Part shown: in pieces, positions 1 through 64,000 of the stretch
Numbering within the stretch: the first letter of the stretch is position 1
Layout: each line of letters starts with the position of its first letter
Notes under the pieces: model-generated
Told to the model about the DNA's origin: nothing
The model's input: only the letters and a program-made list of their open reading frames with translations
The model's database searches: none
From: Nitrospirota bacterium
GTDB taxonomy: Bacteria > Nitrospirota > Nitrospiria > SBBL01 > JAADHI01
Assembly: GCA_029261155.1 (NCBI GenBank)
Contig: JAJDBW010000090.1
Location: 1 to 64,000, forward strand
Direction of reading: 5' to 3'
Length of the DNA: 64,000 bases
Position numbers and translations under genes: made by a program

Positions 1-137
1 CTGTTTTCCACAAACGCCAGATCTCCTGTCGATCTAGGGGCGTTAACCTGATCCGCTTGTGCATCACCATGTCTACAGAACCTCCTCTTCGTTAAATTAC
101 ACGAAATTCTGTAAACAACGCGCTTATTTCTTACATC

Positions 138-1334
138 TTAGTGGCCCTCTTCTGCCCCTGCCATCAGCTTTTCGGTGATCTTTCGCCATCCCTCTATTTG
201 ATCCGAGACACCCAGTTCCTGCAAGTAGCCAAGGTCCAATGAGGAAGGTGTTTCCTCTTCAGCTTCCTGATCTTCAATTAAGCATTCTGCGATATACACC
301 GCGGATAAGGGGCAAAAACCATGCGATAAAACCCTTGTGGGGCGATGGTGATTGGCGACAGCCTCGACGATGGGGTAAGGGAGACCCCAGGCCCCAAGAA
401 GGTAGGCCCCAATCTCCGCATGGGTCACGCCAAAAAGTTTTTCTTCCGCCGTATGCAAGGCAATCCCTTCTTCTTCCGACAGCTTGATCGCATCCTTGAG
501 TTTGTTCGGAAGTTCCATGGCCATGATGAGCGTTCCGATGTCGTGTAGCATGGCGGCCATAAAGGCGTCTTCGGATTGTTGCGGATCGCTACAGAGCTGC
601 TTAGCGACATTCGCGACCAAAAGCGCATGTTGTTGTAAGTTTTCCGCCGAAAAACCTTCGATTTGAATCGGTCCATTCGATTTGAAAACCTCGAGCGATA
701 AAACCAGATTTTTCACGATCTGAAAACCAAGCCGCACCACCGCAAATTGAACGCTGGTGATCTGCTTGGCCGAGACAAAGAAAGAGGAATTAACCAGTTG
801 CAGCAACTTCGCGCACATTGCCATGTCTTTTTCTAAAATTTTAGCGACGGTGTCGGCGCCGGTGTCGGGATCCGCAAGCGCCTTGGTTAAGGCGGCGTAC
901 ATCCGCGGAAGTGGGGGCAATGTATCGATTTTTCCGATTGTTTTTTGTAGTGCATCGTCATCGATAAGGGTTTGAAGGCTGCAGGCACGTTCGACCACAT
1001 TCTCCAACTCCGCCGGCTTGCAGGGCTTTGTTAAAAATTGATGGGCGACAGGAATGGCCCGAAGCGAGGCCTGAAGTTCGGTATATCCGGAAAGGACAAT
1101 TCGAACCGTATTCGTGTATTTTTCCTGAACGATTTTTAATAAATCGGAACCGTCCACACCTGGCATCCGCATGTCGGTCACGATGACGTCAAAGGGTCCC
1201 TGTTCAAGTATTTCCAAGGCCTTTTCTCCGCCAAGCGCAAAAACCATCTCCCACTTACTCCGTTGTCTCCGAAGTAGGTTCTGAAGCCCCTCTAATATCT
1301 GTGGTTCGTCGTCGACAAATAGGATCCGTTTCAT
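138..1334 (-). CDS. Response regulator with HDOD output domain
   Basis: Residues 1-120 form a receiver domain: an acidic pair after the first strand (VDDE), a phospho-acceptor Asp at about 54 in TDMRMPG and a conserved Lys at about 103 in TKPCKP. Residues about 130-330 read as an HDOD domain (TLPPLPRMYAAL, then LQLVNSSFF), a degenerate HD fold that usually lacks phosphohydrolase activity and relays signals in two-component or c-di-GMP networks. It follows the histidine kinase with a 4-bp ATGA overlap, so the two are translationally coupled and the kinase is its likely phosphodonor. No DNA-binding domain is present, so output is probably by protein contact. The cellular target is unknown. Confidence 0.9.
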   Translation of the reverse strand: MKRILFVDDEPQILEGLQNLLRRQRSKWEMVFALGGEKALEILEQGPFDVIVTDMRMPGVDGSDLLKIVQEKYTNTVRIVLSGYTELQASLRAIPVAHQFLTKPCKPAELENVVERACSLQTLIDDDALQKTIGKIDTLPPLPRMYAALTKALADPDTGADTVAKILEKDMAMCAKLLQLVNSSFFVSAKQITSVQFAVVRLGFQIVKNLVLSLEVFKSNGPIQIEGFSAENLQQHALLVANVAKQLCSDPQQSEDAFMAAMLHDIGTLIMAMELPNKLKDAIKLSEEEGIALHTAEEKLFGVTHAEIGAYLLGAWGLPYPIVEAVANHHRPTRVLSHGFCPLSAVYIAECLIEDQEAEEETPSSLDLGYLQELGVSDQIEGWRKITEKLMAGAEEGH

Positions 1335-2848
1335 TTTTCACTCTCAATTTTTTTGTTTTTCCCATTGACGGGCAATCGAATAAAAAAAGCCGTCCCTTTT
1401 CCTTCTTCGCTCTCCACCGATAAACTGCCCTCATGCTTGTCCACAACCACCGACCGGGCAATGGCCAGCCCTTGCCCTGTGCCTTTTCCAATGGCTTTGG
1501 TCGTAAAAAAGGGATCGAACACCCGCTCACGAATCGCTTCGGGAATACCGGCACCGGTATCGCGAATGGTAATCAGCACGGTTTCCGGATTTTCGAGCTC
1601 CGTCCGAACCGTAATCTTTCCTTGACCATGGCTTCCCTCCACCACCTCCGCGATGGCGTGGGCGGCATTGACGATCAGATTAAGGAAGACTTGATTGATA
1701 TCGCCGACAAGACAAGTTACCAGCGGCAAATTCCCAAATGCTGTCTCGACTTCGGCCACATACTTGTATTCGTTTCGGGCAACCGTGAGCGTATTCTTCA
1801 GACCTTGATTGAGGTCGGACTCAACCTTTTCTCGTTGATCCGGATGAGAAAATTCCTTCATCGCGCGGACGATGCCAGTCACCCGATCGACACCTTCGGA
1901 GGCCCGCTCGAATGCCTTGGGTACACAATCCTCCAAGTAGGCCAAATCGGCCTTATCTTCTTCTTCCTTCACTTGCCGATAAAGCGCCTCATATTCCGGG
2001 ACCGAAGCGATCCGGTCTCTCAGGCTTTGGTAACTGCGAATCAATCCTAAAAAATCATCGAAGGAAGTTCGAAGAAAGTGAATGTTGTCTCCCACAAACT
2101 GCATGGGTGTGTTAATCTCATGGGCAATTCCTGCAGCAAGTTGGCCCACGGCTTCTAGCTTTTGGGCCAAACGTAATTCCGTTTCAACACGTTCTCGATC
2201 GGCCATTTCTTTTCGAAGTTGCGCATTGGCAACTTCCAAGGCTTCAGCGTTAGAACGGATCAGGCTGGTCATCTCGTTAAACTTATATTCCGCTTGTTCC
2301 TTAAGCACCCAGCGTCGGTTTAAGGCATGCGCAAGCTGCCGAACTTCGATGGTTTCGAAGGGTTTTTTGAGAATGAAGAGCCGGTCGGTTTCTCCCACTT
2401 TATCGACGATTTCTTCCCAGCTGTAGTCCGTATAGGCCGTGCAAAGCACCACTTGCAATTTCGGATCTTCCTTTAATAGAAGTCCGATGGTCTCTAATCC
2501 GTCCCAACCGGGCGGCATGCGCATGTCAACGAAAGCGATTCGATAAGGCCGATTTGTCTTGAGCGCAAGGCGGACCTTCTCCAAACCTTCTTGGCCTTGA
2601 TAGGCGGAATCGATATTGAATTCAGGGGTCGTCTCTTCGTTCGTTTGAGTGAATAACTGCACTTCCAGTGCCTCGATCCCCGTAAAACGTTCCATATCGA
2701 CTTCCAGAATTTTCCGGTACTCATCGTGGATGGCACGGTTATCATCGACGATTAAAACCCGCCTAAAGTGAGTGCTTCCCGTCTCCATATACGGACTGAC
2801 CGAGGCCGAACTCAGCCCACGTTTTCCGGTATTTTGATTAACTTCCAT
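1331..2848 (-). CDS. Hybrid sensor: N-terminal receiver plus histidine kinase
   Basis: This 505-residue soluble protein has a receiver first (VLIVDD at about 31-36, Asp at about 108 in FVDMRMPPG, KKP at about 161). A coiled-coil linker (about 185-230) follows, then a HisKA dimerisation helix with His at about 243 (GIAHEINTP). The ATPase domain has an N box (NLIVNAAHAI), G1 (DTGAGIP) and G2 (GKGTGQGLAIA). There is no transmembrane or periplasmic sensing segment, so it probably responds to phosphorylation from another kinase or to a cytoplasmic cue. It overlaps the HDOD regulator by 4 bp. The receiver-first order resembles relay kinases in which the receiver gates the kinase core. Confidence 0.9.
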   Translation of the reverse strand: MEVNQNTGKRGLSSASVSPYMETGSTHFRRVLIVDDNRAIHDEYRKILEVDMERFTGIEALEVQLFTQTNEETTPEFNIDSAYQGQEGLEKVRLALKTNRPYRIAFVDMRMPPGWDGLETIGLLLKEDPKLQVVLCTAYTDYSWEEIVDKVGETDRLFILKKPFETIEVRQLAHALNRRWVLKEQAEYKFNEMTSLIRSNAEALEVANAQLRKEMADRERVETELRLAQKLEAVGQLAAGIAHEINTPMQFVGDNIHFLRTSFDDFLGLIRSYQSLRDRIASVPEYEALYRQVKEEEDKADLAYLEDCVPKAFERASEGVDRVTGIVRAMKEFSHPDQREKVESDLNQGLKNTLTVARNEYKYVAEVETAFGNLPLVTCLVGDINQVFLNLIVNAAHAIAEVVEGSHGQGKITVRTELENPETVLITIRDTGAGIPEAIRERVFDPFFTTKAIGKGTGQGLAIARSVVVDKHEGSLSVESEEGKGTAFFIRLPVNGKNKKIESEK

Positions 2849-3097
2849 CTTCCTTATCGGTGCTCCAGCCTGCCTTGCAGGGTGCGCGTGGTGGTAATCG
2901 ACTCAAAATTCAGGCGATCGATGTGAGTCTACGTCTATATCTATCGGTAATCACAACTGAAACTTTAGGAAAGCGGAGCGATATCGAAAGGGCACTCAAG
3001 TGAGACCTGACGCAAAAGAATAAAAAAGGAAGCCCATTTTTCTAGGGAAACGCGCTAAAAACAGGATCAAGCCTCTTTGCGCAAAAGTTGAAGGGCT

Positions 3098-3811
3098 TTA
3101 AAATGGAGGCGAAAAACCAGGCAGGGTATTGAGTGGACAGCGGAGGCAATCGGGATTTTTCTTGCAATAGACTTTGGCGGTTTTTACGATGAGAGCATGG
3201 TATTCGTTAAAAAGTGTGGCATCCTCTGGCAGATGGTCCATGAATTCTTTCTGTATCTCATGATAAGACCATTTTTCTTCAATGAGTTGATGCCGCAGCA
3301 AAATCCGGCGCGTATAGGCATCGACCACAAAAAAAGGGAAGCCGCCGGCATAAAGAAGAATCGAATCCACGGTTTCCGGTCCTAGACCCTTCACATCGAG
3401 TAAAGCCGTTCTTAAATCTGCCGGATCGGCCGAAAACATGCGATCGAGATGACCGCCGTAGGCCTCGAAAATAAAGGAGACCACCGCCTTTAAACGGCGG
3501 GACTTCACATTAAAATAACCACTGGGACGGATAAGATGGGCAAGCGCTTTTTCAGGGATACGGCGGAGCGCAGGAAGCGTCAAGACCTCTTGACGCTTCA
3601 GAACCAATATCGCCTTTTCGACATTGGTCCAGGCCGTGTTCTGTGTTAAGACGGCACCGACGATCATTTCAATCGGTGTTTCCGCGGGCCACCACTGCTG
3701 GGGCCCGAAGTCGGCATAAAGCCTTTGATAAATGTCCGATAAAACGGAGACATCATCCGCCGGAAGCGGTCGAGTTCTTTTTTTCGCCGCGCGCGGTTTT
3801 TCGGGTTTCAT
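3098..3811 (-). CDS. Endonuclease III-like HhH-GPD DNA glycosylase
   Basis: The protein has an HhH-GPD fold: AVLTQNTAWTNVEKAI at about 53-68, a helix-hairpin-helix at about 140-155 (VKGLGPETVDSILLYA) and the catalytic Asp at about 164 (VVDAYTRRIL). The position of the Nth lyase Lys carries Glu, so a monofunctional glycosylase is likely, as in the MagIII/COG2231 branch that removes alkylated bases. The C-terminus has only three closely spaced Cys (about 216, 222, 225) instead of the usual four cluster ligands, so a canonical [4Fe-4S] cluster is doubtful. It lies 9 bp upstream of nothing else on its strand except the kinase pair, and just downstream of cutA. Confidence 0.85.
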   Translation of the reverse strand: MKPEKPRAAKKRTRPLPADDVSVLSDIYQRLYADFGPQQWWPAETPIEMIVGAVLTQNTAWTNVEKAILVLKRQEVLTLPALRRIPEKALAHLIRPSGYFNVKSRRLKAVVSFIFEAYGGHLDRMFSADPADLRTALLDVKGLGPETVDSILLYAGGFPFFVVDAYTRRILLRHQLIEEKWSYHEIQKEFMDHLPEDATLFNEYHALIVKTAKVYCKKNPDCLRCPLNTLPGFSPPF

Positions 3812-3820
3812 AACAGGCGT

Positions 3821-4138
3821 TTAGCTTAAGGTATTTTCACGAATCCAGGTGAGGTAGTCCTCAGACCCAGCAAGAATGGGGAGGGCAATGATCTCGGGAA
3901 GAGAATACGTATGCAGCTGCTTTACCTTTTCAATCAATCGATCGAAAATCGAACGCCGGCTCTTCACAATCATCAAGACTTCGGCTTCACGGCAGATCTC
4001 GCCTTTCCAAGAATAAATGGATGTGATCGAAGGAAGGATATTGACACAGGCGGCCAAGCGAGCCTCGACGAGGGCCGCTCCGATTTTTTCGGCTTCCGCT
4101 TGGCTGGGTGCCGTGATATAAACAACAATCTCTTCCAT
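3821..4138 (-). CDS. cutA: CutA divalent-cation tolerance protein
   Basis: This 105-residue protein matches the CutA1 family in length and order: an N-terminal VVYITAPSQAEAEKIG strand and helix, the ACVNILPSITSIYSWKGEI core, EVLMIVKSR and YSLPEIIALPI. CutA forms very stable trimers. It was named from copper tolerance in Escherichia coli, but its molecular role remains unclear. The gene precedes the glycosylase on the same strand with a 9-bp gap, so the two are probably co-transcribed. A metal role would fit the copper-type ATPase 30 kb away, but nothing in the sequence links them. Confidence 0.93.
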   Translation of the reverse strand: MEEIVVYITAPSQAEAEKIGAALVEARLAACVNILPSITSIYSWKGEICREAEVLMIVKSRRSIFDRLIEKVKQLHTYSLPEIIALPILAGSEDYLTWIRENTLS

Positions 4139-4289
4139 GCGATCCGATCCGAAGGCAAAGCTGGTTTATATCCGCTTCAAGCTTAAAAGGCAAGCGCTTA
4201 AGGACTAGCGGATTTGTACTTTGGAGAGGAAGAATGCCGGCTGTTTCTTTCGGCCTTATCGCGAGAGATTCCCAAACAGACACCCTGAA

Positions 4290-4480
4290 AACAAAAAGGG
4301 GGCCCGAACAAAGTTCGGAACCCCCTCGCGGCCGCAAGAACGATGGTGCGCGCATTCTGCATCTAGGAGGGTAGCTACAAAATTGCACGATCGCATTGGG
4401 CCGCACCCCACTCGTGTTTCATTTTGTCTTCAGGTCCAGGGCATGACGGCCTTACTTTAATTAATGAGGTAATCGCATCA
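4290..4480 (-). ncRNA. Possible small RNA ending in an orphan terminator
   Basis: The only minus-strand elements here are a strong terminator at 4298-4325 and, about 150 bp upstream of it, a weak promoter-like sequence near 4450-4480 (TTGATG, 16 bp, TAAAGT when read on the minus strand). No minus-strand protein gene lies between this and the plus-strand hydrolase. An autonomous RNA of roughly 150-170 nt is therefore plausible; 6S-like RNA is one candidate. I cannot assign a family from the sequence, and the boundaries are approximate. Confidence 0.3.
4298..4325 (-). terminator. Rho-independent terminator (orphan, minus strand)
   Basis: GGGGG at 4298-4302 pairs with CCCCC at 4321-4325, and CCGAAC at 4304-4309 pairs with GTTCGG at 4313-4318 around an AAA loop. 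Read on the minus strand, the stem is followed by TTTTTG, so it terminates minus-strand transcription. No minus-strand CDS lies upstream. Confidence 0.7.
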
Positions 4481-4925
4481 AATGCATGTGACGTGCCTTT
4501 TTCTTTCGATCAAATTCATTTGTTGAAATCTACCGGGTACGCCATCCCGATTCGTTTTTTTCTATTGTGGATTTTAAAAGGACAAGCTTTAAGAGATTGA
4601 TAAACATACGCTTTATTTTATAAGTACGGCGGCGTAACAATCGGGCGACCTTTACTGGACGCTGAATCGCCAGGTTCACCCAAACAAATATAAGGACCAC
4701 ACGAGCCAGGGCTTATGTATTCCATTACTGAAGTTCTGAGAACGTCTTACACAAAGGAACCAGGGTAGGAGAAAATAGAATGGAATCGGTTTGGCGTACG
4801 GAACGCAGTCGGCTTGACACCAAAGTTGCCCTTTGCGAGTTCTTGCCAGATTCTTAAAAAACGAATAATTTCTAGGCCCGCCGCAGAGGAAACACTGCCG
4901 GCAGGGGAGATACAAGGCTCGCCTC

Positions 4926-5759
4926 ATGTCCGAACTTGCCAAGACGCCAATACACCACCTCAAAATAGGAAGCGGTCCGCCGCTTCTCCTGCTTCATGGC
5001 CTCTTCGACACTGGTCAGACTTGGGATCGATTGGTTCCGCAGCTCTCCGATCGATTCACGCTCTACGCAATCGACCTGCCGGGTTTTGGAAAAACGCCTT
5101 TACCAAAACGCTGGAGCAATTCGTTTTCGGCGATGGTTGATGCCGTCCTCGGTTTTTTAGATAAACAAGGCATCGCAAAAATATCTCTCGTGGGAAATTC
5201 CATGGGCGGCAGCTTATCGCTGGCGATTTGCGAAGCCGCTCCCAAGCGTGTAGATCGCATAATTCTTCTGAACCCATTCGGCCTTCCCCAGGTACCGGTG
5301 GCGGTTAAAAGCGCGCGTTCACTCATGGGCCGCCTCCTCCCCTACCTGCTGCTCGAGCCCGCCATCCGGCAATGCGCCAAAGTCATCTTTTCCCGCGCCT
5401 TATTTGACAAAGACCGTCTCACAAGCGAGGCACTTGAACAACGGGTTGAACCCTTCGCCTCACTTCAACAAAGAAGAAATCTTTTTCGATTCCTCCGTGA
5501 AATTTCCACAGAAACCATTAAAGTCATCGACGACAAGGTGCCCTCTATCCTGCAACCCGTTTTGATCTTGTGGGGGAAAGAAGATGGGTGGCTCTCTCAG
5601 GACCATTGGATGCACCTAAAAGACCGACTCCCTAATGCAAGGGTCCAACTTTTTCCCGATTGCGGCCATCTCCCTCAAATCGAAAAACCAGAAGATGTGG
5701 CCACGACGATTGTCGCTTTTCTTTCCGAATCAAATAGAAATTCATACGTAATCCCGTAA
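4926..5759 (+). CDS. Alpha/beta hydrolase
   Basis: This 277-residue protein has the alpha/beta-hydrolase landmarks: an oxyanion loop LLLLHGLFDTGQTW near residue 20, the nucleophile elbow GNSMGG with Ser at about 92, an acidic residue in the ILWGKEDGWL segment and the catalytic His in DCGHLPQIEKP near 242. There is no signal peptide, so it is cytoplasmic. Substrate cannot be predicted; the size and cap region fit esterases or C-C bond hydrolases of the MhpC/BioH type. The ATG at 4926 has no strong Shine-Dalgarno sequence. The gene stands alone between the long gap and the promoter of the next gene. Confidence 0.85.
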   Translation: MSELAKTPIHHLKIGSGPPLLLLHGLFDTGQTWDRLVPQLSDRFTLYAIDLPGFGKTPLPKRWSNSFSAMVDAVLGFLDKQGIAKISLVGNSMGGSLSLAICEAAPKRVDRIILLNPFGLPQVPVAVKSARSLMGRLLPYLLLEPAIRQCAKVIFSRALFDKDRLTSEALEQRVEPFASLQQRRNLFRFLREISTETIKVIDDKVPSILQPVLILWGKEDGWLSQDHWMHLKDRLPNARVQLFPDCGHLPQIEKPEDVATTIVAFLSESNRNSYVIP

Positions 5760-5786
5760 TCCTCGCTGCAAACAGAAACTCAGACT

Positions 5787-5816
5787 TGACAACACGCTGG
5801 GGCATCTATTAGAATT
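5787..5816 (+). promoter_or_regulatory. Sigma70-type promoter before the NifA-like gene
   Basis: TTGACA at 5787-5792 and TAGAAT at 5811-5816 are separated by 18 bp, close to the sigma70 consensus. Transcription would start near 5823 and run straight into the hairpin at 5853-5894. Confidence 0.6.
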
Positions 5817-5852
5817 CCTAAATACCAACATCAAAGAATTTTCGGACAATGA

Positions 5853-5894
5853 CGTCCCATCCAGAGGCAGCTTTCGGGTGGGGCGTTTTTTTTT
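5853..5894 (+). terminator. Leader terminator / attenuator before the AAA+ regulator
   Basis: CGTCCCATCC (5853-5862) can pair with GGGTGGGGCG (5876-5885), including G-U pairs, and nine T follow at 5886-5894. It is a textbook intrinsic terminator shape. It lies between the promoter and the start codon about 10 bp further on, so it either attenuates the regulator or ends a short RNA of about 70 nt. Confidence 0.65.
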
Positions 5895-5903
5895 ACCTTT
5901 TTC

Positions 5904-6896
5904 GTGGATGACCGAATGGCAAGTGAACTTGTTTCCAATTCCTTAATCGGCTCCAGCCAAGCCATGAAAGAAATCTACAACGATCTCCCGCGCATTGCCC
6001 AAAGCAAAGCAACCATCCTATTGCGCGGAGAAAGCGGCACCGGAAAGGAATTAATCGCGAAGTTAATCCACAAAAATAGCCGACTCGCCAACAAACCTTT
6101 TATCACGGTCAACTGTGCCGCACTTTCGGAGTCGCTCATCGAAAGCGAGCTCTTCGGTCATGAAAAAGGGGCCTTCACCGGTGCCCTCCATGCGAAGAAA
6201 GGCCGCTTCGAACTGGCCGATGGCGGAACACTCTTTTTGGATGAAGTCGGTGATCTACCGCTCCCAGTTCAGGTAAAGTTGCTGCGTGTTTTACAAGAAA
6301 TGCGCTTCGAACGGGTCGGCGGAATGGAATCCATCACCGTAAACGTCCGTACACTTTCGGCCACCCATCGTAATTTGGAAAAGGCCATTGAGGAGGGGAG
6401 CTTTCGTAAAGACCTCTATTATCGCCTCAATGTCATCCCCATCGAACTGCCGCCGCTGCGCGAGCGGAGAGAAGACATCCCGCCCTTAATCGATTACTTC
6501 CTCAATAAGTTTAATCTAGAAAACGAAAATACAGTTTGCCTTTCCCGGGACTTGGTCAACTTTCTCACGCGTTACGATTGGCCGGGCAATGTCAGGGAGC
6601 TGGAAAATTGCATGGAACGCCTGGTCGTTTTGGCCGAAACGGGTACCGTCACGCTCGATACGATTCCAATCGCAATGAAAACTTATTTTGACGACATACG
6701 CGATGTCACGCGCATTCGGAGGACAGGCCCACTGGCTTCTTTTTCTGATCGGATGGATGAAATGGAAAAAGAAGCCCTCGAAAATGCGCTTGAGCTTACG
6801 GCATGGGTGCAAGCCAAGGCCGCGCGCATGCTGGGACTCAGTCCCCGCCAAGTCGCCTATAAGATAAAAAAACACAAGCTTGTTCATAAAAAATAA
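5904..6896 (+). CDS. Sigma54-dependent activator, NifA-like, without sensor domain
   Basis: A bacterial enhancer-binding AAA+ domain starts almost at the N-terminus: Walker A GESGTGKE, the sigma54-contact loop GAFTGA, Walker B GGTLFLDEVGD, sensor/arginine-finger region LYYRLNVIPIELPPLRER, then DWPGNVRELEN. The C-terminal Fis-type helix-turn-helix (AKAARMLGLSPRQVAYKI) closely resembles that of NifA. No GAF, PAS or receiver domain precedes the AAA+ module, so activity is probably set by expression level or a partner protein. The GTG at 5904 has no Shine-Dalgarno; an ATG at 5916 is the alternative. The downstream genes are a porin, amt and glnK, which suggests nitrogen control, but I found no TGGCAC-N5-TTGC site in the nearby gaps. 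Confidence 0.88.
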   Translation: MDDRMASELVSNSLIGSSQAMKEIYNDLPRIAQSKATILLRGESGTGKELIAKLIHKNSRLANKPFITVNCAALSESLIESELFGHEKGAFTGALHAKKGRFELADGGTLFLDEVGDLPLPVQVKLLRVLQEMRFERVGGMESITVNVRTLSATHRNLEKAIEEGSFRKDLYYRLNVIPIELPPLRERREDIPPLIDYFLNKFNLENENTVCLSRDLVNFLTRYDWPGNVRELENCMERLVVLAETGTVTLDTIPIAMKTYFDDIRDVTRIRRTGPLASFSDRMDEMEKEALENALELTAWVQAKAARMLGLSPRQVAYKIKKHKLVHKK

Positions 6897-7008
6897 ATTT
6901 AGTGAACGACATAATGAATATTAAAATTTTCAGAATAAATCTTTATATTTTTTAAAATTAACTACGCGTTTATCGTTGCAAAAAATACAACAGTGCACGA
7001 TTTTTTTC

Positions 7009-7037
7009 TTGTTTTAGGAAAACAGATTTGTTAAGAT
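7009..7037 (+). promoter_or_regulatory. Candidate promoter for the beta-barrel gene
   Basis: TTGTTT at 7009-7014 and TAAGAT at 7032-7037 have a 17-bp spacer, inside an AT-rich gap. The implied leader to the ATG at 7150 is about 105 nt. Confidence 0.4.
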
Positions 7038-7149
7038 GCCGCCGTCTGCTGTCTTTTAAAGCGTTTACCTCCCATATTGGGATATGGATCAAGCAGATAA
7101 ATTCGATAACTTTGCGGTTTCAACTTACGAAAGTTTAAGGAGGGAACGA

Positions 7150-8166
7150 ATGAAGAGACACAATCAGGTACTTCATATACTGATAGCTCTGGCGATAGTC
7201 GTCGGCACGGCGGGCTTTGGCCAAGCGGACGATCTAAAGGTTAGCGGTTTCGGCGAAACGAAATTGGATATTATGGATGAAGCGAGAGACAACTTGTGTA
7301 CAGATCCTAACGGGGCGGGTGCAACAAATTGTGACGAACTTCAGTTTTCCGCATCTGCAGAAGTTGATTTTGAGAGAAAGCAGGGGGATGTTACGGTGAG
7401 AGTGGATCTCGATTTCCCTATAGGTGCGGGTACAGGAAATAATGTCGCGCTTGAAATCGAGCAGGCAAAATTCGATTGGATGATCCCTGCCGGATCGCAA
7501 TTGGGCTTAACCTTCACCGCAGGTGTTTTCAACTCGCCGATCGGTTTTGAAGCACAGGATTCTCCCGATAAACTGCAGGTTTCCAATGGCCAGCTCTTTG
7601 GTTTAGTGCCTTCGAATTTGGCTGGAATTCAGCTCTCCGGTGGAAATGACATGGTCGGCCTTGGCTTAATCTTTGCGAATGATTTTAATAATGCCGCACC
7701 TAAAGCAAATGGATCATTAGGCGAAGAAAATAGTATTGGCGCAACGCTCGCGGTTACGCCAATGCCAGAAGTCGGTCTATCAGTTGGCTTTCTTGACTCT
7801 GCCGGTCCAGTCAATGCAAACCCAGCCCTCCGGACGGAAGGCGTTTTGGATGTCGTCCTCTCCGGAACGATTATGCCAACCCAAGATGTCTCATTGCTTT
7901 ATGCTTTGGAATATGTTGCGGATGAGCTCAATACAGGCACAGGCTTAACCCTCCATGCCAAACACGGTAAGCATGGTTTAACCATTCGCTACGATATGGT
8001 CGAAACGGACAACGTAGCAGCAGAGCCGACCACTTTAACAGTAGCAGTGATGTGTGGCGGAGTTTCCGACAACTTAAAAACCAAGTTGGAATGGAAATCG
8101 TCCGACCCAGATACAGCTGCAAGCGCGACAGACCAACTGGTTCTTCAGTTTGTTATGTTGTTCTAG
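7150..8166 (+). CDS. Outer-membrane beta-barrel (porin-like) protein
   Basis: The ATG at 7150 follows a strong AAGGAGGGAACGA ribosome site and begins a signal peptide (MKRHNQVLHILIALAIVVG, cleavage near GQADD). An in-frame start at 7084 has no ribosome site and is not preferred. The mature 310-odd residues alternate polar and hydrophobic positions (DLKVSGFGETKLDI, EVDFERKQGDVTVRVDLDF) and end in LVLQFVMLF; a C-terminal Phe is the usual BAM-recognition residue of outer-membrane proteins. It resembles short OmpL/BBP2-type porins. It sits directly before amt-glnK and may admit small nitrogen compounds, which is inference from position. Confidence 0.8.
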   Translation: MKRHNQVLHILIALAIVVGTAGFGQADDLKVSGFGETKLDIMDEARDNLCTDPNGAGATNCDELQFSASAEVDFERKQGDVTVRVDLDFPIGAGTGNNVALEIEQAKFDWMIPAGSQLGLTFTAGVFNSPIGFEAQDSPDKLQVSNGQLFGLVPSNLAGIQLSGGNDMVGLGLIFANDFNNAAPKANGSLGEENSIGATLAVTPMPEVGLSVGFLDSAGPVNANPALRTEGVLDVVLSGTIMPTQDVSLLYALEYVADELNTGTGLTLHAKHGKHGLTIRYDMVETDNVAAEPTTLTVAVMCGGVSDNLKTKLEWKSSDPDTAASATDQLVLQFVMLF

Positions 8167-8176
8167 ACCGATTCAT

Positions 8177-8214
8177 TTTTCCCTGCATCCCCAAAGAAGG
8201 GGATGCAGGGAAAA
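8177..8214 (+). terminator. Strong hairpin after the porin-like gene
   Basis: CCCTGCATCCCC (8181-8192) pairs perfectly with GGGGATGCAGGG (8199-8210) around AAAGAA, and flanking TTTT/AAAA extend the stem. It starts 10 bp after the stop. There is no downstream T run, so it may act mainly as an mRNA 3' stabiliser. Confidence 0.6.
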
Positions 8215-8341
8215 GAAGACTGTATCCTAACTCGATTTAAGGCCACAATTTAAGACCAAATGAAACGCTCAATGAAGAGCAACCTTTCACTCAATGGGGA
8301 GTACCAATTAATGTTATTTATTCACAACAAAGGAGCAAAAT

Positions 8342-9892
8342 ATGAAAACATCCAGTCATTTTGCCCTCCCCGTTGTCTCCGGCCTCGCCTTCTTGGCGCT
8401 GCTCCAGACTCAGGGAGCGCTTAACACCACAAGTATCATTTCAACACTATTTTTCGTTATTGCCATCTCTTTATTTAAATCCAATTCCCTTCAAACAAAA
8501 AAGCCCCTTGCCCTAAAGGCAAGCTTGGGGCTTAGCCTTGTGCTTCTTTTGGGCTGGGTGCCAACAGCATCAGCCGCGACTTCTCCGGAGATGTTTACGG
8601 CAAACAATACCTGGATGTTGGTGGCAACCTTCTTGGTTTTCATTATGCACCTGGGTTTCGCCACGCTCGAGTCGGGACTTACCCGAGCGAAAAACACAAC
8701 GAACATCCTGTTTAAGAACACGGTCATCGTTGCGATCGGCCTGTTGACTTATGCCCTCTGCGGTTTTAATCTGATGTATCCGGGTGAGTTTAACGGCTTC
8801 ATCGGTTTTGCAGGTTTGGGTTTAAGTAATCCAGCGGGGGATGCAGGTCTTATCGGCTATGCCGATGGCGCCTATACCTATTACACCGATTTTATTTTCC
8901 AAGCGATGTTTGCCGCCACGGCGGCCACGATCGTTTCCGGTGCGGTCGCCGAAAGGGTAAAGCTGAGTAGCTTTTTGGTGTTTTCCACCCTTTTTGTTGC
9001 AATCGTTTATCCCATCGTCGGTTCCTGGAAATGGGGCGGCGGCTGGCTCGATAAAATGGGTTTTTACGATTTCGCCGGATCGACCCTGGTGCACAGCGCC
9101 GGTGGATGGGCGGCTTTGGCCTGCGTGATTATCCTAGGACCGCGCCTTGGCAAATTCGTCAATGGAAAGGTCAAGCCCATTTTGGGTCACAGCATGCCCA
9201 TGGCGACCGTGGGTGTCTTTCTCCTTTGGCTTGGCTGGTATGGCTTTAATGGCGGTTCGGTTCTCTCGGCCGATCCTGGACTGGTTTCTCTCGTCTTTGT
9301 GACCACCAGCCTTGCCGCGGCGGCAGGCGTGATCGCGTCCATGGTCACCTCCTGGGCCGTACAAAAGAAGCCCGACCTTTCGATGATTTTAAACGGCAGC
9401 CTTGCCGGTCTCGTCGGCGTGACCGCAGGGGCCGATACGGTCACCGTCACGGGTTCGATTATCATTGGTCTCGTCGCTGGCGTCATCGTGGTGTTCTCCG
9501 TCATGATGTTCGACAAACTCAAAATTGACGATCCGGTTGGCGCCCTGTCAGTTCATCTGGTTTGCGGTATCTGGGGCACCCTTGCCGTCGGGATTTTCAG
9601 CACCAATCCCGAGCACAAACTCTGGGTCCAATTTGTCGGCGTTATCGCCTACGGCATCGCTTGTTTTGCATCGGCCTACTTGATCTTTTTCGCAATTAAA
9701 ATGGTCAAAGGGGTCCGGGTCAGCGAGGAAGAAGAAATGGAAGGCTTGGATTACCATGAACACGGCATCTCGGCCTATCCGGAATTTTCTGTGAGCATGA
9801 TCTCTAGCACCGGCGCTTTTTCAGGCGGACATTCTTCGGCTTCCGGTAAAGGTGCTGGACAAGCTGGTGCAACCGACAAAGTTTTGCGCTAG
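8342..9892 (+). CDS. amt: Ammonium transporter (Amt/MEP family)
   Basis: The body from about residue 85 is a full Amt: NNTWMLVATFLVFIMHLGFATLESG, the first pore His in STLVHSAGGWAAL, WLGWYGFNGGS, and the second pore His in ALSVHLVCGIWGTLAVGIF, with about 11 membrane helices. It is longer than usual at the N-terminus. Residues about 8-45 add hydrophobic segments, and residues about 58-79 (ending PTASAA) look like a normal signal peptide. A good AAGGAG site supports the long start at 8342. It is followed after 15 bp by glnK, the PII protein that plugs Amt channels when nitrogen is abundant. Confidence 0.95.
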   Translation: MKTSSHFALPVVSGLAFLALLQTQGALNTTSIISTLFFVIAISLFKSNSLQTKKPLALKASLGLSLVLLLGWVPTASAATSPEMFTANNTWMLVATFLVFIMHLGFATLESGLTRAKNTTNILFKNTVIVAIGLLTYALCGFNLMYPGEFNGFIGFAGLGLSNPAGDAGLIGYADGAYTYYTDFIFQAMFAATAATIVSGAVAERVKLSSFLVFSTLFVAIVYPIVGSWKWGGGWLDKMGFYDFAGSTLVHSAGGWAALACVIILGPRLGKFVNGKVKPILGHSMPMATVGVFLLWLGWYGFNGGSVLSADPGLVSLVFVTTSLAAAAGVIASMVTSWAVQKKPDLSMILNGSLAGLVGVTAGADTVTVTGSIIIGLVAGVIVVFSVMMFDKLKIDDPVGALSVHLVCGIWGTLAVGIFSTNPEHKLWVQFVGVIAYGIACFASAYLIFFAIKMVKGVRVSEEEEMEGLDYHEHGISAYPEFSVSMISSTGAFSGGHSSASGKGAGQAGATDKVLR

Positions 9893-10246
<354 letters not shown>

Positions 10247-10835
10247 CAATACGCCACGCCTTCAATGCCCTTTGGGGGAGTATCTCTTTTATCGGATACT
10301 CCCCCAAACCGACCCGCCGAATCTACCCTCATTTCTATGACTAAACAAGCTTCCTCCGAATTGACAAGACCGGACCGATTGAGTTAGTAATAATACTGTT
10401 TAGACATTTGATCACCCTCACTTTCCGGAGCTCGTTCTTTCGCGTATGATCACCGTGCAATTTATCGTGCCCCTCCTTTTCGCGCTTTCCTTTCTTATTT
10501 TCCAATTTACCTATATCAACAAAATAACCATGTCAATGCATTACAGGAAACCTTGGCGGCATCACCCCACCCTTTTTAAGGCACGAGCATGTTAGCCGGA
10601 ATCCAGCAGACCACCACCGATCATCTTACCGATACTTAAGGAATCTCTGATTAATTCATGTTGTATATTGCTAATGCCAAAAGATTCCGCCTCTTTGACA
10701 CAAATCGTGAAGATAGAAGACCCGTCCCATCGGCTTCCTCCTTGGATAATACTAGTTGGCCTCTGATAGGAATCAAACCCGTCTTTAAAGTAGAACCCTC
10801 AAGTATTCAAGGACATACTCCGATAAGGCTTGCAC
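10247..10835. other. 590-bp gap between glnK and the antiporter operon
   Basis: It begins with a large hairpin (10271-10308). A weak plus-strand promoter candidate is TTGACA at 10361-10366 with TAGTAA at 10385-10390 (18-bp spacer). A short ORF at 10446-10595 would encode 49 residues with one hydrophobic helix but has no ribosome site; I regard it as unproven. The rest shows no gene that I recognise. Confidence 0.5.
10271..10308 (+). terminator. 14-bp perfect hairpin after amt-glnK
   Basis: TTTGGGGGAGTATC (10271-10284) pairs perfectly with GATACTCCCCCAAA (10295-10308) around a 10-nt loop, 24 bp after the glnK stop. There is no following T tract, so termination may need Rho or may be bidirectional. 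Confidence 0.6.
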
Positions 10836-12341
10836 ATGGAAGTTGAATCGATCAAACCCGCCCTGGTATTGCTCGTCTCTTTGGTAGGCGCAATACTCAT
10901 TCCCGCAGCACGAAGGAACCCTAATATACGCGAGGGATGTTCTGTCGCGGCGGCCCTGCTCAAGTGCGCTATCGTATTGAGTATGATCCCCGAAATTCTT
11001 GCAGGCAAGACGATCCACTACACCGTCCTGACTTTTCTGCCTGGCATCTCGTTGGCCTTTCGCGTTGATGCACTGGGCCTGATCTTTGCTACAACAGCCT
11101 CTATTTTATGGATACTAAACACCTTTTACTCCATCGGCTACATGCGCGCTCACAACGAGCCTTCCCAAACGCGTTTTTACACCTGTTTCGCGCTGACGCT
11201 TTCGGCGACGATGGGAGTCGCCTTTTCCGCCAATCTCATCACGCTTTATCTCTTCTACGAAATTTTAACGCTCGTGACCTACCCCTTGGTCGCGCATAAA
11301 GAATCGAAAGAGGCCTATGCGGGTGCGAATAAATACTTCTTTTACCTCTTAGGGACCTCAACAGCCTTTCTCTTGCCCGCCGTCATCTTAACCTACAGCC
11401 TCGCAGGAAACGGCAATTTCAACCCCAATGGGTTATTGCCTCACGATGCAAATCCCATCGTCTTGACCCTGGTCTTCCTTTTTTTCTTGTTCGGGATTGG
11501 AAAGGCAGCCATCATGCCGGTTCATTCTTGGCTTCCCGCCGCCATGGTGGCCCCCACACCGGTCAGCGCTTTGCTCCACGCCGTCGCCGTGGTGAACACA
11601 GGCGTGTTTTGCGTGTTGCGCGTCATGTTCCATGTCTTTGGCGTGGACTTAATGAAGCTCTTAAACTTGGGAACGATCACCTCTGTTTTGGCTTCCTTTA
11701 CGATTTTGTGCGCTTCCATGATCGCCCTGACCCGGGATAACCTTAAGGAAAGACTTGCCTATTCGACGATCAGCCAACTCTCCTATATTACCCTCGGCGG
11801 GGCACTGCTCTCCCCGAGCGGTATGGCAGGGGGAGTGCTTCACATTGCGAATCATGCTTTTTCCAAAATCACGCTGTTTTTTTGCGCCGGATCGATCTAT
11901 GTCGCTTCTCATAAAACGAATATCTCTCAGATGAACGGCATCGGACGGCAAATGCCCTGGACCTTGACTGCCTTTGCCGTTGCCACCTTGAGTATGATCG
12001 GCATACCTCTTTCCGCTGGCTTTGTCAGCAAATGGTATCTGGCGATTGGCACCATGGAGGCAGACCAGGTTTTAATTCTCTTCGTCCTCTTAACAAGTAC
12101 GCTCTTAAATGCCATGTACTTTATTCCCATCGTCTACCGCGCTTTTTTCCGTCCCCCTTCGGACAATGAAGCGGACCCCCATGGGGCAGGCGATAAAGAT
12201 GGCGGTGCGGACGGTACGCATCACATTCAGGAGTCTTCCCCTTTCATCGTGGTGCCCTTAATGGTGACCGCCGTTATTTCTCTGATCCTGGGTATGTTTC
12301 CCGACATCCTATTAGCGCTGGTACGACAGGTGACCGGATGA
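10836..12341 (+). CDS. Additional MrpD/NuoM-like antiporter subunit
   Basis: This 501-residue membrane protein belongs to the proton-conducting subunit family shared by Mrp and complex I. Evidence is the many hydrophobic helices, FYEILTLVTYPLVAHKES with the helix-5 Glu, GIGKAAIMPVHSWLPAAMVAPTPVSALLHAVAVV (Lys and His of the ion path), and DNLKERLAYSTISQLSYI. The ATG at 10836 with an upstream AAGG is preferred to the TTG at 10830. It heads the operon and is extra to the usual A-G set: a separate MrpD-type subunit occurs later at 15573. It overlaps the next ORF by 4 bp. It probably forms a further ion channel in the same complex. Confidence 0.88.
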   Translation: MEVESIKPALVLLVSLVGAILIPAARRNPNIREGCSVAAALLKCAIVLSMIPEILAGKTIHYTVLTFLPGISLAFRVDALGLIFATTASILWILNTFYSIGYMRAHNEPSQTRFYTCFALTLSATMGVAFSANLITLYLFYEILTLVTYPLVAHKESKEAYAGANKYFFYLLGTSTAFLLPAVILTYSLAGNGNFNPNGLLPHDANPIVLTLVFLFFLFGIGKAAIMPVHSWLPAAMVAPTPVSALLHAVAVVNTGVFCVLRVMFHVFGVDLMKLLNLGTITSVLASFTILCASMIALTRDNLKERLAYSTISQLSYITLGGALLSPSGMAGGVLHIANHAFSKITLFFCAGSIYVASHKTNISQMNGIGRQMPWTLTAFAVATLSMIGIPLSAGFVSKWYLAIGTMEADQVLILFVLLTSTLLNAMYFIPIVYRAFFRPPSDNEADPHGAGDKDGGADGTHHIQESSPFIVVPLMVTAVISLILGMFPDILLALVRQVTG

Positions 12342-12586
12342 CGAGCAAGCAAACACCAAAAAGCCAGGTATATAAATCAAAAAAAATGAAGATTCTTTAT
12401 GGAATCCTGGTCCTGATGATGGTCCTCGACGGGTTCGCACCGAGACACCATGCCCACTTTTTCTGGGATAACATCGGCGGGTTTTCGGCAATATTCGGTT
12501 TTATCGCCTGCGTGATCCTGATCTTTTTTTCAAAGGGAATCGGACACGCCTTTTTGATGAAGCGAGAGGATTTCTATGACGATTGA
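12338..12586 (+). CDS. Small membrane protein of the antiporter operon
   Basis: This 82-residue protein has two hydrophobic helices (about 18-33 and 45-66) with a short HHAHFFWDN loop between them and a charged tail (MKREDFYDD). I do not recognise a named family. It is coupled by a 4-bp overlap to the upstream antiporter subunit and by an 11-bp overlap to the downstream one, so it is very likely an integral small subunit of this particular Mrp variant. The His-rich loop facing the membrane surface is notable. Confidence 0.8.
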   Translation: MTSKQTPKSQVYKSKKMKILYGILVLMMVLDGFAPRHHAHFFWDNIGGFSAIFGFIACVILIFFSKGIGHAFLMKREDFYDD

Positions 12587-14822
12587 GTGGGTCCATCCCG
12601 CACTCTTCTTTTTTGCGGCCGCCGCAGTCATTCCTTTTGTAAAGGGTTGGGGAAAACCTATTGTATTGCTCGGCTTCCCGGCACTGGCCTTTTTCTCTCT
12701 TATGTTCTTCCCCGAGGCAAATTACGGTGCCTTTACGATCGGCGGATTTGAAGTCGTCTTTGGCCGAGTCGATAAGCTCAGCCGAGTTTTCGGCTTCGTC
12801 TTCACCCTCATGGGCGTTATCGGCATGGTCTACGCCCTCCATGTGAAGCAAAAAGGCGAGCATGTTGCTGCTTTTCTCTATGGAGGGAGCGCCTTGGGGG
12901 CCGTCTTCGCAGGCGATTTATTAAGCCTCTTTGTGTTTTGGGAGATCATGGCCTTCTCTTCCGTCTTTTTGGTCTGGTACGGCGGAAAAAAATCAAAGTC
13001 ACCCGGCATGCGTTATGTCCTGGTTCATACCTTCGGCGGCCTTTGCCTCTTGGGGGGGATTATCGTTTTTGCCGGAGAGACCGGCAGCTTGGCCTTTAAC
13101 GCCATTCCTGCCGCAGGCTTGGGAGGCTGGCTGATTTTAATCGGCTTTCTCGTAAATGCGGGCGCGCCACCCTTGCACGCCTGGCTTCCCGACGCCTATC
13201 CGGAAGGAACAATTACAGGGACTATCTTTCTCTCCTCCTTTACCACCAAAACTGCCGTTTATGTCTTGGCTCGGGGCTTCGCCGGCACCGAGATTCTGAT
13301 GTGGGTGGGAGTGCTCATGGCTCTCTATGGCGTGGTGTACGCCATGCTGGAGAACAACATCCGCAGACTGCTGGCCTACCACATCATCAGCCAGGTTGGT
13401 TTCATGGTGGCGGGTATCGGTGTGGGAACAGAGATGGCAATCAACGGCGCGGTGGCCCACGCCTTCGCTCATATTCTCTACAAAGCTCTCTTAATGATGG
13501 GTATGGGCTCCGTCATTTTCATGACCGGAAAGCGAAAAGGGACTGAGCTGGGGGGGCTTTACAAGACGATGCCTGTAACGTTCATCCTCTTTATGATCGG
13601 CGGATTTTCCATCTCCGGGGTCCCCTTTCTCTCAGGTTTTATCAGTAAATCCATGGTCATCTCCGGGGCGGCCGCAGCACACGCCCCTTTCGTGGTGATT
13701 CTACTGACCCTGGCCGCAGCCGGGACTTTTCTCTCCACGACCCTAAAGTTGCCCTATGCGGTATTTCTGGGTGAGGATAAGGGAATTAAATCTTCCGATC
13801 CGCCAAAGAACATGCTGATCGGCATGGGATTGGCTGCCTTTATCTGTATCCTCTTGGGCGTGATGCCCGATCTTCTATATCAGCTTCTCCCTTTTCCCGT
13901 GGACTACCATCCCTACACCGCAGAACATTTGTTGGGCTCCTTTCAGCTTGTGCTCGCCGTCTTGATCGGGTTTATACTCTTTTTATACAAACTTCACCCG
14001 GAAGAAACCATCAGTATCGATACCGATTGGATCTATCGTAGGGGCCCAAAAGCATTGTCTTGGCCCGCTAAAAACCCTCTGGCCCGATTAAATAATTTTT
14101 CTTACCGGACCTTTTTAGATGGAATGATTTGCCTTTCGAAATCGGTCATGCAACGCTTTCATAGCGGATATTTAAAACATTACCTCTTTACCATTATTTC
14201 TTTTGTGATGCTTTCGACCCTCATCTTTTCACTGTCTAAAGGATGGGTCTTGCATCTCGATACCCTACTCAAAATTGATGTGACGCTGGCACAAGTCCTG
14301 CCCCTAACGCTCCTCGTCTGTGCAGCATTGGCGACCGTCCTGTTTAAGAATCGCATCTCGGCCATTCTTTCTCTAGGGATGACGGGTTTCTTTGTGGCCC
14401 TTCTCTATGTGCTGATGGGTGCACCCGATCTGGCATTAACACAATATCTCGTGGAAGCCGTCTCTGTGATATTAATCCTGCTGGCCTTCTATTTTATGCC
14501 GCCCTACTTTGAGGAAAAGGCTTCGCAAAACACGAAATTCGTTAACGCTTCGCTCGCCGTATTCGTGGGTGTCGTCGTCACTTTTTATATGTTGATGGTC
14601 ATGGACAGCCACTTGGTTTCATCCATCTCAAGCTATTATCTGGAAACCAGTGAAAAACTGGCGGGCGGGCGGAATGTGGTGAATGTGGTCATCGTCGATT
14701 ACCGCGCTTTTGATACGATGTTGGAAATTTGTGTTTTCGCGATTGCCATTTTAGGCGTTTACGCGATGCTTCGACTAAAAAAGAAACCGAAGCCCCTTCA
14801 ACAGGAGCCTCCCCTGAAATGA
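12576..14822 (+). CDS. Large antiporter subunit, MrpA-like with MbhD/E-type tail
   Basis: Residues 1-480 form an antiporter module (LFVFWEIMAFSSVFLVWYGG, GAPPLHAWLPDAYPEG, NNIRRLLAYHIISQVGFMVAG, GVPFLSGFISKS). The C-terminal part carries the small-subunit domains normally fused to MrpA: LMGAPDLALTQYLVEAVSV (DUF4040/MbhD) and NVVIVDYRAFDTMLEICVF (MbhE-like). At 748 residues it is slightly shorter than typical MrpA (about 770-800). It overlaps mrpB by 4 bp. In the complex it is expected to supply one cation/proton path and the A-subunit tail that contacts the B-G module. Confidence 0.88.
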   Translation: MTIEWVHPALFFFAAAAVIPFVKGWGKPIVLLGFPALAFFSLMFFPEANYGAFTIGGFEVVFGRVDKLSRVFGFVFTLMGVIGMVYALHVKQKGEHVAAFLYGGSALGAVFAGDLLSLFVFWEIMAFSSVFLVWYGGKKSKSPGMRYVLVHTFGGLCLLGGIIVFAGETGSLAFNAIPAAGLGGWLILIGFLVNAGAPPLHAWLPDAYPEGTITGTIFLSSFTTKTAVYVLARGFAGTEILMWVGVLMALYGVVYAMLENNIRRLLAYHIISQVGFMVAGIGVGTEMAINGAVAHAFAHILYKALLMMGMGSVIFMTGKRKGTELGGLYKTMPVTFILFMIGGFSISGVPFLSGFISKSMVISGAAAAHAPFVVILLTLAAAGTFLSTTLKLPYAVFLGEDKGIKSSDPPKNMLIGMGLAAFICILLGVMPDLLYQLLPFPVDYHPYTAEHLLGSFQLVLAVLIGFILFLYKLHPEETISIDTDWIYRRGPKALSWPAKNPLARLNNFSYRTFLDGMICLSKSVMQRFHSGYLKHYLFTIISFVMLSTLIFSLSKGWVLHLDTLLKIDVTLAQVLPLTLLVCAALATVLFKNRISAILSLGMTGFFVALLYVLMGAPDLALTQYLVEAVSVILILLAFYFMPPYFEEKASQNTKFVNASLAVFVGVVVTFYMLMVMDSHLVSSISSYYLETSEKLAGGRNVVNVVIVDYRAFDTMLEICVFAIAILGVYAMLRLKKKPKPLQQEPPLK

Positions 14823-15241
14823 ATTCGCTGATCTTTAAATCCATTACCAAATTGGTCTCTCCCATTTTGATGCTCTTTTCCGTCTACCTCCTGCTCAGGG
14901 GACATCAATTGCCGGGGGGTGGGTTCATCGCGGGCTTAATGACTTCCGCCGGACTCGTCTTAATCTACCTGGCCTACGGCGCCGAGCGTTTCGACTGGCG
15001 CAATCGCAACCGTTTTTTTTATTACCTTTTTTCAGGTGGCCTGGCGCTCTCGTTTCTCACCGGCTTGGCTGGACTTTTTATGGGCGGGTATTTCCTCAAA
15101 AGCGGATTTGCTCATGTCCACATGCCCTTGATCAACGAAGATTGGGAATTCGCCTCTGCGGCTATTTTTGACATTGGGGTCTACCTTGTCGTCTGCGGCG
15201 TGTGCGTCTCCCTCATGACCCTGTTAGGAGAAGAGGAATGA
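14819..15241 (+). CDS. mrpB: Na+/H+ antiporter subunit B
   Basis: This 140-residue membrane protein matches MnhB/MrpB: SPILMLFSVYLLLRGHQLPGGGFIAGL near the N-terminus, then three more helices and EFASAAIFDIGVYLVV. The ATG at 14819 overlaps the A-subunit stop (ATGA); an in-frame start 90 bp earlier lies inside that gene and is rejected. The stop overlaps mrpC in the same way, so translation is coupled along the operon. Confidence 0.93.
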   Translation: MNSLIFKSITKLVSPILMLFSVYLLLRGHQLPGGGFIAGLMTSAGLVLIYLAYGAERFDWRNRNRFFYYLFSGGLALSFLTGLAGLFMGGYFLKSGFAHVHMPLINEDWEFASAAIFDIGVYLVVCGVCVSLMTLLGEEE

Positions 15242-15576
15242 AGCTTATCCTACCCTTGGCGATCGGCGTGCTTTTTGGAGCAGGGACCTATCTTGTGCTG
15301 CAAAAAAATATCCTTAAACTCGTGCTGGGCTTGGGACTTATTGGACATGGCGCAAATGTCATCTTAATTAGTTCGGGATGGATTGGCACCGGAAAGGTCC
15401 CGATCTTAGGAAATGAAGAAACCACACCCTTTGTCGATCCAATTCCGCAAGCCTTGATCCTCACTGCCATCGTCATCGGCTTTGCCGCCTTGGCCTTTCT
15501 CTTGGTGCTTTCGCTCCGGGTCTACCGGGACCTTAAAACAAGTAATATTGAAGAAATCAGGGGGCAGCGGGGATGA
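15238..15576 (+). CDS. mrpC: Na+/H+ antiporter subunit C
   Basis: This 112-residue, three-helix protein is homologous to NuoK/MnhC: GVLFGAGTYLVLQKNILKLVLGLGLI with the conserved helix-2 region, then DPIPQALILTAIVIGFAALAF. The ATG at 15238 overlaps the mrpB stop by 4 bp, and an upstream in-frame start inside mrpB is not used. In the complex it forms part of the small-subunit module that couples the A and D subunits. Confidence 0.93.
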   Translation: MKLILPLAIGVLFGAGTYLVLQKNILKLVLGLGLIGHGANVILISSGWIGTGKVPILGNEETTPFVDPIPQALILTAIVIGFAALAFLLVLSLRVYRDLKTSNIEEIRGQRG

Positions 15577-17051
15577 GCCAACATTTAATTCTCCCCATCC
15601 TTGTACCGCTGGGAACGGCAATTTTATTGCTCCTCCTGCGCTTTATACCTCTGGCACGCCTTGTCGTCATCGCCATTGCGGCTGTGTCTATTTTAGGGGT
15701 GAATATTTCCTTGCTATCCTCGATCTATAAACAAGGGATTCAAACCTATCAGCTTGGGGGTTGGCCTGCACCCTTCGGTATTGTCTTAGTGGGGGACCTT
15801 CTCAGTGGCATCATGATGGTCCTCGGATCTATTATTGCCCTCTGTGCCCTTTTTTACTCTTTTGGCTATTTAAAAGAAGAGGGACAACAAGCAATTTTCC
15901 ATCCCCTCTTTTTCTTTCTGTGGACAGGGACGAACGGCACTTTTTTGACGGGCGATATTTTCAATCTCTTTGTGATGTTTGAGATCATGCTCATGTCCAT
16001 ATACAGTCTCTTAACCTTGTTGGGAGACAAGAAGCAAATCGAGGCGGGCCTCAAACTCATAAGCATGGGGCTCTTGTCCTCGGCCATATTCTTAGCGGCG
16101 GTCGGCGGTATTTACGCCTTGACCGGAACACTCAATATGGCGGACTTGGCGATTAAAATTAAACCGCACGCCGATCATCCTCTGGTCAGTGCCGTCGCCA
16201 TGTTATTTATCGGGGTCTTTGGCCTAAAAGCCGCCATGATTCCGCTTCATTTCTGGCTGCCGGATGTTCACTCTTCCGCCCCGACACCCATCAGCGCCAT
16301 GTTGTCGGGCATTCTTATCAAGGTCGGCATCTATGCGATTATCCGCGTTTTTTGTTTAATATTTGTCGATCTGCAGGCGACGTTTCAGACATTTTTTTTG
16401 ACCCTGGCTTGTATCACAATGTTTATGGGGGCATTGGGTGCAGTCGCGCAAACCGATTTAAAACGGCTCTTGGCCTACAGCAGCGTCAGCCAGATTGGGT
16501 ACATCCTTATGGGTGTTGGATTTTTTACCGTGGCCGGTATGGGCGCAGCGCTCTTTTACATCATCAGCCACGGCATCATTAAAGCATCGCTTTTTTTGGC
16601 GGCCGGAATATTAAAAAAGATGAGAAGCACAACCGAAATGTCCGAACACGGCGACATGATCCAACATTCGCGGATGTTTACGATTTTTTTCTTCATTGGC
16701 GTCATCTCACTTGGCGGAATTCCTCCTTCAAGTGGTTTCTTTATGAAGTTTCAGCTCCTCAAGGCAGGCTTGGACGGTGCCTTCTACATTCCTGTGGTCG
16801 TGGCATTCACGGTCAGCCTCATCACTTTATTTTATTTATTTCAGTCCTGGCAAAAGATCTGCCTTTCGAAGCAGAAGGACCTGCCCCAAACCTTGCCTTC
16901 TTTCAAACTTCTGGCCCCGGTGGGGGTCTTGGCGATTCTCTCCTTGGCACTAGGCCTCGCCGCCTCTCCGATTAGCGAATTGACGCAGGCGGCTTCGCAA
17001 CAGCTCTTTTCACCGGAGCTTTATATTAAAGCCGTAATGGGGTCGATGTGA
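15573..17051 (+). CDS. mrpD: Na+/H+ antiporter subunit D
   Basis: This 492-residue protein has the MrpD features: FNLFVMFEIMLMSIYSLLTLLG with the helix-5 Glu, GLKAAMIPLHFWLPDVHSSAPTPISAMLSGILIKVG carrying the Lys/His of the ion route, and QTDLKRLLAYSSVSQIGYI. It overlaps mrpC by 4 bp. It is the third large antiporter-type subunit of the operon, after 10836 and 12576, and the one in the canonical position between C and E. Confidence 0.93.
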   Translation: MSQHLILPILVPLGTAILLLLLRFIPLARLVVIAIAAVSILGVNISLLSSIYKQGIQTYQLGGWPAPFGIVLVGDLLSGIMMVLGSIIALCALFYSFGYLKEEGQQAIFHPLFFFLWTGTNGTFLTGDIFNLFVMFEIMLMSIYSLLTLLGDKKQIEAGLKLISMGLLSSAIFLAAVGGIYALTGTLNMADLAIKIKPHADHPLVSAVAMLFIGVFGLKAAMIPLHFWLPDVHSSAPTPISAMLSGILIKVGIYAIIRVFCLIFVDLQATFQTFFLTLACITMFMGALGAVAQTDLKRLLAYSSVSQIGYILMGVGFFTVAGMGAALFYIISHGIIKASLFLAAGILKKMRSTTEMSEHGDMIQHSRMFTIFFFIGVISLGGIPPSSGFFMKFQLLKAGLDGAFYIPVVVAFTVSLITLFYLFQSWQKICLSKQKDLPQTLPSFKLLAPVGVLAILSLALGLAASPISELTQAASQQLFSPELYIKAVMGSM

Positions 17052-17557
17052 TGCGTGATCATCTTGTACTCAATATCATCCTCGCCCTGATTTGGTGCCT
17101 GCTCCAGCAAAAGTTTGATCTGCCGGAGTTTGTCATTGGCGGGGTACTGGGTTACATCATTATTTATTTGCACAGGACGGTGCTGGATGACCGAAAAGCG
17201 GAACGGCGCGTCCTTTCCCCGACAGCCTATTTGGCGGTCATTGCCAAAACACTGCGCTATGTGTTTGTTTTTCTCTATGAAGTGGTGAAGGCCAATATCG
17301 ATGTTGTCAAGATTGTGCTTTCCCCTAAACTCGAGATGACGCCGGGCATTATCGCCTATGAAATGGACGTAAAAACAGACGCGGGTATTACGCTCTTGGC
17401 CAATTCGATTACCCTGACCCCGGGCACGCTCAGCGTGGATATTTCGGAAGATCGGAAAACATTGTACATTCATGCCTTACATATTGAAGACGCCGAGGTC
17501 TTGAAAAAATCGATTCATGATTCGCTCGAAAAATATACGAAGGAGATTCTGGGATGA
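17051..17557 (+). CDS. mrpE: Na+/H+ antiporter subunit E
   Basis: This 168-residue protein has two N-terminal helices and a soluble C-terminal domain typical of MrpE: LVLNIILALIWCLL, then DVVKIVLSPKLEMTPGIIAYEM, LLANSITLTPGTLSVDIS and LYIHALHIEDAE. The ATG at 17051 shares one base with the mrpD stop; a GTG at 17048 is an equally possible start. The stop overlaps mrpF by 4 bp. Confidence 0.93.
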   Translation: MRDHLVLNIILALIWCLLQQKFDLPEFVIGGVLGYIIIYLHRTVLDDRKAERRVLSPTAYLAVIAKTLRYVFVFLYEVVKANIDVVKIVLSPKLEMTPGIIAYEMDVKTDAGITLLANSITLTPGTLSVDISEDRKTLYIHALHIEDAEVLKKSIHDSLEKYTKEILG

Positions 17558-17829
17558 TCGGCCTTGTCGCGAATATCGCCTTCCTGGTTTTGGCCGCCTC
17601 GCTAGGCCTTTGCTTTTACCGCTTGATCGCCGGGCCAAGCTTACCTGATCGTGTCGTCGCGGTGGATACGATCACGACGGTCATCATCGCCATGATCGCG
17701 GTCTATTGTATTAAAGAGAGCAATGCTATTTTTTACGATGCGATTCTGGTGCTCTCGATTTTGGGTTTTGTCGGAACCGTGTCCATGGCCAAGTTTTTAG
17801 GAAAGGGAGGGCGGATCTTTGGCGAGTGA
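17554..17829 (+). CDS. mrpF: Na+/H+ antiporter subunit F
   Basis: This 91-residue, three-helix protein has the MrpF signature: GLCFYRLIAGPSLPDRVVAVDTI, with the conserved Asp in PDRV, and a third helix DAILVLSILGFVGTVSMAKF. It overlaps mrpE by 4 bp and mrpG by 11 bp. Confidence 0.93.
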   Translation: MIGLVANIAFLVLAASLGLCFYRLIAGPSLPDRVVAVDTITTVIIAMIAVYCIKESNAIFYDAILVLSILGFVGTVSMAKFLGKGGRIFGE

Positions 17830-18184
17830 ATGGCTCACCCTGTTTTTATTAATACTCGGCCTCTTTTTTATCACCACGGGCTGCATCGGTTTGTACCGCA
17901 TGCCTGATATTTTCTGCCGGATGCACGCCACCTCCAAGGCCACCACCTTGGGGCTGGTCTTTATCTTGATGGCGACTTTTGTTCACCTGGGTTTTAGTGC
18001 CGTTGGATTAAAGGCTGTACTCGCCATTATTTTTGCCTTCCTCACCGCGCCCGTTGGCGCACACTTGATCTCAAGAGCCGCCTATCAACGGGGCGTGAAG
18101 CTCCACGAAGGCACGACGATCGATGAACTTCGAAAGCTCTATCCCGAAGAAGCCCTGGAAGAACACCTAAGAGATCAAGACTAA
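17819..18184 (+). CDS. mrpG: Na+/H+ antiporter subunit G
   Basis: This 121-residue protein has three helices (FLLILGLFFITTGCIGLYRM, PDIFCRMHATSKATTLGLVF, AIIFAFLTAPVGAHLISRAAY) that define MrpG. The TTG start at 17819 is chosen because GGGAGGG lies just upstream and the N-terminus then matches family length; the acidic C-terminal tail is longer than usual. It is the last gene of the antiporter operon, and no terminator is obvious before glnD. Confidence 0.92.
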   Translation: MASEWLTLFLLILGLFFITTGCIGLYRMPDIFCRMHATSKATTLGLVFILMATFVHLGFSAVGLKAVLAIIFAFLTAPVGAHLISRAAYQRGVKLHEGTTIDELRKLYPEEALEEHLRDQD

Positions 18185-18374
18185 GATCAGCTCAAAAAAA
18201 ACCCAACCCTCTCCTCGTCCCGACAGAGCCGCCTCAGCGCTTTAAAATAGACCTCCCTCAGCGCTAATCGCCTCTGAAATTAAACACGCCTTATGATAAA
18301 ATGAACGCGCATTAAGAACGACGAACTTGTCCTGTTTCGAACTGTTCAAAGGGATTAAGAAGAACCTCAATAGG

Positions 18375-18400
18375 GCTGCACCTTAGATAAAGGGTGCAGC
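18375..18400 (+). promoter_or_regulatory. Hairpin covering the glnD ribosome site
   Basis: GCTGCACC (18375-18382) pairs with GGTGCAGC (18393-18400). The purine-rich AAAGGG at 18389-18394 that would act as the ribosome site for the GTG at 18401 is partly inside the stem, so translation of glnD may depend on opening it. Confidence 0.45.
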
Positions 18401-21022
18401 GTGCTGCTTAAAATGACACCCGACTCCGATAAAATTCTCGGGGAACTCCGTCCCCTCTATACCGAAAAATACGGCGAAGTACGCGCCTTTCACGAGCAGG
18501 GCGGGGGTGGACTCTATGTGGTTAAAGCACTTTCCGATCTGGCCGACCAAATTGTATTAAAAGGGTTCCAGCGGATCAATCCCTTTCTGGCGCAACAATG
18601 GGACGGCGCTTTTATTGCGATTGGCGGTTATGGCAGGCAGGAACTGTCGCCCGGTTCCGATATCGACCTCATGTTCCTGTTTCCCCAAGGACAAGAAAAC
18701 CCGGCCAAAAAGGCGGCGGCCCAACTGCTCCAACTCCTCTGGGACCTGGGCTATAAAGTCGGACACAGCGTCCGAACGGTGAATGATTGCGTCGCCTTGG
18801 CCCGTAATGATGGGCTCATCGCAACCTCTTTGCTGGAATCGCGTTTTCTGCACGGAAACCGCCTGCTCTTCAAGGAATTTCGCGAAGCCTTTTTCTCGAA
18901 GGTCATCGATAGAGACCTAAAGTCCATCTTAAAATATTTAAATGAAGAACGCGCGCTAAAGCGGGAGAAATATGGCGCAACGCCTTATCTCCTTGAACCC
19001 AATTTAAAACAAAGCCCAGGCGGACTTCGCGATATTCATACCCTCAAATGGGTTGCTGCAGCCCGCTACCGAACGCAGCAATTGCCTCAGATTCATCAAT
19101 GGGGACATCTTTCGAATACCGAATATGCAAGCCTCGTTCAAGCACAAGACTATTTATGGCGAATTCGTAACCATCTCCATTTTATTGCGGGCAAGGCCTC
19201 CGATCACATTACGATCGAATTACAGGAAGAGATCGCCCCGTTTTTCCATTTTCCCGATCGACGCGGCCTTATGCACGAATACTATGTGCATACTGGCAGA
19301 ATACTCGAAATAGCCAAACGATTTACACGCGACGCCTTCCCCTTAAGCCGGCGAGAGAAATGGAGCCGATCCTGGAAAACGCAACAAGTGGCCCAAGGCT
19401 TTCAGATCTTCAAGGGGGAAATTTCTGCACAGAGTCTGGCCCCCTTTAAGTTTTTCCAAGACGACGAAAACACCCTGCGCCTTTTTTTGCTGGCAAAATC
19501 ACATTCCGCCCGAATTGTGGATCCCCTCCTTGAAGTCCTTCACCAGGTCACGGAGAACAAAAAAGATCTGCCACTGACGCCGAGTGCCCTTGCCCTCTTT
19601 AAAACCTTAATGACAGAACCCGGTGGCATTGCAAAGTCCATCGAAGTGATGCACAAAATTCGAATACTATGGCGTATTATTCCGGAATTTTCAGAAATTC
19701 ACTACCTCGTTCAAAAGAGTCGTTCACATGCCTACACCGTCGATGAACACAGCATCCGAGCCTTGGCTGCGGCCGAAGCGCTTCGGCTTGAAGCAGGTCC
19801 ATATCAAGAAATTTACAGTGCCGTCCCTCAAAAAGATCTTCTGCACTTGGCAATTCTCCTGCACGACATCGGCAAAGGGAGCGAAGAAGATCATAGCGCA
19901 GTGGGTGCAGATGTGGCGGCGCGCATGGCGGATCGCCTGGGCTATGGGCAAAAGGAAAAAGAGCGTCTGAGCTTCCTCGTCCGCCAGCACTTGAGCCTTT
20001 CGCAAGTGGCTCTCTTTCGAGATTTCGAGAATGAACCGATCTTGCTGCAATTCGTCAAAGAAATCCCCGACCTCGAAACGCTACAGTCTCTTTTCATTTT
20101 AACCTGTGCGGATATGCAGGCAACCTCACCCGAAATGTGGAGCGAATGGAAGGGGGACTTACTCGTCAAGCTTTATCGAGCCGCCGCTGAACTGCTCTCC
20201 GGAAAAGACCTGAACCCCAAGACGAAAAAGGCCAAGGCCATTCGGGATGAAGTGTATGCCGCAGTTCAAGGAAACTATCCAGAGGCCTGGCTCAAGGAAA
20301 TCCTCCAAACCCTGAGCATACGCTATCTATTGGCCAGCCCCATGGACAAAGTGCTTATCGATTTGGCCGCCTTGTTTCAACTTCAACAAGATCCGATTCA
20401 AGTGAAGGCGCGTTTTCTTTCAGACCAGGGCGTGACGGAATATACCTTATACACTTACGACTGGATCACCGCAGGCTTGTTTTCGAAAATGACAGGCGCG
20501 CTCTCCGCTAAAGGGCTTCAGATCTTGGCGGCACAGGTCTTTACCCATCCCAACGGCATGATCATCGATACCTTTCTGGTGATCGACCCAGACTATATGG
20601 AGCGAGTCCCAACCGACAGGACGGAAACAATATCAGAAGCCATACAACGGGTCTTAATCGGTGCAGAGACAGTGGAAGATCAGATTTTTAAGGGCCGACG
20701 CTTCGCCCGCAGAAAAAAGTCTCGCGCGAAGAAACAGAGTGTAAAGGTCGAGCTCGACAACGACAGTTCACACAGTTTTACAGTAATCGACATCTATGCC
20801 CCCGACAGTAAGGGGCTTCTATACCTCATCGCAAAAACCATTTTCAAACTCGGATTGGTCGTCCGCTCTGCAAAAATCGCCACAAAATTAGACCAGGTGG
20901 TCGATGTTTTTTATCTCCTCGGACCGGATCAGAAAAAAATTACGGACCCGGCGACCATGCAAAAAATAAAGGACCGACTCCTCCGCGAAATTCAGGAGCA
21001 TTTCCTGAATAGAACGCCCTAA
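18401..21022 (+). CDS. glnD: PII uridylyltransferase / uridylyl-removing enzyme
   Basis: This 873-residue protein has the GlnD architecture. The nucleotidyltransferase motif GGYGRQELSPGSDIDL lies at 75-90, followed by a helical linker and an HD domain (LHLAILLHDIGKGSEEDHS near 487-507). Two C-terminal ACT domains follow: YTYDWITAGLFSKMTGALS and FTVIDIYAPDSKGLLYLIAK. It uridylylates PII under nitrogen limitation and removes UMP when glutamine, sensed by the ACT domains, is high. The GTG at 18401 has an AAGGG site within a hairpin; an ATG at 18413 is the alternative. Its expected substrate, GlnK with Tyr51, is encoded at 9908. Confidence 0.95.
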   Translation: MLLKMTPDSDKILGELRPLYTEKYGEVRAFHEQGGGGLYVVKALSDLADQIVLKGFQRINPFLAQQWDGAFIAIGGYGRQELSPGSDIDLMFLFPQGQENPAKKAAAQLLQLLWDLGYKVGHSVRTVNDCVALARNDGLIATSLLESRFLHGNRLLFKEFREAFFSKVIDRDLKSILKYLNEERALKREKYGATPYLLEPNLKQSPGGLRDIHTLKWVAAARYRTQQLPQIHQWGHLSNTEYASLVQAQDYLWRIRNHLHFIAGKASDHITIELQEEIAPFFHFPDRRGLMHEYYVHTGRILEIAKRFTRDAFPLSRREKWSRSWKTQQVAQGFQIFKGEISAQSLAPFKFFQDDENTLRLFLLAKSHSARIVDPLLEVLHQVTENKKDLPLTPSALALFKTLMTEPGGIAKSIEVMHKIRILWRIIPEFSEIHYLVQKSRSHAYTVDEHSIRALAAAEALRLEAGPYQEIYSAVPQKDLLHLAILLHDIGKGSEEDHSAVGADVAARMADRLGYGQKEKERLSFLVRQHLSLSQVALFRDFENEPILLQFVKEIPDLETLQSLFILTCADMQATSPEMWSEWKGDLLVKLYRAAAELLSGKDLNPKTKKAKAIRDEVYAAVQGNYPEAWLKEILQTLSIRYLLASPMDKVLIDLAALFQLQQDPIQVKARFLSDQGVTEYTLYTYDWITAGLFSKMTGALSAKGLQILAAQVFTHPNGMIIDTFLVIDPDYMERVPTDRTETISEAIQRVLIGAETVEDQIFKGRRFARRKKSRAKKQSVKVELDNDSSHSFTVIDIYAPDSKGLLYLIAKTIFKLGLVVRSAKIATKLDQVVDVFYLLGPDQKKITDPATMQKIKDRLLREIQEHFLNRTP

Positions 21023-21158
21023 TCCGATCTTCCTCTAAAATCGCTTCAATGTCGCGAAGCACCTTCGGAGAAAAAACGCAGCTTGGTAGGATAACGGTAT
21101 CGTTTTTTTGAGATGGAGAAAGAAGCTGTAAAAGGAAGGAAACGGACGGGCTAATCGC

Positions 21159-21452
21159 TTAGTCGACGGGATCGTGGAGAAGGCGTGCAACGATTTTTCC
21201 TTCGCCTAAGTGTTCCCGGACAATTTGTTCTATTCCCGCTTCGTCCAAATGGGCATACCAGGTACCTTCAGGGTAGATCACCATGTTGGGCCCATTCCCA
21301 CACTGACCCAAACAACGGCAAAGCGTGACGCGGACACGGCCTTGCGTCTTTTTATCTTTGAGGTTTTTTTGAAGTAGGTGCAAGGTTTCTTCCGCACCCT
21401 CCTGACTACAGGTGGGTCCGGTGCACACAAATAAATGAAAGTAGGAAGACAC
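21159..21452 (-). CDS. Thioredoxin-like [2Fe-2S] ferredoxin
   Basis: The core reads HLFVCTGPTCSQEGAEETL, then VTLCRCLGQCGNGPNMVIYPEGTWYAHL. The four Cys (CTGPTC and CRCLGQC regions) match the thioredoxin-fold [2Fe-2S] ferredoxin family, about 90-110 residues. The frame stays open upstream to 21662, but the extra 70 residues are low-complexity and unlike the family. The GTG at 21452 with GGAG just upstream gives 97 residues; an ATG at 21530 is another option. The electron partner is unknown and no hydrogenase or dehydrogenase gene is adjacent. Confidence 0.8.
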   Translation of the reverse strand: MSSYFHLFVCTGPTCSQEGAEETLHLLQKNLKDKKTQGRVRVTLCRCLGQCGNGPNMVIYPEGTWYAHLDEAGIEQIVREHLGEGKIVARLLHDPVD

Positions 21453-21772
21453 ACATCTCCAAAAAATGTCGACATTATCGGCGGCTTTGGGCTGGGCTTC
21501 AATCGCATCCCAGGCCCCCTTCAAAGCCATCTTATGATATGATTGTAATCGTGCCGGTTGTCTTTTTATTCCAAAGCTTCGCCTTATACCATGCAGTCTG
21601 GCGTAAAGTAAAGCGAGCGCCAGGGAACAGGATAATGGCTTAATCGCTTTGCCTTCAGGCAAGACATTCGTTTATAGTAAATAAAACCTTGGCCATGCGT
21701 TCCAAGGCTGTGACCCTTTTGATTTCTCTCTGGAATAAAGACACGCATCACCGATAGTGAGGCAGATAAATC

Positions 21773-22588
21773 ATGACGAAACAAACGGCTTGGATCTTTC
21801 CGATCATCCTCACCCTTCTTGTTTTTAGCCTTGGCACCGGCCGCGCCGAAAATGAGACCTTGTCCGGGCTCGATATCATGAAAAAAGTCGATACGGCGAA
21901 TATGACCATGGATCAAACTTCCCTCGTGACGATGATTCTCATCGATGCACAGGGCAACGAGCGAAAAATAGAAACCCTCCGCTATCATAAACATTATGGC
22001 GGAAAAAAAGATCTCGACAATAAAAGTGTTTTCTTTACGGAATTTCCACCAGACCAAAAAGGCATCGGCTTTTTAATCTGGGATTACGCCATTGAAGGCC
22101 AACCCGATGACCTTTGGCTCTACCTCCCTGCCCTCCGTACGGTAAGACGCATGACCACACGTGATCAACACGACTCCTTTATGGGATCCGATCTCACCTT
22201 TGCCGACATGGGTGCGCGGCGTTTGGACGAAGACGATCACCGCCTCGTTCAAATCGATCCACGCGTCTGTCCTGGGGAACCCTGCTATGTCGTCGACAGT
22301 TATCCGAAGGAAAAAGATAGCCCCTACGGCTTCAAACGCTTCTTCATCTCTAAAAAGAATTGGGTGGCCTTAAAAATCGAATTTTATGACAGGAAGAAAA
22401 AACCACTCAAACTCCAAACGATTGAATGGCAACAGATTGACGACGTGCTTGTATGGAAAAGTTCAAACATTCGCAATGTCCAAACCAATCACAGGACGAT
22501 ATTCGAAATCAGTAAGGTGAAAAACAATACAGGCTTGGTAGATGCCGATTTTTCCGAAAGAATGCTGGAGCGCGGCGGACGCCGCTAG
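21773..22588 (+). CDS. LolA-like outer-membrane lipoprotein-sorting protein
   Basis: This 271-residue secreted protein has a signal peptide (about 1-26, ending GRAEN). The fold is the LolA-like half-barrel of the PF17131 group: ILIDAQGNERKIETLRYHK, DDLWLYLPALRTVRRMTTRDQHDSFMGSDLTFADM and IEWQQIDDVLVWKSS. These are periplasmic proteins that bind hydrophobic ligands. In other genomes they often accompany RND-type lipid exporters; no such gene is present here, so its cargo cannot be inferred. It converges on hisS with a 50-bp gap and no clear terminator. Confidence 0.85.
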   Translation: MTKQTAWIFPIILTLLVFSLGTGRAENETLSGLDIMKKVDTANMTMDQTSLVTMILIDAQGNERKIETLRYHKHYGGKKDLDNKSVFFTEFPPDQKGIGFLIWDYAIEGQPDDLWLYLPALRTVRRMTTRDQHDSFMGSDLTFADMGARRLDEDDHRLVQIDPRVCPGEPCYVVDSYPKEKDSPYGFKRFFISKKNWVALKIEFYDRKKKPLKLQTIEWQQIDDVLVWKSSNIRNVQTNHRTIFEISKVKNNTGLVDADFSERMLERGGRR

Positions 22589-22638
22589 TCTAAGTACACG
22601 TATAGAATTTCGAGACTTGTTTCGATCAATTTTTTCGG

Positions 22639-23895
22639 TTAAGTCAAGCGATTGGCGAGGACATCGACCAAGTTTTCCAAGACAAGTTCCGATTGCGCCT
22701 TGGTGCGCATATCCCGAAGAATGGCCTTTCCTTCTTCCCTTTCCCTGTCTCCCAAAATCAAGACGAACTCCGCACCCAAACGGTCGGCCTGCTTCATCTG
22801 GCGTTTTAACGCTAAACTTGGCTTTCCCATTTCAGTCCATATCTTTTTTTTGCGCACCTCGTTGAGCACAGGAAAAAGAAGCTCGCCAGCCGCTTCGCCC
22901 AAAGGGGCAATAAACAGCTTCAGTTTCGGCGCTGCTGACTTCGATTTTCCATAGAGCTGCATCACCCGTTCGATACCAATCGCAAAACCGATCGCAGGCG
23001 TCGCCGCTCCGCCGAGTGCTTCGGCCAGGCCGTCGTAGCGCCCGCCGGCCGCCACCGCATTTTGAGCGCCCAGATCCTTCGTCGTCAGCTCAAAGGCCGT
23101 TTTTGTATAGTAATCCAGTCCGCGCACCAGGAGTGGACTTAAGACATAGGGAATCTTTAAAAGATCCAAGCCCGCTTGTACTGCTTTGAAGTGCGTCTCG
23201 CATTCCTCACAAAGATGATCACTGGAAACCGGCGCCTGATCGACCATCGCCTTGCAGCCTTCTTTTTTGCAATCGAGAATGCGCAGGGGATTGGTCTTAA
23301 ATCGTCTTTGGCAATCTTCGCAAAGTTCTGGAAGTCCTTCCTTAAAATAGCTTTCCAGCACTGTGCGATACGGCGGTCTACAGACGGCACAACCGAGACT
23401 GTTGATCTCCAGCGTCAAGCCTTCGATTTCGAGCCTTTGAAAAAAGTAGGTTAAAAGAGAAAGCAGTTCAACATCCTGTCGCGGATCGCTTTCCCCAATT
23501 ATTTCCGCGCCGATTTGGTGAAACTGCCGCAGCCGCCCTGCTTGAGGGCGTTCATGACGAAACATCGGTCCGTAATAATAGAGCTTTGTTGGAAAGGAGG
23601 GTATTGCAAGACCGTGTTCGAGAAAGGCGCGAACCACCGATGCGGTGCCTTCGGGCCGCAAGGTGACGGGCTTTCCATCCCAATCCTCGAAGGTATACAT
23701 CTCCTTTTCGACAATATCGGTGGTTTCGCCGATACTCCGCGTGAAGAGCTGGGTTCGCTCCAATATCGGTGTTTGAATCGCAGAAAAACCGAAGGCATGG
23801 AAGCACTCGCGCAGAACTGAGGCAAGCGATTCCCATCGTGCCGATTCGCCGGGCAAGAGGTCCTTAAATCCTTTTAGGGCTTTGATGGGGTTCAT
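22639..23895 (-). CDS. hisS: Histidyl-tRNA synthetase
   Basis: This 418-residue class II synthetase has motif 1 near KGFKDLLPGESARW, motif 2 in YYYGPMFRHERPQAGRLRQFHQIG, the histidine loops including LVRGLDYYTKTAFEL and motif 3 in ATPAIGFAIGIER, with a C-terminal anticodon-binding domain. The ATG at 23895 is preferred because GGAG lies 7 bp upstream and the protein then starts with the usual N-terminus; a frame extension adds only nine residues. An inserted Cys pattern (CAVC, CEDC, CKKEGC, CEEC at about 180-235) could bind zinc and is characteristic of some bacterial HisS. It appears to be monocistronic. Confidence 0.96.
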   Translation of the reverse strand: MNPIKALKGFKDLLPGESARWESLASVLRECFHAFGFSAIQTPILERTQLFTRSIGETTDIVEKEMYTFEDWDGKPVTLRPEGTASVVRAFLEHGLAIPSFPTKLYYYGPMFRHERPQAGRLRQFHQIGAEIIGESDPRQDVELLSLLTYFFQRLEIEGLTLEINSLGCAVCRPPYRTVLESYFKEGLPELCEDCQRRFKTNPLRILDCKKEGCKAMVDQAPVSSDHLCEECETHFKAVQAGLDLLKIPYVLSPLLVRGLDYYTKTAFELTTKDLGAQNAVAAGGRYDGLAEALGGAATPAIGFAIGIERVMQLYGKSKSAAPKLKLFIAPLGEAAGELLFPVLNEVRKKKIWTEMGKPSLALKRQMKQADRLGAEFVLILGDREREEGKAILRDMRTKAQSELVLENLVDVLANRLT

Positions 23896-24042
23896 CAGAT
23901 ACTCCAGAAAAAAAGCGTGCACACTATAAACGCCGTCTTTCCTGAAGTCAAGGTAAGCGCATAAATACCAGAGAATGAGGCCTCAACGGACCACTTTCTC
24001 TTGGCTTAGGCATGAACAAGGAGAGAACACGAATAAAAAAAA

Positions 24043-24064
24043 GGGGGTGCCTGACGACACCCCC
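24043..24064 (-). terminator. Rho-independent terminator of the lipoprotein gene
   Basis: GGGGGTG (24043-24049) pairs with CACCCCC (24058-24064). On the minus strand the stem is followed by eight T, 21 bp after the stop of the lipoprotein gene. Confidence 0.85.
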
Positions 24065-24084
24065 TTTCATGACGCAATAGATCC

Positions 24085-26706
24085 TTATTCGATCAGAATC
24101 CCTTCCGAATACTTCGCGTTTTCGACAACCGGTATATCACCCATGCTGTGCTCCACAAAATCGGGCACGGACGCGAGATCAACACTGTCTGCCACTGTAA
24201 TGTCGAGCGTACCGGGATCGGCCACCGGATTCAAGAACTGACTGATTTCAAGCGGTTTAATCAGATAGCTCAAGGTCGAATCTTGCGCATCGCTGACCTG
24301 TGTACCCGCCGGGATGTTGATGATTTTGTTCGAAATCGTCGTGCTCATTACAAATTCTTTCTTTCTGAGCTCTTCGAACAAATCGGGCAGGCCGTGCATC
24401 CAACCATCATACTGCAAGGAAAGCGTTTTGCTGTCTCCCGCGTTGTTGGTCAAGGTCACCGGTTGCAACTGGATGGGATCGCTTAGCATGACGTAGGCAC
24501 CGTCTCCATCGACCAGGTATGTGACCTTTCCCCAGTCCTCCCCTTCTCGCGGATAATCCCAATTGTATTGCGTCCCGCTTGCGACGCCATTGACATAGGC
24601 CTCCAAGCCCCACTGCCCATTGGTCGAGACAGCGCCGACCGTGACGCCGGTATTCGGCTGGCCATTGACATCACTATCGTTATCACCGATGGTCGCATAC
24701 ACCAGCTTCATAAAAGTGGCGCTGTTCGAATCGGTGTCGAAGGTGTAGGTGGAATCGTTGTCAGGATTCCACGACGATTTAAACACCGTGTTGGCCGGAA
24801 CGAAGGTCGCCACATTCAAGGGATTGGCCACCGTCTGGATTTCAAGTTTCACGGTCGTGCCACTATTGTCTCTCTTGACGATATAGTTGGTGCCGCGGCT
24901 GTTAATATACAACTCCTCATTTAAGGGGAGCGTATAGGGCTTGTCGCCATTCGGATCGAATTCCGGTGTCCAGGTGCGTTGATCGAAATTGGAAAGTTTC
25001 TTTTCCACCCAGCCTGTCCCGTTATATTCGATATAAATCGAACCGCCGATATTCACCCACATGTCATCCATGTCGCTCGGCGTATAGAGCTGCGCCGGAC
25101 TGGCCATGGTCGTTTGACCTGTTTGCTGATTCATCTCCGCCACGTAGAAACCTGCGACGCTTCCACCGGCCGCAGTCGCCGCAGCATTCGTGGAAATGTA
25201 AACATAGTCAATCGGTGCGCCTTGTCCGCCGTTGGCACTTTGATCCCAGCGGTTCATGTTGACGAATTTCCGATTGTTTTCCGAATCGGTTTCCAGCAAT
25301 GGAAGATTAGGCGTGAAATCCTCCGTACTCTCGCAGGTCTGTCCGCTTTGTCCCCAGGAAGGATTCACACAAGCATCCCATCGGGAGTTGGAGGCGCTAT
25401 AGCGAATATTGTAGTTTTTGTTGATCCAAGTTTCCACCGGAATACTGAGTACGTCATTCAGGCTGCCATCGACGGTCGATCGTTTCACCAAGGTCCCGGA
25501 AAAGGGCGATGAAACCGTGTAGGTCAGTGCAGTGGTATCCGCACCGTGGTCGTCACGGGTAACAACGGTCCCTGCTGCAACGCCGCCGCCTTCAGGTCCG
25601 CCACCGCCCCAGAGCTGATGACGCCCTTGCCAGGCCCCATAATAGGCGTAGTTCCGGAAGCCATTGCTGTCAGTGAAAAAGACTGGAAAACCGAAGGATT
25701 TCGTCTTAAACACATTCGCACCCGTTGTGGCATCAAACATACCGTAGCGATGGGTCATTTCGGTCACATCGGCTCTGTCCTTAAAAGTCGGGTTGGCATC
25801 CCCCGCCTTTTGAACAGCCATGTGGCCCGCATCGTAGGCATATTTCGCTTCGACAATCGAGGGCTGACAGGGATGTTCTGTGCAGCTCTCCCAATCGGGG
25901 AACGACACCTTGCCGAAGCCGCTCGTCGCGGATTTATTGAGGATCGCCTTGACTTCCATAATGAAGTCACTGCCGCCTCCACCTTCGCCGCCGCCTTCGC
26001 CGCGTTCCGGGAAACGTTCGTGCAATTTAATAATGGATTCTCCATTGGGGCCGATCTCCGCCGATGCGGCAAAAAAATCGGTCACGGCACCCGCTTCACC
26101 ATCACCAAATTTTACATTCAAGGTCCAAGCACCATAGTCAGTGTACGAACCATCCGCAGCCTGCGTCGCCGCCGTTGTGATCTTGAATTCAGCCTTAATG
26201 AGTTCTTTCTGGCCGCCTTCCACTTCCTCTATCCATGCCCGTGCCCTTGTGACATTTTGGCCATTTTCGACGATGATGTCGGATTGGACAATCCAGGGCT
26301 GAAGGGTTTTAGTTTCGATTCCATTTTGCTCGTCTTGCCAAGCCACCATGACTTTGTAGGCACCTTGTCCGATATTACCCTCATCGGCATAGTGGGTCTG
26401 CCCTAAAGCGCCCAAGACCTGCTCGATGATCTCGAACTGTTCCAGGGTATGCTCGTTGACGAACTTTTGTGTCGTTGCCTTACTGTAGTCGGTGTTGGGG
26501 TCTGTTGCGGCTTTAAGCCCCATGAGCATTGATTTCATGCCCACTTTAGAGGATGTGCCGCTTTGATTCGTCGGAATCGCCGAAATCTCAGTCGGTAAAC
26601 TGAGACCTGTGGTGGGTGTTGTACTTGTCGTTGAACTACCGCCGCCGCTGCTACACGCCGCGAGGCCGAATAAGAATAGGGTCGATAATACTGTTGCCTT
26701 CTTCAT
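24085..26706 (-). CDS. Large surface lipoprotein under riboswitch-like control
   Basis: This 873-residue protein starts with a lipoprotein signal peptide (MKKATVLSTLFLFGLAAC, lipobox Cys at 18), followed by a Ser/Thr/Gly-rich linker. The remainder is beta-rich with several Asp/Asn-Gly turns and a Gly-Glu low-complexity segment near 240. I recognise no catalytic domain. The frame, a GGGAGAG ribosome site and an immediate 3' terminator make it a solid gene. It is monocistronic, preceded by a c-di-GMP-I riboswitch-like leader with its own terminator, which suggests expression is tied to the motile/sessile switch. An adhesin or matrix protein is a reasonable guess, not shown by any domain. Confidence 0.8.
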   Translation of the reverse strand: MKKATVLSTLFLFGLAACSSGGGSSTTSTTPTTGLSLPTEISAIPTNQSGTSSKVGMKSMLMGLKAATDPNTDYSKATTQKFVNEHTLEQFEIIEQVLGALGQTHYADEGNIGQGAYKVMVAWQDEQNGIETKTLQPWIVQSDIIVENGQNVTRARAWIEEVEGGQKELIKAEFKITTAATQAADGSYTDYGAWTLNVKFGDGEAGAVTDFFAASAEIGPNGESIIKLHERFPERGEGGGEGGGGSDFIMEVKAILNKSATSGFGKVSFPDWESCTEHPCQPSIVEAKYAYDAGHMAVQKAGDANPTFKDRADVTEMTHRYGMFDATTGANVFKTKSFGFPVFFTDSNGFRNYAYYGAWQGRHQLWGGGGPEGGGVAAGTVVTRDDHGADTTALTYTVSSPFSGTLVKRSTVDGSLNDVLSIPVETWINKNYNIRYSASNSRWDACVNPSWGQSGQTCESTEDFTPNLPLLETDSENNRKFVNMNRWDQSANGGQGAPIDYVYISTNAAATAAGGSVAGFYVAEMNQQTGQTTMASPAQLYTPSDMDDMWVNIGGSIYIEYNGTGWVEKKLSNFDQRTWTPEFDPNGDKPYTLPLNEELYINSRGTNYIVKRDNSGTTVKLEIQTVANPLNVATFVPANTVFKSSWNPDNDSTYTFDTDSNSATFMKLVYATIGDNDSDVNGQPNTGVTVGAVSTNGQWGLEAYVNGVASGTQYNWDYPREGEDWGKVTYLVDGDGAYVMLSDPIQLQPVTLTNNAGDSKTLSLQYDGWMHGLPDLFEELRKKEFVMSTTISNKIINIPAGTQVSDAQDSTLSYLIKPLEISQFLNPVADPGTLDITVADSVDLASVPDFVEHSMGDIPVVENAKYSEGILIE

Positions 26707-26809
26707 TCTACTCTCCCTTTTAGATGAGGCAGGTCCGAGGCTGCCTTCTTGAGAGCTATTTTTTTCGGGTTATAAAGACATCATGATTTGACTTGCACCC
26801 AATAAAAAA

Positions 26810-26833
26810 GCCCATTTCATTGATGAAATGGGC
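26810..26833 (-). terminator. Terminator between riboswitch-like aptamer and lipoprotein gene
   Basis: GCCCATTTCAT (26810-26820) pairs with ATGAAATGGGC (26823-26833), and on the minus strand six T follow. It lies between the aptamer and the start codon, as expected of an expression platform that works by transcription termination. Confidence 0.85.
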
Positions 26834-26859
26834 CAACCTTCACACAGACTCGTATTGTA

Positions 26860-26975
26860 TAATTACCGCGTCTATCCTTAGGAGGCCCAACCAGCATGCC
26901 TTGCGATACCGATCGCAAAAGCGAAGCTTTGTGACTTTGCGTCCCGGTCTTTCGACCGGTTTGCCGTTTCTGGAC
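26860..26975 (-). promoter_or_regulatory. c-di-GMP-I (GEMM) riboswitch-like aptamer
   Basis: On the minus strand GGCAAACC (26965-26958) is followed by a six-pair stem with a GAAA tetraloop and then GGGACGCAAAG (ending at 26935). This is the diagnostic GEMM-I core. CCTAAG near 26885-26877, matching one half of the 11-nt GAAA-tetraloop receptor, and GATAGAC closing on AAAGTC support the second helix. The outer P1 helix is not obvious, and the second helix has inserted hairpins, so the 3' boundary is approximate. A fold search against RF01051 would settle it. Confidence 0.7.
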
Positions 26976-26981
26976 ATTTAA

Positions 26982-27009
26982 AAGATAACAAATTTACGGG
27001 GCTTGTCAA
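26982..27009 (-). promoter_or_regulatory. Promoter for the riboswitch-like leader
   Basis: Read on the minus strand, TTGACA (27009-27004) and TATCTT (26987-26982) are separated by 16 bp. The predicted start near 26975 is just upstream of the aptamer core. Confidence 0.65.
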
Positions 27010-27149
27010 GAAAATCCCAAAAAGAAAAACAACTGAAAAATGGAAGTACAGAATGGGTGGCAATAGGGGAAAAAACCAGGTAAAGTCCCTTGCGAATAAG
27101 CTTGCCTCTGGGACATTCGGGGCAAAAGCAAGGAACCCAGGGATAAAGC

Positions 27150-27635
27150 TCAGGCCCTGCGCCGCCGAAGCATCCGTTTAAGGGAGAATAAGATGATCAA
27201 TCCGACCAGCGTCGGCAAGCCCGCGGCCGCTTCGGGTCCTGGAGGTGGGCCGCCCTTTGTCGTGACCCTACCGCATCCCCCAGCGGAAGCATCTGAGGAA
27301 GGCGCTGAACCGTCTTTTGTCACCACAAGAGAAAGAGGGCTTTCGTTCAAGGCCGTATCGTAAGCACTGAGCGCAAAGGCGTGGGTGCCGGAATCCAATC
27401 CGGACTTTTCAAAAAAGGTTGTATTCCCGATATTAATTTTATGCGTGTAGTTGCTCTTCGTTAAAGGCAGGACATTCTTAGGGTCCTTATAATAAAGATA
27501 GTAGCCCCATAGATCGGGTTCTTTGTTCGCCGACCAAGTGAGTGAGGCCTCACCGGCATAAAGCATAGGAGAACCGCCGAGGAAATAAATAACGAGGACC
27601 GAAAAACTTAAAAAATATCGTGAAACAACGACCAT
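27150..27635 (-). CDS. Exported fibronectin-III-like protein with C-terminal sorting signal
   Basis: This 161-residue protein has a signal peptide (SRYFLSFSVLVIYFL). A single fibronectin type III-like domain follows (LTWSANKEPDLWGYYLYYK, GTHAFALSAYDTALNESP). The tail is tripartite: a GGCG motif, a Gly/Pro linker, a hydrophobic helix (LPTLVGLIILFSL) and an Arg cluster (RRRRA). That layout is used by PEP-CTERM, JDVT-CTERM and MYXO-CTERM systems, in which a membrane protease removes the tail and anchors the protein. The exact class is not certain. The ATG at 27635 with AAGGGA upstream is chosen over a TTG at 27671. No matching processing protease is present in the window. Confidence 0.75.
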   Translation of the reverse strand: MVVVSRYFLSFSVLVIYFLGGSPMLYAGEASLTWSANKEPDLWGYYLYYKDPKNVLPLTKSNYTHKINIGNTTFFEKSGLDSGTHAFALSAYDTALNESPLSLVVTKDGSAPSSDASAGGCGRVTTKGGPPPGPEAAAGLPTLVGLIILFSLKRMLRRRRA

Positions 27636-28056
27636 GAAAATTAAATTCCCTTGCTGAATAACGGCAAACAATGTAAGGAGAGGACTGTCTTGAATCGATT
27701 TGAGTCCACTTTCTTAGAAGCCTGTAATCAGGAAATCCGGAAGCGGTTTATTTTTCATCCGGACTCTAAACCGATCTTTTAAAACCGATCCGATAGGTCA
27801 CCTTCTCGAAGGGCAAATGGCCTGGAGGTGACTAGAAAGAAAGCCCCAGTTTCCTCTTTTTAACATCGAAAAAACAAAGCGGGATTTAAATAACATAATC
27901 AAATGAAGTGTGGCGAGAAAAAAATCTTACTATTTTATAAAACAATACGATTATTTAAAATAGCGTGATATTTTAACAATGAACCTCATATGACCGAATA
28001 AATGCATATCAAAACAGCATCGACCTATTAAATAACATTTTGGTATCATAATAGAC
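27636..28056. other. 420-bp AT-rich gap with inverted repeat
   Basis: This divergent gap separates the sorting-signal protein (minus) and the Omp85 fusion (plus). GTCACCT (27797-27803) can pair with AGGTGAC (27826-27832) over a 22-nt loop. The direct repeat AAACCGATC occurs near 27761-27769 and 27782-27790 and may be an operator. From about 27850 to 28050 it is very AT-rich and probably holds the promoter of the plus-strand gene; no clear -35/-10 pair stands out. Confidence 0.45.
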
Positions 28057-30639
28057 ATGATTTTCACTTCGTTCTTTCTGCTATTTTTTCTCTTTGTTCA
28101 ACCGCTTTCGGCCGAAACCCCCACTTATGACATCGTCGCGCATTACGACGAACTCAGCCATGAAATCGAAGGCACCGAAGCCCTGACCTTTACGAACGAT
28201 TCCGAAACGCCCATCTCGGAACTGTATCTTTTCCTTTATCCAAACCATTTTGCAAAACGCGATGCCGATATCGACTCCGCTTACTACCGTAAGGCCTACC
28301 CGGTCGCGTTTAATCCGGGCAGTCTAAAGGTTACCTCCATAAAAGGACCCGCTGGAGAAGCGCTTCCTTTTTCACCCCTGTCCTCTCATGACGATACCGT
28401 CATGGTCGTCCATCTTCCGGAGCCCGTTCCAGCCAAGACCCGCTTTCGTTTTCTTGTTCACTTTGTCACGCGCCTGCCAGAGAAATTCGGCGTATTTGGA
28501 TATTTCGAAGATCTAACAAGTATACAAGGCGGCTGGCACCCTTATCTTGCCCACTTTGAAAACGGTACGTGGTCCTTCAATCGACCTCCCCCGAAGAGTA
28601 ACTTCCGAATCCGCATCTCGCTCAAAACCAATCGCCACCTTGTGGGTTCGAGCCCGAAAGCCGTTATCACGGTTCAAAAGGATTTACAAACTGTCCTTAT
28701 GGAAGCCCAGAATATCCCTTTCTATTCACTGTCGATCGGACACCATTTTAAGAGATCTGAATATCAGGTCGGGCCAATCCATCTTAATGCCTACTCCCTT
28801 AAAAAAAATAAATCCTATGCCCAACAGATCGAAAAAATTATCGAACCCGCGCTCGCCTTTTTTTTGAAACATACCGGACCCCTTCCGCCGGTCGACCTTA
28901 TTATCACCGAAGCATATCTCCACCAAGATTTAATCGCAACGGGTTCCAACATCCTGTATTTGAACAACCGGCTCTTCAAGGTTTTTCCCGCACTCAAGCG
29001 TTTTCATGCAATGCGCTTGGCATCCGGGCTTTTTCAATTGTTATGGAAACACAAACGCCCCGATGAAGAGGACTGGGTCATCGAAGCCCTGGCCCGGCGC
29101 GATGCCGATGGCTTCATCAACGCGCTCTATGGCGAAACGACCTCCTTATCGAAGTGGCTAAAACCCTTGGCCTTCATCCCCGTCATCGATCAAATTCTTT
29201 ATTCCAGTACTCTCCCCCTCCGACAGGTCTACTTTCGGGAGGCGGTCCGCCCTCTCGTGAGTGAGGATATCCGGTTTTATAATCGTCCCGCTTCAGAAAA
29301 CGCCAACATTTTTTGGAAACTCGAAACCTTGATGGGCAGTCTTGTTTTTGAGCCTGCAGTGGCCCGCTACCGCAATCAAGACGAAGAGAGCGGACCTATT
29401 TTACCGTTTCGTCGGATCCTGCTCGAATCGTCTCAAGCAGACATGAACCGGCTTATCGATCAATGGCTGTCGACGCAAACCGACATTGATTTTTCAATCA
29501 AAGACGTTCAACACAAGGAAATCGATGGCGCGTATCAAACTGAGGTTTCGATCGAAAAAAAAGGGGAGGGCATCGAACCCTTGCAAATCGTCGCCCGACA
29601 AAAAAACGGACAAGAAATCCCAGCCACTTGGGATGGAAGCACCGCCCAACACCGGCTCATCCTCAATACGGCCTCGCCCATTAAAACGGTCGAACTCGAT
29701 CCGAACAAATTGACCAACGATCCCAATCGAAAGGACAACCGGCTTCCACGCGATTGGAAGGTCTTGGTCGACAACCTGAATCTAAACTACGACTTTCAAA
29801 CCAAAGAACTCAGCTATCAAGCCGGACTCTTTTTTCAATATTTATACGATACGGAAAACTGGGTGCGTTTTCTCTTTGCGCATGAAGACACCGGAGACCT
29901 TTCGCATATCGCTTATACCCGAACGCTTAAAAAAAACCATTTGCTCACCACGGGGCTCACCTTCGAAACCCTCGAGCCGTCGAGAAACAACAACTTTAAC
30001 GAAGAAGCTGGCTATCTCTCTTTAGGCTATACCTTTATTTTTCCCGACCTGCCGCTCCTCACGGAAAGCGCCAGGCGCCTTACAAATGCCTTCCCCGTTT
30101 TCAACGTCAGCCTCGAATACAATCAGCAATTCACCGGTGATCGCTACGACCATGCCTTCTCCCTTCTGCTCGACTTCCGGCGCACGCACGCCTTTACGAA
30201 TTATCACGAAATCGGCACCCGGATTCTCGTCGGGCAATCCATCGGGAACTTATTCGAGAACCGGCGATTTTCTTTGGGCGGCACCAATGCCATGCGCGGC
30301 TATAGCCCCCTGATCTTTGAAGGCGAAAACTTGAGCCTCTTCTCCCTGGAATATCGTTTCCCTCTTTTTTACGAGACCGATATCAACCTATTCGGCCTCG
30401 CGCACACCCACACCTGGCAGGGGGCCTTTTTTGCGGATGCCGGAATGGTCGGTTCCTCACACGATGTTTTTCAACCCAAAGTTTTTCAATCGGATTTCGG
30501 TGGCGGCATTCGTTTTTTCATGGACCTTTTCGGGGTCTATCCCGCCATTATCCGCTTCGATATTGCGCTACCTATCGACTCCCCCATCGAGAGTGAAGAT
30601 AAACTCCATTACTATCTTAACGCCGGACAATCTTTTTAA
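28057..30639 (+). CDS. Inactive M1-peptidase-like domain fused to an Omp85-type barrel
   Basis: This 860-residue exported protein begins with a signal peptide (cleavage near PLSAET). Residues about 23-240 resemble the saddle domain of M1 aminopeptidases (YDIVAHYDELSHEIEGTEAL), and about 240-420 the gluzincin domain. At the expected HExxH site the sequence is FHAMRLASGLFQ (316-327), so the Glu and second His ligands are missing, although a Glu follows at 343 (DWVIEALARR). Residues about 560-860 form a beta-barrel with the surface-antigen motif LGGTNAMRGYSP and an FFADAG strand as in BamA/TamA or two-partner transporters. No POTRA domains are visible. It may use the dead peptidase domain to recruit substrate for export; that is inference. 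Confidence 0.8.
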   Translation: MIFTSFFLLFFLFVQPLSAETPTYDIVAHYDELSHEIEGTEALTFTNDSETPISELYLFLYPNHFAKRDADIDSAYYRKAYPVAFNPGSLKVTSIKGPAGEALPFSPLSSHDDTVMVVHLPEPVPAKTRFRFLVHFVTRLPEKFGVFGYFEDLTSIQGGWHPYLAHFENGTWSFNRPPPKSNFRIRISLKTNRHLVGSSPKAVITVQKDLQTVLMEAQNIPFYSLSIGHHFKRSEYQVGPIHLNAYSLKKNKSYAQQIEKIIEPALAFFLKHTGPLPPVDLIITEAYLHQDLIATGSNILYLNNRLFKVFPALKRFHAMRLASGLFQLLWKHKRPDEEDWVIEALARRDADGFINALYGETTSLSKWLKPLAFIPVIDQILYSSTLPLRQVYFREAVRPLVSEDIRFYNRPASENANIFWKLETLMGSLVFEPAVARYRNQDEESGPILPFRRILLESSQADMNRLIDQWLSTQTDIDFSIKDVQHKEIDGAYQTEVSIEKKGEGIEPLQIVARQKNGQEIPATWDGSTAQHRLILNTASPIKTVELDPNKLTNDPNRKDNRLPRDWKVLVDNLNLNYDFQTKELSYQAGLFFQYLYDTENWVRFLFAHEDTGDLSHIAYTRTLKKNHLLTTGLTFETLEPSRNNNFNEEAGYLSLGYTFIFPDLPLLTESARRLTNAFPVFNVSLEYNQQFTGDRYDHAFSLLLDFRRTHAFTNYHEIGTRILVGQSIGNLFENRRFSLGGTNAMRGYSPLIFEGENLSLFSLEYRFPLFYETDINLFGLAHTHTWQGAFFADAGMVGSSHDVFQPKVFQSDFGGGIRFFMDLFGVYPAIIRFDIALPIDSPIESEDKLHYYLNAGQSF

Positions 30640-30712
30640 ACCGGAATACCGACGACACAGGCCTCCCGATCTCTAACCAAAAATAACGCGAAGACACTGA
30701 GAAAAAAAATCT

Positions 30713-31669
30713 TTATTGGGTGGGCGTACGAAGGCGAACCACCGATTTCGATAATCGGTTTTTTAAGGCGAGGGTGCTCCGGGTATTTTTTCGGAATGCG
30801 GGGAGAGATTCAATTGCCGCTAAGGCCGACTGGTAGGCCATCAAGGCTTCCTCCTTACGACCGGCCGTCTCGAGGATTTCTCCACGCCGTGCCAGCCATC
30901 TGTCCTTGCGACCCGCAATGTCAGCGAGGCGGTCTAAACGCGTCAATGCGGCATCAAAGCGCATTTGTTTCATTTCGAGCGCAATGGCATACAATTGGAG
31001 TGTCACAAGGGGCCCCTTCACCGACAGACCTTCGTTTAAACCTTCTATTGCCTTTTCGATGTCAGGAGACTTTCCCTCGGCCAGGGCCCTTGCACGCTCT
31101 ATAAAGTAGTCGGGGCTCGGATCGGCTGCCAGCGCAATTGCCTGGGTATAGGCATCGGCCGCTTTCTTCCTTTGGTCCATTTTGAGGTAGTTTCTGGCTT
31201 GCCAAAACCGCGCCACCGAATGTTCTGGTTTTTTTCTGATGAAGCGACTCAATGCGGCTTCCGCTTTATCCGGTTGCTTGGCTTCGTAATACATTCTGCC
31301 TCGATAAAGATCGACCTCGGAGAGTTCGGAATTCAGCGCCGCCGCCCGATTGTAATCCTTCAGGGCGGCCTCCCAATCACGGTGCACGCGATGCAATTCT
31401 GCACGGCGCAGATGTAATTTTGCGTCATTCGGCTTTTTTTCTATTCGCCTTGTCATCGATGCTATTTGGTCATCAACACCCTGATGGGCCAAGCTTATGG
31501 GCAAAGGAAATAAGCCTTGTAAAAATAGACCGAGAATGAAAACCACGAAGACGCGAAATGCGCTTAAGATCTGGATTTGGGAAACCCTGTTTCTTTTGTT
31601 CCCCGTGATCGTCATAGCGTCATCTTCACAGGATGGTCTACTTACACTATTTCGCGGGGTTAAAATCAT
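30713..31669 (-). CDS. Exported tetratricopeptide-repeat protein
   Basis: This 318-residue protein has one hydrophobic export segment (about 38-60, ending ISLAHQ). It then has about six TPR units: DAKLHLRRAELHRVHRDWEA, SEVDLYRGRMYYEAKQPDKA, SVARFWQARNYLKMDQRKKA and others. TPRs are protein-interaction scaffolds. It starts 12 bp after the stop of the phosphatase gene, so the two form an operon, and the pairing suggests it scaffolds or localises that enzyme in the periplasm. The ATG at 31669 has only a weak ribosome site; an ATG at 31615 is also possible. Confidence 0.85.
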   Translation of the reverse strand: MILTPRNSVSRPSCEDDAMTITGNKRNRVSQIQILSAFRVFVVFILGLFLQGLFPLPISLAHQGVDDQIASMTRRIEKKPNDAKLHLRRAELHRVHRDWEAALKDYNRAAALNSELSEVDLYRGRMYYEAKQPDKAEAALSRFIRKKPEHSVARFWQARNYLKMDQRKKAADAYTQAIALAADPSPDYFIERARALAEGKSPDIEKAIEGLNEGLSVKGPLVTLQLYAIALEMKQMRFDAALTRLDRLADIAGRKDRWLARRGEILETAGRKEEALMAYQSALAAIESLPAFRKNTRSTLALKNRLSKSVVRLRTPTQ

Positions 31670-31681
31670 AAACAGTCCATC

Positions 31682-33010
31682 TTAGCGCGCCTGCAATTCT
31701 TCGGGAGACCTCGGAGGCACATTGTCCACCTTGAGGATCGAAAAGCGATCCAGCGTTGTCCCGGTGTCGTCTATAAAAGCCGCATCGAGACGTCTCGCGT
31801 TAATATCAATGAGCATCGACCCCAAGCGCTTAAGATTAACCTTCATTACCGGATGATCGAGCGTGCCGCCGCTGGTTTTCCCTGAACTCCCCGCGACACT
31901 ATAGACCGTACCCGTATTGGTGCCCGAAAGGTTTTTCGTATAAGGGCCTTGATCCTGATCACGACCGAAGGAAGCGTCGAGAATCATGGCGGCCTTGAGG
32001 CTGGAAGACGCGCCGTAATGGCCATCGACGAAGAGGGAACGTTCATAGGAATGACTGTGACCGGAGAGCACGAGATCAACGCCGCCGTCCTCCAAAATCG
32101 GCAGAAAATTTTGACGCATATCGATCAATTCTTCCTCGTTGTCCGAATCATGCGAACCTTTCGAATAAGGGGGATGATGCCAGTAGGCAACAATCCACTC
32201 TTGCGTGGTGTTCGCCAAATCGTTTTCGAGCCAGGTCGCCATGGTCCCCTGGGCGGAACGATTCGTCTCTTGTGAGTCTAAGACAACAAAGTGGATATTT
32301 GCATAATCGAAGGCATAGTAGGCCTCTGTCCCCGAAGCGATGCCACCCGCTTCGCCATTTTTGGGGAGAGAAAAGATATCGTAATAGGCGCCACTTTGGG
32401 AAGAACTGCTTGCGCTCCGCGCATCGTGATTTCCGAAAGTCGGCCAGACCACGGTATTTCTTAAGATAGATGGATAGAGATTAAACACCGCCTCCTGATA
32501 TTCGTCATCTTGTCCATCGTTGTAGGCGTTGTCGCCTAACATCAACCAGAGGTCGACATGGGGGCCGCCATTGACTGAGAGAAAGCCATCTCGCACCGCT
32601 CGGGCCTTGTTATCGGCCGTTCCAGAATCGCCAATGACCCAAATACGGGTGGCCTTAAAGTGCCCAACTATAGGCGAAGTCACAAAGAAATGATCACTGT
32701 CTCCCCCGGCCAACACCTTAGTGCTTGTGCCGACAGCATAATAATAGCGCGTCTCGGGATCTAAGCCGCTCAGGGCAACCCTATGGTTTTGGGTGCTACC
32801 GGGGACATCGACGATTTGATTTAAGGTATTCGGAGCGGCGCCATAACGAACGCGGCTGCTCGAATTGGTGTCGGTCCGCCATTTGACAATCATGCTGGTC
32901 GGGGTCGCGGTTTGAAGATAGGGGCCGCGATTAAGCGTTTGGGGCCAAGCCCTAGCGGACTGCAGGCACACAATCGATAAGGCAAGGCTCCATATGATTA
33001 AGGTTTTCAT
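31682..33010 (-). CDS. Purple-acid-phosphatase-like metallophosphoesterase
   Basis: After a signal peptide (MKTLIIWSLALSIVCLQS, ending ARAWP), residues about 24-120 form a fibronectin-III-like N-domain (RGPYLQTATPTSMIVKWRTD). The metallophosphoesterase domain follows with the ordered motifs GDSG, MLGDNAYNDG, TFGNHDAR, AYWHHPPYS and LVLSGHSHSYERS, the full two-metal ligand set. It is therefore predicted to be an active periplasmic or extracellular phosphoesterase. The ATG at 33010 is chosen because it gives a proper signal peptide; the open frame to 33151 is unlike the family. It is co-oriented with the TPR gene, 12 bp apart. Confidence 0.9.
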   Translation of the reverse strand: MKTLIIWSLALSIVCLQSARAWPQTLNRGPYLQTATPTSMIVKWRTDTNSSSRVRYGAAPNTLNQIVDVPGSTQNHRVALSGLDPETRYYYAVGTSTKVLAGGDSDHFFVTSPIVGHFKATRIWVIGDSGTADNKARAVRDGFLSVNGGPHVDLWLMLGDNAYNDGQDDEYQEAVFNLYPSILRNTVVWPTFGNHDARSASSSSQSGAYYDIFSLPKNGEAGGIASGTEAYYAFDYANIHFVVLDSQETNRSAQGTMATWLENDLANTTQEWIVAYWHHPPYSKGSHDSDNEEELIDMRQNFLPILEDGGVDLVLSGHSHSYERSLFVDGHYGASSSLKAAMILDASFGRDQDQGPYTKNLSGTNTGTVYSVAGSSGKTSGGTLDHPVMKVNLKRLGSMLIDINARRLDAAFIDDTGTTLDRFSILKVDNVPPRSPEELQAR

Positions 33011-33264
33011 TCGCACATTTCGAACTTTCCCTTGATAAGGGTTCCCCCTAAGCACGCGATAAAGACTTCTGGAATATACAAATAGCTTCGGTCTCATGTT
33101 ATATCTAAGGCATAACTCATAATTTACGACAGTGTAATTATACCAGCCCAATGAGATTCATAATCGCATTAGAGCGGGGTTGAGTAAGAACAGAGAAGGG
33201 CATTGCGCCAAACCACCCTCTTTATTCCGAAGGACCCTTCAACCGAAAAACGGCATTCGGAACT

Positions 33265-34563
33265 TCATTTTCGCTCGCCAATTTCGAGATATTCTCGCTG
33301 GGCGGGGCCGATATAGTGTTGACGAGGCCGGGCGATGCGTTGCTGCGGGGCGCTCATCATTTCCATCCATTGGGCGACCCATCCCACCGTTCGCGCAATC
33401 GCGAACATCACCGTAAACATATTCACCGGGATCCCCAAGGCTCGATAAATTAAGCCGGAATAAAAATCGACATTGGGGTAGAGATGCCTCTCGATAAAGT
33501 AGTCGTCGTTGAGCGCGATCTCTTCCAATTTAAGGGCCAATTCGAAGAGGGGATCCTCGCTTCGTCCCATGTTTTTAAGCAACTTATGGGTCACCTCGCG
33601 AATGATCACGGCCCTCGGATCATAGGTCTTGTAAACGCGATGCCCAAAACCCATCAGGCGGAAGGAGTCGTTTTTATCCTTGGCTTTGTCCAGAAATTTA
33701 GGGATCTGTTGTAGGTCTCCAATCTCCATAAGCATCCGCAAAACCGCTTCGCTCGCCCCACCATGGGCCGGTCCCCAAAGGGCCGTGATCCCCGATGCGA
33801 CACAGGCGAAAGGATTGGCCTGCGAACTCCCGGCCACACGCACGGTGGAGGTGCTGGCGTTTTGTTCGTGATCGGCGTGCAAGAGGAACAAAAGATCCAG
33901 AGCGCGCTCGGCGACGGGATCGACCGCATAGTCGTCGCTCGGCACGGAAAACAACATCCGCAAGAGATTGCCGCAGTAGCTTAAGCGGTTGTCCGGATAC
34001 ACAAAGGGCTGCCCGATGGAATATTTGTAACTGGCGGCGGCGATGGTCGGCATCTTGGCGATGAGGCGATAGGCCGCAATCTCGCGGTGCCTTGGATTAT
34101 GGATGTCGGTCGAATCGTGGTAGAAGGCGGAGAGAGATCCGACCACCCCGACCATGATGGCCATCGGATGCGCATCATGCCGGAAGCCCCGGTAAAAGGA
34201 TTTAATCCCCTCGTGGAACATGGTGTGGTGGACGATCTTTTGCGTAAAGTCTTCCAAGGCAGCCTGCTTGGGCAATTCGCCATAGAGGAGGAGATAGGCG
34301 GCCTCTAAAAAACTGCTCTTCGCCGCCAGTTGTTCAAGGGGATAACCCCTATAAAGCAAGATCCCCTTTTCGCCATCGATGAAGGTAATCTCGCTTTCGC
34401 AACTGGCGGTCACCACAAAACCAGGATCGTAGGTAAAATAACCCAGCTCTTTATAGAGTTTTCCGATATCGATTACGGCCGGGCCGTGTGTGCCGCTGAG
34501 CACAGGCAAGTCGATCTTTTTGCCCGTGGCGGAGTCGATCAATGTGACATGGCGATTTTCCAT
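33265..34563 (-). CDS. gltA: Citrate synthase
   Basis: This 432-residue type II citrate synthase has the catalytic residues in context: [36 protein letters not shown] (first His), [27 protein letters not shown] and the late Asp region [14 protein letters not shown]. An AGGAGGTCC site precedes the ATG. It condenses oxaloacetate and acetyl-CoA to start the TCA cycle. It lies alone between unrelated genes, with a terminator-like inverted repeat about 100 bp upstream separating it from the metal-transport operon. Confidence 0.96.
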
Positions 34564-34662
34564 TCTGGACCTCCTCGTTTAGGGGTACGGTCGCATCGGC
34601 CCCCGACTTTATACCTTTCCTTTAAATGATGCCACACCCGAAGGAAAGCAATCAATTCACAA

Positions 34663-34706
34663 AGAAAACCGGGCGCGCAGCGACACCCAGCGCGACCCGG
34701 TTTTCT
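34663..34706 (-). terminator. Terminator after the heavy-metal ATPase
   Basis: AGAAAACCGGG (34663-34673) pairs with CCCGGTTTTCT (34696-34706), with an inner GCGC/GCGC stem. It lies 21 bp after the ATPase stop; on the minus strand the second arm ends in TTTTCTTT. Confidence 0.7.
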
Positions 34707-34726
34707 GTGATCAGTCCGAACTATTT

Positions 34727-37159
34727 TTACAACTTCGCCCCCCTCAGACGAAGCGCATTCGTGATGACCGACACGGAGCTGAAACTCATGGCCAAGGCGG
34801 CAATCATGGGCGAGAGCAGCAGGCCGAAGAAAGGATAAAGCAGGCCCGCCGCGATGGGGATGCCGGTGGCGTTGTAGGCAAAGGCAAAGAAGAGGTTTTG
34901 TCGGATGTTGCGCATGGTCGCGTGGCTCAAGCGCCGGGCGCGCACGATACCGCGCAAGTCCCCTTTCACCAGGGTCACGCCCGCACTTTCCATCGCGACG
35001 TCCGTACCTGTTCCCATGGCGATGCCGACCTGGGCTTGAGCCAAGGCTGGGGCGTCGTTGATGCCGTCTCCCGCCATCGCCACGATCCGGCCTTCGGCCT
35101 GGAGTCGCTTGACGATTTGGGCCTTTTCGTCGGGCAGGACTTCGGCATGGATCTCATCAATATTCAGTTTGCCCGCGACGGCCTCGGCCGTCTTCCGGCT
35201 GTCGCCGGTGAGCATGACGATCTTGATGCCTTCGGCATGCAGGTTTTCAATGGCCTCCGCTGTAGTGGTTTTTATGGGATCGGCGACGCCGATCAAGCCC
35301 GCGGCCTTCCCGTCAATGGCGAGCAGCATAACCGTCTGGCCCTCGGCCCGTCCGGCGTCGGCTTTACCCGGCAGATCCGCTGGATCGATGCCGAGGCTTT
35401 CAAACAATTTCAGGTTGCCGAGTAAAACCTGATGTCCATCCACCTCGCCCGTAACGCCTTTCCCGGTGACGGATTGAAAATTTCCTACCTTGCCTAAGGC
35501 AATGCCCTTTTTTTCCGCGCCCTGCACGATGGCCTCGGCCAGCGGGTGCTCGCTGGCCTTTTCCAAAGTCGCGGCCAAGCGTAAGGCCTCTTCTTCTTGA
35601 ATCCCCTCCACGGCAATCACGGCAACGAGTTTCGGCTTGCCCTCGGTGAGGGTGCCGGTTTTATCCACGACCAGGGTATCGACCTTTTCCAATATTTCCA
35701 ATGCTTCGGCGTTCTTGATCAAGACGCCCATCATCGCGCCCTTGCCCGTGCCGACCATGATGGACACCGGTGTCGCCAGGCCCAATGCGCAGGGACAGGC
35801 GATGATGAGCACGGCCACGGCGTTAATGAGCGCAAAAGCGAGACGGGGTTCCGGGCCAAATGTGGCCCAAACCACGAAAGTCACGGCGGCGATAATCATC
35901 ACGCTTAATACAAAGTAGCCCGAAACGATGTCCACCAATTTTTGGATCGGCGCGCGGGAGCGTTGGGCCTCCGCAACCATGTGGACGATTTGAGATAAAA
36001 GCGTGTCCGCGCCGATCTTTTCCGCCCGCATCATCAAGCTGCCCGTGCCGTTGACCGTCGCCCCGATAAGACGCTCACCCGCTGTCTTCGCCACGGGGAT
36101 AGGTTCTCCGGTGACCATCGATTCATCGACGTTGCTTTCGCCTTCGACGACGATGCCGTCCACGGGCACCTTTTCACCCGGTCGTACACGGAGGATGTGG
36201 CCCACCTGCACCTCTTCCAAGGGAAGGTCTTCTTCGGTCCCATCTTCCCTGACAATGCGGGCCGTTTTGGGGGCAAGCCCAAGCAGCAACTTTATAGCGG
36301 CGTTGGTTTGGCTCCGGGCGCGCAATTCCATGACCTGTCCTAATAGGACAAGCGCGGTAATCACGGCTGCCGCTTCAAAATAGACCGGAATCACGCCCAT
36401 CTCACTCAAGAGGCTTGAGGGAAAAAGTCCGGGCATAACCATGGCCACAAAGCTATATATCCAGGCGGCGGAGACACCCAATGCGATCAAAGTGAACATA
36501 TTGAGATTTCGGGTGACGATGGACTTCCATCCGCGAACAAAAAAAGGCCACCCCCCCCACAATACGACAGGCGTAGACAGTGCGAACTCCACCCACTGCC
36601 GGGTTTTGGGTGCAATCAATGCTGAAAAAAACTCAGGCCAAAAATCGGCGCCCATGGCGCTGAAAAAAACAGGCAGGGCCAAGAGGCTGCTGATCCAAAA
36701 ACGACGGCTCATATCCTTCAGTTCGGTGGTGTCCGCTTCGGCCGTCACCGTCCGCGCTTCCAAAGCCATGCCGCACTTGGGGCAGCTGCCGGGATGTTCT
36801 TGAATCACCTCGGGGTGCATGGGACAGGTATATTCTGTCTTTGTCTTCGCGAGGGCGGGTAGTCCTTTGGGCTCTAAGGCCATGCCGCATTTGGGGCAAT
36901 CACCCGGGCTGACCTCTTCGATTTCCGGATGCATGGGGCAGGTATAAATCGCGCCGGGCTCCGCCTTCTGATGCGAGGGTTCTGGTTGTCCGCTTTCCTT
37001 GGGCGAAGCCAGATATTTTTCGGGGTCTTTTTTGAAGGCCGCCAAACAATGGCTGCTGCAAAAAAAATAGCGCTCCCCTCCGTGCTCATGATGACCGGCT
37101 GCCGATTCCGCATCGATTTCCATCCCGCAAACCACATCTTTCACCATTTCCTTAACCAT
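34727..37159 (-). CDS. CPC-type heavy-metal P-ATPase with YHS and CPMHP domains
   Basis: This 810-residue P1B ATPase exports Cu+ or a similar soft metal. The N-terminus has a YHS domain (VVCGMEID...FFCSSHC) and two zinc-ribbon-like segments (YTCPMHPEI...CPKCGMALE, repeated as YTCPMHPEV...CPKCGMALE) in place of the usual CxxC ferredoxin-like domains. The core has the transmembrane CPC in [13 protein letters not shown], the phosphorylation motif DKTGTLTEG and the hinge [10 protein letters not shown]. The ATG at 37159 has AAGGAG 7 bp upstream; the frame extends to a GTG at 37180. It lies 91 bp downstream of a MerR-family gene in the same direction. The CPC motif favours Cu/Ag; zinc or cadmium is less likely. 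Confidence 0.92.
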
Positions 37160-37211
37160 TTTTTTCTCCTTATGCGACACTGTTTATTGGACCCCCTTAG
37201 CTTTCGACTAC

Positions 37212-37243
37212 AGTGTAAAAGTTGTGTGTCGCACATAGGTCAA
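37212..37243 (-). promoter_or_regulatory. MerR-type promoter with 20-bp spacer
   Basis: Read on the minus strand, TTGACC (37243-37238) and TACACT (37217-37212) are separated by 20 bp. This over-long spacing is what MerR-family activators correct by DNA twisting. TGTG and CACA half-sites flank the spacer centre. It lies between the merR-like gene and the ATPase start. Confidence 0.65.
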
Positions 37244-37250
37244 GAGGTTT

Positions 37251-37661
37251 TTACTTGTAATCTTTCAAGGATTCTATTAAACGACACACCGAATGTCCGT
37301 CGGGGACGCCGTCCGGCATATCCTCCCACTGGACCAGGGCTTTTTCCATGCGGATCTGGAGCTGGGCCATCTGATCGAGCCGTTCCCGGTTTTCCTTAAT
37401 GCGGCGGGCCAAGAGGTCGCGCACCAAGGGACAGGGGGAGTTGTGATTTTGAGCGTGGTTGAGGATCTCCGTGATTTCGGAGAGAGTAAAGCCTAAATCC
37501 TTGGCGCGCAGGGTAAACTTGAGCCGTTTAATATCCTCTACGGAAAAAAGGCGGTAGCCGTTATTCGCCTTGATAGCGGGTTTAAGGAGCGCGATGCGAG
37601 TGTAGTAGCGGACGCTCTCCGGGGAGATGCCCGCGTGTTTGGCCAATTGTGTCACGGTCAT
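37251..37661 (-). CDS. MerR-family heavy-metal regulator
   Basis: This 136-residue protein has an N-terminal winged helix typical of MerR (VTQLAKHAGISPESVRYYTRIALL, NGYRLFSVEDIKRLKFTLRAKDLGF) and a coiled-coil dimer helix. Two Cys at the metal-site positions (NSPCPLVRD near 82 and HSVCRLIES near 126) fit ZntR/CueR-like sensors, although the central CC pair of ZntR is absent. The ATG at 37661 follows GAGGGA; a GTG five codons earlier is not preferred. It probably senses Cu or Zn and activates the ATPase through the 20-bp-spacer promoter in the following gap. Confidence 0.9.
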   Translation of the reverse strand: MTVTQLAKHAGISPESVRYYTRIALLKPAIKANNGYRLFSVEDIKRLKFTLRAKDLGFTLSEITEILNHAQNHNSPCPLVRDLLARRIKENRERLDQMAQLQIRMEKALVQWEDMPDGVPDGHSVCRLIESLKDYK

Positions 37662-37789
37662 TTCAGTCCCTCTCACGGAATCATTACCTAAAAAAACCTA
37701 AATCTGTTCAACACACATTATATAAGAAGAAGACCTGAAAATCGCTATTTCACATCCGTTTTGCCCTAACCCAAACGGGAAGTCAGTCC

Positions 37790-37818
37790 TTGACATTCAG
37801 GGGGGCTTGACGTATACA
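37790..37818 (+). promoter_or_regulatory. Strong sigma70-type promoter
   Basis: TTGACA (37790-37795) and TATACA (37813-37818) with a 17-bp spacer give a near-consensus promoter. The predicted start is at about 37825, which coincides with an ATG, so the transcript would be leaderless or would use the ATG at 37843. Confidence 0.65.
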
Positions 37819-37842
37819 GGATCCATGTCCTCCATTAAGAAA

Positions 37843-38181
37843 ATGAAACGCAAGTTCATCTATTTTGCGATCGTAAGTGCGATTGCTCTTTCGCTTTGCC
37901 CTATCAACCCTCTTTTCGCCAAGCCGAACACTCCAAACCACGACGGGACCTCCCATTCCGAATGTATCCCAAATCTCTGCGCCACAGTCACGGCAAAAGA
38001 GACCTTCTCTCCAGAAAAAATTCTGGCTTCGTTTTCCTGGCTTTCCCTGCCCTTACTGCTTCTTTATTTCGGATCTTTAAACCCTGAATATCGAAACGGC
38101 CTTCTTCGCTTTGATGACAAAAATGTCCCGCCGAAATTCGCGAACAAGCTCTATCGCCTTCACGCCGCTTTTCTCATCTGA
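37843..38181 (+). CDS. Small exported protein in the metal island
   Basis: This 112-residue protein has a signal peptide or N-terminal anchor (KFIYFAIVSAIALSLCPINP) and a second hydrophobic stretch (about 68-83). Between them is a segment with Cys and His (HSECIPNLC) that could bind metal. No family is recognised. The start is ambiguous: an in-frame ATG at 37825 adds MSSIKK and would sit at the predicted transcription start. A near-consensus promoter directly upstream supports expression. It lies between the MerR/ATPase pair (opposite strand) and the Cyc2-like gene, so a role in metal or redox handling is possible but not shown. Confidence 0.6.
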   Translation: MKRKFIYFAIVSAIALSLCPINPLFAKPNTPNHDGTSHSECIPNLCATVTAKETFSPEKILASFSWLSLPLLLLYFGSLNPEYRNGLLRFDDKNVPPKFANKLYRLHAAFLI

Positions 38182-38333
38182 TCTTCGTCCCGGACAACGA
38201 TTCCCCTGCGCTGGAGAGATCCAGGCAAGCGCCTATAAATAAACCGGGTGTTTGACCTTTTCGATTTCTCCGCCAACAATAAAGTAAATTTCACGGCTGG
38301 AAGGCTCTCCCGCCGCTTTTTGAGGATGATACG

Positions 38334-39746
38334 ATGCCAAAATCGCCTGCGTGGAACGTTATCGGGATAAAGTGGCTCATCTCATTTATGCCGATGCTCT
38401 TTCTTTTGTCCATCCTTCCGACAAACGCAGAGGCCATTCCGGCCTTTGCCCGCAAATACGATCTGTCTTGCACATCTTGCCATACCAAGGCCCCGCGCTT
38501 AAATGCCTTTGGGGAGGCCTTTCATATGGCCGGCTACCAAATTCCGCAAACCGAAGAAGGTGAGCTTCGGGAAAAAAGACAAATCGGGCGGATCGTTTCG
38601 GAAAAGACATTTCTGAATATCTTCGCATTAAGGGCGACGGGAAATTTCGTCGAATCGATTTCGGGCGGGCATCCCCCCGAAACCAATCTGGCCCTGCCCC
38701 GAGAAATCGAACTCTATTTCGCCGGAACCTTCACTGAGGACGTGAGCTACTTTTTTAATCTCAGCCATGAGGCGGACACGATTGAAGGCATCGACAATGG
38801 GCGGTTTGAGAAGACGACCGCCTTCGGTTTGGGCAAGGAATTTTTCTTGATGTTCGATCTGTCTCCCTCACATCGCGGGGCTACAAACATGCATGAAATA
38901 ACCATGACAGGACCCATGCGGATGGGTCCGATGATCATGGTCGGGAAGGTCGATCCCTCGACCAATTTTTCTTATCCCACCAACCGGCAATTCATTCTCG
39001 ACCAGCCGGGGCGAATCGACACAAATAACGGAACGATACAGCGCTTCACCTTAAGCCCCTATGCCTTCTCCGCGAAATTTTTCGGGCTCAGCACCGGTGA
39101 AGGGAATACGATTGAAGTCACGAAAGGCGTCCTCTACAACACCCCCGGCGATTTCGGCATCGATGTCCACGCAATGCTTGGACGCTTCATGCTTCAGACC
39201 GGCGTGATGCAGGGCATCGATGCGGGCAGCGCCGATATCAACGAAAAAAAAGATCCCTATGTGATGACGCGGGTAAATTTCGGCAGCCGGAATTATTTTT
39301 CGGGAAGCGCCTCTGCGCTCGCCTATTGGGGAAACGACACGGCCAAGGTCGGCAATGACTTGGTCGATTGGTTTCGGACCGGTGTATCGGGAAATATCAA
39401 ATACAAATTGCTCGACCTTTACGGGGCCCTCATCTGGGACAAAATTTCGGGCCTTCCCGCGGCCACAGCCAGCGTCTTTGACGAGACGGCCTTCGGGATG
39501 ACCCTTGAGAGCGATTTCATCCTCACCGACCGCTACCTGCTTTCGCTCCGCTACGATCGAATGGATGCGGGGGGCTTCGCCAACCAAAAAGCCGATGGAG
39601 AGGTCCTCACCCTCCAGCTCAGAAAATATTTCAGAGACAACTATGCCGTCTATCTCCGGGACAGCGTGAATATCGGCCGGGTGAGCACCAACCCGCTTCA
39701 AAATTTTCGAAATCTCATCGCACTCGGCGTCGATCTCGATTTTTAG
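38334..39746 (+). CDS. Cyc2-like monoheme cytochrome-porin fusion
   Basis: This 470-residue protein has a signal peptide (cleavage near NAEA, about 34) and one c-type heme motif, CTSCH at 46-50. Around it is the Cyc2-type signature: AIPAFARKYDLSCTSCH then LNAFGEAFHMAGY. The remaining 400 residues are a beta-barrel rich in alternating aromatic strands (EIELYFAGTFTEDVSYFF, YLLSLRYDRMD), ending in GVDLDF. Cyc2 proteins take electrons from outside the cell, classically Fe(II), through the outer membrane. The same signature also occurs in monoheme porins of unknown donor, so the substrate is not fixed. The next gene, a diheme cytochrome, is a plausible periplasmic acceptor. Confidence 0.8.
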   Translation: MPKSPAWNVIGIKWLISFMPMLFLLSILPTNAEAIPAFARKYDLSCTSCHTKAPRLNAFGEAFHMAGYQIPQTEEGELREKRQIGRIVSEKTFLNIFALRATGNFVESISGGHPPETNLALPREIELYFAGTFTEDVSYFFNLSHEADTIEGIDNGRFEKTTAFGLGKEFFLMFDLSPSHRGATNMHEITMTGPMRMGPMIMVGKVDPSTNFSYPTNRQFILDQPGRIDTNNGTIQRFTLSPYAFSAKFFGLSTGEGNTIEVTKGVLYNTPGDFGIDVHAMLGRFMLQTGVMQGIDAGSADINEKKDPYVMTRVNFGSRNYFSGSASALAYWGNDTAKVGNDLVDWFRTGVSGNIKYKLLDLYGALIWDKISGLPAATASVFDETAFGMTLESDFILTDRYLLSLRYDRMDAGGFANQKADGEVLTLQLRKYFRDNYAVYLRDSVNIGRVSTNPLQNFRNLIALGVDLDF

Positions 39747-39773
39747 TGATCTTTTAATTTGAAGGAGAACATC

Positions 39774-40616
39774 ATGTGCACATTAATAAAGACATTGAAG
39801 CGCATCAGCCTTCTGTGCTTCACGATCGTCTTGATGACGTCAACAGCGATTCGATCCCAGGAGATGGATCATTCTTCGATGGGAAATCCCACCGATGAAA
39901 CACAAGATCAAGACACGATGGAAAAGATGAACGGGAATCGTGACGGCGATGAGATGGCCGTCATGAAAGGGAAGATGATTTTTTCCATGAGCTGCGTCTA
40001 CTGCCACGGCTCGCGCGGGGAAGGCGACGGGGCGGCTTCGATGTTCCTCGGCCCCTACTCTCATCCCCGACCCAATAATTTCACGAGTGGGATCTTTAAA
40101 TTCCGTTCGACCGAATCGGGCGAGCTGCCCCTGCTCAGCGACTTGATGCGGACCATCCGGGAAGGCATTCCCGGATACATGCCTTCCTTCCGGAATATGG
40201 GCGAGGAAGGCCTCCGGGCGGTGGCGCTGTATATCGCGAAGGCCTTTATACAAGCGGACCTCCCCACGACGACGAGCATTAAATATGTAAAACATGTCGG
40301 GCCCTATATCTATTCGCCCCAATCCGTTCGGCGTGGCGAAATACTCTATGGGATTATGAAATGCAACGAATGTCACGGCGCCGACGGCAAGGCGGGTCGG
40401 ACTGACCTCCGCGACGAACGGAAGCTTATGGTTCACCCCATCGATCTCACCCGGCAAGAAACCTTCGGTAACGGCACCTCCCACGAAGACATTTATCGGA
40501 CGATTATGACGGGCCTCGACGGCACGCCCATGCCAGGCTACAGCGATTTGTTTAAAGGAGAAGAAGACAGCGCCTGGGACCTGGTGCATTATATTTTATC
40601 GCTGCAGGGGCGGTAG
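39774..40616 (+). CDS. Periplasmic diheme cytochrome c
   Basis: This 280-residue protein has a signal sequence (CFTIVLMTSTAI). Two cytochrome-c domains follow: CVYCH with GSRGEGDGAA around residue 76, and CNECH with GADGKAGRTDL around 199, each followed by candidate axial Met residues (TPMPGYSDLF near the end, PGYMPSF). A Met/Asp/Gln-rich segment lies after the signal. An AAGGAG site supports the ATG at 39774 rather than the in-frame TTG at 39759. It starts 27 bp after the Cyc2-like porin gene. The likely role is to carry electrons between that porin and inner-membrane complexes. Confidence 0.88.
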   Translation: MCTLIKTLKRISLLCFTIVLMTSTAIRSQEMDHSSMGNPTDETQDQDTMEKMNGNRDGDEMAVMKGKMIFSMSCVYCHGSRGEGDGAASMFLGPYSHPRPNNFTSGIFKFRSTESGELPLLSDLMRTIREGIPGYMPSFRNMGEEGLRAVALYIAKAFIQADLPTTTSIKYVKHVGPYIYSPQSVRRGEILYGIMKCNECHGADGKAGRTDLRDERKLMVHPIDLTRQETFGNGTSHEDIYRTIMTGLDGTPMPGYSDLFKGEEDSAWDLVHYILSLQGR

Positions 40617-40766
40617 GTAGAATGGAAGGGATGCATTTATTTAGAATGGCGTTAGACATTGCTTGTCAGAAATTGTCAAAAGGCAGGAAATCAACAAACG
40701 ACTTTTTGAGAAGAAATATCTAGAGGAGGGAAGAAAAGAAGAACGTTTCTTACTTGCGGTGCCGAT

Positions 40767-41708
40767 CTATAATGTCTTCGTTTTCAACGAGTATATTTCA
40801 GCGAGAACCGTATTGGCGATCCCATCCACGGAAAGACCGTAGGCATCGCGCAAGTAATCCTGATCGCCAACGAGACTCGAGAAGCAGTCATTCAGTCCCA
40901 GCCTTTTGAGGCGGGCCCTCGGCGCCGGGAGTTCGGCCAAGACTTCGGAAACAGCCCCACCCAGGCCGCCAAGCGTACTGTGCTCTTCTAGTGTCACAAT
41001 CAGCCTTGATCGATCCGCTAAATATTTAATCGCCTTTTCGTCTAGCGGTTTGAGGGTATGCATACTATAAAGACCCACATCGAGTCCTCTCTCAACAAGT
41101 TGCTCTCTTGCGGCCAAGGCGTTTTGTAAAATCCCCCCGCTAGAAATGAGTGTGACATCCTCTCCTTCATAAAGCTTGATCGCTTTACCGATTTCAAAAG
41201 AGATTTTTTCTTGATGAATAGTTGGTTCCCCGCCCCGGCCCAGTCGAAGGTAACAGGGTCCGGGGCGTTCATACACTGCTTGGGTCGCCGCTGCCGCTTC
41301 AACTACATCCCCTGGCGCGACGACCGTCATATTCGGCAAAGCCCGCATGATCGCTAGGTCTTCCGTCGCATGATGGCTCATGCCCAAGGCCCCGTAACTG
41401 AAACCGCCGCCGATGGCCACAATCTTCACACTGGCCTGGTGATAGCAGATATCGTTTCTAATTTGTTCCAGACAGCGCAAGGTTGGAAAATTTGCGATGG
41501 AGTAAGTAAATACCGTTTTTCCTTCTAAGGCCATTCCTGTGGCCAGTCCAGCCATATTCTGCTCTGCCACACCCACGTTGAGATATTGATTTGAAAATTG
41601 TTCGGCATACTTCGTCAGGACGCCGAAGCCCAGGTCACCCGTGATAAGCAGGACATTCCGGTCCTTTGTGGCAAGCGCATTGAGTGCGGCGACAAAATGG
41701 TCTCTCAT
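40767..41708 (-). CDS. Transketolase, C-terminal half subunit
   Basis: This 313-residue protein holds the pyrimidine-binding and C-terminal domains of transketolase: LLITGDLGFGVLTKYAEQF, NVGVAEQNMAGLATGMALEG with the cofactor-activating Glu, DICYHQASVKIVAIGGGFSYG, and a final nucleotide-like domain GLDVGLYSMHTLKPLDE. It pairs with the N-terminal half encoded 1 bp upstream. Split transketolases in glycan loci often move two-carbon units in unusual sugar synthesis rather than in the pentose phosphate pathway. It is the last gene of the long minus-strand locus. Confidence 0.9.
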   Translation of the reverse strand: MRDHFVAALNALATKDRNVLLITGDLGFGVLTKYAEQFSNQYLNVGVAEQNMAGLATGMALEGKTVFTYSIANFPTLRCLEQIRNDICYHQASVKIVAIGGGFSYGALGMSHHATEDLAIMRALPNMTVVAPGDVVEAAAATQAVYERPGPCYLRLGRGGEPTIHQEKISFEIGKAIKLYEGEDVTLISSGGILQNALAAREQLVERGLDVGLYSMHTLKPLDEKAIKYLADRSRLIVTLEEHSTLGGLGGAVSEVLAELPAPRARLKRLGLNDCFSSLVGDQDYLRDAYGLSVDGIANTVLAEIYSLKTKTL

Positions 41709-41709
41709 A

Positions 41710-42516
41710 CTAAGTCCGATTCAACTCCGCCATGGCGTGCTCATATTCTTCGCCTTGCGGAGAGCGGTAGTGCCAAAGAACGCTGTTCTCCATAAAAGAA
41801 ATCCCCTTCCCCTTGGTTGTATGCGCAATGATACAGCTTGGCTGGTTATTTTTCTCCGGATCGATGTGTAGTGTCTTGCCCAAAGCCTCATGATCGTGGC
41901 CATCCACTTCAGTTGTCTTCCAGCCAAAAGCGCGCCATTTATCGACAAAGGGCTCCAGGCTGAGGGTATGGCTGACCGAAGCGAGACTCTGAATCTTGTT
42001 ATAGTCGACGATCGCAACAAGGTTGGATAATTTATGGTGCGATGAAAAGAGAATGGCCTCCCAATTCGATCCTTCGTCGCATTCTCCATCGCTCATTAAA
42101 ACAAAAACCCGGTGTTTCTTCAGATCCAATTTGGCGGCATAAGCCATCCCTGTGCCGACCGAAAGACCATGCCCCAAGGAACCGGTCGACAACTCGACAC
42201 CGGGAATCCCAATATGTGAAACATGACCTGAAAACTTGCTGCCGTTGGCATAATGCTTCTTCAGTTCTTCCACGGGGAAATAACCCGATTCGGCCAAGGC
42301 GGCGTAAATCCCCGCACCCGCATGCCCCTTACTCAAAATGAAGCGATCCCGTTTTGTCCACTTGGGTTCATTTGGACGTTTTTGCAGAACCTTCCCGTAC
42401 AAGACCGCCACGATATCGGCCATTGAAAGCACGGATGCCAGATGAGAGCTTTTCCCCAAATGGGTCATCTCCACCGCATGTTTCCGAATTTTCAGGGCCA
42501 GTTGTTCTGTCGTCAT
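41710..42516 (-). CDS. Transketolase, N-terminal half subunit
   Basis: This 268-residue protein has the thiamine-diphosphate pyrophosphate-binding domain: HLGKSSHLASVLSMADIVAVLYG, LSTGSLGHGLSVGTGMAYA, MSDGECDEGSNWEA and IVDYNKIQSL with the metal-binding Asp/Asn. It ends TTKGKGISFMENSVLWHY. The ATG at 42516 overlaps the aminotransferase stop (ATGA), so upstream starts inside that gene are not used. Together with the C-terminal half it forms a two-chain transketolase. Confidence 0.9.
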   Translation of the reverse strand: MTTEQLALKIRKHAVEMTHLGKSSHLASVLSMADIVAVLYGKVLQKRPNEPKWTKRDRFILSKGHAGAGIYAALAESGYFPVEELKKHYANGSKFSGHVSHIGIPGVELSTGSLGHGLSVGTGMAYAAKLDLKKHRVFVLMSDGECDEGSNWEAILFSSHHKLSNLVAIVDYNKIQSLASVSHTLSLEPFVDKWRAFGWKTTEVDGHDHEALGKTLHIDPEKNNQPSCIIAHTTKGKGISFMENSVLWHYRSPQGEEYEHAMAELNRT

Positions 42517-43700
42517 TTGAGCTTTTCGGGTGATGCGATCAAAGGGGCGAAGGCCTTTTCCACCGCATGCAATGTCTCCCATTTTTTGCAATAACAGAAG
42601 CGGACTTGATTCCGACCCAATTTCGGATCGGAATAGAAGGACGAACCGGGAACGGTCGCCACGCCTATTGATTCAATCAGTCTGCGGCTGAAAGCCACAT
42701 CGTCGTTAAGGCAGAAGCGCCGCATGAGCTCTTGCGAATCGGCCAGAATATAATAGGCGCCCTGCGGCAGACTACAATTGAAGCCCGCCTTTTGCAATAA
42801 GGCGAAAACAAATTGCCGCGCGCCTTCATAGTGCTTCCTTAGGGTTTCATAATAATCCTCTGGAAATGAAAGCGCCGTGACGGCCGCATGTTGAAATGGG
42901 GTTGGCGCGCCGACCGTTAAAAAATCGTGGATTTTCCGAATGCGCGCCGTGATCGCTTCCGGCGCAATCGCCCATCCCACCCGCCAGCCTGTAACCGAAT
43001 AGGTCTTCGATATGGAGTTGATTGTGATCGTCCGATTCTCCATGCCGGGAATCGATGCCAGCGAGATATGCTTCGCGTCGTCATAAAGGATATGTTCATA
43101 GATCTCATCGGTAATGGCGTACACATCTTGATCGATGCAAAGCTCGGCAATCCATTCCAGTTCTTCTCGATTGAAGACCTTGCCGGTCGGGTTATTCGGT
43201 GTGTTGACGATAATCGCTTTGGTCTTCTCGTTAAACGCTTTTGAGAGGTGCTCTTTTGAAAAAGTCCAGTTCGAAGCCTCTAAGGTCACATACCGGGGTG
43301 TTGCGCCGGAGAGGATGCCATCCGGCCCGTAGTTTTCGTAATAGGGTTCGAAGAGGATGAATTCGTCGCCCGGATTGATAATGGCCTTGAGCGTGGCGAT
43401 CATGGCTTCGGTTGAACCGCAGGTCACGGTAATATCGGTTTCGGGATCGCAATGAATATTATTGTAAAAGAGGGCTTTCTTGCTGATGGCTTCTCGTAAT
43501 TCGGGTTCCCCATAGGTCACCGGATACTGGTTGTAGTCTTTTTGAATGGCCGCAATGGCGGCCTCCTTGATAGCTTTGGGGCTTTCGAAATCAGGGAAGC
43601 CTTGAGCAAGATTATAGCCTCCCGCTGCATCACAAATTCTTGTCATCTCTCGGATGGCCGACTCGGCGAACAGTTCGGTTATTTTTGACAGCGGTTTCAC
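42513..43700 (-). CDS. PLP-dependent class I aminotransferase
   Basis: This 395-residue fold-type I aminotransferase has AGGYNLAQGFPDFESP at the start, NTPNNPTGKVFNRE, the Asp/Tyr pair in VYAITDEIYEHILYDD and the PLP Lys in SISKTYSVTGWRVGWAI. It belongs to the aspartate/kynurenine/methionine-type group of class I enzymes. Inside a glycan cluster it may aminate a keto-acid or keto-sugar precursor. It overlaps the transketolase gene by 4 bp and follows the DegT aminotransferase by 28 bp. Confidence 0.9.
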   Translation of the reverse strand: MKPLSKITELFAESAIREMTRICDAAGGYNLAQGFPDFESPKAIKEAAIAAIQKDYNQYPVTYGEPELREAISKKALFYNNIHCDPETDITVTCGSTEAMIATLKAIINPGDEFILFEPYYENYGPDGILSGATPRYVTLEASNWTFSKEHLSKAFNEKTKAIIVNTPNNPTGKVFNREELEWIAELCIDQDVYAITDEIYEHILYDDAKHISLASIPGMENRTITINSISKTYSVTGWRVGWAIAPEAITARIRKIHDFLTVGAPTPFQHAAVTALSFPEDYYETLRKHYEGARQFVFALLQKAGFNCSLPQGAYYILADSQELMRRFCLNDDVAFSRRLIESIGVATVPGSSFYSDPKLGRNQVRFCYCKKWETLHAVEKAFAPLIASPEKLK

Positions 43701-43728
43701 TCGGCTCCTCTCAAATCGTCCGGACTGA

Positions 43729-44835
43729 CTATTTCCCGTAAAATGAACGTACGGTTTGTATTACATAGGCCACTTGCTGGTCGTCGATTTCGACGTTCAT
43801 CGGCAGGGAACAAACCTCCCGGCTGAGCGCCTCGGTTTCAGGAAACCCCCGATCGTCCAAGTTCAACGCCTTGTGTTTGTAGTAGGGTTTGCGGAATTGG
43901 GTCAGCACCTCGACGCCATTCTTTTTAAGATATCCTGAAAAGTCATCCCCCTGCTTTGAACGGACGGTGTAGTTCTGAAAAATATCGTCATAACGCGGGT
44001 CGTCGTAATGCGGCAGCATCAGATCGGTCAGGTCGGAAAGTGCTTCGCGATAGTGGCGTGCGATTTCTTTTCTGCGGACGATCCATGTGGGCAGATGCCG
44101 GAGCTTCACGTCCAGAAAGGCCGCCTGCAGGTTATCGAGGAGACAGGTGAAGCCGTGACTGTGATATTCTCCCGTTTCGCGGTCCTCGCCGTTGTACCGC
44201 ATTCTTCGGGCAAACAGCGCGACATCGGGATCGTCGGTGGTGATCGCCCCGCCATCGCCATATCCGCCAAGAATTTTAAAGGGATAAAAACTCCAGCAGC
44301 CGGTAAGACCCCATGAACCGGCACCCTTTCCGTTGAGCTTCGCCCCAAGGCTCTGACAGGCATCTTCGACAACAACCAGATTGTATTTGTCGGCGATTTC
44401 CATGATGCGAACCATGTCGGCCATGTGGCCGCTCAAATGGACGGGAAGGAGGGCACGCGTTCTTTCCGTGACCGCTTCTTCCATTTTTTGAACATCGATA
44501 TTGTAGTCTTTGGCCACATCGACCAGCACCGGCGTGGCCCCGACATTCACAACGGCGGAAGTCGTCGCCACAAAGGTGTGCGCGGGCACAATCACTTCGT
44601 CGCCCGGACCGATGCCTGCGGCCCGCAAAGACAAATGAAGCGCATCATAACCGCTGTTGAGTCCAATGGCATAACGCGTTCCGACAAAGGCCGCGAGATT
44701 CGCCTCAAAGGATTTGAGGTGACCCCGGTCAATCAGGTCACCCTTCGACATCACATCAAAATAGGCCGCGTCAATCTCGGCTTTCATCATCTGATAGTTT
44801 TTTTTAGGATCGACGAACGGGACTTTATCACTCAA
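43729..44835 (-). CDS. DegT/DnrJ/EryC1 sugar aminotransferase
   Basis: This 368-residue protein matches sugar-nucleotide aminotransferases: YAIGLNSGYDALHLSLRAAGIGPGDEVIVPAHTFVAT, VVVEDACQSLGAKLNGK and the PLP Lys in FYPFKILGGYGDGGAI. Such enzymes transfer an amino group to C3 or C4 of a nucleotide keto-sugar. The TTG at 44835 has GGAG 8 bp upstream. A second DegT-type gene occurs at 54433, so at least two amino-sugar steps are possible in this locus. Confidence 0.92.
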   Translation of the reverse strand: MSDKVPFVDPKKNYQMMKAEIDAAYFDVMSKGDLIDRGHLKSFEANLAAFVGTRYAIGLNSGYDALHLSLRAAGIGPGDEVIVPAHTFVATTSAVVNVGATPVLVDVAKDYNIDVQKMEEAVTERTRALLPVHLSGHMADMVRIMEIADKYNLVVVEDACQSLGAKLNGKGAGSWGLTGCWSFYPFKILGGYGDGGAITTDDPDVALFARRMRYNGEDRETGEYHSHGFTCLLDNLQAAFLDVKLRHLPTWIVRRKEIARHYREALSDLTDLMLPHYDDPRYDDIFQNYTVRSKQGDDFSGYLKKNGVEVLTQFRKPYYKHKALNLDDRGFPETEALSREVCSLPMNVEIDDQQVAYVIQTVRSFYGK

Positions 44836-44881
44836 GGCAAGATCTCCTTTGTGTCTTTGCGCCAGTGTTCTAAACTTTTAT

Positions 44882-45619
44882 CTATTCCAGTACCGCATAG
44901 CCAATATAAGGGTCCCAATCGAGCCTTTGGATTCTGAGCTTGTTGATCCCCAAGGCATCAAGCAGACCGCCCGTCTCGCCAGGCCAAATGGGGTTATCGA
45001 GTTCATCGAAGGCGATGACGGCGCCTTTGGGCATCCTCGGCAGAAAGTGCTCAATGGCACATTTCGTCGGCGCGTAGAGATCGCAGTCGATAAAGAGCAG
45101 GCTCACGACAAGGTGTTGATGCGTCTTAATAAACTCTGGAATCGTTTTAACCATATCGCCGCGCACCAATGCGACCTTTTCGATATGTCCCAGAAAGCGA
45201 TCTTGATCATATTCCTTGATGAGTTGAGAAAGCTCACCGTGAGAATCGGAGGCCAATTCTCCCCTTTTCGTTTTTTTGAATTCACTCTGATCTTTTTCCT
45301 GCGCAGAAGGAAAACCCTCGAAGGTATCGAAACCATAAACGCGCCGGGTCAAATTCTCCGGCTCCATCATTGCGCTGAGCTTGGCCCAGGACATCAGACC
45401 AAAACCACGGAAAACGCCGCACTCAATAATCGAGCCTTTTACAGGAAGCACGCGTTTGAAGATTTCATAGAGCGCGAGGAAGCGTTTTAAGTGTTGCCTT
45501 CGAACATATTTTGGAAAATTCTCAAGTTTGGTTTCAACACTGTCGGGGCAGCTTTCAAAAATCGCTTCGATATTTTTCCCGACTTGCCTTTCGGCTTTTG
45601 TCCTTAGAGGCTTTTCCAT
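44882..45619 (-). CDS. TylF/MycF-type O-methyltransferase
   Basis: This 245-residue protein has a SAM-binding start GSIIECGVFRGFGLMSWAKL, VYGFDTFEGFPSAQEKDQ and metal-binding acidic residues in LLFIDCDLYAPTK and VIAFDELDNPIWPGE. It resembles macrocin O-methyltransferases (TylF), which methylate sugar hydroxyls. The ATG at 45619 lies just after the sugar-transferase stop; a longer frame to 45697 would overlap that gene and is not chosen. It would methylate a residue of the polysaccharide or its precursor. Confidence 0.85.
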   Translation of the reverse strand: MEKPLRTKAERQVGKNIEAIFESCPDSVETKLENFPKYVRRQHLKRFLALYEIFKRVLPVKGSIIECGVFRGFGLMSWAKLSAMMEPENLTRRVYGFDTFEGFPSAQEKDQSEFKKTKRGELASDSHGELSQLIKEYDQDRFLGHIEKVALVRGDMVKTIPEFIKTHQHLVVSLLFIDCDLYAPTKCAIEHFLPRMPKGAVIAFDELDNPIWPGETGGLLDALGINKLRIQRLDWDPYIGYAVLE

Positions 45620-45620
45620 T

Positions 45621-46280
45621 TTATACCGCTTCTCCTTCCCGTGGTTTTTCGATGGAACGATAATGAGGCAAACGAATAAACACCTCGGGGCCGCCACCGA
45701 GTATCGTCCAGAGGGTTGCCATAATGATTTTCAAATCGACCCAAAGCGAATGATGACGAACGTATTCCAGGCCGAGTTGAATTTTTTCAGGGGCGATCTT
45801 TTCGAGATAGTCCCGATCCGGATCGATGCTGCCTCGAAGGATCTCGCCCTCGTTCCTGAAACGGATGGAGGCATAATCGGTCATCCCAGGGCGGACCGTC
45901 AACAGTTCTTTTTCTCTTTCAGAATAAAGATCAACCGCCCAAGAAACTTGCGGCCTGGGTCCAACGAGGCTCATTTCCCCCAGAAACACATTCATCAACT
46001 GAGGCAGCTCATCCAGCTTAAACCGCCTGAGAAAGCGGCCACACCGGGTAATGCGCGCGTCTGTTTCCGCAGTTGATGTCCCGCCCAATTGCTCTGCATC
46101 TTCAACCATACTGCGGAACTTATAGATTCGAAATGGCTTTCCATAACGCCCTACCCGCGTACCGCGATAAAAGACAGGCCCCCTTGACTCACTTTTAATC
46201 AAGACAGCGAAAAGGAAAAAAAAGGGAGAAAAAATAATCAGGCCAATCGCTGAAAACACAATGTCAAAGAATCTCTTCAA
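45621..46280 (-). CDS. Initiating sugar transferase (bacterial sugar transferase family)
   Basis: This 219-residue protein has one N-terminal membrane helix (FSAIGLIIFSPFFFLFAVL) and the PGT catalytic region: GPVFYRGTRVGRYGKPFRIYKFRSM, a D/E pair in EDAEQLGG, RFLRRFKLDELPQLMNV and VGPRPQ. It places the first sugar phosphate on undecaprenyl phosphate to start the repeat unit (WcaJ/PglC type). The TTG at 46280 has GAGGG 8 bp upstream. It lacks the longer WbaP membrane domain. Confidence 0.92.
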   Translation of the reverse strand: MKRFFDIVFSAIGLIIFSPFFFLFAVLIKSESRGPVFYRGTRVGRYGKPFRIYKFRSMVEDAEQLGGTSTAETDARITRCGRFLRRFKLDELPQLMNVFLGEMSLVGPRPQVSWAVDLYSEREKELLTVRPGMTDYASIRFRNEGEILRGSIDPDRDYLEKIAPEKIQLGLEYVRHHSLWVDLKIIMATLWTILGGGPEVFIRLPHYRSIEKPREGEAV

Positions 46281-46349
46281 TACCGCGCCCTCTTTCTAAA
46301 ATCTCTTAATGATACCTAGAGATCCAAGACGTTTATATTAATGCCATGA

Positions 46350-46616
46350 TTAAATTTGGTCTTTAAAATAAGTTAAATCTTTATTGCCCAGCAATAGTCC
46401 CGGAACGCTAATGTCCTCATCGATCTCTTTCCAGTGCAAACCCGTACCCCCTCCACTCATTTCATATTTTTCCCGCTGCTCTGGAGTGGCATTCATCAAA
46501 CGGGGGAAATACGCAAGTGGAATTGAAAGCTGCCTTCCATCTGTTAGACCCACCCACATGTTTTCGCTATCGAACCAAATCCTATTCGCAGACGCTTCAA
46601 ATGTTAAAGTGTTCAT
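46350..46616 (-). CDS. DUF2442 protein of a TA-like pair
   Basis: This 88-residue protein has the DUF2442 signature (WVGLTDGRQLSIPLAYFPRL, then GLHWKEIDEDISVPGLL). Proteins of this type commonly accompany DUF4160 partners and are viewed as antitoxin-like. It overlaps the upstream DUF4160 gene by 20 bp, showing a tight pair. No activity is established from sequence. Confidence 0.8.
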   Translation of the reverse strand: MNTLTFEASANRIWFDSENMWVGLTDGRQLSIPLAYFPRLMNATPEQREKYEMSGGGTGLHWKEIDEDISVPGLLLGNKDLTYFKDQI

Positions 46617-46842
46617 ACCACTTCTCCTTTATTAGGTCTTTGTTTTCTTCGATCTTATTTTTAAACTCGTTCAATTCCTTACTGGCAAATCCATAATTAT
46701 TGACCAAGGACACTGTGGGATTTACCCAAAACTTAGCCCGGTTGGGTCCTTTACGAACATGAATATGAATCTGTTCCCGAGGATGTCCCTCATTGGAGAA
46801 GAAGTGAAACCGACATCCTTTCCATTCAAAAACGATAGGCAT
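46597..46842 (-). CDS. DUF4160 protein of a TA-like pair
   Basis: This 81-residue protein has the DUF4160 pattern: MPIVFEWKGCRFHFFSNEGH, IHIHVRKG, AKFWVNP and a charged C-terminal helix. It is the first gene of a two-gene unit with DUF2442. It is probably the toxin-like partner, by analogy with similar pairs. It lies downstream of hicAB, at the edge of a region containing a methyltransferase fragment. Confidence 0.8.
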   Translation of the reverse strand: MPIVFEWKGCRFHFFSNEGHPREQIHIHVRKGPNRAKFWVNPTVSLVNNYGFASKELNEFKNKIEENKDLIKEKWYEHFNI

Positions 46843-46911
46843 GAATCGTGATTAAGCATCCCTATTAAAATACCTGCCTCTATACAATCTTCAGCAAAAG
46901 GTCTCTTATGC

Positions 46912-46935
46912 CTCCCCCTTTGAAAAAGGGGGGAT
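46912..46935. repeat. Small C/G-rich inverted repeat
   Basis: CCCCCTTT (46914-46921) pairs with AAAGGGGG (46925-46932) around GAA. Such CCTCCCCCTTTGAAAAAGGGGGG-like elements occur as dispersed intergenic repeats in many environmental genomes. There is only one copy in this window. Confidence 0.5.
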
Positions 46936-46981
46936 TACACTTACCAGGCTGAAAATCATTCAGAGGCAAGTAATAAAATAT

Positions 46982-47035
46982 ATTATCCCAACTTCGCCGC
47001 ACAATAGATCACTTTGTCAAAGAGACGTTTTAACA
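46982..47035 (-). pseudogene. 3' remnant of a SAM methyltransferase gene
   Basis: The minus strand encodes a short frame ending DKVIYCAAKLG and a stop. It matches the C-terminus of the intact methyltransferase at 47624-48400 (KVIYCAARRSE) in both protein and DNA. It is too short to be a gene and is best read as the tail of a lost homologue, with hicAB now lying between. Confidence 0.6.
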
Positions 47036-47107
47036 TAATACCTTACTTACAGAATATCCTCCCCATCTACCCTTAGACCTCGGCTGCATACAAACATAGG
47101 GGTGCCG

Positions 47108-47320
47108 TCACAACAGTTTCCTGAATTCCTTATTGGTGAATCCCGCGTCCCTTACAATATTTCCCATTGTGATCGCGTTTACCGGATTGTGTCGTGGAAC
47201 TGTAATAATGCGGCTCCCATCCGTCATCACGATATGCTTGCCTTGACGCGCAACCCAAAAACCCGCCTTTTCCAAGGCACGAACCGCTTTCAGATGATTA
47301 ACGCCTGGAAGCTTTGGCAC
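47108..47320 (-). CDS. hicA: HicA-type mRNA interferase toxin
   Basis: This 70-residue protein has the HicA double-stranded-RNA-binding-like fold: LPGVNHLKAVRALEKAGF, the catalytic His at 29 in RQGKHIVM, then ITVPRHNPV and TMGNIVRDAGFT. HicA cleaves mRNA until neutralised by HicB. The gene lies 2 bp after hicB. The order antitoxin-toxin is the reverse of the Escherichia coli hicAB order but common elsewhere. Confidence 0.9.
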   Translation of the reverse strand: MPKLPGVNHLKAVRALEKAGFWVARQGKHIVMTDGSRIITVPRHNPVNAITMGNIVRDAGFTNKEFRKLL

Positions 47321-47322
47321 AA

Positions 47323-47520
47323 CTATGCCCCGACTTCGACTTCACGCACCGTCTTATTTCGGCTCAGGTCCGCCACAACATCCAAATACTCCGAAATAGC
47401 GTTCGTGATATTGGCCAAGGCTTCTTCCTCGGTCGCGCCCTGGGAATGACAGCCCGGCAAGCCCGGCACTGAAACGGCAAATCCTTCCTCACTTCCATCC
47501 AAAACGACTCTGTATTTCAT
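47323..47520 (-). CDS. hicB: HicB-type antitoxin
   Basis: This 65-residue protein has the HicB partial RNase H-like fold: MKYRVVLDGSEEGFAVSVPGLPGCHSQGATEEEALANI. It is the short form with no visible DNA-binding domain. A GGAGG-type site precedes the ATG. It would bind and block the HicA toxin encoded just downstream. Confidence 0.9.
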   Translation of the reverse strand: MKYRVVLDGSEEGFAVSVPGLPGCHSQGATEEEALANITNAISEYLDVVADLSRNKTVREVEVGA

Positions 47521-47623
47521 TTTTTCCTCCCGATAACCGTCATTTTACATCAGAAAGACACTTCCGATCGTTGAAATTGAGTAACTATTCTTTAAATGAA
47601 TGAAACGCTTCCCTCCACGACTT

Positions 47624-48400
47624 CTATTCACTTCTTCTCGCCGCACAATAAATTACTTTGTGTTTCCGGTCGGCTTGGCCGAAGGGCAGCGCAACAGGCG
47701 GCGAATACGTGATCATCCCCGCTTCAATTTCAGGAGGCATAGGCACCAAGTTCCCAAATACTAACCTCTTCAAGAGTTTTTTTCCATTGGCCGTCTTGGG
47801 CATCAGTCCGGATTGGACCGCCAGTTTTTTAACCGGGCGAAGCAGTCTTTGGCGCAACGAGACTTCATTGACATCTGTGCTGCCGAAACATTCAACAGAA
47901 AATCCCTGCCCCGAAAAAAGTTTTTCGAATTCCATTACACCATAATAACGATAGCTGTGGGGGCTTGGATTGAAATCATAGAGATCTTTGTTTGCCGTTG
48001 CGATGAGAACCATGCCATCGTTGCGTAAGACGCGGCGGCATTCGGAGACAAACTGTTCTGCAGATGGAATGTAGTAAAGCGCCTCGAATAGAATGATGAC
48101 ATCAAAACACTCGTTCCGATAAGGCAGCTTTTCGGCATTGAAGCGAGTGAATGGCATTCGATCTTTATAATGACCTTTTGCAATAGTGAGAATCTCGGCG
48201 GAAAAATCACCGCCGTAGATCGATTTTGAAAGACTTTTTAGATATCCCAATCCCTGTCCTGTCCCGCAAGCCACTTCTAATACACCCTTGCCGACACAAT
48301 ATTTTCCAGCCCAATAATAGCGTTGACAGATCCTTTCTAACTGTTCTAGAGAAACCTCATCTCCTGAAGTTTCTGTTATTTGCAGAAAATCTATTGCCAT
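47624..48400 (-). CDS. Class I SAM-dependent methyltransferase
   Basis: This 258-residue protein has motif I VLEVACGTGQGLGYL, motif II-like YGGDFSAEIL and FDVIILFEALYYIPSAEQFVSECRRVL, as in Methyltransf_11 enzymes. It ends KVIYCAARRSE, a tail shared with the fragment at 46982. In this locus it would modify a sugar or lipid-linked intermediate. It is followed by hicBA after about 100 bp and preceded by another methyltransferase after 10 bp. Confidence 0.85.
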   Translation of the reverse strand: MAIDFLQITETSGDEVSLEQLERICQRYYWAGKYCVGKGVLEVACGTGQGLGYLKSLSKSIYGGDFSAEILTIAKGHYKDRMPFTRFNAEKLPYRNECFDVIILFEALYYIPSAEQFVSECRRVLRNDGMVLIATANKDLYDFNPSPHSYRYYGVMEFEKLFSGQGFSVECFGSTDVNEVSLRQRLLRPVKKLAVQSGLMPKTANGKKLLKRLVFGNLVPMPPEIEAGMITYSPPVALPFGQADRKHKVIYCAARRSE

Positions 48401-48410
48401 CAGATCCAGA

Positions 48411-49199
48411 CTATTTCGTGTTCAGCTTTTTGGGAAAAGATAGCACAAAAACCGCCATCCATGCCTGCCATTTAAGAATAGGAATCTTCAATAAAATTGA
48501 ATCGATTATTTCCAAACTTTTTTGCACTGGCGTAAAAATCGGCATGTTCCGAAAAGGGATTGCACCAATGGTGGCAAGGTGAAAGAATTTTGAAACTTCC
48601 ACGTGAGTGAAGTATTGTTTTGCTAACTCAATATCTTTCTTTCCTAGGATGTGGTCCACTTCCCATTCCGATCTCAAATGGGGTGTCATTTTTCTGTAAG
48701 AATGTATAAATATGTTATGCCGTAAGGCCTCAGTACAAATAACGCCTCCACTTTTATTGAGAATTCTGGCCAATTCCTTATATGCTTTACTCAAATCAAG
48801 ATGATGGAGTATGCCATTTACAACAGCAAAATCAAAGTAGTTGTCGTCAAATGTCGTCGCTTCGGCGTCCATCACATGAAAGGTCACTTTCTCGCCAACG
48901 CCTCTTTTCAGGGCTTGGCCTTTGGCATTTTCGATCGACACCGGTGAAATATCAATGCCATAGGCGTCAGCTCCCGCTTCCGCAAGCCATATCGCAAAAT
49001 CACCGTTTCCGCAGCAATAGTCCAACACTTTTTTGCCCGCACACCGCTTCGCCAGCCAATCTTTAACATAGCTTCTATTGCTGTGACTGATCGAGTAAAA
49101 TTTTTTATTTGAGTTATAGTGCGCATCATCTTGTAAATGCCCACGCAATTCGTCATGAAGTTCACGCTCTTCTACTTTTCTATCTTTAACCTGCTTCAT
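48411..49199 (-). CDS. Class I SAM-dependent methyltransferase
   Basis: This 262-residue protein has motif I KVLDYCCGNGDFAIWLAEAG, acidic strand 2 AYGIDISPVSIENA and motif IV-like YFDFAVVNGILHHLDL. It overlaps the glycosyltransferase upstream by 14 bp, so the two are coupled. The region is visibly more AT-rich than the flanks. A C-terminal hydrophobic stretch (about 225-250) may associate it with the membrane. Confidence 0.85.
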   Translation of the reverse strand: MKQVKDRKVEERELHDELRGHLQDDAHYNSNKKFYSISHSNRSYVKDWLAKRCAGKKVLDYCCGNGDFAIWLAEAGADAYGIDISPVSIENAKGQALKRGVGEKVTFHVMDAEATTFDDNYFDFAVVNGILHHLDLSKAYKELARILNKSGGVICTEALRHNIFIHSYRKMTPHLRSEWEVDHILGKKDIELAKQYFTHVEVSKFFHLATIGAIPFRNMPIFTPVQKSLEIIDSILLKIPILKWQAWMAVFVLSFPKKLNTK

Positions 49200-50244
49200 A
49201 TTTCCTCCTCAAACTAAAAGCTTTACTCCAGAACAAGGGGTTTACAGCTAATTTTAAAATTCCCCAGAATGAACCCAGACCGTAACCGATGTGGAGCATG
49301 CAAAAGGTTACTGGCATCATAAAGAAATATTTAATGTCTCTCTGATCCCAAGCGATTTTTACAGAGACAGTCAAACTCACAATTCCATAAGCGGTGATAA
49401 CTATCAAAAACAGCCAAAGAAATGGGGGCATCATGAATCCTAACAAAGCCGATGTTACCAATGTCATCACAAAAACTAACGGAACAAGATGCCGCCATGA
49501 TACGGGCACGATATCGCTATACATAAACGGCAATATTGCCCAGACGCCGTTACCCCAATTGTGTTTCCAAAATGACTTTATGTCAGACCTTGCGTAATAA
49601 TAACTGACAATATCTGGAACTAACAATATTTTTCCTCCAGCCTTTTTCAGTCGAAGATTAAACTCCATATCCTGTCCCCGGATAAGGGCTTCATTAAACA
49701 TACCGACCCTTCTAAAAACATCTTTCCTATAGCACCCTCCGAAAACTGTATCAACCCACTTGGGGTCTTTCGGATGAATTCTAAAATACGAGTTCCCAAC
49801 GCCAAAAAAATGGCTCAAGGTTAAAGCAATAGAGTGCGCCCGCAATCCTGCGGTCCGATTTATCGTATTCATGACTCCACCCACGTTATCGGCCCTATAT
49901 TCTTTAAGACATTCAACACAACGAGAGATATAATTTTCCCCTAGCTTTGCATGGGCGTCCATCCTCAAAATAACTTCTCCCTTGGCGCTTTTTATTCCCA
50001 AGTTAAGAGCAATAGGTGTATTTTTTTTGGGGTTGCTCACAAGTTTAATAAACCCATGATTTTTTATGTATTTTTCGACAATATCCCGTGTTCCATCTTC
50101 GCTCATTCCATCCACTACTAATACTTCAAGATAGCTCTTTGGATAGTCATTACAGATAATGGAATCGAGGCACATCGCTATGAAAGAGGCCTCATTTAGG
50201 CAAGGGATGATTATTGTTACAAGAGGTTTCTGATTTAGGCTCAT
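49186..50244 (-). CDS. Family 2 glycosyltransferase, ExoA-like
   Basis: This 352-residue protein has a GT2 catalytic domain (VTIIIPCLNEASFIAMCLDS, VLVVDGMSEDGTRDIV, DXD-like RMDAHAKL, FGGCYRKDVFRRVG). C-terminal membrane helices (about 255-325) follow, as in succinoglycan ExoA and similar transferases. It would add a sugar to the lipid-linked repeat unit at the inner membrane. It is 14 bp downstream of the other GT2 gene and overlaps the next methyltransferase gene. Confidence 0.9.
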   Translation of the reverse strand: MSLNQKPLVTIIIPCLNEASFIAMCLDSIICNDYPKSYLEVLVVDGMSEDGTRDIVEKYIKNHGFIKLVSNPKKNTPIALNLGIKSAKGEVILRMDAHAKLGENYISRCVECLKEYRADNVGGVMNTINRTAGLRAHSIALTLSHFFGVGNSYFRIHPKDPKWVDTVFGGCYRKDVFRRVGMFNEALIRGQDMEFNLRLKKAGGKILLVPDIVSYYYARSDIKSFWKHNWGNGVWAILPFMYSDIVPVSWRHLVPLVFVMTLVTSALLGFMMPPFLWLFLIVITAYGIVSLTVSVKIAWDQRDIKYFFMMPVTFCMLHIGYGLGSFWGILKLAVNPLFWSKAFSLRRKYEAG

Positions 50245-50258
50245 ACTTTGATATTTTA

Positions 50259-51425
50259 TTAGGCGAGTATGGCGTTAGATTGGAGTAACCTATTGGCGCA
50301 CTCTTCAATGTTATGGAAGTTCCCTCTAGCCCCCTTTAATATCCTAGCATTTCGAAGTGATTCCGCATTAACTAAAAATGGAGACGAACGAATTTTTTTT
50401 ATTATAGTCCATTTAATTCTTGACTGAATTTTCTGCTTTTCAACTAACAACCTTATTTTCTTTTTCCTGGTAGCCAAATGTGAGGAAAGTATTTCAAAAT
50501 AAGTATCAGTACTTCCACCGTTTATCTTAACTTTTATTAGGCGGTCAGCGATGGCACATAACATATTTTCCTCATTAACTTCTGGGCATGACTCCAAGTA
50601 AAATTCCCTTACTCTTTGTAAGCTTTCTCCGATACATGAGGTTGACGCAGGTATTCCTAAGTAACCGACTATATTATTGGTCTCAGAAAATTCACTAATG
50701 AACTTTTGAGAGCTTTCACCTAAATTTAAACTTGTTGTTGCTCCTATACTCAATGTGGTAACGCCATCAATGTACAATGCCTTATCAATGAGTAAATACT
50801 CATTGATATTTAACAATGTGCTTGCGGCCGAGGTGTAATCTGGGCAAGATGGAAGGAAGAAATTCTTTTGGACTTTCATGATATCTTCAATCGTTTTCCT
50901 ATGGATTAGGGAGTTTAAAGACTTTGGTATCATTGTGGAAATCCGTTCATCCATATCGTAAAGCTTCTTTAAACTATCGGAGCTTTTTAATCTATATGAT
51001 TTGGAGGTTACATTAGGAATGTACACTAAATTTCTTCTAGCTGGCTCTAACCAATCTGAGGCAAAATATGCACAGTGCTTCCAAACTACCACTTTTACTT
51101 TTTGTTCTTCCATTTCCGAAATAGCTATGGTTATACAGTTAGGAAGGAGGAAGGAATCATCAGTAAGATAAGTAATGTACTCTCCTGATGTCTTAGAAAG
51201 GGCATATTCCCAATTGTCCGGCATCGATAGGCTCTTCGTCGTTCGAAAATAAACTATTCTTTTGTCATCAAAAGAATCCACTACTTCCTGCGTATTATCA
51301 TTTGAATCATTATCACAAACCACGATTTCGATATTTGGATAAGTTTGCTGCACAGCACTTTTTAATGCAAAGCGCAAAAGGTGTGCCCTATTCCTAGTGG
51401 GAATAACAATAGATACTTTTTTCAT
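50259..51425 (-). CDS. Family 2 glycosyltransferase
   Basis: This 388-residue protein begins with the GT2 nucleotide-sugar site (KVSIVIPTRNRAHLLRFALK, IEIVVCDNDSNDNTQEVV) and a DXD-like TDDSF near 89-93. There are no C-terminal membrane helices; the second half is basic and poorly conserved. It would add one sugar to the repeat unit. Base composition is AT-rich like its neighbours. Confidence 0.85.
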   Translation of the reverse strand: MKKVSIVIPTRNRAHLLRFALKSAVQQTYPNIEIVVCDNDSNDNTQEVVDSFDDKRIVYFRTTKSLSMPDNWEYALSKTSGEYITYLTDDSFLLPNCITIAISEMEEQKVKVVVWKHCAYFASDWLEPARRNLVYIPNVTSKSYRLKSSDSLKKLYDMDERISTMIPKSLNSLIHRKTIEDIMKVQKNFFLPSCPDYTSAASTLLNINEYLLIDKALYIDGVTTLSIGATTSLNLGESSQKFISEFSETNNIVGYLGIPASTSCIGESLQRVREFYLESCPEVNEENMLCAIADRLIKVKINGGSTDTYFEILSSHLATRKKKIRLLVEKQKIQSRIKWTIIKKIRSSPFLVNAESLRNARILKGARGNFHNIEECANRLLQSNAILA

Positions 51426-51451
51426 GAACCCTCTCTTTCAGCGCATAAACA

Positions 51452-52888
51452 TCAATTGGATCCCATAAAAAGCGATGTTTCATAAGAGCCATCTTTTTGC
51501 CATCTGCGGTTTATTATTCCAAGTAAGATACCTATAGCCAAGACACTCGTTGACATAATCCCCAACACATTGCCATATATTATCCATATAGAACCCACTA
51601 GCATAATCAGATTAACCGATAATTTTGAAACTGTCTTAGGCCCCGATGAAAATAAAAGTAACTGAATCAGTTGAAATATAAACCCAATCAAAAAACCACC
51701 AATAATGACTCCAATCCATCCCCATTGCCTCCACAAATCCCCCACGAAAGTGACAGGCGCAGCAACGAATGGCCCACTCTCTAGACTTTCTACATAATCT
51801 ATACCTGGCAACATAGAGAATAAGCGTATATGATTCCCGTACAAAAAGCCGGCATCGTAATTAAAATTTTCAAATGCATAAGACGCCATCAAAGCAGGGG
51901 AATAGAATAACCGATAGTAGAAAACGTACCAACTATTGGAGAGTGCAAGGCCGAAGGAAAAGTCGGTTTGGTATTGGGAAACTGAAATGAATCCACCAAG
52001 CAATAGAGCCACAATAAGAATCGCCACTAACTTTCCTTTAAAAACGGAAACTATTGGTTTATTCCTTGCGAGCAGGTAAGACAATATTATCATTATAAAT
52101 AAAGAAATCGGTGTTGCTCTATCCAGAGTCAACGAACTAATCACCAATGCGAATAAAAAAATTACTATAAAGAGAAATTTCCATACTCCTTTATAGAGGT
52201 ATGACATAAAGTATGTATATGCCAAACAAAGGGGCAATATAAATCGTCTAAGAATTTCATAACAAAAGTGCACTAGCTTCGGTAAATCATTTTCAGAAAA
52301 TCGAAGGACTACTGAAGAAATGTCAGTCGGGTAAGCTTTGATTATCTCAAGTAGAGGCACATACTCAGAGTAATAAAAGTAAAGAAATAATATTGGTATT
52401 GAAGACAAAAGCATAAATATGTAGAGGGGCAATAGCTTCAAGTCACGAGGTGTTCGAGTAAGACCTCCATGGAAGGTTTTGTTTAAACCCATATTAGGGT
52501 GAAGGACCAAAAGATTAGCTAAAAACACTCCTATAGGAAATGTGATCAAAATACTTTGAATGGCCAGCAGATATGTAGCTCTTATAGGATGGTCCATATC
52601 AAAATATAATAATATCGATGGAAGAGCCAAAACCATAATATAAGTAACCATAAAGAAGGAGGGAATTGTAATGTACTTCAAACTTAGAGAATCCCCTAAC
52701 AAAGTTTTCTCAAGAATAAATAACATCACTACTGAACCGACTATAATTGCAGGGTATAGACCATCTTGTATTTGTGTGAGGATAAAAAAGGCGATCCCTG
52801 CTCCAGCGATTATAAGGGTAATGTTTTCAAGAGAGATCACTTTTTTTGATGTTATAAAGGATTTTATTTCAGGATATAGTTCTTCCAT
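51452..52888 (-). CDS. Wzy-like repeat-unit polymerase
   Basis: This 478-residue protein has about 11 hydrophobic helices, a large loop in the second half (about 310-370) and no soluble domain, the usual form of O-antigen or oligosaccharide polymerases. Sequence conservation in this family is low, so topology and the position next to Wzx carry the assignment. It starts directly after the Wzx stop. It would polymerise the repeat units on the periplasmic face of the inner membrane. Confidence 0.75.
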   Translation of the reverse strand: MEELYPEIKSFITSKKVISLENITLIIAGAGIAFFILTQIQDGLYPAIIVGSVVMLFILEKTLLGDSLSLKYITIPSFFMVTYIMVLALPSILLYFDMDHPIRATYLLAIQSILITFPIGVFLANLLVLHPNMGLNKTFHGGLTRTPRDLKLLPLYIFMLLSSIPILFLYFYYSEYVPLLEIIKAYPTDISSVVLRFSENDLPKLVHFCYEILRRFILPLCLAYTYFMSYLYKGVWKFLFIVIFLFALVISSLTLDRATPISLFIMIILSYLLARNKPIVSVFKGKLVAILIVALLLGGFISVSQYQTDFSFGLALSNSWYVFYYRLFYSPALMASYAFENFNYDAGFLYGNHIRLFSMLPGIDYVESLESGPFVAAPVTFVGDLWRQWGWIGVIIGGFLIGFIFQLIQLLLFSSGPKTVSKLSVNLIMLVGSIWIIYGNVLGIMSTSVLAIGILLGIINRRWQKDGSYETSLFMGSN

Positions 52889-54406
52889 TTATGCTGCTTC
52901 TACAGCACGCATCCATATGGTTTGTGCTAGGTTCTTCACTGTCACCTTTAGCTCTTTTCCCATCATCAAATACGCACTGAGGCCGTATATAGTAGATCCA
53001 ATTAAATAAGCTGTCAAAAAAGAAAGCAAAGAATCCTTTCCATAGAACTGAAGTATAGTCCAAGAAACACCATAAATTGAGCATGCTATGACAAAGATCC
53101 TTATGAAATGTTCATACCATTCTTTGGGCATTATTCTTAGACATTCCGTGCATATCCTTCGCACAGTATAAGCGTAGGCAAATAAATGGTAAACTACCCA
53201 GGAAAACGCAGCACCAACAAGCCCAAAAAAATAAATCAAAACTACAGTCACAGGAAGGACGATGAATAAAGCTAAAAAGTTAGATTTTGCCGAAATCTCT
53301 GGGTTTCCTGAAGCAAGAGAAAAAAAGTATGGCATCATCAGTGCGCCATGCATATAAAATCCCGTGCAAAGAAGTAGTACCGGCAGAAGTAATATCTTAG
53401 CTGTTTCATCATTGAAGATATAGGTGAAGAGCGGCATAGATAAAAAGAAAATAGCCGCGAACAAGGGTACTGTCCCTAAACAGACCAAATCGTGATATTT
53501 ACGGTATTGCATCATGATGTCGGCCCTATTTCTTCCTTTAAGTTTTTCGGAAAATGAAGGAAACACCGCCTGAGAAATGGCGTCAGCTAAAGCAGAAGCC
53601 CGTGAGGTAATACCATAGGCAAACCCATAAAAGCCTAATGTTCCTATTGACAAAAATCTGCTAAGGATCACCTTGTCAGCCTGCATATGGATCAAAGACA
53701 ATAAAGAGATATATGTGATATTCAAGGAGTAACGACTGTTACGTTTGATAACACTAGTTGAAATCTTCGGCACCATTGCTCTCCATGTGAAAAAAGAGCT
53801 GCAAACAACCAAATAGGCTATAACACCGAATCCAAAACACATTGAAAACCAATAAATAACAGATAGAATGCCACCCTCAAAACTAAGAATTACAATGATT
53901 CCAATTTGCTGAAGCCCTACCACTGCCAAATCAATAATGTTATTAAACTCCATACGCTGCAATCCTCGAAATAGGCTAGCATAAAATCTCTGAGGTAAAG
54001 CGAGCAGGGCAGCCATCCCTAAAGTTTGCATGATATGAGTTGCAGTTGACGTATTCAAAGTCTCCAGTTTCAGCCAATGGACAGCAAGTAACGGCGATCC
54101 AAAATAAATTATCACTACAAAAAACAAATACGCACTCCAATACAGGAATGATGCTGTCCTAATAAAATCAAAAATATACTCTTTTTCATCATGATAGTAT
54201 TTTGCTACTTCTCGAACCGTAGTCGAGCAAATGCCCATATCCATCACGGCGCATAGCGCTGAATTCATGGCAAGCGTGAAATAAATAATTCCCAGTACTT
54301 CCTCCCCCAACTGCTTGAAGACGTACTTGACCGCAACAAAACCAAGAACAAGTACTAGTCCCTGACCAATTATATTATAAAAAATATTCCTAGTAATTCT
54401 GGACAT
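52889..54406 (-). CDS. Wzx-type oligosaccharide flippase
   Basis: This 505-residue protein has about 12-14 membrane helices and the MATE-like N-terminus of polysaccharide flippases (NIIGQGLVLVLGFVAVKYVF, EEVLGIIYFTLAMNSALCAVMDMG). The central part AMVPKISTSVIKRNSRYSLN and SRFLSIGTLGFYGFAYGI fits the family. It would move undecaprenyl-linked repeat units across the inner membrane. It is strongly AT-rich. Confidence 0.88.
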   Translation of the reverse strand: MSRITRNIFYNIIGQGLVLVLGFVAVKYVFKQLGEEVLGIIYFTLAMNSALCAVMDMGICSTTVREVAKYYHDEKEYIFDFIRTASFLYWSAYLFFVVIIYFGSPLLAVHWLKLETLNTSTATHIMQTLGMAALLALPQRFYASLFRGLQRMEFNNIIDLAVVGLQQIGIIVILSFEGGILSVIYWFSMCFGFGVIAYLVVCSSFFTWRAMVPKISTSVIKRNSRYSLNITYISLLSLIHMQADKVILSRFLSIGTLGFYGFAYGITSRASALADAISQAVFPSFSEKLKGRNRADIMMQYRKYHDLVCLGTVPLFAAIFFLSMPLFTYIFNDETAKILLLPVLLLCTGFYMHGALMMPYFFSLASGNPEISAKSNFLALFIVLPVTVVLIYFFGLVGAAFSWVVYHLFAYAYTVRRICTECLRIMPKEWYEHFIRIFVIACSIYGVSWTILQFYGKDSLLSFLTAYLIGSTIYGLSAYLMMGKELKVTVKNLAQTIWMRAVEAA

Positions 54407-54432
54407 ATCCCTTGTCTAAGTTAATGAATTTA

Positions 54433-55575
54433 TTAGTAGCGTGGCTGGATCTTCATTAAGACATCCTTCAGAACTTTGCAAACGTATTTTACTTTTTCTT
54501 CGTTCATGTTTAGCCCTGACGGAAGATTAATCCCGTATGAGCTAACTTTGTAGCTAATTTTGTTGCGCAACTTTGCGCGATGTGCTTGCTCCATGTTTCC
54601 ATAGGCTGGCAGAGAACTTAAAGGATTAAAAAACGGGCGACAGTCTATGTTATTCATACTCATCATTTGAATGAATTGATTTTTATCGATACCCAATTCT
54701 GAATTTAGCATTAGAGTAACCATCCAATATGTGTTTAATGTGTCAGGCGACTCGTAATTCAATGATATATCTTCTATGCTGGCCAAATTCTTTCGATACC
54801 AAGAATATATTTGACGCTTGAGCGCTACCAATTCTTCGATTCGCTCGGTTTGCGCAAGACCTAAAGCCGCCTGCATACTACTCATCTTATATTTAAAAGC
54901 AACTTCTTTATTGAAAAACATTTTGTCGCCCGGCTCTCTTCCATGATCCCTTAAAAACAAACACCTTTTATATACTTCGCTATTATCTGTAACCAACATT
55001 CCACCTTCCCCTGTGGTGAGGGTCTTAGAACCATGAAAACTAAATACGCCGGCATCTCCAAAGCTACCAGCTTTACGGCCTTTATATTGAGAACCGATGG
55101 CTTCTGCAGCATCTTCGATAACAACAATTCCATGCTTTCTAGCAATTTCACATATTTCATCCATATTCGGCACATTCCCGTATAGATCTACTGGAATGAC
55201 AGCTTTTGTTTTTTTATTAATAGAAGCTAGGAATGATTGTTTCGATAAACACCAAGTCTTTTCATCAACATCGGCAAAAACTGGAATTGCGCCGACATAA
55301 GTAATTGGAGCAGCACTAGCGATCCAGGTAATGTCCGGGACGATTACCTCGTCACCAGGACCTATCCCAAGAGATAGAAGAGAGAGGTGAATTGCTGAGG
55401 TACAAGACGGAAGCGAAATGGCGTACCTAGTACCGATATATTTTGCAAAGGCATTTTCAAAGCGTTCATTGTAACTATTGGCATTTAAATACCATGCGTT
55501 CGTAACTGCATCGGTGACGTACTCGATTTCCTTTTGAGTAATCCAGGGGCCCGCTATGGGAATATGTTCCATCAT
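54433..55575 (-). CDS. DegT/DnrJ/EryC1 sugar aminotransferase
   Basis: This 380-residue protein has YAISLPSCTSAIHLSLLSLG, GDEVIVPDITWIASAAPI, VVIEDAAEAIGSQYKGRK and the PLP Lys in FSFHGSKTLTTGEGGML. It resembles 4-amino-4,6-dideoxy-sugar synthases (perosamine type). The ATG at 55575 overlaps the preceding stop by 4 bp. With the formyltransferase at 56296 it suggests an N-formylated 4-amino sugar. Confidence 0.92.
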   Translation of the reverse strand: MMEHIPIAGPWITQKEIEYVTDAVTNAWYLNANSYNERFENAFAKYIGTRYAISLPSCTSAIHLSLLSLGIGPGDEVIVPDITWIASAAPITYVGAIPVFADVDEKTWCLSKQSFLASINKKTKAVIPVDLYGNVPNMDEICEIARKHGIVVIEDAAEAIGSQYKGRKAGSFGDAGVFSFHGSKTLTTGEGGMLVTDNSEVYKRCLFLRDHGREPGDKMFFNKEVAFKYKMSSMQAALGLAQTERIEELVALKRQIYSWYRKNLASIEDISLNYESPDTLNTYWMVTLMLNSELGIDKNQFIQMMSMNNIDCRPFFNPLSSLPAYGNMEQAHRAKLRNKISYKVSSYGINLPSGLNMNEEKVKYVCKVLKDVLMKIQPRY

Positions 55576-56303
55576 AAATTTCTTACACACTTCAAATAGC
55601 CATTGGGAGCAACTGTGATGAGTAGTTTATTCTCAATTTCTTTATCAACAAAAAACCGACTATTGGTTTTTAAAAATTCCCACACAGCAGTTTTTGGATT
55701 GTTTCCTTTTCCCCACGGGCGATCTGGGAAAGAATTACCAGGCATATCTTCTATTACTGTGTCGAAAACGATCAAATAGCTGCCCTTTGTTACTAAGGGT
55801 GAATATAGTTCCAATTCCTTCAATACATGTTCCTGTGTATGATTCGAATCGAGGACCACTAAAATGCGGTTCTTTGTCTTCGCAAGCTTATAGACCTGCT
55901 TAACAATAGTATCGTCAATCGAAGATCCCTGTAACATCTTAATCCGTTTAAACATTGGGTGCTTTTCTACTTCAATCCGATTATGCTCTCGAATGTCTAT
56001 GTCTATACCTAAAACCTCCCCGCTTCCCCCAATCAATTCAAGCATTGAAGAATAAAAAATGAGGGAACCTCCGTGAGCAATCCCAGTTTCGATAATCAAA
56101 TCTGGTTTTACGGCCCAGATGATCTCCTGTGTCGCAATCATATCTTGAGGAAACTGGATTATCGGGCGGCCTAACCAAGTGAAATGGTAAGAATACTCAT
56201 ATCTTGAGCTTGCGTTGAACCAATCTTTACTTACTTTTTGCATAGACTTGTCCAAAGCCATCTGATTTATAAATGATCGGTTTCTATCTTCAAAATCACT
56301 CAT
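55572..56303 (-). CDS. CmcI-type cephalosporin hydroxylase family methyltransferase
   Basis: This 243-residue protein matches the CmcI/rhamnosyl O-methyltransferase family: FTWLGRPIIQFPQDM, DLIIETGIAHGGSLIFYSSML, VLGIDIDIREHNR and ILVVLDSNHTQEHVLKELE. The members are metal- and SAM-dependent O-methyltransferases despite their name. The ATG at 56303 has GAGGTGAT upstream and is preferred to the GTG at 56315. It overlaps its neighbours on both sides, so it is part of the sugar operon. Confidence 0.85.
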   Translation of the reverse strand: MSDFEDRNRSFINQMALDKSMQKVSKDWFNASSRYEYSYHFTWLGRPIIQFPQDMIATQEIIWAVKPDLIIETGIAHGGSLIFYSSMLELIGGSGEVLGIDIDIREHNRIEVEKHPMFKRIKMLQGSSIDDTIVKQVYKLAKTKNRILVVLDSNHTQEHVLKELELYSPLVTKGSYLIVFDTVIEDMPGNSFPDRPWGKGNNPKTAVWEFLKTNSRFFVDKEIENKLLITVAPNGYLKCVRNL

Positions 56304-57075
56304 TTGTCGAATCACCTCTATTATTTAATTTATTTATTTGTATGCGTACCTCGTAAACCTCATCTTCTTCGAGAAACCAAGCCGCGGGGTGAGGAGAAAA
56401 GGTCCGGGCACGAAGGATGTTCAATAGATCTCGCGCACTATAACTCTTATCCAGCTCAATTCTTGAAGCTCCATCAAGTTCTCGTGCTTTATGGAAACTC
56501 CCTTTTTTGAGATCTTGTGCTATGCGCGGAATACTCCCTCCCTTAATTTCAGAAAATTTCTCTCTGAACAACTCCATTAACTTTTCTTGAGCTTTAGAAT
56601 ATAAGGTTTCACCTGTATCTTCCCAAGACTTCTCTATCATAGACTGAAAAGCAATATCACCAGTGTCAATTCCTTCATCGACCCAATGCAGAGTTACTCC
56701 AAAAGGGGAATCCTCGACCAGTGTCCAGAAGTTATAGTTCTTCCCTCTATTATAGGGGAGATAGCTGGGATGGAAATTCAAGCAACCGAGCCGAGGCATC
56801 TGAATTAGATTCTTTTTTATAATATAGGGCCACCATGCCAATAGTAGAAGGTCTAAGCCTATCAACCTCAAAGACTTTAGAGTCTTATCATTGTAAAGGG
56901 AGTCACTGTAAAACACTTTTTCGCCGGTCACACCCGAATCCTCTATAATTTTCGAGTTTTGACCAGTCTTATCATTCGCATCTAGTATAAGGCAAGAAAG
57001 CTCTTCCTTATTTTCTCCAAAAAACCTTGCCACCCCATGGCCGACTTGCCTGGCCGCAAATAAGCCAATCTTCAT
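56296..57075 (-). CDS. Sugar N-formyltransferase
   Basis: This 259-residue protein has the 10-formyltetrahydrofolate transferase core: NFHPSYLPYNRG with the catalytic Asn and His, and EGIDTGDIAFQ with the catalytic Asp. It is shorter than Fmt and lacks its C-terminal tRNA-binding domain, which suits sugar formyltransferases such as those acting on dTDP- or CDP-4-amino sugars. The next-but-one gene is a DegT aminotransferase that could supply the amino sugar. Confidence 0.85.
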   Translation of the reverse strand: MKIGLFAARQVGHGVARFFGENKEELSCLILDANDKTGQNSKIIEDSGVTGEKVFYSDSLYNDKTLKSLRLIGLDLLLLAWWPYIIKKNLIQMPRLGCLNFHPSYLPYNRGKNYNFWTLVEDSPFGVTLHWVDEGIDTGDIAFQSMIEKSWEDTGETLYSKAQEKLMELFREKFSEIKGGSIPRIAQDLKKGSFHKARELDGASRIELDKSYSARDLLNILRARTFSPHPAAWFLEEDEVYEVRIQINKLNNRGDSTNE

Positions 57076-57614
57076 AACTGATTGTCTACATAAAAATTAC
57101 TATAATTGCGGTCTTTATCAGAGAGGGAAGGTTCGGAAAGAGGCCATTTTATACCGAAAGCTGTATCATTCCACCTGACACCCCGCGCACATTCCGGGTG
57201 ATAAAATTCTGAAATTTGATAAAAGACTTCGGTCCGTTCTTCCAGGACTTGAAATCCGTGGGCGAAACCCTCTGGGATGTACAGCGAACGCTTGTTGTCT
57301 TCGTTTAGCTCAACCGCTGTCCATTGCTTGAAGGTTTCAGAGTGACGGCGCAAGTCTAGGATAACATCGTAAATCGCGCCTTTGATGCAACGGACTAACT
57401 TAGTTTCTTTGTAGGGATCAGATTGGTAATGTAGACCACGCAACATACCCTTTTCCTTATTAAATGAGACACTACACTGAGCTATGTTCGCAGTTAATCC
57501 TCGCGCTTGAAACTCTCTACCGCAGAAAGTGCGGGAAAAAGAACCCCGTTCATCTTCAACCGGGTCGATATCGATGATGTAAGCACCCTTTAAGCGGGTT
57601 TCCTTGAATTTCAT
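57072..57614 (-). CDS. dTDP-4-dehydrorhamnose 3,5-epimerase-like protein
   Basis: This 180-residue cupin matches RfbC: PVEDERGSFSRTF, QCSVSFNKEKGMLRGLHYQ with the catalytic His, GAIYDVILDLRRHSETFKQW and YIPEGFAHGFQVLEE. The ATG at 57614 overlaps the C-methyltransferase stop. Since no dTDP-sugar synthesis gene is present and CDP-sugar genes are adjacent, it may act at C3 or C5 of a CDP-4-keto-6-deoxy-hexose. Confidence 0.9.
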   Translation of the reverse strand: MKFKETRLKGAYIIDIDPVEDERGSFSRTFCGREFQARGLTANIAQCSVSFNKEKGMLRGLHYQSDPYKETKLVRCIKGAIYDVILDLRRHSETFKQWTAVELNEDNKRSLYIPEGFAHGFQVLEERTEVFYQISEFYHPECARGVRWNDTAFGIKWPLSEPSLSDKDRNYSNFYVDNQL

Positions 57615-58840
57615 GCAATGACTTGTACTTTTGGAATCGGGATCACAAATTTCCCTCCCCACTCCTTTATACATTCCATCTGCTCTACGATCTCGTCCTT
57701 CAAATTCCAGGGAAGGATCAATAAATAATCCGGCTGGGTCTGTTTAATCTTGTCAGGATGATAGATGGGGATATGGGTTCCTGGGAGAAAACACCCCTGT
57801 TTATGAGGACTACGGTCTACGGTGTAATCGATGAAATCTGTTCTAATACCACAGTAATTCAAAAGCGTATTCCCCTTGGCGGGAGCCCCATATCCCACTA
57901 TTGTTTTCCCTTCATCCTTTGCCTTGATGAGGAAACTTAATAGATTACGCTTCACTCTTCTAACCCGCTCCTCAAACAAAGAATAGGTTTCCAAAGAACT
58001 GAGCCCAGCCTGAATTTCATGACCTTTAAGCTCATCAACTTGAGCAGATTTTTTCTTGGTTTTATCCTCCAGATGACAGGCATATATACGTAGCGACCCG
58101 CCATGGGTTGGCAACTCATCCACATCGAACAGTACCAAACCATGTTTACGGAAAATCTTCTCAACGGTCGTAAAAGAGAAGTACGAAAAATGCTCATGAT
58201 AAACGGTGTCAAACTGGATCCCCTTGATCAGTTGAAGCAGGTGTGGGAATTCCATGGTGATAATACCATCGGCCCTCAGGAGGATTTTCAATCCTGCGAC
58301 GAAATCATTTAGATCCGGAACGTGGGCCAAGACATTATTGCCCAAGAGTAAATCCGCTTGAGTGCCGCCCATGACTAATTCCTTGGCGGCCTGGATACCG
58401 AAAAACCGGACTAATGTAGGAATGCCTCTTTCTTCAGCGACTTTGGCAACATTTGCAGCTGGTTCGATGCCGAGAATGGGGGTTTTCTTCTTTTTGAAAT
58501 ATTGTAATAAATAACCATCGTTGCTGGCGATTTCGATAATCTGGCTGCTTTGGTCAAATTGAAAGCGTTCAACCATCTTGTTTGTATAAGCCTGTGCATG
58601 CATTAACCAGGCTTCAGAGTAAGAAGAAAAATAAGCGTAATCGCTGAATATCTCCTCCGGAGTTTCAAAATCTTCCAACTGAACGAGAAAACACTTCCCG
58701 CAAACATATGCGTTCAACGGGTAAAAAGGCTCCCTTTGGTGAAGCTCGGTTGGTTTGAGAAAGGCATTTGAAAGTGGGGACATCCCAAGATTGACAAAGC
58801 TCCGGGTTAGCGTTTCATGACAAAACCGGCACCGTTTCAT
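57611..58840 (-). CDS. NDP-hexose C-methyltransferase
   Basis: This 409-residue protein has an N-terminal zinc ribbon (CRFCHETL...YVCGKCFLVQLEDF), the SAM motif IIEIASNDGYLLQYF and the C-terminal domain GYGAPAKGNTLLNYCGI. This set defines the C3-methyltransferases of deoxysugar biosynthesis (TylCIII type). It would place a methyl branch on a keto-deoxyhexose. It overlaps both flanking genes by 4 bp. Confidence 0.92.
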   Translation of the reverse strand: MKRCRFCHETLTRSFVNLGMSPLSNAFLKPTELHQREPFYPLNAYVCGKCFLVQLEDFETPEEIFSDYAYFSSYSEAWLMHAQAYTNKMVERFQFDQSSQIIEIASNDGYLLQYFKKKKTPILGIEPAANVAKVAEERGIPTLVRFFGIQAAKELVMGGTQADLLLGNNVLAHVPDLNDFVAGLKILLRADGIITMEFPHLLQLIKGIQFDTVYHEHFSYFSFTTVEKIFRKHGLVLFDVDELPTHGGSLRIYACHLEDKTKKKSAQVDELKGHEIQAGLSSLETYSLFEERVRRVKRNLLSFLIKAKDEGKTIVGYGAPAKGNTLLNYCGIRTDFIDYTVDRSPHKQGCFLPGTHIPIYHPDKIKQTQPDYLLILPWNLKDEIVEQMECIKEWGGKFVIPIPKVQVIA

Positions 58841-59934
58841 TTCAAAAACCTCTCTCCTGATTCGTACCTTCCAATTTGCTCCACCGAGATTTTTCGCATG
58901 TCATTTTTATGGCGATATTCTTTATACCATTCTGTAATCCAATCGAGGGCCAAACCTAAGTTCATTCTCGGCTTCCAATCGAGCTTAAACCTGGCTTTTG
59001 AGCAGTCCAGCCTCAGACAAGCTGCTTCATGGGGATGCACGCCATGATCTAACTTCCATTTAGCTTCTTGGCCCCACATCTGGCTCAATTGACTCACAAT
59101 CCATGAAACCGGTTTCGTATCGTCCTCGCTTGGTCCAAAATTCCAAGCTTCAGCATATTTTGGCCCTTCCACCCATAGCTTCTCTGCAAGAATTAGATAC
59201 CCATAGAGCGGATCAAGCACATGCTGCCACGGACGAACGGCATTTGGGTTGCGAACTATCGCCGGGGTTCCAGCCAACCAGGCCTGCATCATATCGGGAA
59301 TGAGTCGATCTTGAGCCCAATCCCCTCCACCAATAACATTGCCTGCACGAACAGAGGCCAAGGCTACGCCATGCTTCTCAAATTCCAGCGGATTAAAAAA
59401 AGATTTTCGGAAGGACGATGTAATCAATTCGGAACACCCCTTGCTGTTACTATAAGGGTCATGCCCTCCCATGGGGTCGTCCTCCCGATAGCCCGAAGCC
59501 CATTCACGATTTTCGTAACATTTATCGCTCGTCACATTGATAACAACCTTCACGCCGCCAGCCTGTCGAACGGCCTCAAGGAGGTGGACCGTTCCCATAA
59601 GGTTGGTGGAATAGGTCTCGACAGGATCAAGATAGGAAGGGCGCACCAGCGATTGGGCAGCCAAATGAAGAATGATTTCAGGCCGATGATCGACAATAAC
59701 TTTTTTTAGGGATGGATAGTCGCGTACATCTCCCTCAATGGACATCATTTCGTTCCCGACTTTCGCCAAATCGAATAAGCTTGGGTGGGTTGGAGGGGAC
59801 AGTGCATAACCCACAAGGACCACTCCAAGGTGTTGAAGCCAGAGCGATAGCCAACTCCCCTTAAAACCGGTGTGGCCCGTGAGGAGGACTTTCTTGTCTT
59901 TCCAGAACTTTGGATTTATCGCCAAAGCTTCCAT
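58837..59934 (-). CDS. rfbG: CDP-glucose 4,6-dehydratase
   Basis: This 365-residue extended SDR has the Gly motif [14 protein letters not shown], the catalytic region [13 protein letters not shown] (Tyr-x3-Lys) and the CDP-glucose-type segments [16 protein letters not shown] and [13 protein letters not shown]. It forms CDP-4-keto-6-deoxyglucose. The ATG at 59934 has AGGAAAGG upstream and overlaps rfbF by 19 bp. Confidence 0.95.
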
Positions 59935-60686
59935 GGGGCCTTTCCTAAATCCCATAATTTTTCAAGGTAATGTTTATCACGTAAGGCATCCATCGGTTGC
60001 CAGAAACCACGATGTTTATAAGCAGATAACTGGCCTTCTGCGGCAAGTCTTTCCATCGGTTCTCGCTCCCAGACCGTTTCGTTTCCCTCAACATAATCGA
60101 TTACCTTTGGAGAAAGGACAAAAAAACCTCCATTAATCCACCCGCCATCGCCAACCGGTTTTTCCTGAAAATGAGAGACTTTATTGCCATCTAACACCGT
60201 TGCACCAAATCGCCCAGGTGGCTGCACAGACGTCATTGTAGCAAGCGTGTTTTGTCCTTTATGATGGGCAATTAATTGTGTGATATTTATATCTGACAAA
60301 CCGTCTCCATAGGTAAGACAAAAATCTTCCTCGTCCAGGTATTGGCGAATTTGTTTTATGCGGCCTCCCGTCATTGTCTCTCTACCCGTATCGACTAGAG
60401 TCACGCGCCAAGGCTCAGCGGTATTTTCGTGGATCTCAACTTTATTATTTTGTATATCGAATGTAACATCGGAAGTATGAAGAAAGTAATTCGAAAAATA
60501 CTCCTTAATGATATACCCCTTGTAACCACAACAGATAATAAAATCATTCACTCCATGTGCAGAATAAATTTTCATGATGTGCCATAGAATCGGATGACCA
60601 CCAATCTCGATCATCGGCTTTGGTTTTAGGTGGGTTTCTTCACTAATGCGGGTGCCAAGTCCTCCCGCTAGGATGACCGCTTTCAC
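59916..60686 (-). CDS. rfbF: Glucose-1-phosphate cytidylyltransferase
   Basis: This 256-residue nucleotidyltransferase begins [17 protein letters not shown] and has [32 protein letters not shown] and [18 protein letters not shown], all standard for RfbF. It makes CDP-glucose for RfbG. It is the first intact sugar gene downstream of the toxin-antitoxin block. Confidence 0.96.
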
Positions 60687-60817
60687 AAAGTTTTTCCAAA
60701 TAATACATAAGTATTCAGGCTTCGGTGAAGTTGGACAGTGGCCGAAAGGATTCCATTCTGGATGGGTTCATGCTGAGCATTTAAGTCAAGTAAAGGAACC
60801 TTCATTAGATGTCTCCT

Positions 60818-61071
60818 CTATACATGAGTTTCAATTAGGTCTACTACATCCCCAGCCTTCCGATACACCCGCCCGCACTCAGCGCATTCCGCCGCATTTT
60901 TTTTGAATGCCAGCTTCACTCCGCAACGGCACATCCACCCCGCCACGCGGCCTGGATTTCCAACAGCCAGGCCATAGTCCGGCACATCCTCGGTAACAAC
61001 TGCCCCCGCGCCCACGAAGGCATAGGCCCCCAGGGTGAGGCCACAAAGAACTGTGCAATTCGCGCCGAGGG
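60818..61071 (-). pseudogene. Truncated 3' copy of the acyltransferase domain
   Basis: This frame encodes only the last third of a left-handed beta-helix acyltransferase ([20 protein letters not shown]) plus the zinc-ribbon tail CRCGVKLAFKK...CAECGRVYR. It matches the C-terminus of the oxidoreductase-acyltransferase at the right edge in protein and at roughly 88% in DNA by eye. Homology stops sharply at about 61071, where the PIN-like pseudogene ends. The 5' part of the gene has been lost. Confidence 0.8.
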
Positions 61072-61073
61072 TT

Positions 61074-61439
61074 TTACTGTTGGTGAATTTCCATTGTATC
61101 TTTCGTAAGCATGATTAGCCTCGTGTCGGTTTTATCAAGTCGAGACCCTAATTTTTGCCAAGCGTTTGATAAACATTGGATCATTTCTGCATTAGAACAA
61201 TCACCGTAACGAATGAGCAGTACTTTGGGTGGACTACCGCGCGTTACACTCATATTAAAAAAATCGATATCTTTTGAGACAATAATCTGCCCACTATCTT
61301 TGGCAGCTTCCCAAACTTAGCTGTCCGGCAGGCGCAATCCGCCATCAAGCTCGCTCACATGAACTACTTCTTTGACGCCCTTCGCCATAAACCATTTCTT
61401 TAATAGCGGCGGCAATTGAGCATTGATAAGAATTTTCAC
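61074..61439 (-). pseudogene. PIN-like (DUF5615-type) toxin with in-frame stop
   Basis: From a GTG at 61439, which overlaps the DUF433 stop, the frame reads VKILINAQLPPLLKKWF, then GLRLPDS, a TAA at 61319-61317, and in the same frame AAKDSGQIIVSKDIDFFN and RGSPPKVLLIRYG. The LPDS and SKDIDF segments are typical of DUF5615 PIN-like proteins paired with DUF433 antitoxins. The nonsense codon at position 41 would leave only a short fragment, so the toxin is probably dead. Confidence 0.75.
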
Positions 61440-61681
61440 GCAACGCGTTCCCTTTTTAGCACCACTTCCTCATGATTGGCGACTATTGCCGCGTAATGTA
61501 AACAAGCTTCGATATCCATTTTTTCCAAATAGGGATAATCGTTCAGGAGCTCGTCAACGCCCATTCCACCCGCGAGGCTCTCCAAAACATCAGCGACTGT
61601 TATCCGCATCCCTCTGATTGTTGGCCTTCCTCCGCAAACATCTGGGATAATCGTAATACGTTCTTTCACCAAATCATTCAT
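61436..61681 (-). CDS. DUF433 antitoxin
   Basis: This 81-residue protein has the DUF433 pattern: ITIIPDVCGGRPTIRGMRITVADVLE, then MGVDELLNDYPYLEKMDIEACLHYAA. It is a small helix-turn-helix-like antitoxin that usually partners a DUF5615 PIN-like toxin, here present as a pseudogene that overlaps it by 4 bp. Confidence 0.85.
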   Translation of the reverse strand: MNDLVKERITIIPDVCGGRPTIRGMRITVADVLESLAGGMGVDELLNDYPYLEKMDIEACLHYAAIVANHEEVVLKRERVA

Positions 61682-61718
61682 GAAGAACCCCCTGCTTCTC
61701 CCCCTGTTCTTTCCAGTC

Positions 61719-62141
61719 TCAATTCTCTTCCTCTAATCTGGAGACGATCGCCTTGGCGAATTCCGTGAAATCCTCAAGGTGATGACCTGCGATGGCGTAG
61801 ACGATCGTCCAGTTGATTTCCCCATAGTTATGCACGGCGATGTTCCGAAATCCCACGGCCTTCTTCATTTGCATTGCCAGCTTTTCATGGATAATACCCG
61901 CCTTGGCCAGGGTATCGAAGGTTTGCCCCATCGTATCCGGTAGCGGCGCTTCAATGCCGGCAATGAGGTGGGCGCCGATGTCGACGCACAATTGCACGGC
62001 CCGGCTGAGGTTCAGCGCAACAATATCCTGAAGATCGAGGTCTTCCGCCAGCGTTCCCGAGTCCGGAGGACATTTATCCGCGATGCGCAGCAAACAGCGG
62101 CGCAGGGATTCGAGTTTTTGTTCGATTACTTTCCGATCCAT
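61719..62141 (-). CDS. hepT: HepT-like HEPN RNase toxin
   Basis: This 140-residue helical protein is a DUF86/HepT member with the RNase motif R-x4-H-x-Y in GFRNIAVHNYGEI (about 98-110). HepT cleaves RNA and is silenced by adenylylation of the motif Tyr by its MNT partner. It overlaps the upstream mntA gene by 16 bp. Confidence 0.88.
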   Translation of the reverse strand: MDRKVIEQKLESLRRCLLRIADKCPPDSGTLAEDLDLQDIVALNLSRAVQLCVDIGAHLIAGIEAPLPDTMGQTFDTLAKAGIIHEKLAMQMKKAVGFRNIAVHNYGEINWTIVYAIAGHHLEDFTEFAKAIVSRLEEEN

Positions 62142-62536
62142 GCCCGCCTCCTTTCGGCGAGGATTCTGTTTCGGTAGGGCAGAAAATCCGCCTGGTCGAA
62201 AAGGTGCCTGCTGATCAGCTTGGCGTAATCCGTATCGCTCCCCAGCATTTTCTTTCCATGCCTGAGAATCTCCCCGAGAAGGGGTTCACCGACCGTGTGG
62301 AGATCCACCAAGTCAATCGGCCGGCCTGTTTTTTCCGCCAATTGGGAGATCAGCGCCATCTTCTCGCTGGCCCTGAGGGGGCGTCCGGCGTCTACCGCCA
62401 AGTCGAGATCGCTTTCAAAACGCCCCTCGCCACCCGCCAGCGAACCGAATAAAATGGCCAGATGGATATTCGACAGCGTGCCGAGGGCGGACACTATCAT
62501 TTGTTTTATGTTCAAATCCGGTGTTGATTCTTTCAT
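62126..62536 (-). CDS. mntA: MntA-like nucleotidyltransferase antitoxin
   Basis: This 136-residue protein has the minimal nucleotidyltransferase motif GSLAGGEGRFESDLDLAV with both catalytic Asp in DLDL, and the later PIDLVDLHT strand. In HepT/MntA modules it adds AMP to the toxin. The ATG at 62536 is chosen over a longer in-frame start. It precedes hepT with an overlap. Confidence 0.88.
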   Translation of the reverse strand: MKESTPDLNIKQMIVSALGTLSNIHLAILFGSLAGGEGRFESDLDLAVDAGRPLRASEKMALISQLAEKTGRPIDLVDLHTVGEPLLGEILRHGKKMLGSDTDYAKLISRHLFDQADFLPYRNRILAERRRAWIGK

Positions 62537-62550
62537 AATCCAGCCCACCC

Positions 62551-64000
62551 TTAGCCCGAGGCTTCAACCGCTTCGACTTCATCCCCCACCTTCCGATACC
62601 CACGCCCGCATTCCCCACATTCCGCCTCATCTTTTTTGAACCCCAGCTTCACCCCGCATCGGCACATCCAACCGGCCACGCGACCCGGATTTCCAACCAC
62701 CAGGGCATAGTCGGGCACATCTTCCGTAACGACCGCCCCGGCGCCCACAAAGGCATAGGCCCCCAGGGTAAGGCCGCAAAGAACTGTGCAATTCGCCCCA
62801 AGCGTTGCGCCGCGCTTCACGCGTGTGGGTTTCAAGGCATCCATGCGGGGGATTTCGCTGCGGGGATTGAAGACATTGGTAAACACCATCGAAGGGCCGC
62901 AGAAGACATCGTCCTCCAAGGTCACGCCTTCATACACGGACACGTTGTTTTGGATTTTGACATTGTCGCCGATGATCGCCTTCGGGCCGAGCACCACATT
63001 TTGGCCGATTTTGCAGGCCTTGCCGAGTTTGGACCCCTTCATGATGTGAGAGAAATGCCAGATGCGCGTGCCCTCTCCGATTTCGACGTCCCCGTCGATG
63101 TGCGCGGTCTCGTGCGCAGTATATCCAGGCCTGAGACGGGCCGAAGCTTGCGAGAACGGAAGGGCTGCCTGCGTGTTTGGGTCCAGCGCTTCCTGACAAG
63201 CCTTAAGCACCCGCAAGACGCGAAGGCCTTCTTCGCCATCGGTCCGAGGCGCGGTTCGCGTTTGAACCGACTCCAAGAAATGACGGCATTCGGTCAGGAG
63301 CGGCTCCTCGGCTTCAAAGCTTACCGATTGGGCCTCGGCCTTGTTGGGCACGGGAATATGGTTAAGCCATTCGATGGAGTGGGGATAAAGCAGGAGCTTG
63401 TCCTTCTTTTCCATGTCATCGAAAACCGCCATTTTTCGATCGCCAACAACGATCAATTTCTGCTCCTTAAAAGGGTGGAGCCAGGAGACGAAGATATGGG
63501 CCTTCACCCCGCTGGGAAAGGAGAGGAGGCTCACAGTCACGTCCGAAATCCGGGGGTGCAGGTAGTTCCCGCCCTGCGCTTGGATGGTATCGGGGCTTTC
63601 GTCCAGAAGCCCGAGGATGACGGAGATATCGTGCGGTGCAAAGGACCAAAGAATGTTTTCCTCTTGTCTGATTTTTCCGAGGTTCAGGCGGTTGGAATAG
63701 ATGTATTGAATCCGGCCCAAGTCGCCGTTATCGATTAAGGATTTTAATTTTAGGACGGCAGGATGATACCAGAGTAGATGGCCGACCATGAGGATGCGCT
63801 CTTTCTCGCGGGCAAGGGCAACGAGATCTTCTCCTTCCTCCACCGAAAGGCAGAGCGGCTTTTCGACAAAAACGTCTTTTCCGGCCAGCAAGGCCTCGCG
63901 AACGAAGCGGCCATGGGTTTCGGCGGGCGTGGCAATGGCGACAGCCGGGATCGCAGGATCGTCCAGTATTTCCTCGAAGGTGCGCGCCGGGATGTCGGGA
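62551..64000 (-). CDS. Gfo/Idh/MocA oxidoreductase fused to an acyltransferase (partial)
   Basis: The frame is open to the right edge, so the N-terminus with the Rossmann GxGxxG is outside the window. The visible part begins [20 protein letters not shown], then [20 protein letters not shown] and [15 protein letters not shown], a Gfo/Idh/MocA sugar dehydrogenase. From about 62630 to 63130 it continues into a left-handed beta-helix acyltransferase ([39 protein letters not shown]) with a Cys-rich zinc-ribbon tail ([20 protein letters not shown]). This is a WlbA-WlbB-like fusion that would oxidise a nucleotide sugar and acetylate the resulting amino sugar. Confidence 0.88.

Follow-up and report, generated by a model that had tools for sequence, protein, structure and literature searches.

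Gene Content of the Operon

The window analyzed here is the whole 64,000-nucleotide stretch of DNA, taken from contig C89 of a 3.56 Mb Nitrospirota genome (G000). Nine open reading frames on its plus strand, spanning 10836-18184, are joined head-to-tail by overlaps of 4, 11, 4, 4, 4, 4, 4, and 11 nt (Table 1). Pfam and NCBIfam identified eight of the nine products, namely two large antiporter-like proteins (D1 and MrpD), MrpB, C, E, F, and G, and a fusion protein that ends in the MbhD/MbhE-type C-terminal half of MrpA. The sole product without a match is S (82 aa). With MrpB to MrpG and the MrpA C-half in one unit, this is an operon of the Mrp/Mnh (CPA3) type, as an earlier sequence-only reading had proposed; the short overlaps and the presence of three large antiporter-like subunits (D1, L, and MrpD) were also recognized correctly in that reading.

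Other parts of the same description need correction. The gene order is D1-S-L::A-B-C-D-E-F-G. The operon is not the usual A to G series plus an extra subunit, because its "A" is a chimera in which the NuoL-like half of MrpA is swapped for D1-S-L. The small protein is encoded by the second gene and not at the front. D1 is not MrpD/NuoM-like, but forms a separate clade (support 100/100) and contains the histidine of MrpA/NuoL. We found no genes for NuoA-K, NuoM, NuoN, or redox subunits adjoining the operon in the window, and besides the operon's own MrpD no other MrpD-type match at E ≤ 1e-100 in G000. A promoter scan returned 7 matches, fewer than the mean of 8.9 in shuffled sequences. Terminator-like matches (20 versus 11.3 in shuffles) are scattered inside genes. 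Elsewhere in the window, the G+C content drops from about 0.51 to 0.37-0.45 (46000-58000), suggesting an acquired gene block.

Table 1. Features of the nine-gene operon and of the parts of the fused gene
Feature	Position	Strand	Evidence
D1, large antiporter-like subunit, 501 aa, own clade	10836-12341	+	PF00361 6e-52; NF006236 above cut-off; clade support 100/100
S, small membrane protein, 82 aa	12338-12586	+	family alignment; AlphaFold2 model; no Pfam, NCBIfam, or PDB family
L::MrpA-C, whole fused gene	12576-14822	+	Proton_antipo_M domain plus MbhD and MbhE domains
L part of the chimera, residues 1-480, complex I/oxidase-type antiporter-like domain	12576-14015	+	identity; trees; NF009310 above cut-off
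Junction from L type to MrpA type, about residues 481-529	14016-14162	+	sliding identity; junction alignment; low confidence in model
MrpA C-half, residues 530-748, MbhD and MbhE domains	14163-14822	+	PF13244, PF20501; identity to canonical MrpA; alignment to 7qru_A
MrpB	14819-15241	+	PF04039; 80-90% identity to same-family MrpB
MrpC	15238-15576	+	PF00420
MrpD, canonical	15573-17051	+	PF00361; 7qru_D 1e-107
MrpE	17048-17557	+	PF01899
MrpF	17554-17829	+	PF04066
MrpG	17819-18184	+	PF03334

The Operon Contains a Chimeric MrpA

For comparison we used the eight genomes of the same family, G000 included, each of which holds one operon with a close MrpD. The first gene of this operon codes for a canonical MrpA of 785-798 aa in five of the eight (G139, G175, G201, G159, and G199). 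It lies directly behind the P-II gene in the first four, and the stretch from G199 showed no P-II. The contig of G200 stops inside mrpA, and the 71 residues that it retains from the N-half look canonical (21% identity to the window). D1, S, and the fused gene stand in the place of mrpA only in the window genome and in G198.

The fused protein changes its relatives along its length. Residues 1-480 are about 29% (28-29%) identical to canonical MrpA, versus 63-81% for residues 530-748 (six other same-family genomes). With the L gene from complex I of OFTM336, the window protein shares 79% identity over residues 3-526; in blocks of 40 residues this identity is mostly 72-95% (54% in the initial block) as far as about residue 480, beyond which the sequences are unrelated. 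The identity switch falls between residues 481 and 529, and both chimeras look alike across this junction. A predicted model of the fusion is usable for residues 1-470 only, with pLDDT values below 50 at positions 501-531. The "MrpA" of this operon is a chimera of a complex I-type L with a retained MrpA C-half.

G198 repeats the complete order D1-S-L::A-B-C-D-E-F-G, with BLAST identities of 76% for D1, 73% for S, and 79% for the fused protein (87% over the L part and 69% over the MrpA C-half). Since the same gene order recurs in a second genome, we can exclude chance as its origin. The pN/pS ratios between the two chimeras (0.18-0.23 for D1, S, and the fused gene) indicate purifying selection. 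We scanned 395 Nitrospirota genomes, scoring two candidates in each, and found the full-length chimera in two; a search of the 18 genomes of the order with all candidates scored found it in two as well. In the literature searched, and in the consulted text of the papers cited here, PMC12361115, and PMC7415380, we found no description of an L::MrpA-C chimera, the S family, or the missing lysine discussed below; such a report may exist.

The chimera occupies the same genomic locus as the canonical operon of related genomes. In the window (8342-21022) the operon lies between amtB-glnK upstream and a GlnD-like glnD downstream, and the canonical mrpA..G operons at L115 and L133 are flanked by amtB-glnK and by a GlnD-like ORF of 864 or 868 aa. 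The upstream ammonium transporter of the window is 86-87% identical to those at L115, L132, and L133, and 51% identical to that of G198. This setting, at least partly common to canonical operons of the same family, may hint at control by nitrogen status.

Protein S Belongs to a Widespread Family without a Name

Two helices are predicted for S (residues 7-33 and 49-73), and the AlphaFold2 model is a helical hairpin (mean pLDDT 78, pTM 0.51). Positively charged residues at both termini suggest that both ends would reside in the cytoplasm. The most conserved positions among 46 aligned sequences are Y80 (46), G54 (45), E77 (45), K66 (44), F41 (43), and H38 (42). The HHAH loop pointed out by the sequence-only reading is therefore conserved in its second histidine, but not as a motif, as the first and third histidines vary; with H38 alone conserved, we rejected HHAH as a conserved metal site. 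We also rejected the possibility that S is a spurious ORF (48 family members align, Y80 is invariant, and pN/pS is 0.23) or a relocated MrpC/NuoK or other named subunit (only stray matches to 1-3 of the 46 members).

Matches to any one Pfam or NCBIfam family were limited to at most 3 of the 46 members, and no PDB sequence matched. The same reading had rightly described a small two-helix protein, which is indeed nameless in these libraries. Its label "new" holds insofar as the libraries searched do not describe S, but not with regard to distribution, since the survey that it had recommended revealed a nameless family recurring across Nitrospirota, archaea, and plasmids. S occurs in 39 of 198 Nitrospirota genomes (one-sequence search, E ≤ 0.01), in 39 of 196 genomes of the archaeal phylum to which the ANME-2 genome belongs (profile search, E ≤ 0.001), and in 99 of 72,556 plasmid records (Sinorhizobium 67, Rhizobium 18, Ensifer 11, Phyllobacterium 2, Pararhizobium 1). 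Within 72 fetched loci plus the window, all 56 S genes have an L gene on their own strand no more than 320 nt away, and 44 are also near D1; this count excludes duplicates (L012, L013, L015, L016) and is biased toward association because an S or L match was the reason for fetching each locus.

The D1-S-L Cassette in Other Hosts

The window operon contains the D1-S-L cassette that is a feature of green complex I. In Nitrospirota this cassette is found among the genes of complex I, among those of bd-like oxidases, and in Mrp operons whose gene order differs. S is located between D1 and L also in OFTM336 (L102) and on pSymA of S. meliloti (L119), where the order is NuoJ, NuoK, D1, S (WP_003526961), L, NuoM, NuoN. 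In rhizobial green complex I, S is a candidate subunit as well; it is annotated there just as "hypothetical protein". Variants without S contain D1-L (L103, L116, L117) or D1 (L050). The complex I of G000 itself (L049, G000:C18:47000-65000) is encoded in the order NuoK, S, L, two NuoM, NuoN; it has no D1 and includes the sole NuoD locus found in the assembly. In all 20 stretches fetched from the archaeal phylum by S matches, L adjoins S, and five of these (L166-L169, L173) are without D1. In these five, another L-like gene adjoins the S-L pair. The remaining neighbors checked with Pfam at L166 are neither complex I nor Mrp subunits, so that S-L may work alone.

The oxidase clusters form a second group of hosts. 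L050 (G000:C15:12000-27000) is a cytochrome c-rich cluster coding for an 812-aa bd-like oxidase protein and for antiporter-like subunits of 525 aa (D1 type) and 598 aa (other type); it is similar to TO_2 of 'Ca. Manganitrophaceae'. Oxidase clusters that encode D1 and L occur also in a second family of the same order (L052, L106, L108, L112), with S downstream of L and in two copies at L052. An additional locus of G000 (L051, 2295-8574 of C58) codes for a 1089-aa protein next to antiporter-like proteins of 430 and 572 aa, an arrangement that may resemble the DabA/DabB system for inorganic carbon uptake. As far as the available text of PMC9040806 goes, TO_2 is confined to one family, and MrpD-like pairs are described for Complex_I_3 and TO_2 of 'Ca. 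Manganitrophaceae' and for rhizobial green complex I, in agreement with the complex I and oxidase hosts seen here; this text does not mention the small protein S, and the word "hypothetical" is absent from its main part.

Ancestry of D1 and L

We compared trees of 42 L-type or MrpA sequences (rooted on distant MrpA) and of 39 D1 sequences (midpoint-rooted) with the genomic surroundings of each gene. D1 and L each form a separate clade (100/100), and D1 retains its own clade in a tree with NuoL and MrpA that gives no resolution of the deep branching. The L proteins of the window and of G198 form a three-member clade with one complex I L (100/96), nested in a wider clade of ten that comprises eight complex I proteins and the two chimeras (98/94). 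The window D1 falls into a clade of 16 sequences from oxidase clusters, complex I, and chimeras plus one unclassified (100/99); its nearest relatives are four complex I sequences and the unclassified one (88/86, moderate support versus the oxidase sequences). The phylogeny called for by the sequence-only reading hence groups both subunits with genes of green complex I and bd-like oxidases. The simplest reading of these trees is that a complex I-type cassette would have moved into an Mrp operon, a direction suggested by the nesting.

The remaining operon genes place the window with G175 and G159, and not with G198. A core-operon tree that forces both chimeras together is rejected (AU p 0.0052), which eliminates simple descent in which a single ancestor passed on the complete chimeric operon. 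Even so, the two chimeras seem to share D1, L, and the junction. The AU rejection for the core genes calls for transfer of the cassette, a return to the canonical state in relatives, or two independent but similar events. We also considered loss of green complex I as a trigger in both chimeric genomes, but dropped this idea because G198 retains a green-type complex I (contigs C34 and C30). This copy (L186, L187) is cut inside the L gene at two contig ends. The idea does fit the G000 assembly, which has one NuoD locus; each of the seven other family genomes has two or more.

Functional Residues and Proposed Mechanism

Pairs of a TMH7 lysine and a TMH5 glutamate are coupling points of Mrp, and MrpA contains in addition a switch histidine on TMH8, according to the accessible text of PMC7419157 and PMC9568556; the former calls the TMH7 lysine absolutely conserved and essential. 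D1 of the window contains the residue set of NuoL and MrpA-N (TMH5 E142, TMH7 K223, switch H248, and TMH12 K399), and both the TMH7 lysine and the histidine are present in 39 of 39 D1 sequences and in 6 of 6 canonical MrpA. MrpD contains E137, K219, K250, K337, and K392. The fused protein does not contain the canonical NuoL-like N-half of MrpA, as judged from its identity (about 29%) and from its residues: L has E123, K225, K303, and K358, but N194 replaces the TMH7 lysine and L219 occupies the position of the switch histidine. Asparagine is found at this lysine position in 65 of 66 L-class proteins (serine in one), and the histidine position is occupied by leucine or methionine. Across 72 sequences (66 L-class and 6 canonical MrpA), the TMH5 glutamate is present in 71, and the TMH8 and TMH12 lysines in 72 each. 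Finally, E627 and E717 of the C-half align with conserved C-half glutamates of Bacillus MrpA (7qru_A) that we take, from published text, to be those of the sodium path. The parts for proton entry of the MrpA half would now reside in D1, and the sodium module would be fused to a subunit without the TMH7 lysine.

These observations suggest the following scenario. A canonical group-1-like mrpABCDEFG operon may have lost the NuoL-like N-half of MrpA and gained D1-S-L of the green complex I type in its place, after which L would have been fused to the retained C-half of MrpA. The nine products most likely form one complex, in which a row of antiporter-like subunits, arranged as D1-L-MrpD by homology, would adjoin a sodium module that is left as it was (MrpA-C with MrpB, C, E, F, and G). 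D1, with its Lys/Glu pair and MrpA switch histidine, would take over periplasmic proton entry, L could serve as a relay or spacer that hands the charge signal of D1 on to MrpD, and S, packed against L, may help in assembly or coupling. Taken as a whole, including a single nine-product complex with Na+/H+ antiport activity, this explanation of the locus as a rebuilt, cassette-swapped Mrp-type cation/proton antiporter seems to us reasonably probable.

It is possible, if somewhat doubtful, that L has lost its channel function and that D1, S, and L merely provide a structural stand-in for MrpA-N, leaving two active antiporter-like subunits and an ordinary stoichiometry. As to the parts this is a sub-case of the explanation above; as to mechanism it is a rival. 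The nearly invariant asparagine, the missing switch histidine, and the published importance of the TMH7 lysine speak for it, and L could take no part in charge transfer at all. Against it, L retains the TMH5 glutamate together with the lysines of TMH8 and TMH12, which a dead channel would not be expected to do. Without the TMH7 lysine, L may not be an independent channel, which leaves a third channel unproven. The earlier proposal of a change in ion stoichiometry through a third channel is not supported in this form. Operons of the Mrp type that carry one more MrpD-like gene are already known (PMC5703873, PMC7784846, PMC12342949, as far as their accessible text goes). A further, unlikely variant is that S and L constitute a two-protein antiporter unit in which the nearly invariant membrane lysine K66 of S, or its conserved histidine and acidic residues, would replace the missing lysine of L. 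Such a portable coupling cassette could serve complex I, bd-like oxidases, and Mrp alike, and would provide three proton-handling subunits per sodium site in the present operon, with a higher H+/Na+ ratio.

Alternative Origins

The locus might also be an ordinary Mrp operon with an additional MrpD, of group 3 or of the archaeal/Nitrospira type with three large subunits, and inherited as such. Such operons exist: the accessible texts describe mrpCD1D2EFGAB in Aphanothece and mrpFGBCDDAE in Microbacterium (PMC5703873), and NuoM/L-like genes behind mrpD in 'Ca. N. alkalitolerans' (PMC7784846). The Mrp loci of other Nitrospirota and of archaea examined here follow the order E-F-G-AC-B-C-D-D1-S-L with a free-standing L. 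The window operon has neither this order nor a free-standing L, and the L::MrpA-C fusion is limited to the window and G198. The ten D1 proteins of natural three-large-subunit Mrp operons form their own clade (100/97) apart from the window D1, and neither tree groups the window D1 or L with this Nitrospirota/archaeal type, but with genes of redox complexes. Relatives of the locus have a canonical MrpA. Ordinary inheritance is disfavored by these trees, and we judge it quite unlikely.

Even less probable is that D1 (and S), although encoded in this operon, work in the 2M-type complex I of G000 (C18, S-L-M1-M2-N). That complex is without D1, which is present in the related 2M clusters L103, L116, and L117, and G000 has a single NuoD where other family members have two or more. 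On the other hand, D1 from those clusters belongs to another clade than the window D1, D1-S-L is joined by overlaps, and G198 encodes, besides the chimera, a distinct green-type complex I that has a D1 of its own. We consider it very improbable that the chimera arose from faulty assembly or binning: both genomes look like metagenome-assembled genomes and the complex I copy of G198 is split over two contigs, but two genomes of different genera agree in order, overlaps, and junction at 73-87% identity, and with about 29% protein identity between L and canonical MrpA-N we see no repeat that would invite a misjoin.

Comparison with Known Systems

The locus is stranger than first described, as it combines a natural chimera of Mrp and a respiratory cassette with a nameless, widespread family of small proteins. 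How proton movement is handed over between antiporter-like subunits, and to sodium or redox chemistry, is an open question for both Mrp and complex I. The domain swap that we propose links an Mrp sodium module to respiratory-type pump subunits, one of which lacks a supposedly essential lysine. Set against the canonical operon found in a sister species, the chimera offers a way to learn which of the subunits determine coupling and stoichiometry.

Canonical group 1 Mrp/Mnh (CPA3) operons share with the window the B, C, D, E, F, and G subunits, the MrpA C-half, the gene order, and the locus; the window differs in that L replaces the NuoL-like half of MrpA and in the presence of D1 and S. Group 3 and archaeal-type Mrp operons (Aphanothece, 'Ca. 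N. alkalitolerans', and the ANME-2 loci L014/L018) likewise encode three large subunits. The loci from ANME-2 and other Nitrospirota also contain D1-S-L, but with a separate L, in another gene order, and from another clade than the window. MBS of Pyrococcus is, like the window operon, an Mrp-derived complex with an added MrpD-like subunit, but contains a redox module. Green complex I of rhizobia and Complex_I_3/TO_2 of 'Ca. Manganitrophaceae' possess the same D1 and L, called MrpD-like there; unlike the window operon, they are redox enzymes without the MrpA C-half and without MrpB, E, F, and G.

Follow-up and report, generated by a model that had tools for sequence, protein, structure and literature searches.

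A conserved GEMM-I riboswitch lies upstream of a predicted lipoprotein gene in the genome of a Nitrospirota bacterium. The leader is a genuine member of a known riboswitch class, and it is probably a transcriptional c-di-GMP-I riboswitch that works as an OFF switch. Four things about it are new: the lipoprotein family that is under riboswitch control is undescribed, the P3 stem of the aptamer has an unusual conserved loop, the predicted polarity is OFF, and the specificity base varies naturally among the leaders. Both the leader and the gene are on the minus strand of the window, by which we mean the whole stretch of DNA that we analyzed (64,000 nucleotides). The features are listed in the table.

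Table. Features of the lipoprotein gene and its leader, with positions in the window
Feature	Position	Strand	Basis
Sigma-70-type promoter, TTGACA - 16 nt - TATCTT	26982..27009	-	10/12 matches to pattern
GEMM-I (c-di-GMP-I) aptamer, RF01051	26878..26975	-	Covariance-model score and 18-sequence alignment
G at binding-pocket position 20 (Vc2 numbering)	26965	-	Alignment of leaders
P2 with GAAA tetraloop	26939..26964	-	Alignment A2, columns 19-44
P3 with non-standard conserved internal loop GCUUCG/CAUGC at the usual GAAA-receptor site	26885..26935	-	Invariant GCUUC and AUGC columns
A strand, UGGGCC: belongs to P3 when the aptamer is formed and otherwise gives the 5' half of the antiterminator	26884..26889	-	Folding and pair covariation
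C equivalent to C92 of Vc2 and C75 of pilM	26882	-	Invariant column C101 of A2
T strand, GGCCCA: joins the A strand in the antiterminator, or serves as the terminator's 5' arm	26829..26834	-	Folding and pair covariation
Intrinsic terminator, GGCCCAUUUCA-UCAA-UGAAAUGGGCU and U tract	26804..26834	-	Conserved in 16 orthologous leaders
Predicted lipoprotein, 873 aa, lipobox LAAC, invariant Cys18, beta-rich	24085..26706	-	ORF and homologue comparison

The preliminary description of this DNA had proposed the GEMM-I core, a proposal that would fall if the RF01051 covariance model gave no match above its threshold. The match has 58.2 bits, which is 23 bits above the gathering score of 35 (E = 8.4e-9 for a search of the entire window with 4227 families), and it is the sole Rfam match within the 64-kb window. 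The fold is well supported by comparison across leaders. Among 18 aligned leaders, all 306 cells for the 17 pairs of P2 and P3 are paired (100%), and 6 of these 17 pairs are altered on both sides. With shifted registers, only 14–51% of cells pair. The outer helix P1, which had been thought unclear, is a short helix in the window (UGUCC/GGAUA, about 26976–26972 with 26877–26873, –5.8 kcal/mol), and each of the 18 aligned leaders allows a P1 to be drawn.

The usual GAAA receptor in P3 is of the CCUAAG/UAUGG type; its canonical 11-nt form is common and not obligatory. In these leaders the conserved, non-canonical GCUUCG/CAUGC loop stands at that site instead, so docking of the GAAA loop of P2 is only putative. 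The replacement of the usual receptor by this loop also explains why half of a tetraloop-receptor motif had been noticed. Otherwise, the leader resembles other RF01051 riboswitches in its fold, in the GAAA loop of P2, in its equivalents of G20, A47 (at 26938), and C92, and in its place between a promoter and a gene. It differs from them in the P3 loop and in controlling an undescribed lipoprotein. For these positions we use the numbering of Vc2 and pilM, which we take to apply to these leaders on the basis of the Vc2 and pilM sequences and the conserved motifs. C92 of Vc2, or C75 of pilM, forms a Watson-Crick pair with the ligand (PMC9262584).

The aptamer and the lipoprotein gene stay together across related genomes. 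We found homologues of the lipoprotein in 25 of the 58 genomes searched (including the window's own); the named relatives include Candidatus Manganitrophaceae and Ca. Manganitrophus. Besides the window, we scanned 21 homologous loci from the same class, and 20 of them have a GEMM-I aptamer upstream of the gene (19 of the first 20 loci, plus L032). The only locus that lacks the aptamer, L036, is the most divergent of the first 20. A single branch of the maximum-likelihood tree (SH-aLRT 88) separates the 19 proteins whose genes have the leader from all others, and the simplest history is therefore that the aptamer was gained once and then retained. The pairing of the aptamer with the lipoprotein is not accidental, and the link between them that had been proposed from the window extends to nearly all of the in-class loci scanned. 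More broadly, the lipoprotein family is found across the Nitrospirota and in some Gammaproteobacteria and Desulfobacterota. We did not find a GEMM aptamer in the flanks that we searched for homologues from other classes of Nitrospirota, Gammaproteobacteria, Desulfobacterota, or Anaeromyxobacter.

We also searched 396 Nitrospirota genomes for this subtype of aptamer, with a pattern that was built from these same leaders, so that the result maps occurrence and is no independent test. There were 14 sites in 12 genomes; 12 of the sites precede the lipoprotein and two precede other genes. Genome G026 has an aptamer of the same subtype, with A at position 20, before a gene for a FIST-domain protein (L140, contig C4, near 12813).

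The preliminary description had placed the promoter and the intrinsic terminator where we find them. The stem of the terminator has 11 pairs (26834–26809), with the T tract after it. Shuffles of the region give 0.6 promoter-like sites and 0.8 terminator-like sites by chance. Because the bare patterns are near the chance level, the case for both elements rests on conservation among the orthologues: TTGACA and TAnCTT-like boxes recur with the same spacing in most of the orthologous leaders, and the terminator is retained as given in the table. The expression platform is not universal, since this terminator is absent from two leaders that retain the aptamer (L031 and L035).

Which ligand does the aptamer bind? 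Position 20 influences the recognition of c-di-GMP or cGAMP (G20A, PMC6274999; also PMC9262584), and A at this position marks GEMM-Ib; the window has G. Since the equivalents of A47 and C92 are standard as well, we predict that the ligand in this organism is c-di-GMP. The assignment had first been based on the GEMM-I core, which is sound, and G20 gives it a further basis, as it is predicted to favor c-di-GMP over cGAMP in this genome.

It is unlikely that the aptamer is of the GEMM-Ib type and senses 3',3'-cGAMP, with the lipoprotein in a cGAMP regulon. The pilM and other GEMM-Ib cGAMP riboswitches of Geobacter do have a homologous aptamer, and three orthologous leaders (L026, L028, and L031) share their A20, but the window has G20 with standard counterparts of A47 and C92. 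(One more orthologous leader, L024, has C at position 20.) The other argument for cGAMP comes from possible synthases. A serine at the Hypr specificity position of GGDEF domains (PMC6456294) was the basis of a search pattern, which matched in 18 of 19 genomes; the exception, G030, is 82% complete. When translated, the matches are mostly GGDEF proteins of that kind, and two GAF-GGDEF proteins with the serine are in the window's own genome. Against this, that genome has 24 sites of the canonical type (NDxxGHxxGD) versus 2 of the serine type. Of the GAF-GGDEF proteins with the Hypr serine, that at L109 (genome G000, contig C10, near 38441) has the motif NDRHGHLAGS and that at L096 (contig C4, near 15084) has NDKYGHLVGS, each followed by RYGGDEF.

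Candidate cGAMP synthases are thus predicted to be widespread in these Nitrospirota genomes, and given the Hypr-serine proteins, these bacteria may produce both c-di-GMP and cGAMP. We consider this to be a lead and not a result. We found no report of cGAMP signalling in Nitrospirota in the literature that we searched.

On the protein tree, the specificity base must have changed at least four times. Genome G034 has a second copy of the leader (L151, about 1440–1680) that is nearly identical to L026 from the promoter through the terminator. The two copies differ at position 20, with A in L026 and G in the second copy, and they precede two different lipoprotein genes, as the gene after the second copy is unrelated. 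We tentatively suggest, as a possibility that we do not favor, that the leader family is a natural ligand-switching panel, in part between c-di-GMP and cGAMP, and that G034 uses two messengers to control two lipoproteins; this would imply that a Hypr/cGAMP pathway operates in Nitrospirota.

The preliminary description had noted a complete ON/OFF switch layout. The switch layout is indeed present; the polarity had been left open, and the pairing predicts OFF. Of the 16 leaders that have this terminator, 14 allow at least 7–8 bp between its 5' arm and the aptamer strand beside the ligand-binding C. If the RNA is cut just past the T strand, the minimum-free-energy fold in all 16 is a long antiterminator hairpin that joins UGGGCYNC of the aptamer to that arm. 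The helix between the A and T strands has 8 consecutive pairs in most leaders. Across 13 distinct sequences, 96.2% of its cells are paired and 7 cells are changed on both sides; none of 500 shuffles equaled either value, though the shuffles take no account of relatedness. Sliding the registers by 1 to 3 lowers the pairing to 26–47%. For the window's RNA before the terminator is complete, the antiterminator fold has –56.4 kcal/mol versus –38.3 kcal/mol for the forced aptamer fold, in calculations that leave out the ligand, tertiary contacts, and kinetics. When the aptamer is forced in the full-length RNA, the complete terminator is present.

Because an aptamer strand has an alternative pairing with the terminator arm, the switch most likely turns the lipoprotein gene off at high c-di-GMP, a polarity that follows from the logic of the pairing. 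At low c-di-GMP, the A strand of the nascent RNA, which adjoins the ligand-contacting C, would pair with the T strand. This would break both the aptamer and the stem of the terminator, and RNA polymerase would read into the lipoprotein gene. When c-di-GMP is abundant, the ligand-bound aptamer would keep the A strand in P3, GGCCCA would join its terminator partner, and transcription would end near 26804.

This layout is that of Cd1 from Clostridioides difficile, an OFF switch whose terminator forms from elements T and H and whose antiterminator forms from T, A, and H (PMC9262584). As in Cd1, the terminator hairpin is self-contained and has no strand in common with the aptamer, and the antiterminator takes the 3' strand of the aptamer beside the ligand-binding C. 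Unlike in Cd1, which governs flagellar genes, the antiterminator here is a compact A:T helix of 6–8 bp plus a variable hairpin.

ON switches are documented in this class (PMC9262584), and a GEMM-I leader on another contig of the same genome has the ON layout (see below), so we considered whether ligand binding might prevent termination, as it does in the pilM leader. In pilM, an aptamer strand is within the terminator. The self-contained terminator and the conserved, covarying competitor, which joins an aptamer strand to the terminator arm, make an ON switch improbable here.

We also give little credence to the idea that the aptamer has lost its switching function in this genome, which would make the leader a relic or an attenuator that acts constitutively. 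The A:T helix of the window is weaker than in most of its relatives (6 contiguous pairs, a small internal loop, and two more pairs), its P1 is weaker than in many of them, and its aptamer scores below those of several orthologues. Yet all of the pairs in P2 and P3 and the invariant pocket bases are intact, and the promoter, the terminator, and the spacing are retained.

Finally, we considered whether the leader belongs to the variant class c-di-GMP-I-GGC (RF03167) and perhaps binds another ligand. Its model is the best-scoring one for several orthologous leaders, and several exceed its threshold (probably because of similar P2 and P3 lengths). We dropped this reading as extremely unlikely: with 50.4 bits the window falls short of the gathering score of 59, it has A rather than the defining G in place of A47, and the GCGAAG consensus is in none of the lipoprotein leaders, which have CAAAG instead.

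The window's genome contains other GEMM-I leaders. A leader of this type precedes a spore-coat-U (Csu-type) pilus operon (L011:2563-2651, contig C29), and another precedes a gene for a PilZ-domain protein (L013:3386-3488, contig C84), with a score of 33.2 bits that is below the threshold. We predict that these leaders give a small c-di-GMP regulon in this genome. In genome G019, an orthologue of the lipoprotein gene is under a different GEMM-I subtype (L025:1223-1321, 37.0 bits) that is nearer to the C29 and C84 leaders, as if its leader had been replaced. An aptamer on contig C88 (L010:414-488) has A at position 20, as in the cGAMP type, and an OFF-looking layout; the gene after it resembles cheX by eye and is a truncated ORF without a Pfam match.

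Three more leaders, on contigs C32, C37, and C61 (L008:35-109, L009:35-109, and L012:4264-4337), are closely similar, and those on C32 and C37 are almost identical. Two of the three are at contig ends, which suggests that these leaders belong to a repeated element. In the C61 leader, A47 is replaced by G, which gives the GCGAAG of the RF03167 consensus. The 3' strand of its aptamer is inside its terminator, which is a pilM-like ON layout and the opposite of the lipoprotein leader, so two designs can be distinguished in this genome.

The lipoprotein had been described as giant, which overstates its 873 residues, and as lacking any known domain, which holds. Scans of the window's protein and 20 homologues against Pfam and NCBIfam gave no family match for the window's protein, and a search against the sequences of solved structures (PDB) gave no significant match. 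A model of the protein has a mean pLDDT of 78.7 and is mostly beta strands; Foldseek found no significant fold match for it in PDB or among viral models. Because the gene has no conserved neighbors beyond close relatives, it appears to be transcribed as a unit of its own. Relatives of the protein are encoded in no plasmid record. From the lipobox and a serine/threonine-rich linker only, we infer an outer-membrane or surface location and role.

The riboswitch gives a testable handle on this unnamed family of lipoproteins: in one clade, c-di-GMP should shut the gene off. If the OFF reading is true, the lipoprotein is made when c-di-GMP is low, which would be the motile or dispersing state. The leaders with G, A, or C at the specificity base on otherwise similar RNAs make it possible to test directly how ligand specificity evolved. 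They also point to possible cGAMP signalling in the Nitrospirota.
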